Below are positions 1-64,000 of a stretch of 64,000 nucleotides of DNA, piece by piece. The notes under the pieces were generated by a model. That model was not told the origin of the DNA. It ran no database searches and saw only the letters and a program-made list of their open reading frames with translations. This stretch comes from Pezizomycotina sp. ARF18 (taxonomy: Eukaryota; Ascomycota): the NCBI GenBank assembly GCA_002224055.1, contig AZLU01000028.1:226425-290424 (forward strand). Reading direction: 5' to 3'. Each line of letters opens with the position of its first letter. The stretch's first letter is position 1. Made by a program: the position numbers and the translations under genes.

Positions 1-3
1 AAA

Positions 4-1013
4 ATGTACCAGTCAAAAAATGGCATTTTTAACCCGTGGACACCGAAAGCGTTTGGAGAGATCTCGGCTGTATGTGGTGATGCATTTGCCCTTCATTTAC
101 ATGCTAATCTTGAAATCATCCTGATGAAGAAGTCATCCAGATCACCTACATTTGTGGTCTTTTATATTGGTTGCGGACAGCATTTGTCAGGACGTCATTA
201 CTCTGCTTCTGTACCGAGATTGTCCCTGGTAGCATGACGAAGATTCGATGGGCTATAAAAACCACGGGTGCCTGCGTTGTTATAGCACTTTGTGCTACGG
301 TCGCAATATGGTCAACCATGTGTCAACCAAGTACCACAAGGTGAGCTTGTAGTCCCGCACATAAGTCCCAGAGGGGTTACAAAATCTAACCATAGAGCGG
401 CAGGAATTCGACGCCATTCGCGTTCGCAAAATGCACCTCTGGCGACCATCCAGGCCCTAAGAGCATCATCTTAGTGATGAATCTTACTTTGGATATCACG
501 GGTATGTAAACATCTCAGCAAGTACAGTTGCGAGATACCTCAGGCTAATGAATATCGGATAAACTCAAACATGAAGTATACACCATCCGTTCTTCATCAT
601 CCGAAAGGCCTCGAGCCTCCCGCTCGCCCAGAAAGTCGGGGTCTGCGTCATGTTCGCCCTCGGTGCTCTGTCTATCTGTTGCACTTGCGTCGTAGGTTGG
701 TCGTTTCTACGAGTCCCGCCGGATCCCGAATCATCTTACAGCAAGTCTCCCTTTCCAGAGCGAATGAGAAATCTCTAGGATATTGACATAGGCTTACACT
801 GGTTGTTTTTAGAAACGATACTCGACAATGAAGTATCCACCAGGGCGGAGCAGTATACAGCTATTTACGTCGCGTGCGCACCAGCATTCAAGAAGCTCCT
901 TTCCAGGCGGAAGCGAGAACCCTCTATTGCCAGCTCAGCGAATGCGAAAAAAGTCGTTATGATTCCAATGTCACCAACGATTCCAACGTCTGAAGCAGCT
1001 CTGGGGCTATGAT
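4..1013 (+). CDS. Fungal rhodopsin-like 7TM protein, 5' end near or beyond window edge
   Basis: Integral membrane protein of the fungal rhodopsin-like (SAT4/Fung_rhodopsin, PF20684-type) family; cellular role generally unknown. Joining frames gives the usual family segments in order: a helix with YICGLLYWLRTAFVRTSLLC (about 140-210), then a helix ending with the FQC/RPV-like position at WSTMCQP (about 250-320), then RKASSLPLAQKVGVCVMF with GALSICCT (about 598-690), matching the family's 'LxKKIGVxxMFxxG' helix, and finally AIYVACAPAFKKLLSRRKR (about 860-920), the end of the last helix. The stop is at 1011-1013. Frame changes near 480-570 and 690-815 fit introns or indels; an AG acceptor is plausible at about 813. 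The start is uncertain because the window begins here. Confidence 0.6.
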
Positions 1014-1215
1014 TTGAATGGACTATGCTTTCCGTGGAAGAGATTGCAAGCACAAGTCTTCTGAAAATGTAAGTTGTTCCTCTCATGATGAAGCGCTTTC
1101 TACTTGGATCTTTCACCAAGCTCGTATCACTTAAGAGAAGTCCTGTGAAGAGGGAGAATGTTCGATTTACTATAAACCAAGAACAGAAAACTTCTCAGGA
1201 GTAGGAAAGTTCTAT

Positions 1216-2430
1216 CTATCGCGGGCGATGAGATTCTCCCTCCATCCTGTAATCGCTTCCAATATTAGGTGCATAACGCCCTTTTAACGTCACGAGAACA
1301 TCGCCGATGTAATTATCCGCCTCAATTCCCCTTTCATAAGCAACCTGCCAATTGCCCAGGATGTCCGACGACCAGGGAATCCGCGAGATATATTTTCGCA
1401 AGCGCGGGCAGGAAACCGCCCCGGTTCTTATTAAACAGCTGGTCCAGATCATCCAGCTCCTCCGGGGCCCTGTCGAAATTCGCTTCTGCTCTCATCAGAA
1501 AGATCCTCCCAAAGTCCAACCTCCCTGCTACGGCTCCACGTACGCACGCTTCAAGTATCGCATTATCCTCCTGCGCAGTCATGCAGTACGTTCCAGTACC
1601 GTTCGTAAGCAGGTCCACGTACTTCGAAAACGAATCTCCCAACAGCGCGCCGTGGAAGAAAACGTCGGACTTCGTTACGTCGCACTTTACGACCGCCGGC
1701 GGGCTTCGTGCGACGGCGGGGAAACCCAATGAGCAGTATAATTCGCTCGGTACGCGATCGCGGTATCGGAATTGTTGAGGTTTGCCTTCGAAGCTATTCG
1801 CGCTGCTCGGTCACGGAGGTTGAGGTTGAGCTCGAAGGCTTCGGTGCCGTATGGAAACCATGGATATTCGTTGGGTATTTCGCGCCGAGGGGTATGTAGC
1901 CAGTGTCGAATGTCGTGGGACTTCTCTGGTGTCGAACTCGTATGCGAGGCCTACCTGGACGGCGTAGAGGGCAAACGCGACGGAACCGATAGTGGATTCG
2001 TAGGGGTTCACGCCTGGGATATTGTCAACACCATATCCGCTTGATGGGAAGGACTGAACCAACCTGCGACGCCAGCGATGATGAAATAAGTCAACTTGAA
2101 ATCGAACAGGTCGTTGAATATGAGCGCAGCCATCGTCGCCGCGGCGTTAGTCTCTGTAATAAGAGATCAGAATATGCTCAAAATTCTCGAAAAACGGAGG
2201 AAGATAAGGGTCCCTTACCAGCTTCATCCGTTACGACCTGGAGTACTTCCATCGTGGGCCAATACTTCAGATTGGAGAATAACGGCGAAAGACCTGGCAC
2301 GCTAATATTCCGGTAATCTGGTCCGAGTTGATTCCATGCTTCAAATCCGGGCGTAAACTTGCTCGGTCGGAATGTTAGAAAGTGGAACGAGACAAAACAA
2401 TTGCGAATATCGGAATGTATACCAAACTAA
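1216..2430 (-). CDS. Purine nucleoside permease family protein (NUP, PF06516), frame-disrupted
   Basis: Member of the fungal purine nucleoside permease family (related to Candida NUP). Pieces in family order from the 5' end: FEAWNQLGPDYRNISVPGLS (about 2280-2360), LQVVTDEAE, TNAAATMAALIFNDLFDFKL, FIIAGVAG then VNPYESTIGSVAFALYAVQV, GLAYEFDTREVP, EYPWFPYGTEAFELNLNL, SDVFFHGALLGDSF with TNGTGTYCMTAQEDNA, GRIFLMRAEANFDR, and a C-terminal NWQVAYERGIEADNYIGDVL. Two introns are clear: one with donor GTAAGG at about 2218 and acceptor just before AGACTAACGCC (about 2152), and one at 2063-2014 (50 nt) that joins A-G-V-N-P exactly. Between blocks there are about five single-base shifts, most in homopolymers (for example TTT read as TT, CCCC as CCC, GGG as GG), while residues stay conserved. 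These look like consensus errors more than decay. The N-terminal signal segment was not located, so the upstream limit is approximate. Confidence 0.8.
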
Positions 2431-2580
2431 TGATAAGGACTTGGGGAGATCTTCTGGCACTGTATCTTCATGAAGCCGAAGAAGTGCAATCCCCGGGCAG
2501 CAGTGAAGCCACCACTGCGAGGGAAAGATGGGGTAGGATACCGATCAACAACATTGTGTTAGCTGGGGAGATCGGATGAG

Positions 2581-3217
2581 ACACCCTGATCTTGGTCTTA
2601 CATAGCTATGATCACGAATTATGCGCTTCTGGAAAATTCTCACAACGTGTCTGGTAGCAGCAAAATAATGGAAATAATAATCCTATTCGAAATTTAGGCT
2701 AAGCGAGGCGTATGAACTCAACAACGAATCATGTCCAAGACACGTAATGAATAGATTCAAGTAGCAGCAGATTAGGATTTAACCTTGAGCTGAAGAACTT
2801 CATCTTTCGTTGAAGGGAGTTAGGTGCAGGACCCGGTGGTGTGCAGGACCCGGTGGTCTCATGAGGGATTGATATTAAGCCCTGCTTGAGTTTATAATAT
2901 AGCATTATTTCTCGTCTCCTCCACTATGAACCTGAATCCGAACGCTGGTTACCGTAGTAAAACTGAAGATCATATTGCAAACTTGAATAAGTCAAGACTG
3001 AGCTCTTTTAAATACCAGATTAGAGAATCAAGGTAATATGTCATAATACAATCCTCTACATGGGATTCTCAAGCTATTCATAGCGTCATCATGATAGTAT
3101 TCAACATCATTGGGTTACGGAAACAATAGTCCTTTCTTCGGGGAGGCATAGATTGCTCGATGATATGGAGAGCGTCTTCGGTAATTATAAATCTAAGCCA
3201 TCGACGTTGATTCAAAG
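2581..3217. other. Intergenic region, no gene seen
   Basis: No supported coding region. The only structure noted is a perfect 17-bp tandem duplication, listed separately. Confidence 0.5.
2824..2857. repeat. Perfect 17-bp tandem duplication
   Basis: The 17-mer GTGCAGGACCCGGTGGT occurs twice head to tail with no mismatch (2824-2840 and 2841-2857). It is GC-rich in an AT-richer spacer. It could be a small slippage duplication. Confidence 0.9.
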
Positions 3218-4441
3218 TCACTTCATTGAGGCGGCGGCGAGGTAAGAGCTTATGGCGGCAAGACCGGGGACCATTGAGGAGAAACTAGTGAACGCGCTGA
3301 GACCGGAGAATGGGGTTGGGCGACGGGGAATGTACGGCGGTGAAACAGGTCCTCCAGCACCCTGAGATTCCGGAGGTCTAGGACTATACATGGCAACGTA
3401 GGACTGATAGGGGGTGGTGTTGGCGCGTAAGGTGGAGGAGACGGCGGCGACCAGAACCGAGGACCATCTGAGCCTCCGTGTCCGAGCAGACCAGAAGATC
3501 CAATATGTAGTGGCGAAAAAACGGGGTCCCGAGGATAGTTGAGCTGCTCTGGCCAATTCGAATATGCATTCACCATATATCAAGTCGAGAAGATGTTTTC
3601 ACGCTTAGAAAGCACTCGAGGTCCGCGTCGAATTGGTTATCGGGAAGTCCATTCCATATTACCAATTCTTGTATTTGTTTGAAGAGAGGTGTTTCCGTCC
3701 GAGGTAAGGTCGGTTGCCATTCTTTAAATTGAGAGGCGCTCTTGTGGAAGTATTCATATCGGCTATAACGAGCTGGACTATCCGTTGATGGTATCCCTTG
3801 AAGGGAGGGGTCCGTTAGGTACCGAGTAAATCTGTCTAGGTATTTGCCGCACTAGATATCGACCCGAAATGTTGTGATGTTTGAAAGATAATTTTTTTAC
3901 CCGTTCGTCGAGTGGAGAAATAAGAACGCTAGGGCTCGCAGGTACCGATCCTGCCTTGAAAGAAAAGCTCTTTATCTCGGTCAAGCCTGGAAGGGTTGCA
4001 GAGAACCTCTATGACCTTGAGCTGAGGCCCGATATTCTAGATGAAAGGTATCGCAGCGTCGAGAAATTTCATAGCATGTCCCGCTATTTTATGCTCGTTA
4101 TCCCAAGGACGGTCGTCCGGACGAAAGCAATTTACATCAAACGAGACGTGAAAACTAGATGCTCTCTACGCTTTAGGGGTACAGGCTGGGGAGGTCCGCA
4201 TGTTTGATAATGTCGCTTTTAGCTTCAACTCGACCGCAGTATTGCTCCTCAAACTCAACACAGCCGGAACAGTTTCGCTTAGATCATGACACACTCGACG
4301 GAGTGGTAACAAGAAATGAAGCCCATCTTGTTTGAGATACGAGAAAATCTTGATAAATGTATAACAATTGTGAAATATAGCAATTGCAATTCTTACCTCG
4401 ATATAAAGCTCGGTTGGCAGACCGAGCAGTGCTACGGCCAT
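3218..4441 (-). CDS. F-box-like array member A, with Pro/Ser/Tyr-rich tail
   Basis: Exon 1 (4441-4397) encodes MAVALLGLPTELYIE. A 48-nt intron (4396-4349, GTAAGA...AG) follows in phase 0, and exon 2 opens with IFSYLKQDGLHFLLPLRRVC, an F-box-like pattern (LPxEL...LxxLRRVC). Further on the family core shows ASQFKEWQPTLPRTETPLF and KQIQELVIWNGLPD (about 3640-3740), equal to the 'W..W...P.F.QI.SL' block of its neighbours. The C-terminus is rich in Pro, Ser and Tyr: FWSPPSPPPYAPTPPPISPT, then AMYSPRPPES and VSPPYIPRRPTP, with SPQWSP in an alternative frame. Several frame shifts lie between blocks, and the exact end (3218 or about 3250) depends on them. It is divergent from gene B, which starts about 400 bp away on the other strand. 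If a true F-box, it would bind Skp1 in an SCF ubiquitin ligase; this is inference. Confidence 0.6.
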
Positions 4442-4854
4442 TTTCAAAAGTATTGATCGTAAAAGGCAACGCCTTCAAAACGCGTGAAGACAGACTTGGG
4501 GATTTATTTACAAACTTTTCTTCTTAGTATACTAGAAAAGTGGCCAAGAATGAAATCTCCACATGAATTCATCGCCATAGCTCTAACTCTAGCAGGTTAG
4601 CCTTATACTATTTTCAATTGCCCCCGCTTCAGTCAATATCATCCCTAACTGAAGATTTTTGTGCTTGAGCTGGAGTTTCTCGGCTGTGTAATTCGCAAAG
4701 TCGGCACCTTCCTAGCCTCAGTCAATCCATCCACAGTCCCGTTTATAAATCATAACATGCGCCATACCACGACTCAGCGCATTTTACATCAGCAGCAATT
4801 CTTATTCCAAGTGATCATAGAACGGTGTCTTCCACTGGCCATTTAGAGTAAACC

Positions 4855-5989
4855 ATGGGTATCCTGGATCTTCCCAGCGAGATCTTTGTCGAGGTTAGTT
4901 CCCTGAGCGATGAAATTATTGAGTTACCTTTCGAATACACCACTATTATGAATCTGGCGAGAGGTTTTCTAGATCTTCGACTACCTGAACCCGGGCGGGA
5001 TAATAGAGATGACAAGTGCGGCTTACAATTCTTTCTCGCTGTTCGGCGGACAAGCAAACGAGTGAATGATGAGGTCTGTAAATTTCTTCGAGGTCAGGTT
5101 AGAATTCGCATCGGCGGAGACACTGTCGCTGGCTTAGCCGGAATGAGGGAGTTCCTAGACTCCGGCTGAGCGGCGTGGAAATCCTCTTTCACTACGATCG
5201 CTTTTGATGCCGATATCCTACATGCGAAGCCGGTGAGAGAACGATTCGACCATCGTACTGTACACATGAGGATTACAGGCACCCGCTCGGACTTGAGTCG
5301 GTGGGAGAAAGCGCCGGCGCTCACAGCCTCGAGTTTTTGCTTGCCTCCATAAAATTTATAGAGACACTAGGGCTACAGATTACTTGCCTTAACCTAGTCT
5401 CGCGAGAGGAACATTTCTAAGACGAGGAAATGCAGGGCTCCTACTATCAGCAAGATCAGTTTTTCCGATCTATAGCTATCCTGCTACTTCACGCGACGCG
5501 GAATAAGATGCTACCGAAGGTCAAGACGTTACGTATGGCCATCAACTCGGGGCACTCGCTGGACCGCCTTATTTTGAACACTGTCGATGAGGAGACTGCC
5601 TCTATCATAGCAGAGGGCAAGATCGGGATAGTATTCCACATTACTTCAAGCAGGAAGATTTCGATTTTGATGAGCGTATGTTGGTTCCTGGCGGGAATGA
5701 CAAGGAGGGGCCAACTGAGGAGTCTGAGTACCCGGCGCCTATGCCATTCTTCGAGCAGATTCGCTCACCCTAAATCTATACTGTTAAATCTGATTTCCAT
5801 GATATCTGGGAGTGGAAATTCACGGATCTTGTAAAACGAGGAAGGGGAGACGATCTACATGTGTGCCTATCGCAAGAGAGATTTCCTATATGTGGAGTGA
5901 ATGAGGTCCCGAAAGGACCCAACTTCTCGTTCAGGGAATATTTTACGCATATTGAGGAATTATTTCCGGTAGAATACGATTCTGACTAG
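4855..5989 (+). pseudogene. F-box-like array member B, with nonsense codons
   Basis: Exon 1 (4855-4893) encodes MGILDLPSEIFVE; intron 4894-4972 (79 nt, GTTAGT...TAG) in phase 0; exon 2 begins IFDYLNPG. Core blocks match the paralogues: FLAVRRTSKRVNDEVCKFLR, GQVRIRIGGD, WKSSFTTIAFDADIL, FIETLGLQITCLNLV, FFRSIAILLLHA with PKVKTLRM, and PHYFKQEDFDFDER. At least three single-base frame shifts are present. There are also three in-frame stops, each one C-to-T change from a sense codon: TGA at 5167-5169, TAA in TTC-TAA-GAC (about 5420) and TAA in CCC-TAA-ATC (about 5770). The final stop is TAG at 5987-5989. No CTD-like or Cys-rich tail. Probably not functional. Confidence 0.6.
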
Positions 5990-6458
5990 GTGCTCACCGC
6001 GATATTCAAGTTGTTTGAATTCAAAATACACCATAACTTTGTTACTTGCGCTTCAGATGTACAATTATTATTAAGCTTCCAAAATGGCCGTATTAGATAC
6101 GCATGCTGATTCAATTGCTATGGAGTAATTTTGATTCCTCGAGGTTATTATCACTTTGGGTCGCCTTGGAGGCTGCTGAGCGCCTTTGCCATAACCCCGC
6201 AATTGTAAACGTGGCGGAGTGATGATATTCAGCTGAAAATGCGAAATATTGGAGCATCAGCTCTCACCTACAGAACGTTAACAGGCGTGCGTCATAGTGT
6301 CCTTAAAGTCATATTTATATATTCGCGTGCTCATGTGCTATCCTGAAGAAATTGGTCATGACTAGACACAGAACATGTACTACAAAGCGTTGTTATGTTT
6401 CGCAATTAAAAAACCGAGCTTGAACTTGAGGGAGCTCCTTTCGCCACGATCAACTGCT
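5990..6458. other. Spacer between array members B and C
   Basis: AT-rich spacer with no coding signal seen. It should hold the promoter of member C. Confidence 0.4.
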
Positions 6459-7689
6459 ATGATGGATTTTCCGGTCGAGATATTCTTCGAGGTTTGTTTC
6501 ATTATCAGCGATGGTACGATTCTATAGCTAATATAAATGGCGAAACTGCTATTAGATCCTAAGTCAATTCGACCTCAGCCACCCAGATCTCCAAGCACTT
6601 TTGGCACTCCGTCAAACCTCCAAGCGTCTTCACGATGTTATTTGTATTTTTCTTCGAGGGCGGATCAGGCTGCGCGTCGGCGGGTCTATCGTCAAGGCCC
6701 TTGCTACCATGCGAGACTTCCAGAAGTCCGATTCAGAGATGTGGAAATCTACTTTCACTACGGTCGCCTTTGATGCATACGTCCTAGATACTGAACGCAA
6801 AACAAGAGCAATCCGCACTTTTACGATCGTGAGCCAAACGAATCAGCGGTCGGCGAGAACGGCTTTAACTTCCTGCTTGAGGGCATAACATTCGTCGAAG
6901 CCGTGGGCCCGCAGCTCACCTGCGTCGATATCATATCCCCCGTACAATACGGCGGATTCTTCCGGCAGGACAGGTTCTTCAGGTCCATGTCGTTATTGCT
7001 ACTACATGCGAATCACGATGGAAAAAACTTCATGCCAAAGGTGAAGACGCTGCGAATGCTCATAGAGACCGGCCACTTCCTCGACACGTTTACGCATTAT
7101 ACGGTAGACGAAAAAACTCGCATTGCCATGGAGAAGCGCAAGGCTGTCGGCTGGAGGAGCGTACCGTCTTACTTCACCATGGATATGAGCCGGTTCGTGT
7201 CCTGGAAAGCATCCCAAGATTGGCCGAATTGGCCCAACAGGGGCGTCTGGCCTGAAGCCATGCCGTTCCTAAAACAGATTAAGTCCTTGCAGATCGTCAA
7301 TAAGGACTATAACCACGACACCCAGCTGAGAAATTTTATCGACTTTGTCGATCGCGGGAGAGGTATTCACGTTTCGCTATCCACGATAGTTTTCCGCGCC
7401 ACCTTGCGGATAAGGTTCCCGAGAAGGATAGATTCTCGCTTGAATGGAAAACATGTTACGCTCAGAACGGCGTCAAGTGTGACTATTGTCAGGCGCGGGC
7501 GAAGGGCCAGACTACTTCAGGTTCGAGGTGTAGTTGTAGTTACAGGGACACCAACGTGTCATATTTGAACTCGCCACCGCCGAAGAGAAAGTAAGTCTTA
7601 GTTGTGATTATTTTTTGAGTTCTATCTTGCTCTTGTTACTGAGATCTAACATCGATCGCAGGGACAACCATGATCGGTACAGATACTAA
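6459..7689 (+). CDS. F-box-like array member C, with Cys-rich C-terminal module
   Basis: Three exons. Exon 1 (6459-6491) encodes MMDFPVEIFFE; intron 6492-6555 (64 nt, branch-like CTAAT); exon 2 begins ILSQFDLSHPDLQALLALRQ and SKRLHDVICIFLRGRIRLRV (F-box-like plus the family LRG block). Then come WKSTFTTVAFDAYVLD, FVEAVGPQLTCVDIIS, FFRSMSLLLLHA with PKVKTLRMLIETG, YFTMDMSRFVSWKASQDW and PFLKQIKSLQIVN. The C-terminus has six cysteines: TCYAQNGVKCDYCQAR, then SRCSCSYRDTN (about 7460-7555), spacing C-x7-C-x2-C-x11-C-x-C around the core, suggestive of metal binding. A last intron (7591-7661, GTAAGT...GCAG) leads to KDNHDRYRY and stop at 7687-7689. Only two single-base shifts (about 6815 and about 7385), the second a CCC-to-CC contraction. 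No stop-gains seen, so it may be intact in reality. Confidence 0.65.
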
Positions 7690-8238
7690 GCTAATTCTAT
7701 AGGCAAACCTCGCCGCGGGCTGTACGGTATGTTGCTTGATCGCTCACGTTGCCGGATGAGTATGAAATACTGGACATGGAAATACTTGACCCTGCTAGTA
7801 TGGCCAATCTAACACGCTTTTTATATTACTATATATATATAGATGTACGAGTAGTTTAGTTGAATCATCCTTTTTCCTCATGATTAAGTACCTATGCCTA
7901 CTACAAAAGAAAAACCTGATACATACGTGACAAATACCAGAGATACTAGAGACTACTAATACGAATGAAGCTTGATACAAGTCAAGGGATATAAATTTAA
8001 TCTGAAAGAACACGATTGAACAGAGAACATCCCAAAGTGTAGAAATAAATTCATTAAGATCATTCCCTCTTCCTCTTTTCACCGCGGACATTGCTCCTCG
8101 CATGCGATTTTATGAACATGTCCGCCTGAGCATGACTCAGTCCACAGCACACCTTTCCCATAGTAATCTCTGCACAGTCGTTCATGTTCATATAGAACAA
8201 GCACGACCTCTGCGGCGTAAACGAACATAACGGTAATG
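7690..8238. other. Convergent spacer between members C and D
   Basis: AT-rich 3' spacer where genes C (+) and D (-) converge. A TA-rich stretch lies at about 7826-7845. No gene seen. Confidence 0.4.
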
Positions 8239-9773
8239 TCAGAACATACGGCGATGGGCTAAAGCTGACTGAAGTGTAGAAGGGGAAGTCGGAGAATATC
8301 GGGGAGAAGTCGGAGAGTACTGAGGGGAGCTTACGACATACCGGCGAGACAACCTCGTTGGAACGAACGTCGGTGAAGAAGGGGTGTAATTAGGCGACGT
8401 GGGTGCTGGCAGAGGAGTGGAAGGCGTATAACGAGGTGATATCGGAGAGAATCGAGGATACGAAGGAGATATCGCATCGCCCCATCCGGAATTAAAACTA
8501 GAAACATGGCACTCCCCGCAATAAGGATCATGTGCGCCGGAATAAGAATTGTGTGCAGGGAAAGTAGCGATCCAGGAGGAGCGACCCCACGGTGTAATCG
8601 GGCTATAAACCGCGACGTCGGGTAATAGCCATGCTGTGGCCTGAAAAATGCAGGCACAGGAAGAATTGTAAAGCCAGCCGGTTCTCTTTTAGGCGCAGGA
8701 GGTTCGGCGTAACCTGCAGGGTCGCAGGCCCAGAATGAACCATAGCAGCCGGGCCGACCGCAATTGACGACGGGATCTCTCCAGTTGGTCCATTCTCCAC
8801 AGGTGCGGCTTAGGCACTGTGCGTCGGGATTTACAGTTTCTACGGAGCACACGAAAGCATCTACTTGACTTTCGAGGTACTGATCGTCTGGCCGACGGAC
8901 CCTAAGGCTTCTAATTTGCCTAAACAAAGGTATCAGTCCAAGCGGTGGCCAGTCGTAGGCGCCTCTCCAGGTTTCAAAACCAATGCTGTCCAATTTGAAA
9001 TACGATGGAGTCGGCCACCCGTAAACATTACGATAGCTCATCGCCATGGCGATGCTTGGATCAACGACAGGTTTGCTGAGGCGGTCTAGATACTGGATAT
9101 TACCGGCCCAGACCTCTAGCGACAGCGTGTCCACGTTCACAAGATAGTTCTTCTTAGGTTGCGAGGCATGTAATAAGAGCATTGCAATAGCTCAGTAGAA
9201 CCTATCGTGGTCGCTCCTGATACTTGGTGAATCGTAAGCGCTAGGGCGAATCTCCAGACGGCTTATGTGGGGCCAATTCTTTCGATGAAGTCCATCGCAT
9301 CAAGTAAGAAATCGAGGTAGTTGCGACCGGGGTCGCTCTTTGGTGGGAGCGTCAGTTCGCCCGTGCACTCTTGTCGCTCCTCCATCACGTTACTCTTGAA
9401 TACGACGGTTGCAAAGCACGAGGACCAGGCCGCAAAGTAGGGGGTGGATTTCGCGGTAGTAAACGATCGCATGCGGGAGATGCCATCAGCGAATTCGTCG
9501 TAGACAACGAATTTGAGTTTACCGCGAAGAAGATACGTAACGACATTCCTTATGGCGTCGCACGTCTGGCGGAAACGGAGGACAGTCTCGAGATCGCGTT
9601 TGTTCTCGAGATCAAATTCGCTCAGTATCTAAGGGTAGAAAATTCTCACGTTAACACACATTGCTGTTCCATAGTGCCATATAGCCGCACCGGCGGTGTA
9701 TCTCCATAGGCAATATTGATGACAATACCTCAGCAAACAGCTCACAAGGGAGCGCCAGAATTCCGGCCTTCAT
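8239..9773 (-). pseudogene. F-box-like array member D, with RNA polymerase II CTD-like heptad tail
   Basis: Exon 1 (9773-9729) encodes MKAGILALPCELFAE; intron 9728-9629 (100 nt) in phase 0; exon 2 begins ILSEFDLENKRDLETVLRFR, then TYLLRGKLKFVVYDE. Core blocks: DFLLDAMDFIERIGP, AIAMLLLHASQPKKNYLVNV, YGWPTPSYFKLDSIGFETWR, and PLFRQIRSLRVRRPDDQYLE. A Cys-rich stretch follows (CLSRTCGEWTNWRDP, NCGRPGCYGSFWAC). The tail, read in one frame from about 8545 to the stop at 8239, is a run of heptad-like units: FSPISPR, YTPSTPL, PAPTSPN, YTPSSPT, FVPTRLS, and then YSPTSPR and YSPTSPS, the last matching the Pol II CTD consensus. Upstream, YYPTSRF and YSPITPW extend it across a one-base shift. Frame shifts occur near 9265 (CCCC to CCC) and 8610. 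One in-frame TGA at about 9193 replaces an expected Arg (CGA to TGA). Classed as a pseudogene because of that stop, with modest certainty. Confidence 0.6.
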
Positions 9774-10237
9774 GGTGTTGTTCGTTTAGTACTCAGACGA
9801 CTCTTATAAGGACCTTCTGGGGTGACGCTGAAATCAGAATCAGACACTTGATCACAATTTGTCTATTTCCACGCCTACTCCTAATCTACTAAAAATCACT
9901 CTGATACAGTACGGGTATGTTCTTTTGGAGCAAAACTACGGCCTATTGCTTTTACACTCTGCACTCTGCCAGCAATTATGGAGAGCAAGAATATTTTCAA
10001 GCGATGGAGAAAAAAGAGAATCAAGGGAATCGATGGTCTATATATAAACTACACCACGTGATGAGCCATGGGAGCAAGACTCATAAAGGGGCTGAGCCAA
10101 CGGCTGAATCAGCGAGGACTCGGCGCTGCTAAATTCGGTTACCGAATCTCGACCTGCGTTCACTAATCAAGTTCCAAGCCTGAGCGAATACGCACAACCA
10201 CAAAGCGCGGCCGTTATCTCGTCCTACAGATATATTC
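9774..10237. other. Spacer between members D and E
   Basis: No supported gene. It lies between the 5' end of D and the 3' end of E, both on the minus strand. Confidence 0.4.
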
Positions 10238-11892
10238 TCAAGTGTCTTGATGTACGATCTCCTGTATCATATCGTCATCTCTCCAGATAATCCGCCGATA
10301 TAGGTCAGGAATAGCGAAGTCTTTCAAACGCGCGGTCTTCGAAACCTCATTTTCATATTTATCCAAGAACGCGAGCCACGGTTCATAGCCTAGACCCGCT
10401 TCGGCTCTCCTAGAGGTATAGGATTTTTTCAACTGCATAAATGCCCTCATATCATATTTGAACGGCGTTACAATGGGCCTAAGATACGGCGCGTCAGGTA
10501 TTATACTCCCGCCGGTATTCCTACCGTACCTCATGATCCACTTTTGTGCCATAAGGTCCGAGTCCTCGCTTCTGTAACTGAGATATTCGATCCGGAGGCG
10601 TGTTAACCGGGCGCGGCTGCCAATAGACCGTCGAGAAACTCCTCAATAACTCCTTTAGTATCTTCTTCTATGTTGCCCACAATTCCCAAGTCAATGTTAG
10701 TTCGAAAAACACGACTTGGCAATCAAATCAGCTCGAGGGAGGTTGAAGTCTGACGGAAACCTCCCAGGAGCGTATTGTTCATGTACTCTCCCTCGAACGG
10801 TGCTCGAATCATCTTGAAAGATTCCAGCGCCGGAAGTAGAATCCGCCTTTTCTCCGTCTTACTATACTTATCGTGTATCGCGTCATACTTAAATTCCCTG
10901 AGCTGTGGCATCAGTTGGGCGGTTCATGTATTTGCGATTTCAATTGGGTAAACCTGGCTTCCGTCCACCCGAGGTTCGAATTTGTTCCGAATTCGAAGGC
11001 GCGTATTTGGGAGAAAAGCGGAACCAGCTTCGTCTTCGGGTACTGATTCCAGATTTCAACGAGATAGAATTTGAGCCTTCCCCATTTCTAGAAGATAGGA
11101 CGGGATAATGCACTGGCTCTTGAAACCAGCTGGAGATCTTTCCCGGCACTTTTGGCGGCGAATGCCATTGCACATTTCCTCCATCCGAGCAAATAGGGTC
11201 TCGTCTAACACACAGCCTTCGAAGTACTTGACATGGTGGCGTGTGTCGTATGCCATCCTGACGATCTCCACGTTTGGAAATGCTCTCTCTCCGGCATGGA
11301 GTAAGACTAGTGCTACTGCTCTATGAAACATTTCCTGGGCCATAGCGCCGAATGGATACTCTGCCGACTGCGATACGATTTTTATCGTTGGATCAGAGGA
11401 CCGAACTCGCGTATGAATGGCGTAACTGTCAATATAAACGCAAGTGCTGGGGCGAGAGGTATTCCTTGATCCGGACCGATACTTTGTCTTCTATAGGCTA
11501 GCGGTAAGGGTTCAAGTGTCGCTTGCGGCATAGATAGTACAGTCAAAAGCCAGGCTGTCGAATCAGTTTATAAAATGATTCACATTCCGATGGGATCTCT
11601 GATGAAAGGCGCGCGTGCGTTTCTCCCGATCCCACTCGTGAACCGAGCGGCCGGTGTAAAAGGTTAGTTTACCACGAATATTGGGCGTGATAACGTCGCG
11701 AAATAACTGAGAAGCCGCTTGTGAATTAAGTAAACTTTGCAAGTCGCTGGAATCTTTCAGATCGAACTTCGAGGGGACCAGAGAGATTCGTTAGTTGAGT
11801 GATATGACGGACTTGGACACGCAGTTTCTGCTCATCATTGGGTAACATTTGAGGTATACCTCTTCAACCAGTTCATTTGGTAACTCCTCTAT
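10238..11892 (-). pseudogene. F-box-like array member E, start codon lost, LRR-like C-terminus
   Basis: Exon 1 ends in EELPNELVEE followed by GTATAC. The codon where ATG is expected reads ATA (11892-11890), one G-to-A change. Exon 2 gives FDLKDSSDLQSLLNSQAA, then FRDVITPNIRGKLTFYTGRS, LAFILTVTPFIREFGPL, MFHRAVALVLLHAGERAFPN and VEIVRMAYDTRHHVKYFEG. The C-terminal half matches member F and not C or D: LREFKYDAIHDKYSKTEKRR with LLPALESFKMIRAPFEG and SLELI (LRR-like), then a terminal domain with YLRPIVTPFKYDMRAFMQLK and GYEPWLAFLDKYENEVSKTA. Stop at 10238-10240. Several frame shifts are present. It pairs with F as a second sub-type of the array. Confidence 0.55.
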
Positions 11893-12582
11893 ATTTTTCT
11901 AACTATCTATAAAGGACCGGCAAGAAACCGAATATCAAACGCTAGGCGCCAGACGTCCTTTTCCGCCTCGGATATATTTTCGTTGATATATTCTAGGATC
12001 GTGGTGAGTTAGCAAGAATGCATGCAGCCTTGCTACATATTTTCTTTCCTCTTTGTTTTTAAAGCCTCGTGGATGAGTCGAGCGGGTAGACCTGCATAGT
12101 TTTCAACTGACAGCCATTCCCAGCTATAGCTAATGGTTAACAATATTAACGAGATCCCCTACGGAAGAAGCCACGCTTATTCCTATAACTACGGCCTATA
12201 CAAGAGTTAGTTATGACGGCGTTTACGATAGATTATCCAGTACGTAAAGAAAAGTCGTTGTCTAGTTTCAAACCCGACAGCACCACGGGCGGTAAGCCGC
12301 TTCGACGATCTGTTGTGCAACGGATGTCTTCCCATCAATGATCTCATATCAAACCCCTGACTATTCAATCGGTCGAGGGCAGAATTTCTGGGCACGAGGC
12401 ACAGTTATTCTGCCAAATTCAATAAGCGAGATACTGAAGGATTTCAGTTCCGAGAAGGGACACGCCGAATAATTATTATAAAGGCGAAGGATCGCTACAC
12501 GAAAGTCGTAAGTTCAGTATTTTGCAAATTGTTCGCTCGCTACAGGCCAGTAGTCCACAAAGGCCTTCTTTCAACCCAAAAA
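11893..12582. other. Divergent spacer between members E and F
   Basis: No confident gene. It should contain the divergent promoters of E (-) and F (+). Confidence 0.4.
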
Positions 12583-14307
12583 ATGGCATTACTATCTGCT
12601 TTGCCGGAGGAGCTTCTACGTGAGGTAAGTTACAACATCCACTATTCTAATAAAGAATACTTTGTCAACTCGAAGTTTTTTTTTCTGCTAGATCTTCGGT
12701 TGTTTCAATGTAAATGAAGATGGCCTCAAATCGCTCCTGAATTTGAGGGGAAGCTGCGCACGGCTCTGTTATACCATAAATGACTACCTCCGCGGCCGAT
12801 TGACAATCAAGATCGGTCGCTCATTGGAGAGTAGCCAGAGGAAGATGCGGTCTTGTATCCAAAAGACTTTAAGTGCCCCGTTTGAGGCTTATTACTCTTG
12901 CCTCAGCTTGCACTCTGGCTCCTTCAAGCCTGAAATTCCGGGAGCTGAGTACGATCCCGGATTTAATATGGATCGCAAGGTGATGGAGTTCTTGCAGAGC
13001 GCGGTTCCAATGTACAAAAAATTGGGCACCGTATAACAACAATGGAGGTTGTCATACTAGACAGTAGCTTTTATTGCCCCAAGACTCGACCTATTCTACT
13101 GCACGGTTGCACTGCTGCTGGTCCGGGATAACATGCCGAATCTCAAAACTTTACGCATGCATCTCGACGCTCCCTGCGGATACCTTTCCAGGATTGTCGA
13201 TTGTGTACGTGATAACAATACGAGGGCCTATGGAAAGGGATTTTTGCCACGTCTCTCAAGAATAGCATTTGAGATGCGCTTTAATAAAGTTCCAAAATAT
13301 CTCGTTCGGAATAGGCTGCTAGGGGATGACGACGGTCATTACGATATGAACCTTCTGGACCATTGGACCAACTGGGACAAATGGCCGTTGCGAGCTCACA
13401 TTCCTGTGCTCTCTCGACTCGAGGCTATACATCTCTCTGGCGATCGGTGGACGAGAAGTGGTACGGCGGAAGCATTTTTTCACCTCGCTACCTTGCGCTT
13501 GACTCTTTCGCCAAAGCCCTCCCTAAGGTCAAGCTTTTCACGTACGACGGAAATAATTCGAAGACGAAGTTGCAAGCGGCAACGGTTTCCTTCACAGCCT
13601 TGGAAACCTTTCGCATGCAAAACTGCTGCGGCACGTACGCGGTACCGCTCCTAAAATGCCTCCTTACATCGTGGACTAGCACCCTAAAGCGACTAGAACT
13701 GGTCGATATCCAATTCTACCTCAGCGATGATTCAAGTTCTCCGCCACCACGTATCAGCATGATAAACTTCCCCGGGCAGTCACCCACCGAGGGGTTTCTA
13801 CCTAACCCGTCTTACAACGCAGACTTCAAGCCTGACGGCATCGCTCGCCTGTTCGACGGCTGTTAGGGACCTTTAAGAACCTAGAATCGATTAGAGTGGA
13901 ATGCCTGAGCTATACAGTCTGGCACTGGGATACACTGTCATGTGGCACGGAATACACAGGGAATCTTGCCGGCAGCTAAAAAGGTCCGCGGCAGCAGATA
14001 CCCTAGGCCGCTTCTAGTACCGTTTCGAAACGGCGACGTGGCAGCCTTCAGACGGCTGCGAGATGGCCTAGCGGCGCGAAGAGTCGACAGGGGACTGAGC
14101 AGCGATTCATGGCTAAATTTTCTCTTCGAATACGAGTATGATATTTTCAGGAGAGTCACGTATGATGAGATGTATGGCCCAGCCATGATCCCCCAGCGGC
14201 GAACAGGATCGCCAGGAGTTGCACCCTTTCCAGATCCTAATGTTAGGGCTGCAAATGAATACTTGAGCTTTAGTCCAATCTTTCGCGTGATGCCTAGCTG
14301 TTATTAG
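12583..14307 (+). CDS. F-box-like array member F, LRR-like C-terminus
   Basis: Exon 1 (12583-12624) encodes MALLSALPEELLRE; intron 12625-12691 (67 nt, GTAAGT...CTAG) in phase 0; exon 2 starts IFGCFNVNEDGLKSLLNLRG and then NDYLRGRLTIKIGRS. Core blocks: DLFYCTVALLLVRDNMPNLK, TLRMHLDAPCGYLSRIVDCV, VPKYLVRNRLLGDD, HWTNWDKWPLRAHIPVLSRL. The C-terminal half carries YLALDSFAKALPKVKLFTYD, FTALETFRMQNCCGTYAVPL and STLKRLELVDIQFYLSDDSS (LRR-like), ending with a domain shared with E: YPRPLLVPFRNGDVAAFRRL and SSDSWLNFLFEYEYDIFRR. About four single-base frame shifts. No stop-gain was seen away from shifts, so this is one of the better-preserved members. Length about 520 aa when joined. Confidence 0.65.
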
Positions 14308-15076
14308 TATATGAAGGCTGAAGTAATGAAACCTATTAAGCTCCATGCATCAGATCGGAGGATACGCGGAAGAAATTCGGTAACTAATGCGAATGATGCC
14401 AGATTGGCGATCACAAAGGCACCAGGTAAAGGCCGATGTAATTGATATTATCTGTTTCTTTATTATAAAAAGTGAAGGAGAATTACGATTGATCACTATA
14501 GAATCCAAAGTTAGGATTGTGCAAACTGGATAACGCCTTCATAAAAGGAAACACAACGCTTATTTACATAGAAAAAAATGCTCAAATGCAAACCGCTTTC
14601 AGCCAATATAAGTTTATGACAAAAAGGCCTTTATTAGTACATATAACATTCATCATATCAAACCTCAAGTCTCGGTCTCAACTGTCTTTTTGTTCAGAGG
14701 AAAGAGTTCGTCGAGAAGTTTTTTCTTCCGTCATTCATGAACCATGCCGTTCATCGCCGCCGAAATGCTGGTCCCAAAATTCCCACAAACATTATCGCCG
14801 CCATTGACATAACTGCTCTTCGATGTCCTCCTACTTTCGATGCCAAGGTACTCGCCGAAGGCGCGTCGGACGGTCGCCTGGCTGGCGAATTGCCCTCCAT
14901 GTACTCACTGTTCAGGAAGCCGAATCCGGCTTGGTGAGGGCTCAGACTTCTTCGGTGGTTCGAAGAGACGAAGGAGTGATTGAAGGTATTATTGATGGCA
15001 GCGATATGTAGATGCGACTGGCGCTGCTTGTCCTGCTGGGAGCCCTGGGATTGCGATTGGTGCTTCGAATTCTCTT
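14308..15076. other. Intergenic region, no gene seen
   Basis: 3' spacer between member F (+) and the rhodopsin-like gene (-). No coding signal I would defend. Confidence 0.4.
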
Positions 15077-16895
15077 CTATGGTGAAGGCTGCGGTCGCAT
15101 TTCGTAGTTCTCGCCGCCTATTCCGCGGACCTTTAGCGTCGAGGAAATCTTCGGTTTTGCTTTCGGAGGCATCCTGAGGACATGCTTGTGCCTATGCGCG
15201 TCGTCATCGGGTTCATCCTCTTCGCGTATCCGCTCCCTGCTCCTCCAGTCCGACCGAACCCCACTACCGCCGAATGTCAGATTTCCGAACTCTTCCTTCT
15301 TCTTCCGCTGTTCCTCTTTCGCCGCCGTAAAGCCAGCGCTGCCACCGCCGCGGATCCACTTCCTCCAACCTGAAAATTCCGCAGATCTCCTACTGCTCTT
15401 ATTCCTCTCCGAAGACTTCCTTCCGGCTTCGAACGAGCTGCTCGCTGAACTAGATGCGTTATTCGAATTGTTCCTAGAACTCGAGCTCGAGGTCCGACTC
15501 ATGCTAACCACGCTAGTGCTGTCGCCGACTGCACTGACAGCTGCGCTCACGAGCGGTGAGTAATTCGAGCTCACGCTCGATCGCATCACTGCAGGAGGCA
15601 TACTCGCGATCGGCCTCGCGGATCCCCTCGGCGATAACCCGCCGTAGCTATCCGCCATCTCCACCTCAATATCCACGCCAGTTAACGCCGCGCTCTGACC
15701 ATCCGTGCCGGTCATCTGTATGTAACTCGAACCGCCCGTAACCGTCAAACTCCTCCCCGTTCTATCCACGTGGCTCCCGCCCATCGTCGTCCCGCTCGCT
15801 ATCGTCGCGATCGCGATCGTCGCTTCTATATCGCCTTCCTTACTCTTCCCTTTTATCTTCATCTTGCTACCGCGGCTCTTACTCCGGCTCCGGCTCCTGC
15901 TCTTGAACGAGGGTAGCGAAGGCAGCGACGGCCAAGTCCGGCGGGAACGGCGCGAGGTAGGCGTTCCGTGGTGACTTCCCGATGCCGCCGACGAACCGCG
16001 TGCGCGTCGGTGGCGTACAGCAGGTACTTGAGCGGCGGACAGCACGCTACGATTACGGCGACGCCCATCTCGGCAGACGACCACGCTGCTATGAGCGACG
16101 ATGTCGAGGAGCGACCCACGGAGACGATGCGAGCGACGGTACATATTATGCAGAGGAGCCCGAGGGAGAAGACGACGGATATGCCTGCCAGTTTCCGGCG
16201 GGAGGAATTGGTGGTGAGTTTCGGAAGGAGGAAGAAGGGTAGTGCGAAAACTATAGAGTTATATATCATGTTATTCAATGAACTAGCATTACGGGAGGAT
16301 CAGAAAATTCATGGTGCCATCACGTACTCATGAGATCGCTGAGGATGTTGAAGCCGGAGGAGAAGAAGTAAGGCGTAAGGGAGGCATATGAGAGGCACCG
16401 CTCTTCGGGGATTATAGACCTGCAAGGACATTCAGTTAGCGGACCTCATACATGTCGAATGAAGAGAACGGAGATAAATTGGAAGAGACGATAGTAGGGA
16501 AACTAACCAATTGCGCTGCACTGGCACACACCAGAGGAAGTTGAGACCAAGGACGAGAACGAGGCCGACCGCAACGAACCCGATTGTCATCATCAAAGCG
16601 ATCCTTAGCTTGACAAAATCCTTGGGGAACATTTTCAGGTACATGATCAAGATTGCCGCCTTGATCTCCGTACAGAACAGCATAGTATACCGGTATCGTG
16701 CCATACGAAAACTAGAAGGAGACGCCAATTCAAGATTAGCAAACCAATGATAACCGTGTCCTGAAATAGGAACTGAGAACGGAATTCTGCCAGATCCGAT
16801 CCTTCGGCCAACAAAACACCAAAAGCATCATCATGAGACCGGAATCACTTCGGCCGACAGGGATCTCAAATCCCTCTTTCTCGATTCTCTCCAGC

Positions 16896-16928
<33 letters not shown>

Positions 16929-17291
16929 CAGTTCTTTTTCCAGAAGGCTTTAAATCCTCCTTCCTTAATCCCTGACGATGAGATTTTTCAAGACAAAAAT
17001 AGACCGCCTCATCTGAACTCCATTTCCTCACCTTGAGTGCTTTCTGTAGAGTAGCCCTGTCATGTATGACCTTCTCGAAATCGGCAAACCATGCGTCGTG
17101 TATTTTATCTTTGGATTCCATAAACCGAACTTCACTGAGAATGTATCGCATATGACGTTCGCGAGCATGAATATCCAGGCGAACGTTATAAGGATGTCGG
17201 ATGTAGCGAACTGTCGTAGTAGATGCGCGCGGACGTACCAGTATAGGAGAAGAAAGATGAACGCGACGGACAGACATACCACCTCGACGAC
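15077..17291 (-). CDS. Fungal rhodopsin-like 7TM protein with long Ser-rich tail
   Basis: Fungal rhodopsin-like (PF20684-type) membrane protein. Exons resolved from splice signals: 17291-17032, 16711-16508, 16419-16328, 16250-15077, with GT-AG introns of about 320, 88 and 77 nt. The junctions restore frame (for example TG|G at 16508/16419 gives Trp). Helices in order: VVCLSVAFIFLLLYWYVRAH, LITFAWIFMLANVICDTFSV, MLFCTEIKAAILIMYLKMFP, IALMMTIGFVAVGLVLVLGL, SYASLTPYFFSGFNILSDLM, IFALPFFLLPKL, ISVVFSLGLLCIICTVARIV, and WSSAEMGVAVIVACCPPLKY. The family's 'FxC.PV' appears as LWCVPVQRNW. The cytoplasmic tail of about 300 aa is Ser/Arg-rich (SRNNSNNASSSASSSFEAG) and ends YEMRPQPSP. One frame shift near 17090 and one near 16005. 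Exon 1 upstream of 17291 was not pinned down. The largest intron holds a T29 run. Confidence 0.75.
16900..16928. repeat. Poly-T tract of 29 nt in an intron
   Basis: Uninterrupted T run inside the first resolved intron of the rhodopsin-like gene; on the coding strand it is A29. Tract length is likely unreliable in assembly. Confidence 0.9.
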
Positions 17292-20200
17292 CTGTTGTGA
17301 AACATTGTCAGCAAAGACCGAGAAACATGCATGATCCGCGTAGTTAGCGAGTAAACATCCGATCCATAATAGCAAACAAGCATTTAATAAATAATATAAA
17401 CGAAAATCACCGCTGCATTATTCATTTACCGTGATCCACTTACAATAGCGCCCCGAGGTGATAGGTCGGACAACATCGTGTGTATTGGTGGGAGAAAAGG
17501 GGGAAGAAGTTTCGAAAGATCGAAAATGAGGAGATGAAAAAGAATAAAAAAGTTAAAATTTTCTCATCGTAATTGGCGGCGCAGTAGACTGTATTAAAGA
17601 GAGATCTGAGTTTACGAGACGAGAGAGGCAAATGAGGAAAACACCAGGAGAACCGAATAAGTCCCACGCCTTTCTTGCCTTAACTCCATGGATTTTCAGA
17701 TCAGAACACGGAACCCCCCCTTCCGTGTATCCCTGTTGCATCTACCTATACACCTTCTTAATATCAATATGAACGAGAAAAGGAATAGAACCTTCTTCAG
17801 ACTTCGCAACTGTGAATAAAAGTCCCTAACCCAGGCTTGCTAGGTTTCTTGCCCTGTTCTGCAAGACGTTCAAAAAGAAAAAAAACTTGCTCGTTCGTTC
17901 CTTCTCAAATCTTTCCCCTTCCTTCAAAAATGAAAGACCCACAGGTACGGTCTGACAGGGTTGCTATTGTCTCTGAATTGCCCAAAACTGGGTGGTGGCA
18001 CTGGCGGGTATCAACCATCAAGTGGAAATGTTCCTCTGAAGAAAAAAAAAAAAAAAAGAGGTGTGTGGAAAACCCCAAAGCACGGCTCGCTCAGTTTCTG
18101 GTGTGCGAATGAGGAAGCCGCTGCGATCCCATCTCGTTTGCTAATCGATGCTATTGGTCATTAAAACTGATGAAGGCGAGCATTCGGCGCAAGATTACAC
18201 TAAAAAAAATACACTAAGGCACGAAAGAGGATTAGGCTAGTCACGGGCTGAGAGGATGCCGGGTTTTCAAGAACAAAAATCTTCAAGCCCGCCGATTGAT
18301 CAGTGATGAACCTGGGCTCGGGTGACTTCCTGCTGAGGGATCGACTGTCGCTATTGAAATGGGCACATAGGGTAATTCAAACAATCTATGAGCACGCGTT
18401 ATTAATCAATTTTTGAATCAGACTAGCCAAATACACTTAAAAACCTGCAGCTCGAACCCCGGTATTTTTTGCCCAGTTCCTGGAGAAAAAGGCGCAACTA
18501 AGTTTTTGAAAAGCGTGTTTTCTTTCAAGGGAAAGAATACTATAAACAGTCTGAAACTGAAGAGGCGCACGGCACAATAACAGAAGATAGCCTCATCCAT
18601 TCATCGAAAGGATAACTCCGCAGAATATTTGTCTTCGAGAAGCCTTCGATCACCATCTCTAATTTGATAAAAAAAATTAGATAAAAGAGGGGCGATTGTG
18701 TGTCCATCAAACCTAATATCGGAGCCACGCTGTAGCCTAATATTCCTCCGCGTTAATGTAACTGTTGGTGATGTACCATTATATGTAAATCACGGTCCAA
18801 TCGATGATTTCAGTGGCTCATTGTCCAAGCCGCGATGGATCACGTTTGCAAAAGGTAAAACAAGCATCGGTCAGTTACCCAGGAGAGGGCTCCGACAATC
18901 TATGCAGATTGTCTTGTATTACTGATACTTCTATAGAACGGACTGAAAAAGAGAAACAAAAAGGACAGAATGAAAGAAATAAGAAAGGTATCCCCTGAAA
19001 TAGGTTGCTATCTGGTCCCAGTGAGCCTTTGAAGGTGGCTAGGTTTATCCGGTTATTGCTAATTGCGAAGCTGATATAGTATCGTATCTAACCCTTCTCT
19101 TATAGTAGTGTTTACGAGGCGGCCCATTTTATTTCTGAAAGGTGGAGAAACGCAAGGGGGAGATACATCATGATATAATCTGTGTAACTCTGAAATATCG
19201 AAGTATTGTTAAGCGTTCGATCTCACACATTACGAGAACAATCATCGTTTACGTCGCGGACTGTATGATGTCAAATCGGTGATCAAAGTCTTTGGAGAAA
19301 AGAATTCTGAGGCCGCGGAGGTCAACACGAATGGGATGTTTTGATGGATTTCGCACGCTGCTTTCAGTTGCGGAAACCGTTTTTTCGCGGGAATTCCACG
19401 ACGGGGAATTCCACGATGAACGAACGAATTGCGAGCTTTTGAAAATTAGGTAATTATTAGCTAACTACTCGAAATCCACCTTCAATCCCACGAGGCAGTG
19501 TTTTGCAAGGGAAACAGGAAGCTAAAGGAAGGGATCCCTGCTTCCGCGCAAAAGCCAGCAGTGGCAACTTGGCAGAGGCGTTCATTCTTTATGAACACGG
19601 CAAAAAAGAATCGTTTCAGTCCGCATACCTTCGGATTTTAGACGACGAAAGACGTTCTAGAAAGGAAGGAATTCATTACTGAGATATAAAAGGTGACAAG
19701 GGCTCTGAATCTTACCCTTTTTAAAATGATGTAATTCCAATTAGGGATCATAAAAATTACAAGGGATAAGGGCGATTTCTGGGGGTGACAGTAACTGCGA
19801 CGGCGTCTTCTTTTTACCCAGGCTATAGCCGGGATATCCGTGTAAGTGGCAGTTTGGTCTCCGAGACCGCACTTTCATCGTAAAAGTGTAAGTGCCAGCA
19901 AATTTACAACATATTCATGAAGCAGTAAGCTCAAGAGTTTCTCCTAGCTGTCAATATGAGGATGTGTAATTGGGCGGGCTAGGTAACTCGACTTACGCGA
20001 GAATAAAGTTTTGTTCCTGCTCGCGTAAGAGCGAAGAAACAATCAATATTACTGTCCTCTAACCGCACCTTTGCTTTCCATGAAACTGCCGACCGAGGTT
20101 TAGATTCTTCAAATTGGCGATTTCGCATCCAGGATTCCCGCCACTGGAAAAAAGAATGTTAAATCTAGCACTTAACATGCATGAAACAGAACAGTTATTC

Positions 20201-22152
20201 ATCGAATTGTCCAAAATTGCCAGTGGGCTTGCCGTGATTCCTGGCGGCAAAAGAACACCCATTCTGCATTAAAGATGATTTACATATTATATGCATAACA
20301 CCCTCTGACTTTAATCACATCATGACGTGAAGTTGAACGTGTGCCACAGAGTTCTCGATATCATGATCAAATGATTGCTCCTGAAAGCTTTTATATCATC
20401 CGCTACAGCGAGTTTTTTCATAGACTGTCTAAAACTGGCCATAGCATTAATGATTTGACACCAGAAAGTAATTAAATACAGTAATCGCGCCAAACCCTAT
20501 CCGGGGGTATAGTATATGGCTTTCTAGTTGTCATCGTTGAGCTTTAGCCTAGAAACAGCCTCTCGAGATGTGCGAAGCTCTTTAAGTTACGGTTGTTAAG
20601 AGTATAGAAGGATAATAGGCGTACAGAATGTCGAAGCGTGATAAATACTACTGGTAGCAATATAGCAGCTATCCGCCGGCGTTGTTGAACTTAGTCCGAC
20701 GTCCGAAAGCTTCACCACTGCGACCAAATACGTCGAGTTATGAGAGAAAACACTCAATACAACAAATTGCGATTGAAACAAGTTTCCAAAACCAACTTTC
20801 TACTTTCCTTACTTCACACACTACAGCATGTACGTAAAATTAGAAAGATACTATAATTAAACGGCCGAGGAACAAAATACACCTACCGACCTTGTAGCTA
20901 CCCATTTTTAATCGCCTTTTTTTACTCTATAACAGCTCATTTTCGGTTGAGATTGGCAGTTCCTGCAGCTGGTGTGGTGATCAGTCGCCGCAACTGGCTT
21001 TGTAGGACCCCTATGATCTTCGCAAATGGGGACTCGAATTAGCGAACAGCTAGTGAAAATCTTCAACTTTTTCAACCAAGTTGCATAAGTATCTCCTAGG
21101 AGCAAAAATGCAAGACCCAGAAAAGAAAATGAACCATCTTTCTTTTTAAAATATTTACGAAGTTATAAGACATCATGATAGGCACTGCAAACCCGTGTCT
21201 CTAACCTGCCTTGTGATATAGGACTCCTGTCAGCAACTAAGATCAACGATGAGTCTGCAAACCCTACGAGAGCAAGCGCAAATTTGTGGTAACCGGTAAC
21301 CGGTATAGAGAAAATAGGTCACTGGCAAAGTATACTTTAAAAGAATGCACTTTCAAATCCTACAAGGCAACTTTTACCAATTCAAGGAGATGACCCCCGG
21401 GAGGTCCCGCGTGGGATGTATTGTATTATAATAGGAAGAAATCGAAAGGAGAATAAGAGGATTGGGACACAAAGGCCACAGTTCATTGGGTAGAGCCTGT
21501 GTATCTAACTGATTTTCCCCTCAATTACGTGACCAGGCTTTTGTCTCCTGTTTCTTTACGAACAGATCTGTGGATTCTTTTCTACGGATAGCTCAGTTCT
21601 ATAGATCTTAGTGTTTGTAGAGGACCGCTTCAAGGGCTTCTGGAATTTTTGAATCTGATCGATGAACATATGGACGCGAGTGGACCCGCTACGTCGTCTG
21701 TGCCCACCACGTATCTGCACTTATGTAAGGAGGCGTCGAAAAAGCATGAGGTCCGTTCAACACTCATGAACAAAAAAAGAAAAGAAGTAATAAAAACAAA
21801 AAAATATGAATTGGAGGAGATATTTTTGGTCGGACTCCATTATAGCACTTTTATCATTATTACTGTATATTCTCCGAAACCCGATTCGCGAGAAAGCCGT
21901 GTTATATATTACGAGTGTCCATGAGATGCTATTTGTTGGGCGTTTATATATATAAGACTGCAGACTACTCGGTCTCTAACATCATCACAAATGCACCGCT
22001 ACAGACCGTTGTAGTTAGGATACTTCCCTTATTCATCTCATTTTATATAAGGTTTAAATATCAATTGACATACACATTACCATCTCCACGTTCTTCTCTT
22101 GAGCATATAAAGAAATATAAGCATTTTTGAGAGTTTCTCTTTTTGGGGCTAC
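17292..22152. other. Long intergenic region, no gene supported
   Basis: About 4.9 kb of moderately AT-rich DNA. Open frames are short and show no family motifs, helices or splice-consistent joins that I can defend. CpA and TpG are present at ordinary levels by eye, so this is not a RIP block. A homopolymer A run lies near 18042-18056. The missing first exon of the 15077-17291 gene probably lies in the first few hundred bases. Confidence 0.4.
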
Positions 22153-23229
22153 AATGGACTCAAACGGACCCATGGACAATCAATAATATGAGCCAGAATT
22201 CGCTTTCATTTCTTCTCCTCTCCTTTCGTCGATGGCGCTAGCGGCACCACGAACGCCAACCTCGGCCAAGGATCTGCCTCTTCGCAAAGGTCACAACATC
22301 GTCCGCCTCGTTTCCCGAAAGGCCAAGGAGCGCAGGCCTATTTACCCGATGGCGCCATATTCGATGCACCAGCCTGATGACACTACCGGAGAATGTGCGG
22401 CCTAACATGGCACCCAGTAGCGCATCGGAGTTCGCAAAGAAGAACCGGGGACTTTAACGATCGTAGCAATGGGAGCCAGTAACTCATTATACTTCGGCGG
22501 AGCAGGTGTACGCTCAATCGAGGCGAGCAACACAAGCGCGCACGAACTTGGGGGGATCCGAAGTATCCAGAAAACCATCGCATCAGCCGATACCTAGCTT
22601 GCCACCGCCAGCAGCATGGCAGCTACAACAGAATCCGCAGCTTCCACCGCCTTCAGAGGTCGCCAGTGAGCTGGAGACATACCAAGTGCAGCTGCCACTT
22701 TAACCCGCCTAGGAATAGTAGCGGCAGACTTGTGGCAGCTTCCAGAACAACAAAACCAGCAGCAACAATTTCAACGCCCTACCCAACCACTATCACAACC
22801 ATTAAGCCAGATGCAACTTCCGCAGTTTGCCTTTGCCTTCGTGCGGCAGCAGCCCCAGCAGCAATTACTACGCAACAGAATCACCAAGCACAGCAGCAGC
22901 AGCAGGATGTTCAGATGCAAGAAGCGCCGAGCACATGGCAACAATTCAACCAAGTACGTTGTCCGCGCCTGTTCCGGATTGGGGCACGGTTCAGCACCAG
23001 TCCTGAATCAATGCAGCAGCAGTTGCAACTTCCGCTACCGCAGCAGAGGCCAAAGAGCACTCCGGTAACTTTCTCTCCGCTCTACGATGCATCCGCAGCT
23101 CTACTACCGCAGGTGCCAGCCTTACCTTCGCCGCCGGTCGTGCCATCACAACAACAAGATAGCAACGAACAGCCGATGAAGGCCCTTAACCTCGCCGACA
23201 CGGAGAGCCTGAATTTGAAGCTCGAGTAG
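22153..23229 (+). CDS. Q/P-rich low-complexity protein, unknown function, frame-disrupted
   Basis: Unrecognised. ATG at 22153 begins MDSNGPMDNQ, then a TAA (CAA-to-TAA possible), then the same frame continues YEPEFAFISSPLLSSMALAA, DLPLRKGHNIVRLVSRKAKE and RRPIYPMAPYSMHQPDD. Later frames give RPNMAPSSASEFAKKN, QPIPSLPPPAAWQLQQNPQL, and glutamine-rich stretches (WQLPEQQNQQQQFQRP, NHQAQQQQQDVQMQEAP, SMQQQLQLPLPQQRPK). It ends ALNLADTESLNLKLE with stop at 23227-23229. The coding-like compositional bias runs through the region but crosses frames several times. It may be a Q-rich regulatory protein; no domain seen. Confidence 0.4.
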
Positions 23230-26203
23230 TTAGGAGTATTAGGTCTCGCGATCATGCGTATTCGACGTAGCCAGCATTCAGGAGTTTATTGCATATCGTC
23301 ATTAGTTTGTATTACAATATTAATTAGTATATGATTTTATGTTGGGGAGTTTGGTTTGGTTTTGTCGTTATTGTCGCGTTAATCCATTCAACTTTTCGAT
23401 ATCCTTATAATACTGTTGTTGACCATTCTTCATAGAAAGAATGAGATACGTGGTTAAAGAATATTTGTATAAACTTTGGAGTATACCCTTTTCAATTAAC
23501 ATTTAACTATGCGAACATTCTACGAGTGTTCGTGCTACGACCTATTTGTTCTTTCTTCATATGCCATGGGGCGTTAATGAATGAAACTCTCTTAGCTCCA
23601 TTTGCAAGTAACGAGACTAAATGTGCCTAAGACAGATTTGCTAGACTCTACCCAGCGTAATTCTACTCATGCAAGAGCCATCAGCTTTCGTCCTGCCCTG
23701 CAGTTGAACTCATCCAATGAATAATGCACACTTCGAATCCATTGCGACGGTAGAATATAGCATATTCCAACAACAAGGGCATTGAATGGCGAACAGGCCG
23801 TGAAATCATCGAAGGAGAAATCGATGGCAAAGATGCGCATTGATCTGCAAGCGTATGCTCCGTCGAGCGGTTACTATGTCGCTGAAGAGATAGGAAGAAG
23901 AAACCTCGAAGCTCGGACTAGGGTCAGCTATCCTGGTCTTTTCAAATCCAGGATGATACAAAGGCATTTTCTTCCTAAGATTACAGGATCACACAATGTT
24001 ATCAAGTTACTTAGGGAAGCTGTCACTGCTGTTACTCGTAGTTTTCGTTATTTGTTTTTTTGTCTCTTTCTCTGGGGGCCTGAAAAAGGCCATTGTTTCG
24101 AGTATATTCATCCAGAAGATAAAGCAATCTGCTACTCGAACATGCAGACCGAGGTTATATGCCGAGTTTGACCGTGGTTTACGGAGCGAACTTCCAGCGT
24201 ATAACAAGCAATCAAAAGATGGGGTTGAATGCCAGAAAATTAGCCACCATCTGACGGCTGGGATGATATTCGAGGATCCATCGCATCCATGATCACTGTC
24301 CTGCGTTTTGACGCATCAGAATTCATTCACTCCCGCCAAATACTCACATGCCTGCGTAAGCCCTTATTCTTTCGTTGCATCAAGTACCGGTAGTCATAAA
24401 TTTCGCTCGCTTTTCTCGTCTCCGCTCGATCTTGTGTTTGAGATCTTTTCTCACGATCGATCTCGCCCGCATGCAAGATGTAAGACGCCACTGACGCCAC
24501 AAGATTCAACTTATTCGGGTGGCTGCATTTTTGGGGTGCGAACCGGAGGCACGCGAAAGCTTCTCGTGGAACGCTGGATAGACGCTGCGACCACTTCAAC
24601 GGGGCGTAAAAAAGAGCGAAAGAGACAGATGAAGGGTTGTATCATGATCCAATACTCTTATAAAGTTGTCAGAAGACCATATGGAAGTAATTAGATGGCA
24701 ATAAAGCGGAGTAAACCTGCTTCTCCACGTTTCCGGACGAAATACAAGATGAGTGGTGATTTATCAGAACCTATATCCCTGGGAATCCTTTATGGTTACT
24801 CGCCGAAGGGGTTTCGACTCTCGAAACAGATCTTACATTTTTTGACCCTGTCGACGAACTCCGAATCTTACTCCCGATTGAAGGGTCTACTCGAAATCGA
24901 ATATATCGATCTCCAGTAGAATATACCGTTAGTTTTTCTCGAATAAAGAATAGACTTTGCATAAGCTTTTCCCTCGCGAATTTAGTCAAGATTATAAAAC
25001 CGTCCAGATCTCCGGAATAAAATACCGAGGGTGTTTCGTGCTAGAAAACAACTTGAAGCTCTTAAACCTTCCCCCCAGATCGTAATGATGAAACAATGTT
25101 GGACGCTGTAAAATTATCTGAAGTTAAATTATTCCACATCCTTCAAATCTCATGCGATTTCTCTATTTTTTCGATTGTACCCGGAAGTCTACTATTCCGA
25201 CGACTTAGCGATAATTAGCAAAGCTGGTCATTTTTATTTGCGGGGGTCTATACTTACTCGAGCGATAGCGTGAGACTAAACAGCAGGATCAGTTTTCAAA
25301 GAGATTCTCAGGAGGACATAGGATTTCAGGTATCGTTGGGTATTTGGGGTAGAGAAAACCTAGTTTTGGTCCTCGGTTTCATTTCGGGTATCTCGAAAGG
25401 TAGCAATTACGAGAACCTTTATCTTATAAATTTAAGACTGTATTTTACAACAAGTGGTCTATTAGGCGAAGCTACCCGCCAAAGGAACGAAAGGCAATTT
25501 TGCAAAACCTTGGTATGTATTGTCAGGGTTCATGGGCATTGGAATCGGTGTATCTAAACGTTTTCCATGATCATGACCCTAAGTATGCTGACTGACTCTA
25601 AGTACATGGACGGAGGTGCCTCATGAGTCTTAGCCTAGAGCGTTGATTTACATATCATGAATAATTTAAGGTAAATGCAGTTGTTCTTGGCGAGGAGGAT
25701 GGCAGCCTTGCAATGGGTAAGTGTAAAACAGTCATGGCTCCCTCCCCGCGAAGTATCCGACCTCATAATTTGTGTAATTCCTTACGCTAGTTACGCTCTT
25801 CTAGGATTCAATTTGCAACAATACATAGGTTTGGAGGATCATGATCCCAGAAGTCGAGGTTCGTGAACGAGCGTTCTGTTGTCTGGTGCGGCTCTGCTAT
25901 CATGGTCTTAAAGTGCGGAGGTCGGAGGATCGGTCAATTGGCAAGGCTTCGGAATAAGAAATTTTTTCGGCAGTACATTAGCAGCACTATCGCGTCTTTG
26001 TATTCATAAAACAGCTGTTATTCTTTAATTCTGTATATATAACCTATATAATATCCTCTTGAATCGAGCTAACTTTCATGTGAATGGAAATATCGCGTCT
26101 CGAATAATTCATTGTTAGTGCTCCATTTCTGTTGATATTTACCCGTTTTTCTTGATATATTATAATTTCTTATAGGCTATTCATCTCATCAACGGTTGAA
26201 CCA
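23230..26203. other. Intergenic region, only weak open frames
   Basis: The longest open frame, 23782-24171 (+, about 129 aa), has no recognisable motif and no support from a neighbour. The rest is AT-rich spacer, with the promoter of the F-box gene at 26204 expected at its right end. Confidence 0.35.
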
Positions 26204-28034
26204 ATGGCGATTATACTTCCAACGGAAATCATGACCCTGGTAAGTTAATAGTGAACTTTGCGCACGGCATTTTTACTAGCTATTGAGCATGCCAAAAAGA
26301 TATAACAAATCCACAAGCATTAAAATAATACTTATATCGCTAAAAATATTAAAAAAAAATTATATTGAAAATGGGGTATTTTTAATTACCACCAAATAGT
26401 ATTGGCACGGTGTTGAAAAATAAAAAACGATATTAAAAAATATCTAACCGTCTTGAGCTGGTTGTAATTATTTTATTCTATTAATCCGTTATTATTTTAT
26501 GGGTAAAAGATTTATTTAAATAATAAAATTATAGGCTAAATAGTAAAATAAATTATAATAATCGTGCCGTAGTTGTAATTTTGTAGTTTTGTAGTTGTAA
26601 GTTATAAATATAAATAAATCGTGTAAGTTCGAGCTGACTATTAACTTGTGATAATAAAATAAAGGTTAATTTATTTTTTTATTATTAATTTAATTGTTTA
26701 AAACGGTATTGAGACGGTGTTGACTGTTTATAATCGTATGTAAAATTTTATAACGGTTTTGGGTTATAGAACCTTTACTAAACTGTTATAATCAAATAAA
26801 ACCGTCGTGAAGGGTTAATACCGTTCTAAAACCATTTTAACTTCGTCTTAACATGGTATATGAAAATAACCCCTTTTAACACAGTATATATATTTTATTA
26901 AAATTATAATATTATTAATTTATTATTATATATAGTAATGTATATTTTTTTAGTTAAAATAATTAGTTTTATATTAAATTTAAAAGTTTAATCCTATTTT
27001 ATATTATTAAATATTATATAGATCTGTGCCAGCAATTTTCGCCGGATGGATTGACCTAAAACATACGCAGATTGCAGAGCGATGCTCGATAAGAACTCTC
27101 CTCGTCCTCCGTCGAGTTAATAAATTTCTAAACTCAATCTCCTCTCCCCTGGCTTTCCGCTACGTCCGTTTACCTTATTATTGGAACGACGTATGTGAAG
27201 GCTTCGACGTCCTCGGTAAAGAAACCAGGCTTTTGCGCCATGTTCGCGACCTTGAAGTCGACTCCTGCTGGGTGCACCTTCTCAGAGCGCGGTGTCTGAT
27301 CGCCTAGGCGATTCTTCGGGAGATATGGCGTTCAGCTAAAGCTGCTCACAAGCCTCAGGCTTTCTTGTGACGGCCGCTGGGCAGTGTATCCCTGCTAGGA
27401 GCATTACACCTAATCGAAGGCAAAACCTTCTCCTCGCTTGAAAGACGTCAACAATACATTACGCGCATTCAGAGACATTTCTGCTCCGCAGTTTCCAGGA
27501 TTACGGGGGCTGGCGATCGAGATTGATTATGACGTACCGGGGGATACAGCACGAAATCTAGTGCGGCGTCTTTCCATTTCAAGCTCCCGACTCCAGGAAT
27601 TATGGCTTCGTTACAAGGAGCGCGAATTTTATCCGTCTCATCTTACGGCTCCGATCATCTCGTTTCCGAGTTGCATGGACGTATCAAGCATGGCTAGACT
27701 ATACTTTCCGCGCGCACAGTAACGCTGACGCAGGGCCGTTCTCGAGGTCTTGAGACCAATGCTCAATCTCCGGGAATTGGACATACTCAGAATAACCATA
27801 GATCCCTTAGACAAAGGGGCTGTTTCGCCAAATTGGCCTCATATTTTCAACTTGTGCGAGTGCATGATAAATTTGAGAAGGTACAGCTTCGACGCGTGTA
27901 CAAACCTGGGGAAGCCAGATTTAGTAGACATAATCAAGGAACCGGATCGGTGGTTTGGTGGCTTCCAAACCTATTTTTCGGATGAAATCGGGGCCTGGCA
28001 TTCTCTCTGGCGCACTGTACGCCGGAGGCGATAG
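26204..28034 (+). CDS. F-box protein gene with solo LTR in its first intron
   Basis: Exon 1 (26204-26239) encodes MAIILPTEIMTL and ends at GTAAGT. The other F-box half begins at 27071 after CATACGCAG: IAERCSIRTLLVLRRVNKFL, then NSISSPLAFRYVRL, a textbook F-box join (LPxEIxxLI...LLxLRRVNK). Removing the inserted element (26274-27034) and one copy of its 5-bp target duplication leaves a normal 65-nt intron with a branch-like ATTGACC. Downstream, FPGLRGLAIEIDYDVPGD, SSRLQELWLRYKE and MLNLRELDILRITIDP look like leucine-rich repeat segments, ending WRTVRRRR with stop at 28034. Frame shifts occur near 27310-27440 and 27720-27750. Expected role: substrate receptor of an SCF ubiquitin ligase (family knowledge). 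Confidence 0.65.
26274..27034. mobile_element. RIP-mutated solo LTR with nested insertion
   Basis: Begins TACTAGCTATTG (expected TGCTAGC with one G-to-A) and ends GATCTGTGCCAGCA. It is flanked by a perfect 5-bp direct repeat ATTTT (26269-26273 and 27035-27039). It aligns at both ends with the 306-bp copy at 46982-47287, differing mostly by C-to-T and G-to-A changes. The middle is split by the 501-bp element at 26373-26873. It lies wholly within an intron. Confidence 0.85.
26373..26873. mobile_element. Nested small inverted-repeat (MITE-like) element
   Basis: Left end GGGGTATTTTTAATTACC; the reverse complement of the right end is GGGGTTATTTTCATATACC, giving imperfect terminal inverted repeats. 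Inside are pairs of ACGGT-type motifs such as GGCACGGTGTTG and ACGGTATTGAGACGGTG. No coding capacity. Boundaries are inferred from the inverted repeats and from where alignment with the other solo LTR breaks. Confidence 0.5.
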
Positions 28035-29115
28035 CGATTGGGATTGGAAGCGGATTGGGATGATGTTCTGTTGAGTGGGAGGAGGTTGACGTAATGTTGT
28101 TTTGCAACGAGCATCGGGAGTCTTGAACTTCCAAAATAATAATAGCAATGATAATAATGGATCAATAAGGGCCGGTTATAAGAAGCCATCCCCTGGGATA
28201 TACAGCGCGAGATACTTAGTCCTATACTGCGAGTAGGTAATGATTGTCATGGATCCAGGGATATTTGAATATAAAATCATTATAATATGTTCGCTTCGTA
28301 CCTCAGCCAGCCGGGGCGGCTGTCTCGGCTAGTTCCGCTCCACGCTCTACCCGCTCTCAGGACAATCTAGTAGAGCCGCAACTCCCAACCTGTATTTCGT
28401 TTCTTCCCGAGCAGCGGCTAACCGCCGAGCTTACATCTAATTCAGGACTATACCATATTCCAAAGGCTTACCTCGTATTCAAAGCTTTTCATTAATCCCT
28501 CGGCGCTAGCAGCTCTAACCCCCGAGTTTGTGGATACATGGTGGTCATTATATGCTATTCCAGGAAATTTAAAGCCCAAACTCGAGAAACGGAAAACGTC
28601 GAGGAACGCGCGTAACGGCCTTGAGTCAACTCTTGCTCAGCGAGACGCTACAGAAATCCTCTGATACACGATATAGGCACCCGAGAGCTCCGCTCTCTGC
28701 ACTGACACAGCTTACAGCACTATAACTACCAGCTCAGCAATGTCTACCTTTTTTAGAGCTTTAAAGCCATGTCTTGGCGGAATATGCAGCTTTGAGGCTT
28801 CCTATCAGCATCCTTAACCAGATTTAGCTTACTCGCTGTTCCTAGTGGCCAGGTGGGTATAGGTGTCGTGTTGTCTACACGTGACCACCGTGCGGGGTTC
28901 ACAAAAACCTTTACAAGGGGGAAAGCAAAAGCTTTAAATTGTCCGCTTTTCCTGCACACTGAAGAATTTGTCTCCTTTTCTCTCCCGGTCTTCCGTGCAA
29001 AAAAGCCCATTTTCCTCCAAGATCCAGCTGTCAATCACGAGGAACCAGCCTTGTTCATTGCTATTACGCCCTATAAGCAATTCCTAGAAGCTCTTATCCT
29101 ATAATCCAAAGCAAC
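28035..29115. other. Intergenic region, no gene supported
   Basis: No recognisable coding region. The right end should hold the promoter and 5' leader of the small gene at 29116. Confidence 0.4.
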
Positions 29116-29369
29116 ATGGCCGACACCGACGCCCCAAGCCGCCCCAGGAGCTTATGGAAGAGATCGAGAAGATCGAACCAGGCAAGCTTAAGAGGACCTC
29201 GACGAGAGTTGAGGACACCGCGTTAGTTCAAGCGAAGATACAGGCCCAGATACAAAAGGCGCAGCCAAACCTGAAGCACACCGAGACCAAAGGTGAGGGT
29301 CTATCCGACGGTGTCAAGCAGGCATACCTCGATGATAAGGCCGGTAAGCCGGTCGAGGAGACCGCTTAA
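29116..29369 (+). CDS. Thymosin-beta/actobindin-like small actin-binding protein
   Basis: Short acidic/lysine-rich protein with two thymosin-beta-like motifs. From 29154 the frame reads MEEIEKIEPGKLKRTSTRVE, then PNLKHTETKGEGLSDGVKQA and YLDDKAGKPVEETA, stop at 29367-29369. The pattern 'EIEKxxxxKLKxTxT' followed by a Gln/Lys-rich helix is that of thymosin-beta and actobindin, which bind monomeric actin through LKKTET. Here the motif occurs as LKRTST and LKHTET. The likely true start is the ATG at 29116 (MADTDAP), which is one base out of frame with the rest; a single missing base in the CCCC/AA stretch near 29134 would join them for about 84 aa. Annotation of such proteins in ascomycetes is uncommon as far as I know. 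Confidence 0.6.
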
Positions 29370-29878
29370 GTTGGAAATGATTCAAAAGTACATTTTTCAG
29401 TCAGTGAGTCTATAACCCGTATCTCCGACGCTTATTATCTGTATTCACTGGTTCGATCCAGGCTTCGGAAATTGTGAATGAGACTAACGCGACGGAGATT
29501 TGTGCGCGTGTAGGAGGAGACATGTTGACAGGGAAGCGAAACCAGCATGCCTATTATCATTAATTGGGAGAAGTGGAGTGGAGGAGTATGGGGCGAGGAG
29601 AGGGAATACATGCTATAGGATTGGCCCACGGGCCAAGATGCGATCAACGGAGACTCAGAGCTTTTGGCTCCGCGTTATCTCTACTACCCTTCAACAAAGA
29701 TAAATAAAATCCATTGCATTCATTATTAAGTACATAATAGGATTCAAGCATATAGCAATGAATGAGTTTGTTTCGTGAATTTCTGAAGTCTATCTTCTTC
29801 AATAGTCCTGCAAAGCAGAACATGTACTATTCGATTACCGACCGTTAATCTGATCGCTGCCCGTATTCTTCTCCATAG
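29370..29878. other. Intergenic region between convergent genes
   Basis: 3' flanks of the thymosin-like gene (+) and the rhodopsin-like gene (-). No gene seen. Confidence 0.4.
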
Positions 29879-31528
29879 CTATTGCCTCGAGATCATCCGC
29901 CGCAGCACAATCGTTTCGGTAGCGGTGTAATAATTGGAAAATCTCTTGATTTCCTCATCGCGTGTTTTAGATTCTGATATAGGCATTGCGCTGGTTGTTC
30001 CTGAAAGCATGCTTGTGAATGACCACATTGACTTCTTCTTCCATTCATTACCTGGGTTATATTCGGTATCTTCTGGAAGATGCATTGTGGACATGTTAAC
30101 CTTGACGTCAATATGGACGGGAGAACTAGAGCCGATCGCCGTAGTGCTTGCAAGTGTTGAACTATGGACTTTCCGACGCCGGAAAGATCTGATAACCTTC
30201 GATGCTAGGTTACTTAGCCGATCGGTGCGGTAGCTGGCGACGAGGTGTTTATAAGCTGGCAGGCAGGAGACAAGGATGGCGAGGTCCAGATTGAGGCTAC
30301 AGAGCAATAAACGCGTAACGTTAGCAAAGTCTATAATCAGGAATGAAACATGAAAATAAAACGCACAGCATCCAATTATCAACTTCGGGGATCGCGTAGG
30401 TTTTGTCCGTCGCCTTTAGTGCTTTCTTAAATACTGTGACAGGTGGGATCGCTAAGATACAAATCCTAATAAATTGTCAGCACTTGGTCTCCTGGCAGTA
30501 GGAGCTGGATTCAATTAGGGAAACGAACAAACCACCCGCCATTCCAACGGCAAGGCACTTTTCTTTCCTGTTGTGTATTCTGAGTTGTGAGACTTTCCAT
30601 ACTGGGAGGAATCTAGTTACAAGACAGTTAGCGATTTCCCCTCCTTGCTCTTAATTTTAATCCTCCATTTTTCTTACAGTAGCACAAAATCCGAGGCGAC
30701 CCAATTAATCCCCACACCATGTATGTGTTGACTTCATCAATACATTTGGCCTCGAAGAAATGGTTCCAGTAATCCACCGGCTTACATTGGAATACAATAT
30801 CAAGGCGCCGGCGAGCGAAGTCGCGACACTTACAGCCGCTACGGCCTGTAGTGCGCGCTATACCAAAGGTCCGGCGAGAGGAGCCTGTAGTAGAATACGA
30901 TGAACTGGAATTTTATAGGTATTAATCCATTGCGCACGTAATCTCGGTGCCGAACATGATAATAAGCCAACGCCTGAGATCGTTGAAGGAGCAGTCCCAT
31001 ATATGTCTCGCGCCAGCGCCGGGGTAAAGGGTGAGCATGAAGCCGATATAGACGCCGGTTGAGAATACCTGATGGGTTCTCTGGCAATTAGATACTTGCA
31101 TCGCCGTCCGAGAGCATTCATTACGAGTGACGGGAAGCCTACCATGGCAACAATAGCCCACCAATCCTCCGCCCATAGCTTCTTTGTCACTGTTAACCGG
31201 GAATATATCCTCACCGCGACACCGATGATGGTTACAGCGGTCAACACGCTCATCCCCACCGCTATTCTCGTTATGTTGTTGTCGTGTGGCTTCGCTTTTG
31301 ATGTACCTGATAGTATTTGGAGGACGAGCTCCATCGTGAGTCCCTTCGGAATGTAGGGTGCTATCGTCGCGTTACCATAGATATCATCGCTGGAGAGTCG
31401 ATTACTTTGTCGACAGCCGCAGTCATTGGTAGGGAAGGGTACGTGGCGGCTTCAACGTATAACCCTAGAAGTATCAGGTGGCCGGCTTGTCCCGTTGTTG
31501 GGACTACCGAGGAGCCAGTGACAGACAT
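29879..31528 (-). CDS. Fungal rhodopsin-like 7TM protein
   Basis: Start ATG at 31528 (MSVTGSSVVPTTGQAGHLIL). After a frame change the sequence continues DDIYGNATIAPYIPKGLTME, then the first helices ITRIAVGMSVLTAVTIIGVA and VRIYSRLTVTKKLWAEDWWA (the family's 'R...K.LG.DDW' motif). Then VYIGFMLTLYPGAGARHIWD with LRRWLIIMFGTEITCAMD, LIPIKFQFIVFYYRLLSPDL, FQCKPVDYWNHFFEAKCID (the hallmark FQCxPV and cysteine), LAIPPVTVFKKALKATDKTY, and a last helix LLLCSLNLDLAILVSCLPAY. The tail ends IVLRRMISRQ with stop at 29879. Shifts at about 31400, 31090 and 30920 are probable indels; introns lie between about 30700 and 30310. Confidence 0.7.
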
Positions 31529-34500
31529 CGTGGTCGACTGTTAGAAATATAAAACCGAGACAGATTACAATCTACGGGGATGAAAATAGAAAGGCTTTCC
31601 GCCTCTCTTTTTAGATTTGTCCATAGATTTTCCGGGTCATTGTTTCCTATATAAACATTCTCATCCGCAGAAGAAAACCCACGCTCACTCCGTAGCCAAT
31701 GATATTCCAGCGGAGCGAATCCCCGGTCACCCTTGCGACCTTGCGACCCACCTTTCGCTTAGAGTGGATGTTTTGCAAGGGTGCGAAACAAAAGCGAGGT
31801 ATACCGACCACGAACTCGGAGAATGTATGGAGAAACAAGTTAAAGGCCGACGGGATATACACTCGATTCAGAACCTGTTGCTAAGGGATAGAAACAGGTG
31901 GAATTCACGAGAACGCTCTTGGAGTATGATTAATGACATCGGCTCCCACTTTCGCTTATTCTGAGCAAGACAGCTGGCGCACATTATATTAAAGTCACCA
32001 CGGCTTTCTCCGGATGATGAAAGCGAATTTCATTTTACGAACCCGTTGATCTTGATATGCCTTGCCTCAGCCGAAGACTTCATTTACCCAAGGCGAACTG
32101 AGATTACCGAAAATATTGAAACAAGTAGTTTGATGGAATTTTTTTAAAATAGCTGTTCTGCGCTTTTCACAACTAGAACTCTCAGTATTTGTACTACAGG
32201 ATCGCACCGATCTTAAGCGTCTGCGGTTTCTAAGCCTCTCCCTTGGCGCAATGTTTCTCATAATATTGGAAATATTTGTTCCTGAATTCCGTAGTCTAGT
32301 TATCAAATGGTCAAAAGCTTGAGATAAACCGATTTGACGGAGCAGAGAATCATTGGCGCTGATAATATGGAGTTATCTAAGGATTAGAAAAGAAATCGAG
32401 AGAATGGGGTGGATTTCCAATCAAGCTGTCTGAGGTGAGTACAAGAACAGGTTTCATAAGAATCTAATCCGAGCTTGATGGTGGTAACCACATGGTAATA
32501 TTTGACCTATCCCAATGCGATGCCATGCAGAATAATCGACATTTCAAGGATACGTGCAGAATGGAAGAAAGGTTTACAGGCTTCGCTTGATGCGCCTCGA
32601 TTTCTATAGACTATAACCTATTCTCCTAGGGGTCCCGTATAATTGACTAGTGTACGGTAATTCCGATATCGTTCAACTATATAACTTCGCTATCTTCTAG
32701 CCCTGAACTCACACGGGGTAGTGGGGGTGTTCTGAAAGTTCAATGAAGTCGAGATAGATTGATATTGGCATTTAAAGCCGTGTATCGATATCAATCCCGG
32801 TTTGGATTGTCCTTGGAGGCCTATTACGATATGTTAGCAAGGGGATCCCTGCTAGGCGTGGAAGCTGGCTACAAGCCCCTTTTAAGTGTCTGTATTAGAT
32901 ATGAGCGGTTGTATAATGACCAGTGTCTTAAACTATATTCTGACGACGACCGGAGAATTTGTCACGACTGTGCGTTGCCGTGCGTTCGCTGACGCCTATT
33001 CCGACCCGGCGGCTTCTGCTAGTAAGGTCTCCCGCTTCCAGTCTTTATGGCCCAGTCCCTAACCTATTGACAATGTTAGAACGACATTAAGTACTGCTCT
33101 TCGTCTACGATCGGGTTCCGAACGGCTAAATTCGCCGGTTAATTCGCACGTGCGGCTGTGAATAACATTTACTTCCGTTCGCGTGTAAAATCTATATTCC
33201 TTATCCTCTTCGTTTCAGATCATTCACCCCGTTGAAAGTTAAGAGAGATTATCGATCTTCTTTCCGTCTCGGATGGAACTGACTATTATCCTATTTGAGA
33301 GGCTTATCACCGGACGGGCATGCCTGTATTCTTTTTCTGGCTCCCCTGCCTCCCAGAAAGGCGCGTTCGCTGGACGATCTGCCGCTGGATCAAACATTTT
33401 AGGCCCCCTTCCCCCGGACTCATCCGGAAGTAAGCACGCGATCTAGTTGGGAATAATCTCGGGTTATGTAAGACATTCCTCGTAATAAACCTACTTGGCC
33501 GATCACTTCTCTGAGAAAATGTCAGCGTGCGTTTTTACAGTATCCTTCTGTAATGTGGAATCCATGGAGGTTAAGGGCTGTAGAGCAGACATAAGACGTG
33601 ATATTTTTGGTATGTTTGAATACGAGAAATCCCGAAAGTGCTCTTGCGTCCCGCTCCAAAAGGAAGGGTGAAGTGAACCCCCGGATTATAGGTCTGGCTC
33701 AAATTTGAATTGAGCAGGAGAGCTTTGCGCCTGGAAAGGTTTCCTTATGAGCACCATCAGCATAAGCTGGAGCTCATCCTTATTTCCGTTGCGCTAACGC
33801 AACTTAGAATGGGAATTTGCATATTACATATTAGAAGTAGTAGGGTAGAGCACAATAGCTTCAAGTCGTGAAGAATTATAGATCCAATACATTCAAAAGC
33901 AATATAACTCACCGATCTAGCCTAAGTGCCCTACAGAATGTCGTTTGATAAATTCGCATTTAATCGAATAAATTGAATGTAACATAAACTTGGCTGTGAA
34001 AAAACCTGATCACTGCATAGTGTTTCTAGATTTTTCCCTCTCAAAATTAGTTACTACTGTTCGGGATTTCGCAGCTATTCCTATATTGCATTCAGCATTC
34101 CCGATCGATTGACCTGGCGCAGGAAATCGAGGGTGGCCTGTATACCAGCGAGGAAGGACGCAATCATCCAGCTGTCCCAGAAATCTCAACGCCGTTCCAC
34201 TCTTGTTCTGCTGATATGGCTCTTTTACATAATATTTACTCCTTTCATTCTCAGCATAGCGCTGAATATGGTCTTTGCGAGTATGACCTATGCACTGGAG
34301 ATGATTTTATCACTTGGTAAGGGTAACTAGGGAGCTTTTCAACGGACTTCTGGAGTATATTGTGTTTGAAAAGTATTGGAGGATGAATTTGGACGGAGTA
34401 GTCACAAATGATAATGCTCTCTTACTTGTGCTGCTGTTCTTAGGAGTTTAAATGTAAGATGAATTTTGGGTGATTTGCGCGAGTTGAAATTGTATTGCTT

Positions 34501-36142
34501 TTGATTGATTGTTTCCTATAATCGAGAATATGCATCTAAACTTCTCCTCAAGTGTTTTCTCTTTTCGCTTCAAAGCTCTCCTCAGGTAGTATTACGTTCC
34601 ATCTGTCGGAATTTCATACCATTGTGTCAAAGCTGAAATAACCTGCGATTCGGAATACAAGTTGTTGGCGGGTCGAGCTAAATCTCTTCCCAATGCGTTA
34701 ACGGAACGTAAGCTTTTTGACACTTGCTATCATAATATTCTTGTTCTTGGAACCCCTGAACTTGGTAGTCTGGGCTACGCCGAGTTAGCAATTTGATATA
34801 TATAGATTTCTGGCATTTAGTTTCTAGCGGTAAGGTTTAGCTAGATCCAGCAATGGAGGATGCCGTGCCAACGGGCTAGCCGGAAAACGGACGGAGGGGA
34901 ATTCAGGGCTCAAACGAAATGAAACGATCTCGTTTGCTGTGTGTTTTGTTGAAATCTAAAATGCAAGGAATCCGACACGACGACGCACAGACGCGTTGTT
35001 TACCTGCCGCTCAAACAGTGGGCTGTGAAATAAATAGATGGAACATTAGTGATCATATATAGCATGGCGGGTAATTGAGATCGGGCCATTTCAAGAAGAT
35101 CAAGGGAAGGAGGTGCCATGCATGTCGAATAGAAATATCGGGAAGAGGGAAGGAGAAAAGTTGAAGGATTTCGAAGACACAAAGACCTCCAGACCCAAGG
35201 AATCTGAGCTTCACAGGAACTAAATTTAGCAAGATAACCAACATCATCAAAACTTCCTCGTCATTAACGTGAACTTCTTGAAATTCTCACAGCCGTGAGC
35301 CGTGAACCATGAGACATGTCAATAGCAACAACTGCCGCCTAGGAATACTGGAGGTCCTTTATAAATCTGCTCGTAGTCCGGTTAAAGTCCAAACACGAGG
35401 TTATTCAAAACAGTAGCAGCAGATGACACTTCACGCCATTGTTAAGAAATCCTGAAGATCCCTTGAAGGTTCTGCGGACAGTTATGTCTCGGGTTCTGTT
35501 GAGGCGCAGCCTGATCCCCGGTTCTCGACGCGATGGAGTTTTTGTGGGGATTCCTGAACTGATTCATCTCGCTTCCTCTTCGCCGTTCCTCCTGAATCCC
35601 AGAACACGGCAAAAGTATCATCTCTGATTGGGGAAACCTGCATGATCACCGCTGCCGTATCGGGCCGCAGGTTCCGGAAGTAAACCCGCTTTGGGATGCG
35701 GTCCGGTTTCCTGCCCGTTTCGAGTGTCACAAACGTCAGGCGTCGTTTCGTTCCCCTTCCAGGATTTCTAGAAGGCATGGGGATCTTTTCTGTACTGAGA
35801 CCGCGGGCGCGAAACAATCCGTGGGGGTCAACTTGGGTTGTGATTTAAGGTCGTCGGTAGTCGGCAGTAGGACTGGCGTTGTTGTTCCATTAACTCGGTC
35901 GTCCGACTAATATAACTAATATTTAACAGACGACAATATTAATCCAGGGTTCGGACATATTAATTTAAGAAATTCAGACACAGGTACGCCCGAAAATTAG
36001 CAGATCAATAGATCTGGACGACAAGCGATGTACCTAGCATCAGAATTCGGACAAACTCCACAGAATCTATTCCTTGGGTTAGGAATCGTAGTTACTTATG
36101 TTTGGCCGGAAAGCAACGTAACTATGAGAAACATCGCCCACG
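31529..36142. other. Long intergenic region, one weak gene candidate
   Basis: About 4.6 kb without a recognisable gene apart from the small candidate at 35482-35775, listed separately. Open frames elsewhere are short, and one hydrophobic frame at 34109-34330 is not supported by a start or neighbours. Not a RIP block by eye. Confidence 0.35.
35482..35775 (-). CDS. Small basic hypothetical protein
   Basis: Unrecognised open frame of about 97 aa starting at ATG 35775: MPSRNPGRGTKRRLTFVTLE, RIPKRVYFRNLRPDTAAVIM, DDTFAVFWDSGGTAKRKRDE. It has coding-like composition (higher GC than its surroundings, mixed hydrophobic and charged residues). No domain, signal peptide or helix. It may be a single-exon gene or an exon of a larger one. 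Confidence 0.35.
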   Translation of the reverse strand, partial: PSRNPGRGTKRRLTFVTLETGRKPDRIPKRVYFRNLRPDTAAVIMQVSPIRDDTFAVFWDSGGTAKRKRDESVQESPQKLHRVENRGSGCASTEPET

Positions 36143-37539
36143 ATGATGGCGGCCGAAATCTCGTCTAACAGAATCAGTCCCTCGTCGATAGCAGTGCTCG
36201 AGAAAGTCCAGGGTATATTACAGCAGATAAACATCCTGGATCTTACCTCCAATATATCACTCGAAGACACGAAGCTCTACGTCAGTGCTCTCGACTGCGA
36301 TCTAGAGAACATCGCACTAGCTGCGCCTGGCTAGAGCGGGTTGTCCTGCAACTTATAGCGGCATATTGGTTGCCTTTGGTGGATTGTTCGTTCTATTACG
36401 ACTGATTACAAAATTTTTCATCGTTAGGAAACGAAGTTGGATGATTGGCTTATTCTCTTCGCGTGGGTATGTTTCCTTTGCCATCTGAAAAAAAAAAAAA
36501 AAAAATCTTCCCGCGCATAACATAGCTCACGATATCGATATCATCTTCCTACGGCACAGCTTTGTACGGTAGCATACGAAGTCTACGGCTTTTCGGGTAG
36601 GTAAAATACTCTTAATTAAATTCGCCCGGAGTTCGTCATATGTTCAAGCTAACAGCTAGTGTTCTTTCGATAGGCGGAACACGTAGGTGACCTCTAAGCG
36701 CCTTATTGAACTCAACTGTATACAAGAATTAGAAGCCACATACTTACAATTATCCAAAATCGCGCAGGTGTTCAGGAAGCTTTCCATGTCTGGGATGGGA
36801 CCCGCGATGAGCTCGAAACACGGATGTTCCGCATTTACCTCTCGGAAATCTTTTTTGTTGTAATTACATACATTATGAAACTCGCCGTCCTAGCTGCGTA
36901 CTGGCACATTGTTCCTCGCAAGTCGTCAGACAAATTCTCTTTTTTCCACAAAACAATCGTATACGCCACGATACTAGCCACCTTTATCCTATTTATAGCT
37001 CTCGGCCTGTCGATATTTCAGTGTAAGCCATTCGCCTTCTGGAAAAGTCCGATGACAGCGAGCTGCATCCCACAAGCCAAACTATGGATCTGGATAAACG
37101 CGTTTGTCTTCTTTTTGGAATTCTTGGTGCTGTTAGTATTTGGAAACTAACCCTATGTTCTACCATTGACGTTCAAGAACTCTTTACTAACGACAGGTTC
37201 TCCATTATTCACGGCAGGTTCCTTCCGATTCGCGTCGTCTGGCGCCTCCCCATGGCGCGCCGCGAGAAATTGATAATATCAGGCCTCTTTCTTCTGGGTT
37301 CCGTCTCTATCATCATAGGCATACCATTAGTGATATATACCGCTAAAGTGATCGCGACACCAGATTTTACGTACGAGGCATTCAATTCGTACGTTCTCAT
37401 TCAAGGGCAGTTCAACCTAGCTCTAATCGCCATTTGTGTGCCTCCGACAAAGAATCTTGTAATGAAATTTGCTCCCAGGCTGCTAGGGAGAAGGAAGGGA
37501 GATGAGACAGCGATGCAAATCCGTCTGAGGAAAGGCTAG
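36143..37539 (+). CDS. Fungal rhodopsin-like 7TM protein
   Basis: N-terminal extension from ATG at 36143 (MMAAEISSNRISPSSIAVLE), then in a second frame VVLQLIAAYWLPLVDCSFYY, then the family motif ETKLDDWLILFAW ending at donor GTATGT (about 36466). An A18 run lies in that intron. A short exon about 36530-36597 (SSYGTALYGSIRSLRLFG) follows. The next exon starts after ATCGCGCAG (36768): EAFHVWDGTRDELETRMFRI, IFFVVITYIMKLAVLAAYWH, TIVYATILATFILFIALGLS, IFQCKPFAFWKSPMTASCIP (hallmark FQCxPF), AKLWIWINAFVFFLEFLVLL, then an intron (about 37137-37220), then FLPIRVVWRLPMARREKLII, GLFLLGSVSIIIGIPLVIYT and ALIAICVPPTKNLVMKFAPR. Stop at 37537-37539. Confidence 0.75.
36488..36505. repeat. Poly-A tract of 18 nt in an intron
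   Basis: Uninterrupted A18 in the first intron of the rhodopsin-like gene, a likely spot for length errors. Confidence 0.85.
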
Positions 37540-38168
37540 GAGCAGTGCCGGGGCAAAACGAAGGAGGAAGTTCGAGTCATGTATAGTGTAAAGATTGGTG
37601 TAACCTTGAAGGGAGTCGGCAAGCCGGTATAAGTAATATTCCTGCTGGCGGGAAATTCAGACGTCGTTGTCGGAGCACCACGCTCTGTGTGTATATAAAC
37701 CCTGGGTATCCCCCTCCTTCATCCTCACTGAAGCATCCTAGCATCCATAATCATCACTATCTACTATAGCGCCCCTACAGTCTTATCAAAAAGTCTCGAA
37801 AGTACTTTCCTTCGGAACTACTCAGTAGAGTTAATGAAACCAAGAAAAAATCAATCAAGATCCGTCGTGGCCTGTGGCCCGTTATATCTTCAGGACTCGC
37901 TGCATCATTTTCAACATGCATTCAATTCACAATAGCTGTATCAGAAGAGCGAACTGGGCTGAATGAACTCCAAATTAAGCACGTAGGGGAGTATTTATAT
38001 ACTATAGTAGCCACGGAAGTAGCAGGTTTGATTGCGATCTCGGGAACCCTATGAGGCTTTTAGCCTACTAGTTGGTACTTGAAAGCCAGCTTTGCCTTTC
38101 GGTTTCAAGCCGCGATCTCACAGTCGTTAACAACAAGCTATCGTGACACGACTCCCGCAACAAATGTC
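37540..38168. other. Spacer between rhodopsin-like gene and Copia element
   Basis: No gene seen. Ordinary base composition up to the sharp change to AT-rich RIP sequence inside the LTR. Confidence 0.4.
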
Positions 38169-38173
38169 ACGTA

Positions 38174-38408
38174 TGTTGGATGGCAATTGTGATAACTGCC
38201 CGCAGCGGATATCTCTACCGTCCCTACCGTGTGCGGGATATCTCTGCCGTACGCGGCACGGCTCGTACGAGCTTAGGATATAATTATGAATATCGATATT
38301 ATTAATTTATCTAGATATTATTTATATATTTAAGTAGGTAGATCTGCCTTTAATAGATATAATTTTATTTATATATAATTTAATAAGTTTATAAACTATT
38401 ATTCTATA
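38174..38408 (+). repeat. 5' LTR of the Copia element
   Basis: 235 bp starting TGTTGGATGG. It keeps more of its original CpA/TpG sites at the left end (TGTTGGATGGCAATTGTG) than the 3' LTR, which reads TATTAAATAATAATTATA at the same positions. RIP has therefore hit the two LTR copies unequally. Confidence 0.85.
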
Positions 38409-41400
38409 TAATAGTAATAACTATATCTATATAGTACGTATATATAGATATCTCTACTCGCGCTATCTCGAGCCGCTATCCTAGATTTAAGATAATAGCG
38501 CCGTAACGTTCGTAACGCCTATTATTCTTAAAATATAACCCCGTTTTTATCGCGCTATCTATCTCGCTACCTATCGCGTTACCGTAAGCTATTACGAGTA
38601 CGTCCGCCTATAGTAGAATAAATAACTATTATATTCCTAAAATACGAAGATTATAAAGCCATATCGCGCCTACTAATACCTATAATAAATTATATTATAT
38701 AGCGCCGAGTATATCTAAGCTATCTAATATTATCTAATAGACTATCCGCTATAACCCGCTTTCTCTACTTAAGTAAAGTACCGATTAGCTACTCTAAAAG
38801 CGCTATATACTTATAAAGTTATAAATACTATAACTTATTAATACTATTAAAAAATCTAAAAAACTAGAGAAAAAAGCTTAATAATATAGAATAAACTTAA
38901 TATAACGTAATAATCGTCTTAATTATTACCGCCGTAAAAATTAAATAGATTTATTACTTTAATACCGACGAATATAATATATAGGCTATTTAAAAGCTTT
39001 TAAAAATATTAACTTTATTTATAATAAGGCGAACCGATAAATCTTAGAGCTATAGCTATTAAATATATATTAAAAAAAAGATACTATATATATATATTAA
39101 TCGAGTAAAGAGCTAGTAAGCTAAGCTAAAATCGCTTAATATAAAACTACGCGATAATTAGCTTATTAAGAATATTCTTAAAAAATTACTAAAAGAATAT
39201 AATAATATAATATCTTTAATAATATCGCTAATAGTAGCTAAAGGCGTTATAATTAATCTTAAATAGATATTAAATCTACTTAGTTAAGAGAAGGTATATA
39301 AAAAAGTATAGAAACTTATATATAATAAAAATAATACCGAGTTAGGCCGCGCTAGTAAAAAAGATAAAAATAACGATAATATTACCTATTTAGTAACTAG
39401 AATAGGTACTAAAAAAAATAGTAATAATATAAATAGCGCTAGTTTTAGTAGTAATAAAATATAAGGTAGAACGCCTTAAAATAAAAATTAAATACCCGTA
39501 AAAGTCGCAGACGAGATTATAAAGATTATAGAGCCCGTAGAGTATATAATATCGCGCCCGTATAAAATATACTAATATAAATAGTATAGTATTAGATATA
39601 TAGAGATAATAGGTATATATAATATATATATTCTTAAATATTTAATTTAATAATTAATACTAGTAATAAATAAGAATTTTATATAAAATTTAATTATAGA
39701 GATAGCGCCGGTTAATAGTACTACTTAGATAATAGTAAATAATTTCTAACCGCGCTAGCTCGATACTAGCCGCCGTTATAAGTAGTAAATTAGATAATAT
39801 TACGTTAATAATAGAATATAAAGAAGATAAAGAATAAACCTAGATCGCTATAAAAGATAATAAAAAAATAATAATTCTACTTTATAGAATTATAAAGTAT
39901 ATCGCGCTAGCGTAAATATTAGGCGCTAGTATACTAATAATGCTAATAATAATTATATTATAAGATAATAAAATAATCTAGTAGATATAGTATAGCTTAT
40001 ACTACTACGGTATATACGCGTAGATAATAATTATATTATCTAAGCTATTTATATAGGTAATACCCGTCTTAGCTTAAACGTTAATAATAAGCGCCGAGTT
40101 ATTATAATAATAGGTATATATTATTATAAAAAATTTAAATAAGTAAAGTTACTTTTAGTCGCCTAGTTAGTTAAGCGAAGACTTACGTTTAAGCTTTTAA
40201 AGTAAAATTTTTAACGTTTTACTATTATAAAATAGAAAGAATTATAATATAGGTATCTAAATAAAAAAAATATTTCTAATAGCTATATAGAATAGTACCG
40301 AACTAGCTTATAGCGTAGTAAATACTACTAGTTATAAATATAAACTTAAACCTAGCTTAATATATATCGAGCGAACGTTATCGCGAGGATAAAATATATA
40401 GCGTAAAAATAATATTAAGTATTTAGTTATCTAAATAAAATTAACCTACGTCGCCTACTATAAGATATAGGTATAATAATTAAGAAAGAAACGTATATAT
40501 AGCGTCCTTACGATATATATAATAGAAAAATATATACCGCTAGGGGCTCGAGCCCTAATAACTTGAGAAACTACGCCTCTACGTAAGATCTATATAGATA
40601 TATAGATAGTACTAAGAAAATAGTAGAGTTTAGATAATAATATAGGATTTTAAAGAATTATAGACGACGTGACCCGCTATAGTAAGGTATTATTTAATAA
40701 TAAGAAGACTAATTATAAAATTATAGATAAATAAATCTATATAAAAATAATAAAATATACCGCTTAATAGGCCGACTTAAAAGGCCTTAAATTAATATTG
40801 CTATATCTAATTTTTATCGTCCGCTATAATAGTAGCGGCAAATATAGTAAATAGTTAAATAATAGTAAATTTAAAAATATATTAAATTTATACGGTATTA
40901 AGTAATAACGATACGTATTAAATAATTATAGGTAAAATAGTATAATAAAATAGTTTTTACTAGCTATTATAAATAAATATAAATAATATTATATAACGTA
41001 GATCTACCTTTCTATTTATAGGAGAAAAATACTAAATATAATTATAAATTAAGAAATATATCGTCTACTAAGATATTACGCGATATACGCCTTATAAGGC
41101 GTACTACGATAGTAAGCCCGATATTAGCGTAGTATATTTATTTAGAACTAAGATATAGGTAAAAGATTACCGCTCTACTAATAAACTAGTACTATAAGTT
41201 TAGCGAGGAAAATATATAAGATATAAAGATAGCGGTAAGATTATATAAGCGTATAACTTAACTCGGCGTAAGGTATTTTATACTTTATATTTTATAATAG
41301 TACTAATATTAAAAGTACTACTATAGATTAAGTACGGCGACGCTATATTTATAGTATAGAGTAACTATTTAATTTTTATTAACGCGGTAATACTTATAGC

Positions 41401-41754
41401 TTATAATAAAGAATAAAATACTATAAATCTTAATATTATTAGCTATACCCGCGCTATATATTTTTCTAAGAAATATAGTAGTAGACCGCTATAAGAAAAG
41501 AATTACTATCGCTTAAAAAGTATAGCGTCTAGAAACTAGTACGTATTAACTCGAGTAAACGTAGATAATAGCATAAATAGTATCTACTATTACTTAAATA
41601 GATACTACGTTATAAATAAAATACCTAAAATAAAATTATACGCTATAAGATAAGATTAGTAGTATTAAGCTATCTTTAATAATATTAAAACGACGATATA
41701 TATTTACTAGTTATTAAATACTCTATAGTTTAATTATTTTAGCTATAGCCGTCG

Positions 41755-43238
41755 TAGTGTTTACTGTTAGGTCGGGTTTCGGCCCGACCCGATTGACCCG
41801 ACCCTATAATAGGCGGGCCACTGACGTTATGGCTCGGCCCGAGTCGGTTTTTAGACGGGCTAAGGGCCTTATAACCCGATAAATATCTTAGTAAAACCTA
41901 AAAAATTTAGTTTTTAGCGCTTAATGAGGCTAAATTATATTAAAAAAAGAAATTTATTAGTCTATATCTAAATTCCTACTAAATAAACCGCTAAAAACGC
42001 TATAAAATCTAATTATTAATAGCCGTCTAATAATAATCTCTATAGCTCTAACTTAATCTTTCTAAGTTCCTCTTATTATTACTATACTCCTCTTAAACCT
42101 ACCTCTTACGGACTTTAAAATTCCTAAAAAAAATAGGTTAATATAGAAAAAGGAACTATAAAGATTTCTTCTTTATCTATCCTATATAGATCTTAATTAT
42201 AAAGAGAGAGGTCCTAATTATAAAAGAGAGGTCTTAATTATAAAGAGAGAGGCCTTTAAACTTAAAGAATTTTATAAAGTCTAATTTTTTTAGATAGGAA
42301 ATAGGTAGAAAATAGCTTAGGGAGCTCTTAGAGTAGTTATTAGTAATATTTTTAAACCTTAATCGACTATAGCGAGAAAAAAAATTTTAATTTTTTTAAC
42401 TTTAATATTTTATTATTTGTTTAGACGTTTATAAGCTAAATCTTACCTAAAATTAATAAATATTATCTAAAAGAAAAGTAAAGTTTAAAATCTAAAAGAA
42501 AAAATCCTTTTCTCTCTATTTCTTTTTTATAATTTTTAACTCTATCGATCTATTTATTAGGTAGGCGCGCTAGCGACTAGTAATACGACCATTACTAGCT
42601 ATAGATTACCCCTCTAATTTTCTACCTATTTTCTATCTAAAAAGATTAGACTTTATAAAATTTTTAAAGTTTAAAGCTTCTTTTTTTATAATTAAGATCT
42701 TTCTTTTATAATTAAGACCCTTTCTTTATAACTAAGATCTTCTTATATAAAGAAGGTTAGCCTTTCTTTATGTCCTTTGTACTCTTAACTCTATATAATA
42801 TTTTTATTAAATCTTATTATTTTCGCTATTTTTACCTATATTTTTAATATTTTTTTATATTTTAGGGTTTCTTAAGAGCTAAGTTTAATAGGAGTATAGT
42901 ATTAATAAGAGAGATTTAGATTGTCTAAGTAAAGACTATAAAGATTACTTAGTAAATACTATAATACTATTGAGATTCTATAAGAAGATACTTAAAATTT
43001 AGTAATTTGTTAGGACTAGACTAATAAAATATTAAAAAAAATATAAAACTAATAAAAATATAAAAAAAAATATTAGTATCTTGGTATTATGTTATACTAT
43101 TTTTAGAAATTTAGTGACCCGATTAACCCGCCCGACCGCCCGCTGGGTCGGGCCGGGTTAGTAGTAGCGACCCGACGGGGCAGCATGGGCGGGTCAATAC
43201 CCCCTCGGGTCGGCCCGACCCACCGATGTCAAACACTA
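41755..43238. mobile_element. Non-autonomous hAT-like DNA transposon, copy 1 (nested)
   Basis: 1484 bp with perfect 8-bp terminal inverted repeats TAGTGTTT/AAACACTA (fits the hAT YARNG terminus). An 8-bp target duplication AGCCGTCG lies at 41747-41754 and 43239-43246. Both ends carry about 120 bp of GC-rich subterminal repeats built on GGTCGGG/CCCGACC, including the hairpin GTCGGGTTTCGGCCCGAC. The interior is very AT-rich with no open frame. Inserted in the pol region of the Copia element. Confidence 0.85.
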
Positions 43239-44602
43239 AGCCGTCGTATTAGACCTCGAGGTATAATAAGGAGATATTACCGCTATATTTCTAGGAGGAA
43301 AATTAATACTAGAATAATAAGTTAATATCTTAGCTCTAAAAGGATATAGCTTACGTTAATCCGATATATAGTAAAAAAAATTACTAATACTTCGTCTTAT
43401 TAAGTTAATATAGATTATATATCTCGCTATTTATCTAGAATAGTAAACTTTATATAAAACTTATTAAAATAGGCCTTTACCGTTCCGTATACGATATAAA
43501 ATATATTATAGATTAAAAAAGGCCGACGCGATAGATATCGGCGTATATATTTTTATATTTATTAATAATCTACTTATTATTAAAAGCGCGGCCTTAGTTA
43601 TAAAGATTAAGAAGGAATTACTAGCTCGCTTAAATATTAAGTATTTTAATAATATAGCGTACTTTCTAAGCGCTTAAATTAAGAGAAATCGGCGCGATAG
43701 GACGATATTTCTATTATAATAAGTATATATTAATTAGCTATTTAAACGCTACAGTATAAGAGCGTACGTAACTATATCTACCTTTATAGTATAATATTCT
43801 ACGCTATATCGTCCTAACGCTAATCGCGTTATATAATAAAAAAGTATCGTAGTTAGCTTAGAGATATATAATATCTAGCTATTTAGATACGCTTTAATCT
43901 AGTATTTACTTAATTAAAATTAGCGACGTTTACTAGCTACCTAGATACGCTATAATATATCGCTATATAACGTTTACTACGCTATCTATAAGGTACGCGG
44001 AACTATAGGCTATAATTTACCTTAAGCTAAACTAAAGAAAGTAAGCCCTAGCTATAAGGGTACGTCAATAGCGACTATATATATACTAAAATCGCTACTT
44101 ATTAGTAGATATTATTTTATATATAAAGCCGCTATATTATTTATATCTCGTAAATAAACTATCGTTATAATTTTAATAATAGAAGCGAAATATATAGCGC
44201 TAAGTGTAGCGACTTAGGAAGCTATATAGCTAGAAAGAATACTATAATTAAGTATATTTATTAAAAGGTAGGAAGGCTTAATACGTAATAGTAGAAATAA
44301 AGATATTAGACTAATTCTTATTACGTTTAAAATTAATAATTTAGGCGCGTATTTTTTCGCTATTAACGCGGCTCGTAATATTAATAATAAATAAAGTATA
44401 TTAATATTAAATATTATTTTATTTGATAAAGATTAGGGATAATAAGATTAAGTTAATATAAGTTATATCGGTAGATAACGTTACCGATATATTTATTAAA
44501 CTATTAGCGGCGCTAGTATTTATAAGACTTAGGTAAATATTAGGAGTATACTCTATCCTAAAATAAATTAGAAAGACTCGGCCTATAGCGGGTAAGGGAG
44601 GT

Positions 44603-44839
44603 TATTAAATAATAATTATAATAACTACCCGTAGCGAGATATCTCTACCGTCCCTACTATATACGGGATATCTTTACCGTACGCGGTACGGCTCGTATAA
44701 GCTTAGGATATAATTATAAATATCGATATTATTAATTTATCTAGATATTATTTATATATTTAAGTAGGTAGATCTGCCTTCGATAGATATGATTTTATTC
44801 TGTATGCAATTTGACAAGTTTATAAACCACTATCCTACA
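44603..44839 (+). repeat. 3' LTR of the Copia element
   Basis: 237 bp ending CACTATCCTACA, followed by target duplication ACGTA. Its right end keeps CpA and TpG (GATATGATTTTATTCTGTATG) where the 5' LTR is mutated, the mirror image of the left end. Confidence 0.85.
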
Positions 44840-44844
44840 ACGTA

Positions 44845-45349
44845 AACCAAAAGCTGCGACGAACTCAAGGCTGGAGCACTCAAAGGCAAGCCTACTCTTC
44901 TCTTAAGCTTGCAGAGCAAAATCCTTTATTTTGCCACTGTTCTTCAGATTCTTTCTTCCTTTCCTTCTTTTATTTCTCCTCCCACAATCAATTCAACATA
45001 CATCCAACTTTTATATATCACGACATCAACGATCCAAAAAGCCAATCAGTCAATCTTTAGGCAAACATCAACGGTATATCGAATCTCTCCCGTACATTAA
45101 GCAAAAAATCGCCTAGTTCTCCCCTCGTTTCAATATATATTGAAAGCCCGCCCCAAAGGAGCTATTATATAACGTTCATTCACAAACGGAACCTAAACAT
45201 CCCTAAGCCCCCTTTGTTTCCATAAATCTCTCCACAAATCACCTCGGAGGTGAGCATTTAAAGTCAAAATCCCCACAGAATACGTAACCTCAGACTTAAG
45301 ACTGATCTTCCTCTCAAGCTAGATTTGAACCACAGGCCATCAAACGACG
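44845..45349. other. Non-repeat spacer right of the Copia element
   Basis: Base composition returns to normal right after the target duplication. Likely promoter and leader of the candidate gene at 45350. No motif singled out. Confidence 0.4.
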
Positions 45350-45754
45350 ATGAACAGCGCCTTAGCCTTCCTTATCACATCGGTCTCTGCTCCGGACAAG
45401 GACGTCGTTGGTATCGAAGGACGAGAACCCGCACCCTCACGCTCTCCGACTCCATCCAAGAACGATCCCACGGCCAACTTGCAACGACCTCGGCGAATCC
45501 CGTCACCCGATATCGGCTACCAAAGGAAGTTCTACTACGAAGATGACCGCCGCGGCGAACATAGCAATGGCTTCAACGATTTCGACCGGGAAGCGGCTTA
45601 CAAGACGTCTAACCGTTAAGGTTCTGACGGTCGGGAAGATATTGAGGTCAGCTCAACGCTAGAAATTGTCATTGTTGACGTCATCAATGGGGAAATCATT
45701 GATATTGGACTTGAAGAACGAAGGGGTGAAAGGGACAAGGAACCAGAATCGTAA
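45350..45754 (+). CDS. Small hydrophilic hypothetical protein
   Basis: ATG at 45350 opens MNSALAFLITSVSAPDKDVV, then SPTPSKNDPTANLQRPRRIP, YQRKFYYEDDRRGEHSNGFN and DREAAYKTSNR. A TAA at 45617-45619 is followed in the same frame by GSDGREDIEVSSTLEIVIVD, VINGEIIDIGLEERRGERDK and EPES with stop at 45752-45754. The continued charged, repeat-free coding character after the TAA suggests a CAA-to-TAA change or readthrough. No domain recognised. Confidence 0.4.
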
Positions 45755-46981
45755 GCGCAAAGCCCTCTCCAGCTCACATTCCACTTGATCAGGAACCGGA
45801 TAATGCGCCCTCAATCACGGGTAGTTCGGAATAACATTTAATCAAATAATCGTTTTTGTTTTGGGGTTTCGGTATTAATAATTTGCAAAGAATGAGGAAA
45901 AACGTGTTCAGGAAGTCAAGACAATTGATCATTGTCATTTAATAGTAAAACTTGCCTGGGACTAGTATTACGAGGAAACTACGGAAATACAACCACCTCA
46001 TTCTCATAAACCATGCTGAAAGGACACTTATCGTGGACGTTACAATGCCGTGCGATGTCCATGTTCCGCGTCGGCGAAATCTGTTCGCTAGACACCTTTG
46101 TTGCAAGGCTTGAGATGCCTTGATGTTTGTTCGGTACTCTCTAGCCACCAGTGAAGGAATAATCTTGCCGCGATTCTATCTCAATATTAGCAGGGTTACT
46201 GTAAAAGCCCAAGGACGCGCCCTGTAATCCTACCATTTTACGCATGAGCAATGAAGCCAGTCTCAGGAACCTAGCTTTCCAATCACGGTCCGATCACCTA
46301 TCCCCACCACACATCATCTAGTAGTCCGTCACACAGCAGCTCGCATCCGAATGCTCACCCTAGCCAATAAACAGTTCTCGTGTATCTAGCAATCAACCCT
46401 AACCAAAACCGTAGGAGGCAGAGCAATCAAAGCCAGACATGCCGAGAACATCATGCATCAGTCCTGGGCAAACAGAAAGCGGCCATCTGGCTTCCTGAGC
46501 CGATTTGATTTGATTTGATTTGATTTAAACGTCTATCTAGTTACATCGTTTTTAAGAGGGCCGTTGCATATAGGGCGCCTTGGTCTCTACCTAATAAATG
46601 CCGTTATTTATATGTAAGAAGATTATATCAACTCAATGATACAGGACGGGAAGAGCTAGTCTGAGCCTGTTCCGCTATTGCTAGTGTGAAATGGGTCGTA
46701 CTTGATACTGGTTTGGCTTGTGCCTCCCTTTATAGATGGTGTTCGGCCTGAACGGCTGTGTGTTCCGGCTCTGAAAAAGGTGGGCGTGAGTGCACGTATC
46801 CTACTAGTACCACTGGCAGCAATACGAGCAGGAAACCTGATGCCCAGGTCGATTCCGCCAGCAGAGGCGACCGCAGGCCCGGGGATGTCAGCAACTCGAT
46901 GTAGCTTGATTGATTGTATAATATCTTTCTTTCACCCCAAGTGTTTTTTTATTCTGTTTAATAAAGTCAATTTACGTTTCC
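45755..46981. other. Intergenic region with a (GATTT)5 microsatellite
   Basis: No gene supported. An open frame from 46702 runs into the solo LTR and is most likely chance. A (GATTT)5 tract lies at 46502-46526. Confidence 0.45.
46502..46526. repeat. (GATTT)5 microsatellite
   Basis: Five perfect 5-bp units. Confidence 0.95.
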
Positions 46982-47287
46982 TGCTAGCTATTGGCATGCC
47001 AAAGAGGCATGAAGAATCTACGGGCATCGAGATGATACTCATACAGCTGAGAAGGAAGGAACTTCAGCTAGAGATATCAAGTTCTCAGCTAGAGACATTA
47101 AGATATTATGACGACGAGGCGCTACGCGCCTTTAAGGCAGATTACATACATTTTACTAAGATTATAGTATTATTAGTTTATTATATAGGATCGTGTATTC
47201 CTTTAGTTAGAATAGTTAGTTCTATATTAAATCTATAGGTTCGATCCTATCCTATATTATTAGATATATTATAGATCTGTGCCAGCA
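46982..47287. mobile_element. Solo LTR, little affected by RIP
   Basis: 306 bp beginning TGCTAGCTATTGGCATGCC and ending GATCTGTGCCAGCA, with imperfect terminal inversion TGCTAGC/GCCAGCA. It is flanked by a perfect 5-bp duplication TTTCC (46977-46981 and 47288-47292). Same family as the element at 26274-27034 but with CpA and TpG largely kept. No internal region or second LTR nearby. Confidence 0.9.
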
Positions 47288-47292
47288 TTTCC

Positions 47293-50200
47293 AATTTGTA
47301 TTCATTATTCAAAATTTTTTTCTGCTTTTTTTTTTTTTTTTTTTTTTTCGGCTAGATGTTTATATAGTTTACTAAAATGCTCAGCGTGACGCGTGCAGCT
47401 TATGAAGTGATGGTTCAGACCAATATTATCTAATAATGAGGCCATTTTCGATATAATGGTAGTCATTGCGCGTTTTGAGAACGCTACGTTCATGTTTGTT
47501 GAATTTAGTTTCATTAAGCTTATTTTAGACGTTTCTTTCTTTCCTCTTCTCTTATAAGTATAGGAAATAATTATAGCTAATATTATCTTAATAGCCTATA
47601 ATCTAATCTTTATATTATGAAGAAAACTCTTAAGAGTTTTTTTTTAAAATAATTATAAATAATAATATCTATAAAATCGACTTAATAAAATATAATATTA
47701 GTAATATTAATGATATCGCTAATTATATAATTATTATAAGCGTCTTAAATTTATTAAAAAAATATTAACACGAGTTATAAAGTTAGAGTTAAGATTAATA
47801 ACCTATCGTGGGCCGTCGGGTCCCGACCGGTTTTTTCAAATTTTTTGGGGCAGACTCGCTTAATAAAACGAACGAGGCGGCTTACTTATTATAGTATATA
47901 AAAAGAGCTAAAAACGTATATTAGTAAGAATAAAACTAGAAGAATGTATAATAGAAGAAAAATAAAGAAAGTAGTATTGTACTTATATTAAGATACATAT
48001 AGCTAGAAGTTTAAATTTAGTGGGAAAAATAATAAAGAACCACCTCTTAATAAACTAAAGACGATATCTCTAACGCCTAATAATATCTTTATATTAGATA
48101 ATATAATAAAGTGTTATATTAGTAAAGCTAAACTAGCTTAGTTCGCTTAAAGGAAAAAAAAAAGTAATATTATACTACTAACTTAGTATCTAAAGATAAA
48201 AAATTATTAGTACTATTATAATTATTAACGCAGTTACATCTATATAACTTTGCGCTAGCGATATACTATCATATTATTAGCCTTCGCTATTATATAGCTA
48301 TAAAAAAAGGAGTAGCTATAAATCGAAAGCTAGAGTAGTAAAGCTAGATTTATAGGTAGTATATATAGATCTTAGATAGTACTCTAGCTAGAACTCCTAT
48401 AGATTAATTTATAAACTAATTATCTACTTACCTTTGTAGTATACTATATACCTCCTTTTCTAAGAACTAGCATATAGTATTCAGTGGCTAGCTGCGAAGC
48501 AGGATAACATTATATATAAAATATATATAAATCTAGAGTCTAACTTATAGTATTAAAAACCTAGTTCTTAACAACCACCTATAGTATAAGGAATATTAAG
48601 ATATCTATAAGTATCTTACTATAATATTATATTAATATCTACTAACATAGACAAATCTATAGGATTTTAGGCTCCACAGCGCGATATAAAGGTTCGATAT
48701 AGCCTTATAAATCCTAATCCTATCGATGCAAAGGCCCGATATGATAAGTAAGGCTCCTTAGTATTTTCTTTATACTTTGCGGCGTTTCCACAATAATATT
48801 TAAGCCGGTTTAAACTATATAAGGAAATAATTATCTTAAAATTAGTTTTAAACAATAGTAAATGGTTTTGTTTTTTTTCCGCCCAGAATATTCCAGAAGA
48901 CAACCAACCAATTTTCCTCTTCTATGTCTTCGGAGATAAGAAAATAAAAATTTCTCTCTTCTACGCTAAAAAATAAAAGAATAACGCCTTCAAAGACTAT
49001 TTATTTTTAAAATTTACTTTTTTAAGAGCTAACCCTCTAATTTACTATATAAATATATAGTAAATTAGAGAGTTAACTCTTCTTTAAGTAAATATTATAA
49101 ATAATTAATTTTCTTAAAGGTTATAAATCTATTTTTTAGCTTTATAATATATTATATAATTTATTTTTATTTTATTATTTTATTATTTATAATTTTTTAT
49201 AATTTTTATAATTTTTTAATAATATTTTTTATTAAATTTACGATCGTTTTAATACCTTTTACGATGTTTTATAAAGAAGATCTAATATTTTATTTTATAT
49301 AAATTATATAGGGAAAGTAACACTAGATCTTATTTAGAAGAACGACGCGAAAAGCATTAAAACAACGCGTCTCCTAATATAATTTTCCTCTTTTTCTATA
49401 GAATTCTCCCACCTTCCCTCCCTAATTATAATTATAATATAATACCGGCGCCGCCTATATTAATTTTCTCCTAAATTCTACTAAGTTCTATTAATTCTAT
49501 TAAGTTCTATTAACCTAGTAAGTACTCCTACCGCTATATTAAAGCTCTATAGCGTCCTTATAAGTACTAATATATCTTTTACGCAGTACTATATCCCTTT
49601 ATCTAACGTTAATATTAAAAAGTATATCCTCCTACCGCTATATCAAAACCCTATAGCGTCTTTATAAGTACTAATATCTCCCTATTAGGTACTAATATTC
49701 TTCTATTCCCCTTCTATATACTATTATTAACGGCTTATAGAGGACGATTTTAAGTAGCGCTAAGATAGAGAAGTATAGGAACTTAATTCTTTTAAAGGTT
49801 TATATATTATTAGCGGTAGATTTAACCTAAGTTTTTATTACTTTAAGTTAGCTCTTAGATTTCTATATATATTATATAATAAAATAGTAGTTTTCTATAG
49901 TAAATTTATAAAAAATAAGAGGTCGACTTATATAATATAAGACCTAGTTTAATTATTTACGTAGAATCCGCGTTAATTCTATAGAATTTAAGTACTATTA
50001 CTTATACTTCTAGGAAGATTTAAAGGATTTCTAGTATCTTCAAAGATTATTATATCTTTAAAGATATAATTTTATATTTTCTTAGTTCCATAAATATCGA
50101 GTTTCCGTCTATGGCTTCGGGCCCTTCTATGCTTCTAAAAGGCGCCCGAAGGCATAGAAGACACGCTACCTATTTTCTGTTAAAGTAAGTGTATATAATT

Positions 50201-50750
50201 TCTAATATCTGATAGAGATCCTTTTAAATACTTATATAAATTTAACTATTTATAATAAGATTTATTAGTTATATTTTTATATATAGCGACGCTATTTATT
50301 ATTATAAATTAAGAGCTAAAAGTTTTTTTAGTAATATTTTTAAAACTTTTAATAGTTTTATAATATATTATTTTTTATAATATCGATAATAACATATATT
50401 TATAATAAATTATAGCCTTAGATTAGTTATTACTTATCTTTTTTTTTTAGTATTTTATAAGAGGTTTTAAAATTTCATATTAGTTAGTGATAGGTTAAAA
50501 TAAAGAAAATAGTAAAAAATAGTATAGTATAGAAAGAAGCGGGTAGTACTTATTCTAAAGTTTAATAAATATACGAATGGATTTTTACCTTTTTCTAATA
50601 TGATTATACTGTGTATTATATGAGGACTTTTCAAATAACTATGTATATAACTACCTATATCTATCTATTCCTGCCTAGTATATAAGGGCAGCTCTATTTT
50701 TAATAAAAATGATACCACGATGAGATATCGAAATCCGACTCTCAAAAGTT
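47293..50750. mobile_element. RIP-mutated AT-rich repeat block, element types not resolved
   Basis: About 3.4 kb of AT-rich DNA with few CpA or TpG, a 23-T run at 47326-47348, an almost perfect long palindrome at 49024-49081 and a GC-rich imperfect hairpin at 50110-50162. Short GC-rich islands remain, for example around 47815-47850 (GGGCCGTCGGGTCCCGACC). No translation I tried gave a recognisable transposase or pol motif. Most likely one or more old transposons. Confidence 0.6.
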
Positions 50751-50905
50751 AATATTAATTTCCTTATTTTACGAAAAAAGTTGACACGTTTAGGAAGCTG
50801 TGCCAAGCATGGGGTTGAAAAATTGCCAGCATCGGCACCTTTTCATATATCTCCGACGTAACAGCATCTCACATCCTGCTCGCTTTCTAGAAATCGCAAT
50901 ATAAT

Positions 50906-53900
50906 TCACCGGAGTATCTTAGCAATGCTCCTATTGTCAGTCTTATTTGCTCTTGGTCGTAATATATATTCTCTCGGAGTTAAATTATATCTAATAATGA
51001 CTTTTTGCATCAGTAAAGTAAAGCATATGAAGCAAAGGAGAAATAGAACATCCATAGTATAGCCGTCCCGAACTAAGTTATCAACCACTTCCACTTTCCA
51101 AAAGCGCCGTCGTATTTTCACTGGGAGGGGGTTTGTACTCTGGCCAGTAGTTGCCAAAGCGATCCTCCCAGCATCCAAGGGCATCATCTCTATGTTCGAC
51201 ATATCTTCGGCCTTAGTGTCAACTGAGCCGTATGCAAGTATCGTGACGGTGATCTCGCCACGAGTTGAGATCTGTCGTCGCTGTCGCTGTCCTCGCGTTC
51301 CATTCGGTCATTCCGCAAATATCAACTAGGACAACATGTCTGTAGTTTATAATCAATGCCGGGCGCTTCGGCCACCTCACCGGCCATTTGCCTTTGGTTT
51401 TGACAATTTGACGGGGAAATCTTTGTAGCCCTTGGAGTAGTAGAAATCTACCTCGGACCATTCCTGTTTAGTGCGCATTTTCTTGATTGCATCTGGGCTG
51501 AATATGAGGCCTTCGCAGCGGGTGTGTAAACCTTGCTCATCGCACCTTGCCGGAGGAAATTTAAATCTCTATTGTTGACCAAAGAGAGCACCTCCGACTC
51601 GAGAAGCGTTGAGGGCGCCCAGCGGAAAGGAGCTCGCTTCACGGACTTGCCTCCAAGTCGATGAAGATCAAATCCCGGGAACTTTTCCAATCGCGGCGTG
51701 GAACATGCCCATCTTATCGGGGTTGGCGAGGTATTTCTTCATGTTCAGGCCATTATGTGCCGAGGATGAGTGGTTCGTCCTCCATTTTGCTGGTTGATCT
51801 GTATCGCACCGCGCTGAGCAACCTCACGTAATTTGTCCCCATGTCCTCTTGGTATTCATCGGGACACGGAGCGAGGTGACGACGGGTAGACGGTTGTCGA
51901 TTGTATCTTGAAACGCTGGGACGCTGCCCCACCTCTGGTGCTCCGGCACCTCGAATGGATCGTAGCCATATTTCATCGCGGGGACCGTGCGGTTCCACCT
52001 CACCGCTTCACCTTTAAACTGCCACGAAAGTTCACGGGAGAGCATTCCTTCCTGGAGGGTCCAGAGGCGTCGCATCCATACGCTGCAACAAATGCGGATG
52101 TTTCTTTCCATGACAGTTACTTCCGCGAGTCCACCGCCTCAAGCTCCTTGTCGAGGACGAGGACCGTAGTGTCCGTAAAGGTAGTGCCGAGGAGACCTAT
52201 GGCTTTAACGCGGAAGGCTTTAGTTGAGGCGCGACGGGTATGCAGAGCGTATCTATCCAGATGGCGATTGAATTATCCTCGGAGCCGACGAAAAGGCTGG
52301 GCTGGCTTTTGTGCAGGTGGAGATATGGTCCCGTAGTCTCCGAATCTGGCATTTGGGAAGGCTGTTCTTGGTCGGATTTCCTAGACCATGCGACCCTGGA
52401 ATTAAATGAAATGTTAAAAAAAAGATGCATCATGAATGAAAGCGGCCAAGGGTTTGATATGAACTTACAAACATGCGATATGGCGACGTAAGGGCGATCC
52501 TTCCGACTGACCACGGATAGCTGCATGTTTTTGGAAATCAATACGACGGGGATCTCGTCCTTATCAAGAATCGCGACCACATCGTCGACATTGACCGCGA
52601 CGTGTTTACACGTACATCTAGAACTTGCATGGGCCGTTTCATATTTCGTCTCGTCCACATTGTGAGCGACGCACCGCATCGCATTACAGCCGTTGTGGTC
52701 CACCTTCTCTCGCTCGGTTTGACCTGCGTAAAGAGATATTCTTCATTGTAACCTTTGGCGAGAGCGCGCAACATAGCCTGCTCGCTCGGGCACATGCCGC
52801 TCCGAACCAGTTCCGCGTCAACGAGGTCCCGGATTTCCTTGTACCTCTCATTGAATGGATGGAATCCGTGTTTCCCGCCAGGCGGATGATCTGGTTATCA
52901 GGAACGTGATACCTGAAACCGGGGTCGGCGCCGAACTGCAGTACAGCGACCATCACGGCGCGCCAAAGCACTTTAATGGACCAGAGGATGGTCATCTGGT
53001 CGTAGCTCAGCCGCTCCTGCGTCTCCTTGGGCGGGGTGTTTACGGCCCAGCGCGAGTACTTCGTTTCCGCGGCCCCGAATCGCCAGGGCTTTTGAATTGG
53101 GTCACGAATGGCGTCGATAAACCCGAGAATGCTGCAGAGCTTCTGAACCACTTGGAACCGGTGCTCCTTCTTGATCGCCTTCTGGAGAGAGGCAGCCTTT
53201 TCAGGACTCTTTGCGGCAACAGCTTTCGTTTTGCCATCGGTTTTCTTCATTGTCTTAGTGTTTGATTTCGCGGAAGCCTCGGCGCTTTCCACCCATCTCT
53301 CTGCGAGCCCCTTCAAGGCCTCGGTAGAAACCAGGAGCTTGCCACCTGATTTACGGGTCGGTTTCACCAGGAACTCTTTCTCAATGTCTAGCTCGAGGCC
53401 GCAGATGCGCGACACTTCCAGCAAAAGGCCAAAGAACAGCCACTCCTGAAGGAAAGCGATCTGTTCGCCATATGTGCCTTCGTGAAGCTTCCCAGCCTTG
53501 TCGATTCGCCAGAGTTGCATATTCACAGCCAGCGGCGGGTAGGAAAGAGCAAGTTTATTCGGCACTCGCGGAAGCTTATCTAATTCTTTCGTTGGGGCGG
53601 CTGCGTTGTAAGCCGTGCCCTTGCGTGAGTCGTTCTCCGTGTGGATTGTCCACCCTTTCTTCACGGGGTAATCGAACCACGAGGTGCCTTCGAACAGGCT
53701 GCTGTGAGTGAGCACCTTTTCACGAGAGGATAAGCAAGGACCGTGAAGGGAATAAATTCCGGCAGCACCTTGTTCAACTCCATGAACTCCTCGTCGCGTT
53801 TGTCGCTGCGCGGCGTTTCGGTGTCCGAGGTACGTTTCCGATTCGGTTTGGGTTTCTGGCCTTTATCCGAGCTTTGGTTTTCTGCATTGCGCAAGTCCGC

Positions 53901-54435
53901 GAGCTCGTCCTCTAGCTCGGCCAACGCGTCATATTCGCAAGCCAGGTCCTCGTGCTCTACCGCAAGCTCGGTGTTCTCTTGTGCAAGCTCTTTATGCTCG
54001 CCCGCCAGTTCCTTGTGCTTCCGCCTCAACGCAGCATCAGAGAGGTTGCCCTCCTTCTCATCGCTAGCGAGCTTCTCTTCTGCGCGTTCCAACTCTTCCT
54101 CCCTGCGAGCCAACTCTTTCTCCCTGGGAGCCAACTCTTTCTCCCTTCGGGCTAACTCTTCCTCCTTCCTTTTGATCTTCTCCTGGAGAAGCTGAATGAC
54201 TTGACGGCTCGACTCGTAGTTGTGAACCACATAACGGCGAAGTCAGGGTACACCTCGGAGTTGGTGTCCGAGCCTTCTTCAGCGCCCTCATCAGAGGCGT
54301 CCTCCGATTTTTCCTCTGGTCCTTCATCAGAGCCTCGTCAGTGTCTTCTTCCTCAGAGTCCTCCTCTGAGCCTTCATCCCAGCTAGTATCTTCCCAGTCG
54401 CTATCTTCCCAGTCGTCGTGGATATCTTTCTTCAT
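50906..54435 (-). CDS. HET-domain protein with acidic N-terminus and coiled coil
   Basis: Start ATG at 54435 ([20 protein letters not shown]), very acidic. Next comes a charged coiled coil of about 100 residues with near-repeats [20 protein letters not shown] and [18 protein letters not shown] (54230-53900). A middle region follows: [41 protein letters not shown] Cys/His stretch is next: [20 protein letters not shown], then [17 protein letters not shown]. The HET core is clear: [10 protein letters not shown], an intron at 52468-52396 (73 nt) that rejoins as W, then [70 protein letters not shown] and [17 protein letters not shown]. These are the conserved blocks of this large HET subclass. The C-terminus ([20 protein letters not shown]) runs to about 50906, with the exact end uncertain. 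About seven single-base shifts. HET proteins trigger incompatibility or regulated cell death after non-self recognition (family knowledge). Confidence 0.8.
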
Positions 54436-55021
54436 TTTGAGGAGATCCGGGTTCGACGCTTATTAGTTATAAACAAGTCGTATTTTCAACAAGGTTCATA
54501 GGTTATAAATATGTTTTCGCCTGGTAACAGCCCCAATCTCCGAATCCTCGAGGATAGAGCGGGGTAATTTATCTAACGAGTGGAGGCTGGGATGAGGCTC
54601 TTTCCGCTAGATATATCGATATTCCACGGCGTCCTCTACGACGTACAAAATGGCTGAGGCATCTTATTGCTCCTTTTGGTAACCTATACGCAAGAAATTG
54701 CGAGAGAGGCCTTTCTTGGTTGGAATTGCTACCACCATCCACCTCGGGCCTCTTTGGTATTGCTGTTAGAAGGACTCGGAGGCTGATTGTATTGCTTGAG
54801 GCTCAATTGACCACTGTGCTGTGGGCGGTACGAAAGCGAAAGTACTACCGACATAGAGGTGTATGCGATGTTTGAGTTAGGCAGTCGGGGCGAGGGAGCT
54901 TACGAACTGCGTGTTTATCCATACACCTGGGCGGGCTAGGTTGCATAGGGGCTCTCTACCGAAAGGAGTGCTAGTATTGGTGTTCAATACGATTCTTAAA
55001 GAACTTTTCTTTAAATCTATA
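54436..55021. other. Spacer upstream of the HET gene
   Basis: No gene seen. Probable HET promoter and the 3' end of the DUF7580-like gene. Confidence 0.4.
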
Positions 55022-55854
55022 CTAGATAGAGTCGAAGGATACTATAGCCATCAACTTTTCAACAAGCCTAACGATTTTATATCGGATACAATTTAGTACC
55101 ACACCAATGCACCAAGACGTGATCAAAAAAAAAAAAAAAAAAAGGGGCATGAACCTGCCCACCAACGTTTCATTCTCTCCTTCCTTGCAGATCCCACCCG
55201 GGCACCACCTCTCGAGTGCCATGACGACATCTTTATAGAAATCCCGTTGAACCTCTTTACTATTCAGGGTCATCGTTGAGGTGTGCTTGGCTCCAGTAAA
55301 CGCAGGTTTCGACGACGCGCTGATAAATCCGCCCCATCTCCCAAGCTCCAGAAGCACAATCCCGAGGCTATATATACATATACGACAACCCGAGCCGAGA
55401 CTTTGTTTTCGCGCAGCGCTATCAACCCTGCTGAAGGCAGATTCAACATATGGGACCATTCCGCGTCCAACGGCCACAGAAATTCATCAGAAGAACCGGA
55501 CGGATCATTTCGGCAAAGAAGCACGTCCCCTGACCTCCAATTCCTTGATACCCATGGCGTTGAGTGGAATCGGAGTAGACAGAGTGCGAGCTGGTACGCC
55601 AACCGCATCCGGTCCAGGACGAGTACATGTAGACGGTCGTCCTTTGAGGTACTCGATAGTACGTCGCGGAGGGATACTTTGTGTTGTGAAGGCGACTCCC
55701 GTCCAGTGATGCTCTCCTTGTTCGTAACTCCGTATATAATATGCTTGTAGTGACTTCTGGTCATTAACATACCCCAACAAGTGCTTTCCTGAACGATACT
55801 CGTCGCCGAGGCGCGGAACACCTCTGCAGCTGAGATTACGGAGGACGGTGGCAA
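55022..55854 (-). CDS. DUF7580-like (kinase-fold-like) C-terminal fragment
   Basis: Across two frames the sequence reads RMRLAYQLALCLLRFHSTPW, VSRNWRSGDVLLCRNDPSGS, then PYVESAFSRVDSAARKQSLG, IYSLGIVLLELGRWGGF and FYKDVVMALERWC. This order (LAxxLLxLHxTPWL..W, PYV..F, L.SLGIVLLEL) is that of the fungal DUF7580 domain, a degenerate kinase-like fold often fused to HeLo-type prion-inhibition domains. The 3' part has an A19 tract at 55125-55143 (T19 on the coding strand), possibly in an intron. The N-terminal domain expected in full-length proteins was not found upstream (to about 56500), so this is partial or disrupted. Family name is from memory of motif order; other kinase-like families are possible. 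Confidence 0.5.
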
Positions 55855-56703
55855 AGGCTTTGAATTTCTGTCAGGTGGTCGGCGGTTTGATTCGATACTA
55901 TGGGACCTTCAGGGGCTTCCACAGGGAAACCTCCTCCGTGGATGTATAGGTCATGTCCTGTAGTCGAGGCTGGGTTCGCTTGCTCGAGGTGCTGCCACGA
56001 GATGCGAGTTTATTCATGCCAGTGGAAGAACATGATGTGTCATTGGTTCAGTTGCCTGGCACAGAAAGGAACAAATTATATACTGTATACCTCCAGATCC
56101 TGTGACAATGCTAGGCTAGAATTTCGAATTAATTACAGAATTCTCACGCAGTTCTAATCTTATAAATGGTCCGGGAAGTAAAAGCTGTGGCCTTACGAGT
56201 TCTTTGTATTAGCCTAATCATCCACAATTCTCTAATATTAAAATAAATTATAGGAGCGAATGTGCAGAGGCAATTAGAGGTTAAGGAAACCAGGGGTAAA
56301 AGTCTGGTTAGTACTCTATAAGTCAATGAATAATTAAAAAAAAAAAAAAATAAAAAAAAATAAAAAAAAAAAATACTATAACGGAAACTACAAGAAGTAC
56401 TTAGCTTAGGGAGTTACTTCCTTTTTCACTTCAATTTTTTACCCCCCTTCTCCACCACAACTCTCCCCCCAACACCCCACCATCATCACCACATTCAGTA
56501 TAACCACCGTTGTCGTTTGAAACTCGACCAAATTGAAATTTATTCAGAACCCACTACCTAATTTCTCTCATCTCATCATATATTACCCATCTAACTTGCT
56601 CATTTCGGTCCAGTTATCGTTACTTCGCGGATTGCAGCAGTCTCCCAGGCTCCGAAAGTCCAGTACGGACCACACACCATTCAGAAAAGTCCAAAGGACG
56701 ACG
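55855..56703. other. Spacer with A-rich tract
   Basis: No gene supported. An interrupted A-rich tract lies at about 56334-56372. The F-box gene's 5' leader is at the right end. Confidence 0.4.
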
Positions 56704-57373
56704 ATGGCAATATCCTCCCTTCCAAACGAGATCCTGCTCATGGTTAGCGTTCATCTCTTCCCGGCCGTTTGTAGGCGCAAGACATGGTAGTCGGATGGGG
56801 TTGGTTATCGAAAGGTTGGGCTGACATGCATGGAACGATCTCCACACAGATTAGTACGGCATCGAGGTCAAGGGCGCTACGGAAGGAGTTCTACTCCCTG
56901 GGACCTATACCAAGTCAACACCCTCTTCGCCGGGTTCGCAAGGAAGCACCTTTTCGAGAGCGTCTACGTCGACGTGGCGGTGAAGGCTGCCCTGGGAACG
57001 CTAAGATGGACGCGGACATTTTGGGTCAGGAGCACATCGCACGCAACGACAAGAAGCTGCAATTCAGCGTGGGTGGAGGACTCAGCGACTTTTTCCAATA
57101 ATGAGCGGCATCGCGAACCGGGACCGGGTTGCACAAGTGGCGGTGCATATCACGAGGATCACGCAAGGATGCCGCGCTCTGGAGAAGATGAAGCTCCGAT
57201 GCCTCAGCGACGCCCCGAGCCGCCGCAGCATGCCGTTCCTTGAGGTTGTGGCCACCATACTCTCGAGCCTCCGGTTTCCCAAGCTGAAGTATCTCGGGAT
57301 CGTTACGGACCGTATTGGTAAGAGGGTACTTTGTGCTTCTTCCTCTAGGTCACGGAAGTTTACAGGGAGATAG
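56704..57373 (+). CDS. F-box protein gene fragment with LRR-like segments
   Basis: ATG at 56704 encodes MAISSLPNEILLM followed by donor GTTAGC. A likely acceptor is CACACAG at about 56849, after which the frames give ISTASRSRALRKEF and DLYQVNTLFAGFARKHLFES (the 'VNxLFA.LARxxLF' part of an F-box). Then come ALEKMKLRCLSDAPSRRSMP and SLRFPKLKYLGIVTDRI, leucine-rich segments. The intron position right after LPxEIxx is the same as in the gene at 26204 and in the 3-14 kb array. Several frame shifts; end uncertain. Confidence 0.5.
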
Positions 57374-57964
57374 TGACTGACACACGGAGTGGCAGGTGAA
57401 TTCACGTCATTGTGGGCAACGACGAAGGCCCCGGCTTGAACGACATGCAGGTTAGGCCTCTGTTTTCGAACAGCGAGAAGTCAACGGCTACTACGAAGGG
57501 AGATTCGGAGCAGTTTGAGCATCATAATCATGGCGTTGTGACTACAATGACCGCCGGAGGGAAGGCAGATCCGATGTCGAACTAGCGGATTCGATGGATA
57601 AGCCTGTCGGTGCGGTAGCCAGCGATCGTAGCCTGGCAAGTAGATCGGAAAGGGACGTTCAAGATAATGCGCATATATCATGACCTCGACTTTAGTGAAT
57701 AAACTACCTAATCAGGAACTTATGGTTTAATAATTAATCTCGGGCTTAGCAGCCCAATGCATCCTGGTGCCCACACCTTTGTTGACTAATTATAATCTAT
57801 AACAGAAGTACATGTTCCTTGTGGTGTGATATATAAAACCGTCTGGAGACGATTCTGTCGTAATCGGTTTGAGAATGCTTGGTACCACATTTCGTGTCGC
57901 GATAGATCTCCTACTGTAGGATAGCCTAGTAATGTAACCGAAGCGCAGTCACAATCACCTAAAA
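57374..57964. other. Intergenic region
   Basis: No gene seen. Promoter of the Ies6-type gene expected at its right end. Confidence 0.4.
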
Positions 57965-58473
57965 ATGGCACCCGGCACGCCGCGCGAAGGCCCATCCCCC
58001 CACGAAGCCGCCGACATCTTCCCCTCGACCGCCCCTTCAAGAACAAATCCTGGAAGCCCCCACGCGCCGCAACAAGAACTCAAGTCCGTCCTCGCCGACG
58101 CGTCCCGCCAGCAGGCCGCCTCCCTCCTCGCGTCCCAGGTGAACACGGAAGCCAACACGGGCGCTAACACCCCCGTCCGGAGCCGGTTCCCTGCTAAAAG
58201 CGGCGGCAGTGCAGCAGGCCCTCGCGATCGCCAACGCCAGCGGGACGGGAGGAGGTATGACGCCGACCTACACCAACATCGAGGCCGCGCAGAGCTTCCA
58301 CCCCGCCCACTTGAGGCACTGGTGCGACGTGACGGGCCTGCCGGCGGCTTACACGGACCCCAAGACGAAGCTGAGGTACGCGAACAAGAGGTCTACGCGC
58401 GATACAGAACCTGGGGCCGGGGATGGCGGATAAGTACCTGGAGCTGAGGGGGGCGAACATCATTCTGAAGTAG
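57965..58473 (+). CDS. ies6: INO80 complex subunit Ies6-like protein (YL1 C-terminal domain), frame-disrupted
   Basis: Ies6/INO80C-type subunit of the INO80 chromatin remodeller. Pieces in order: MAPGTPREGPSPHEAADIFP; DRPFKNKSWKPPR (the 'RPFKxxxWK..RRxKxLK' block); LKSVLADASRQQAASLLASQ; GSLLKAAAVQQALAIANAS; TPTYTNIEAAQSFHPA; then the YL1-C motif CDVTGLPAAYTDPKTKLRY with ANK, EVYA, and the C-terminal QNLGPGMADKYLELRGANII ending LK, stop at 58471-58473. About six single-base shifts separate the blocks, nearly all explained by one lost base in a short run (CCCC, CC, GG). Residues at the shifts stay family-like, so the real gene is probably intact and the sequence is missing bases. No intron needed. 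Length when joined is about 170 aa, normal for the family. Confidence 0.8.
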
Positions 58474-58793
58474 AGAAAGATGTTGATACGTGTTTTGGAG
58501 GGTTGGAGAGGAAGGATTTGGACTGAAAGAAAGAGGAGCGACTTGTCTTCTCCAACGACCTTGGCATGTTAGAGGTAGGGCACATCACGAAATGTGCGTT
58601 TGCACTCGTATATTTATACGTTGATACAGGAAGCGTGCTCCCTTCTTACTTTTAGTCTTTTGTTTAATATTTTATTTTCTTTCATAAATTTATTTCTTTT
58701 TATTCATTACTTTTTCTCATTTTTAAATTAATTAATTTCTTTTTTATAATTTCAGGATTCAAGAATTAAATTTCCAAATAATAAAATATACAC
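58474..58793. other. AT-rich 3' flank of the Ies6-like gene
   Basis: AT-rich spacer leading to the second hAT-like copy. No gene. Confidence 0.4.
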
Positions 58794-60281
58794 TAGTGTT
58801 TACTATAGGTCGGGTTTCGGCCCGACCCGATGACCCGACCCTATAATAGGCGGGCCACTAACGTCATAGCCCGGCCCGAGTCGGTTTTTTAGGCGGGTTA
58901 AGGGCCTTATAACCCGCTAAATATTTTAGTAAATCTAAAAATCTAGTTTTTAGCATTTAATTAAGCTAAATTATATTGAAATAAAAATTTATTAGTCTAT
59001 ATTAAATTCCTACTAAATAAACCGCTAAAAACGCTATAAAATCTAATTATTAATAGCTACCTAATAATAATCTCTATAGCTCTAGCTTAATCTCTCTAAG
59101 TCCCTCTTATTATCTCTATACTTATCTTAAACCTAACTCTTATAAACTTTAAAATTTTTAAAATATTATTAAAAATAAAACAATATAAAGAGAAAACTAT
59201 AAAAATTTCTTCTTTCTTCATCCCATACCGATCGTAATTATAAAAAAAGATTTTAATTATAGAAGCCTTTAAACTTTAAAAAATTTATAAAGTTAAGCTT
59301 TTAAATAAAAATAGATAAAGTAACTTTAAGAGTAATTATTTAGTAATATCTTTAAACCTTAACTAATGGCGATAAAGAGAAAAATCTTAATCTTTTTAAC
59401 TTAATATTTTACTATTTATTTAAACGTTTATAAACTAAAATCCTGTCTAAAATTAATAAATATTATCTAAAAAAAAGTAGAAGTTTAAAGTTTACAAAAA
59501 AGAATTCTTTTCTCTCTATTTCTTTTTTATAATTTTTAACTCTATTAGTCTTTTTTACTAGATAGACGCACTAGCGATTAATAGTACGACCGCTACTAGC
59601 TATAGATTATTTTCTTTAATTTTTTACCGATTCTTTATTTAAAAGATTAAACTTTATAAAATTTTTAAAGTTTAAAAACCTCTTTTTATAATTAAGATCT
59701 TTCTCTTATAACTAAAATTTTTTTATATATAAAGAAGATTAGTCTTCTTTAATACCTTTTATACTCTTAACCCTCTATAATTTCATACTAAATCTATTAT
59801 TTTTTTATTTTTATCTATATTTTAATATTTTTTATATATTTTAGAGTTTCTTAAGAGCTAGATTTAATAAAAGTATAGTATTAATAAGAGAGACTTAGAT
59901 TATCTAAGTAAGGCTATAAAGATTATTCAGTAAATATTATAATACTATTAATATTCTATAAGAAACTATTTAAATTTTAATAATTTATTAGAACTAGACT
60001 AATAAATATTAAAAAAATATAAAATTAATAAAAAATATAAAAAAAATATAAAACTAATAAAAAATTTAAAAAAAAGTATAAAACTAATAAAAATATAATA
60101 AAAATTAAATAAAATATTAGTATCTTAGTATTATATTATACATTTTTAGAAATTTAATAACCCGATTAACCCGCCCGACCCGCTCGTTAGGTCGGGCCGG
60201 GCTAGTAGTAGTGACCCTACGGGCAACATAGGCGGGTCAATACCCCTCAGGTTGGCCCGACCCACCCGATGTCAAACACTA
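58794..60281. mobile_element. Non-autonomous hAT-like DNA transposon, copy 2
   Basis: 1488 bp, same TAGTGTTT/AAACACTA termini and same GC-rich subterminal GGTCGGG/CCCGACC repeats as copy 1, with the interior aligning along its whole length. Many differences are C/T or G/A. The 8 bp on each side (ATATACAC and TACAAGAC) do not match, so no target duplication is visible; left and right flanks may not have been contiguous before. No open frame. Confidence 0.85.
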
Positions 60282-61733
60282 TACAAGACAATTAAACCCT
60301 TATATATTAATATAATATAAAATATATCTAAGTTCGCGATACTTAAATAAATAATAACTTAATTTTAATAAAAAATAATAGTTTATTATTAAAAGCTCTT
60401 AACCAGCTTCTTTATTAGTTATCTAAAATAAAAACTTTAAATATCGCCTCCGCCTTTATTAACCAATACTAAAAAATCTTTAAAATCTAATATTAAGATT
60501 GTTTTATTAAAAGATAAGCCTACTATAGATAAAAATTGTAAAAAACTTATTAAAAAACTTAAACGATTCTTAAAAATCTTAATAATAAGCTTAATACTTT
60601 AATAATTTTAGAGATAGTTAACTACTTTTTAAAAGCTAAAACTAAATATTAAAATCTTAAAAATAAGATTATTACTCTTTAAGCTTTAAAAGTTTCTCTT
60701 TATTTTTATATTTATTAACTCTTAACTTATACTCTACTATAGATATTTTAAAAATATTAAGATTAATAAATCTAATATCTTTCACGATGAAAAATTAAAG
60801 TTTAATAATTTAATAAAATAAGTTAAGCTATATATAGAGTATTATCTTTTAAAATTTACTCTAAGAGAGTAAAAATTATATTATAAAATTATTACTTTAT
60901 AATAGCGCTTTTATCTAGTTTTAACTATATTATAAGACTAATATACTTTTAAATATTTTTAAAAATTTTTTAATTAGCTTTAAGAACGTTTTTAAAGATA
61001 TTAATAAAAAAGCTATAGCCGCTTAAACGCTTTTAGCTCTTAAGTAGACTAAAAGCTATATAAACTATACTTTAAAATTCTTATAAATTATTACTTATTT
61101 AACTAAAATAATAGAGCTCTCGCGTATACTTTTTATTAAGACTTAAAAGACTTAGTAAAAGATAAGTTTATATAAATAAAATAAATCGACGATTATAACG
61201 AAATAATATCGATAACTATTAAGATTAATAATTAATTATTTAAAAGATAATAAAAATAAAAAGAAATCGCTATTTAAATATTTATTCTAATAATACTTAA
61301 AAAAAGATAATTATAAAAAACTAATAGACTTAAATGCTACTATTCTATAGTACGCGAAAAAACATTTTTATACTAAATATAAATATTTTAAGTATTATAT
61401 AATACTCTTTAGACTTATAAATACTCCCGCTTCTTTTAAAATTTAATAAATTTCGTATTTCGCTTATATCTTAACTATTTTATAATAGTATACTTAAATA
61501 TATTCTTATCTTTTAAAGACTTATAAAGATTATATTAAATATATTTATTTAATTTTAAAAAGCTTTATAAATATAAGTTATATATAAAACTCTTAAATAT
61601 AATCTTTTATACTTTTAAAGTTAAATTTTAAATTATATTATAAATACTAAAGATATTAGAATAAATCTTAAAAAAATTAAATCTATTACTCTATAGTCTT
61701 ATACTAAAAATTTAAAATAGCTTTAATTTTTGT
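60282..61733 (+). mobile_element. RIP-mutated Gypsy-type pol fragment (reverse transcriptase)
   Basis: Very AT-rich with CpA/TpG nearly absent. Near 61350-61445 the frame reads YAKKHFYTKYKYFKYYIILF then RLINTPASFK, the degraded form of the Gypsy RT block 'WKTAFRTRYGHFEY.VMPFGLTNAPASF'. Downstream, SYLLKTYKDYIKYIYLILKS corresponds to 'IYSKTxEEHxKHVxLVL', and TKNLK near 61705-61720 to the 'PTNLKELQSFLGF' stretch. The fragment stops there, where the next LTR begins. Left end abuts the hAT-like copy. Dead remnant. Confidence 0.7.
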
Positions 61734-64000
61734 TGTTGGAGTAAGGACCGTTCAAGGCCTCAACTGGCCGGGCAATAACCTCGGTAAAGACTTAGAGTCA
61801 ATTTATATCTTTATTTAAAGATATGTATATATCTTACCTACCCCGCTTTTCTTTACTTAATAAAGAGAATCTCTTAGTAAGATAGATTTAGCCTATATAA
61901 CCTTTTTTATTAATATTAGATTAAAAGTCCTAATAACTCTATAACTTAGAATAACCGAGCTATAATCTATTAGAGAATATTATTATTTTTAATAGATATT
62001 ATTATTACTAAAATTTATCCTTACTTCCTTATAAAACTATAAATTTATCTACCTTAGCTCTATATAAAAATTTACTTACCTTATATAAAATTTACTAAAA
62101 ACTCTTATAGACCTATATTTCTTCTCTATAGACTCTATAAAATCTAAGTATTATTTTATTAAAATTAATTTTATTACTAAGAATAAACTAATAAAAACGT
62201 AATAGCGGATTTAAATCTAATAAAGATAATATTATTCTATAACCTCGTCTAAAACCGATAGTCCTATCTTTACTTAGATAGAAAAAATTATTTTTAACTT
62301 AGTCCTGTCCCTTATAAACTATTTTAAAACTAAGAAAAAAAGAGCTATATACTTAATAAGTTTTATCTTAAACGCTAAATACTATATAAAGACGATTATA
62401 GCTCCTAATAAGAAATTTTATTACCTACTAATACTATTCCTCTCCCGATAATATAGTAACGGCTACCTCTTAGAGCGATAAAAATAAACCGAGAGTACTA
62501 ACTAAGGAAATAGATACCCCCGATAAAAAATATAACCTTATAGATAAACAGATTTTTAAAAGTTAACTTATAAAAAATATCTATTAGTAAAAGCTAAGGC
62601 CTCTAAAGAGAAGAACTACCCTCGGAGACCTAAAATATATAGCTTCTCCTAGATTAATAGGCTTAACGATAATAAGGCTAATATTAGATTAATAAAAAAA
62701 ACTCGTCTAATAGACGCTTAGCAGCCCTCCTTAATAACTATTACTAAAATAATACTAAAGAGGAATTATAAAACTAAGAACTTAAAAAATATGTATACCT
62801 TTAGGATTAAAAAAATATCTCTTTTTATCTATAGTTATAGATTAGAGTAAAAGCCCTTACCGCGCCTAGAAATATCTTAAAAATAAGTTCTAAAAGTAGA
62901 CTCTACGACTATCATAAGCCTTATTTCTTACTTAAAAATATAAGGAAAGCCTAAGAGCGATACCTATAGCCTTATTATTAATTTTTTTAAGAGTATTAAC
63001 GATATTTGAAAATAAGATAATCCTAGATAGTAAAATATTTTAAAAAAAAAATATAAAGTCTAGATCCTTAAGGCGCTTAGAAAAGCTACTAACTAGAGAT
63101 TAAAACTTAGATAAAACTCTATTAGTTTAATAGCTATATAAAGGCTACTAAGGCTAGTAAAGATTATATCCTTATATTAAAAAAATAAAAAATATTCTTA
63201 AGTTAGTACTCCTTAAGTATAAAATATTTAACTCGATTACTCCTATAGTAAGAATAACTCTACTAATAATAATAATAACTAAGATAAAGATAATAAAGAT
63301 TCTAGTATTAAAACTACTATTACTAACTTTAGTATAATAGCGGTAAGGCGTTAGATAACCTTAATAGTTAGCTAAAGAATAAAGCTACTAAGACTAATTA
63401 CTTAATAGTTAATAAGAATAAGAGTAGAAGAATAGTTAATAGAGAATAATCCTTTATAAAACTAGTAGATTCTTTACTAGCGGTAAATATAGCTTCTATA
63501 AAAAGACTAACTATAATATTATTAATTATTTATAAAATAAAAAATATCGAGGTATATTAAAAAAAATAAGGCTAAATCTAATAGAAAGGCTATAGTAACT
63601 ACTTACGAAAAAAAGTTATATTAATAATAATAATAATAACTAGAATTAACGCTTATTTTATAATAAAGATTATTACTAAACGATATTATAGGTACTTACT
63701 AATTATTAAGTAATATATTTAGTTTAAAGCTTAAGATAAGGAAAAAACGAAGTATATATTAATTTTAGCTTATTAGACTATATTCTTAATACTAATTAAT
63801 CTTTATAATATATAATAAGTTTACTAAACTAAGGCTAATATTATATAGCTAATAACCTTATATATTAATACTATCAGATATAGTAAAGTAAAACTCTAAA
63901 TATTACTAAAACGTTTACTATTTTAAATATCTTATATACTCCTAACCTTATAATAAACCTAATAAGTTTATAGAGGTTATAAAGAAAAGGCTTTAACTTA
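61734..64000 (+). mobile_element. 5' part of another LTR retrotransposon, RIP-mutated, cut by window end
   Basis: Starts TGTTGGAGTAAGGACCGTTC, a common fungal LTR start, with a GC-rich first 70 bp followed by RIP-type AT-rich sequence. It begins exactly where the Gypsy pol homology breaks, so it was inserted into that element. The rest of the window is degraded interior without a motif I could assign, so superfamily is open. The LTR 3' boundary was not found. Confidence 0.6.

Follow-up and report, generated by a model that had tools for sequence, protein, structure and literature searches.

A run of heptads similar to the CTD of Rpb1 is present in the window, by which we mean the whole 64 kb stretch of DNA analyzed here, and an F-box-like gene, D, lies directly upstream of it. 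Gene D belongs to a cluster of six F-box-like genes (positions 3221-14307) that lie on both strands and form two subfamilies, one with Z, A, B and D and the other with C and E. In D, A, B, E and Z, a three-frame reading places a probable intron at the same site inside the F-box motif. The parts of gene D and of the stretch that follows are given below, together with the tblastn comparisons of gene D with its paralogues within the 64 kb window.

9773-8239, minus strand: gene D, a member of the F-box-like family
9729-9773, minus strand: exon 1 of gene D (MKAGILALPCELFAE), with the first part of the F-box-like motif in the three-frame reading
9629-9728, minus strand: probable intron (GT...AG) inside the F-box motif, from three-frame views and a reading of the sequence alone
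9268-9628, minus strand: exon 2 of gene D in its first frame, with the remaining F-box and the region after it (tblastn E = 6.9e-12 with B and 2.0e-6 with A)
9192-9268, minus strand: disrupted stretch, with a frame change near 9268 and an in-frame TGA at 9194-9192
8628-9191, minus strand: core of gene D in a second frame (tblastn E = 2.3e-14 with B and 1.8e-10 with Z)
8587-8627, minus strand: YYPTSRF/YSPITPW junction, where heptads abut across the second frame change
8239-8688, minus strand: tail ORF of 149 codons (149 amino acids; first Met at residue 148; PF05001 E = 9.8e-5)
8278-8472, minus strand: CTD-like heptad block of nine units (PF05001 E = 1.6e-6 for 8242-8475)

The preliminary description took the host gene to be F-box-like, and this is supported. 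The motif is found at the N-terminus across the probable intron, and spliced paralogue B passes the Pfam F-box profile PF00646 (22.8 bits against a cut-off of 20.5), but the spliced N-terminus of gene D itself falls below that cut-off (14.7 bits, E = 0.031); member E, at 17.7 bits, is also under it. Like the F-box proteins of SCF ligases (PF00646, PF12937), gene D has an N-terminal LPxEL-like motif across the probable intron, as A, B, E and Z also do in our reading; it differs in that it stays under the Pfam cut-off and that its core (8689-9191) has no relative in Pfam, nor in PDB at E up to 10. None of the three stretches in viral contigs that match patterns of the D core encodes a relative of it. 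A single-sequence AlphaFold2 model of 8689-9191 had a mean pLDDT of 31.4 and was discarded.

Elsewhere in the window, a fungal rhodopsin-domain gene at about 15080-17420 on the minus strand (PF20684, E = 1e-17) appears to be split between frames without clear introns, which hints at assembly indel errors or a decayed region. A match to PF24476 (DUF7580, E = 2.1e-8) lies at 52200-55908 on the minus strand. Two AT-rich blocks, 38000-44000 (GC 0.27) and 60000-64000 (GC 0.21), are very strongly marked by a RIP-type dinucleotide bias (TpA/ApT 1.46 and 1.48; second index 0.14 and 0.13), and RIP-marked blocks of this kind are typical of filamentous ascomycetes.

The six heptads first noticed, FSPISPR to YSPTSPS, are all found in one minus-strand frame, and three weaker units absent from the preliminary description (ISPSYPR, FVPTRLS and YVVSSPQ) lie in register with them. 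The nine units are listed in block order with their identity to YSPTSPS, followed by the two heptads upstream.

8472-8452, minus strand: ISPSYPR, tail frame, weaker unit, 3 of 7
8451-8431, minus strand: FSPISPR, tail frame, 4 of 7
8430-8410, minus strand: YTPSTPL, tail frame, 3 of 7
8409-8389, minus strand: PAPTSPN, tail frame, 4 of 7
8388-8368, minus strand: YTPSSPT, tail frame, 4 of 7
8367-8347, minus strand: FVPTRLS, tail frame, weaker unit, 3 of 7
8340-8320, minus strand: YVVSSPQ, tail frame, weaker unit, 3 of 7
8319-8299, minus strand: YSPTSPR, tail frame, 6 of 7
8298-8278, minus strand: YSPTSPS, tail frame, last unit and exact canonical heptad, 7 of 7
8607-8587, minus strand: YSPITPW, tail frame, upstream of the block
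8627-8607, minus strand: YYPTSRF, core frame of gene D

The block comprises 65 residues and has a single two-residue slip (RR), between FVPTRLS and YVVSSPQ. Pro is found at position 3 in eight of the nine units and at position 6 also in eight, position 1 is Tyr in five units and Phe in two more, and position 7 is Arg in three. Residue self-identity in the heptad tail peaks at lag 7 (22/72) and lag 14 (18/65), and the tail ORF contains 15 S/T-P sites. The tail ORF also bears a second 21-bp tandem pair (8516-8556, minus strand), NSYSGAH / DPYCGEC, which is heptad-sized and not CTD-like.

Against PF05001 (RNA_pol_Rpb1_R), the whole tail ORF scores 22.9 bits and the stretch 8242-8475 scores 28.5 bits, both above the Pfam cut-off of 20.3; no other polymerase family was found in Pfam scans of the gene D pieces. 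With E up to 1, PDB yields 22 matches: 21 bear the name of an RNA polymerase subunit, RPB1 or a CTD peptide, and the remaining one is an aminotransferase (E = 0.95). The whole-sequence E-values of the PDB matches (down to 4.4e-28) are inflated by the repeats, and the best single stretch among the three alignments listed has an independent E of 5.6e-6. Among 31 stretches in viral contigs that match the tail patterns, one encodes a relative of the tail, an Rpb1 of giant-virus type (so labelled from its sequence; L001, 831-5333), whose CTD repeats read YSPTSPC and YSPTSPR. The tail and the Rpb1 CTD (PF05001) have in common C-terminal tandem heptads of the YSPTSPS type, one of them canonical in gene D. 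They differ in that the Rpb1 CTD sits on the largest subunit of RNA polymerase II, whereas the tail follows an F-box-like gene, and in that the tail has nine mostly degenerate units whereas yeast Rpb1 has 26 (excerpt of PMC6548728).

Simple Pro/Ser low complexity had been named as the main alternative to a CTD-like array, and the chance and shuffle controls, together with the PF05001 and PDB matches, support the CTD-like array. A six-frame scan of the 64 kb window yields six occurrences of the strict motif [YF][ST]P.[ST]P, every one inside the ORF 8239-8688; outside gene D the window has no strict heptad. In first-order Markov simulations (n = 60, 37 kb) the strict motif appears 0.28 times on average and at most twice, against the six observed in bases 1-37000. 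When the last 79 residues were shuffled 100,000 times, no shuffle reached the five strict units present. Aligned with an ideal heptad repeat, the block of 65 residues reaches a score of 199 (shuffles: mean 75, maximum 118, n = 2,000). The heptad-register score was compared across the 483 stop-to-stop ORFs with 50 codons or more: the tail ORF has 23/25, and the runner-up score of 11 is shared by four ORFs, including one that lies in paralogue Z. With Pro held fixed and the other residues shuffled, none of 20,000 shuffles matches the count of Tyr or Phe at position 1 (7/9), a test that is partly circular in that the unit starts were picked with the motif in view. The register is explained neither by chance nor by plain Pro/Ser composition.

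The tail ORF cannot start alone at an ATG, because its first Met is residue 148. The proposed upstream extension of the heptads by YYPTSRF and YSPITPW across a one-base shift is indeed there, in different frames, with starts 20 nt apart and hence one base short of a 21-nt heptad. Given the lack of a usable ATG in the tail ORF and the heptads that abut one base short, it is probable that the tail is part of the upstream gene D. The junction supports the view that core and tail were once one reading frame. Splicing from the core frame to the tail frame was considered as well, with introns of 40-200 nt, donors at 8600-9000 and acceptors at 8560-8700: there are 16 phase-compatible donor-acceptor pairs, none with a branch-site pattern, and this route was rejected.

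A working protein, as the preliminary description supposed, is not supported by gene D, which in the three-frame reading has two frame changes (near 9268 and within 8627-8587) and one in-frame TGA (9194-9192). The D copy in this assembly is either decaying or mis-sequenced. The frame changes could stem from single-base assembly errors, but the in-frame stops, for which indel-type sequencing errors alone do not account, point to a degree of real decay.

The tail ORF is stop-free over 149 codons. Among eight units, differences at codon positions 1, 2 and 3 number 79, 74 and 144, a contrast reached by 20 of 20,000 column permutations; such an excess at third positions is expected for a once-translated frame under coding constraint, although the test is partly circular in that the choice of most units followed the amino-acid motif. 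Between the last two units there are three silent differences, and their first six residues are unchanged. However, synonymous codon choice gives no support to translation of the tail frame: over 118 codons its usage is at background level (1,664 of 5,000 null draws reach its score), and a sliding view also places it low. All five held-out coding pieces of the cluster beat the background (reached in 86, 0, 1, 110 and 120 of 5,000 draws), as do the other two frames of 8242-8607 on the minus strand (20 and 0 of 5,000), though both of these hold stops. These scores come from a small training set of 593 codons, and the repeats do not count as independent. For this failure of codon usage, we marked down the main reading given below and marked up the readings in which the tail is untranslated or a relic.

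The three paralogues of the same subfamily are as follows, with stops and frame changes as read in three-frame views.

3221-4441, minus strand: paralogue Z, with an F-box-like start, a D-related core and a Pro/Ser/Tyr-rich end that lacks CTD heptads; interrupted by several stops and frame changes
4855-5989, plus strand: paralogue A, in which no CTD-like tail is seen; interrupted by in-frame stops and by frame changes
6459-7594, plus strand: paralogue B, with the core closest to D, ending in ...SPPPKRK and lacking the tail; interrupted by frame changes

Members C and E of the second subfamily are also split between frames. That the heptad register is kept in the family is not upheld by the paralogues: no PF05001 match was found in the scanned ends of Z (three frames), B (two of three frames) and A (one of three). 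The end of Z bears some similarity to the tail of D, with an alignment score of 68 against 44 +/- 8 in shuffles (reached by 2 of 500), a modest result taken as the best of nine frame pairs; the stretches that immediately precede the tails of D and Z were compared in nine frame pairs too, and the best of these does no better than 12 of 500.

We consider it most plausible, with a probability of about 0.5, that the heptads represent the S/T-P-rich tail of a locally duplicated, fast-evolving F-box-like family, a tail that has become CTD-like in one member. The feature is real and unusual in form, and its owner is probably an F-box-like gene, one whose reading frame is broken in this assembly. Repeated 21-bp units would have extended the tail to nine heptads similar to the Pol II CTD; the tail is probably disordered, and core and tail would form one protein. 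If a complete product exists, its N-terminal F-box may bind Skp1 in a putative SCF function and the D core may select the target. On the evidence of the sequence and of general knowledge, the 15 S/T-P sites could serve as a multisite substrate for proline-directed kinases, and the phosphorylated tail could then be read by WW/Pin1-type phospho-S/T-P binders and possibly by CTD-binding domains.

The strongest competitor, which we regard as a real but doubtful possibility, is that the gene cluster has died or is on its way to doing so, the heptads being the low-complexity remains of a non-functional relic with no present role. The frame changes of D, A, B and Z are consistent with it, as are the in-frame stops, which D, A and Z carry and which indel-type sequencing errors alone leave unexplained, and so are the absence of the tail from A and B, the lack of heptads in the tail of Z and the background-level codon usage of the tail frame. 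However, the 149 stop-free codons and the three silent differences between the last two units, whose first six residues are the same, speak against a relic, and the split state of the neighboring rhodopsin-type gene fits assembly error. Moreover, RIP as a cause of decay was rejected, because the array is not strongly marked: TpA/ApT is 0.76-0.85 in its six members, unlike the 1.46 and 1.48 of the AT-rich blocks.

A real mimic of the CTD seems unlikely. Through its heptads, the F-box-like protein would dock onto CTD kinases, CTD-binding domains or the Ess1/Pin1 isomerase and so couple transcription or RNA processing to a ligase of the SCF type. We think it similarly improbable that an F-box-type adaptor carries a Pol II CTD of its own, with kinases and readers of the CTD acting on the adaptor or being recruited to the SCF ligase for ubiquitination. 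The two tandem near-canonical heptads, the final one exactly YSPTSPS, speak for mimicry, and gene D thereby has one good di-heptad, di-heptads with spacers being described as the minimal functional CTD units in yeast (excerpt of PMC6548728). E3 ligases acting at the CTD also exist, among them Asr1 of yeast, which ties ubiquitin ligation to the Pol II CTD; Asr1, however, binds the phosphorylated CTD, whereas the tail of gene D itself carries CTD-like heptads (excerpt of PMC12270679). Against mimicry, the register is missing from the scanned paralogue ends, seven of the nine units match YSPTSPS at just 3 or 4 of 7 positions, and gene D is broken in this assembly. If true, such a mimic would be a natural example outside RNA polymerase, in a fungus.

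It is very improbable that the heptads are an out-of-frame reading, untranslated in the tail frame. The core frame runs open to 8331 without ever entering the tail frame, and codon usage scores higher in the other frames than in the tail frame, which is at background level. Nevertheless, chance is excluded by the motif, Markov and register controls, both other frames contain stops within 8607-8242, the core-frame extension (8690-8331) has no Pfam match at E up to 10, and the third codon positions of the units vary most. We give the least credence to capture, in which recombination would have fused part of the fungus's own RPB1 to the F-box-like gene. The strong similarity to Rpb1 CTDs, that of the giant virus included, speaks for capture; the degenerate units, with Arg at position 7 in three of nine, speak against it, and so does the Pro/Ser/Tyr-rich end of Z, a hint that the tail grew in place.

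Both kinds of sequence, F-box proteins and the CTDs of Rpb1, are well known. An F-box protein with a CTD-type tail is not found among the matches listed from the open-licence literature, as covered by titles and the starts of abstracts. PF05001 matches are reported to be frequent in fungal low-complexity proteins, with a figure of 1,964 LCR-containing proteins with PF05001 and 183 fungal proteomes named (excerpt of PMC11878562). If 1,964 is a count of proteins, most of them are not Rpb1 and PF05001 is common outside Rpb1, although repeats may have been counted within proteins. The term F-box protein has no occurrence in the main text of that article. In Moniliophthora roreri, an Rpb1 C-terminal-repeat-containing protein is among the genes singled out in comparison with other basidiomycetes (excerpt of PMC3948071).

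For fungal annotation, the locus is a warning that a PF05001 match does not equal Rpb1. CTD-like heptads outside Rpb1 would mean that the CTD code is open to borrowing; if carried by a ligase adaptor, they would be a direct link from transcription-coupled kinases to protein turnover. Even without such a role, the tail next to gene D is a clear example of an S/T-P-rich tail arriving at the CTD consensus.
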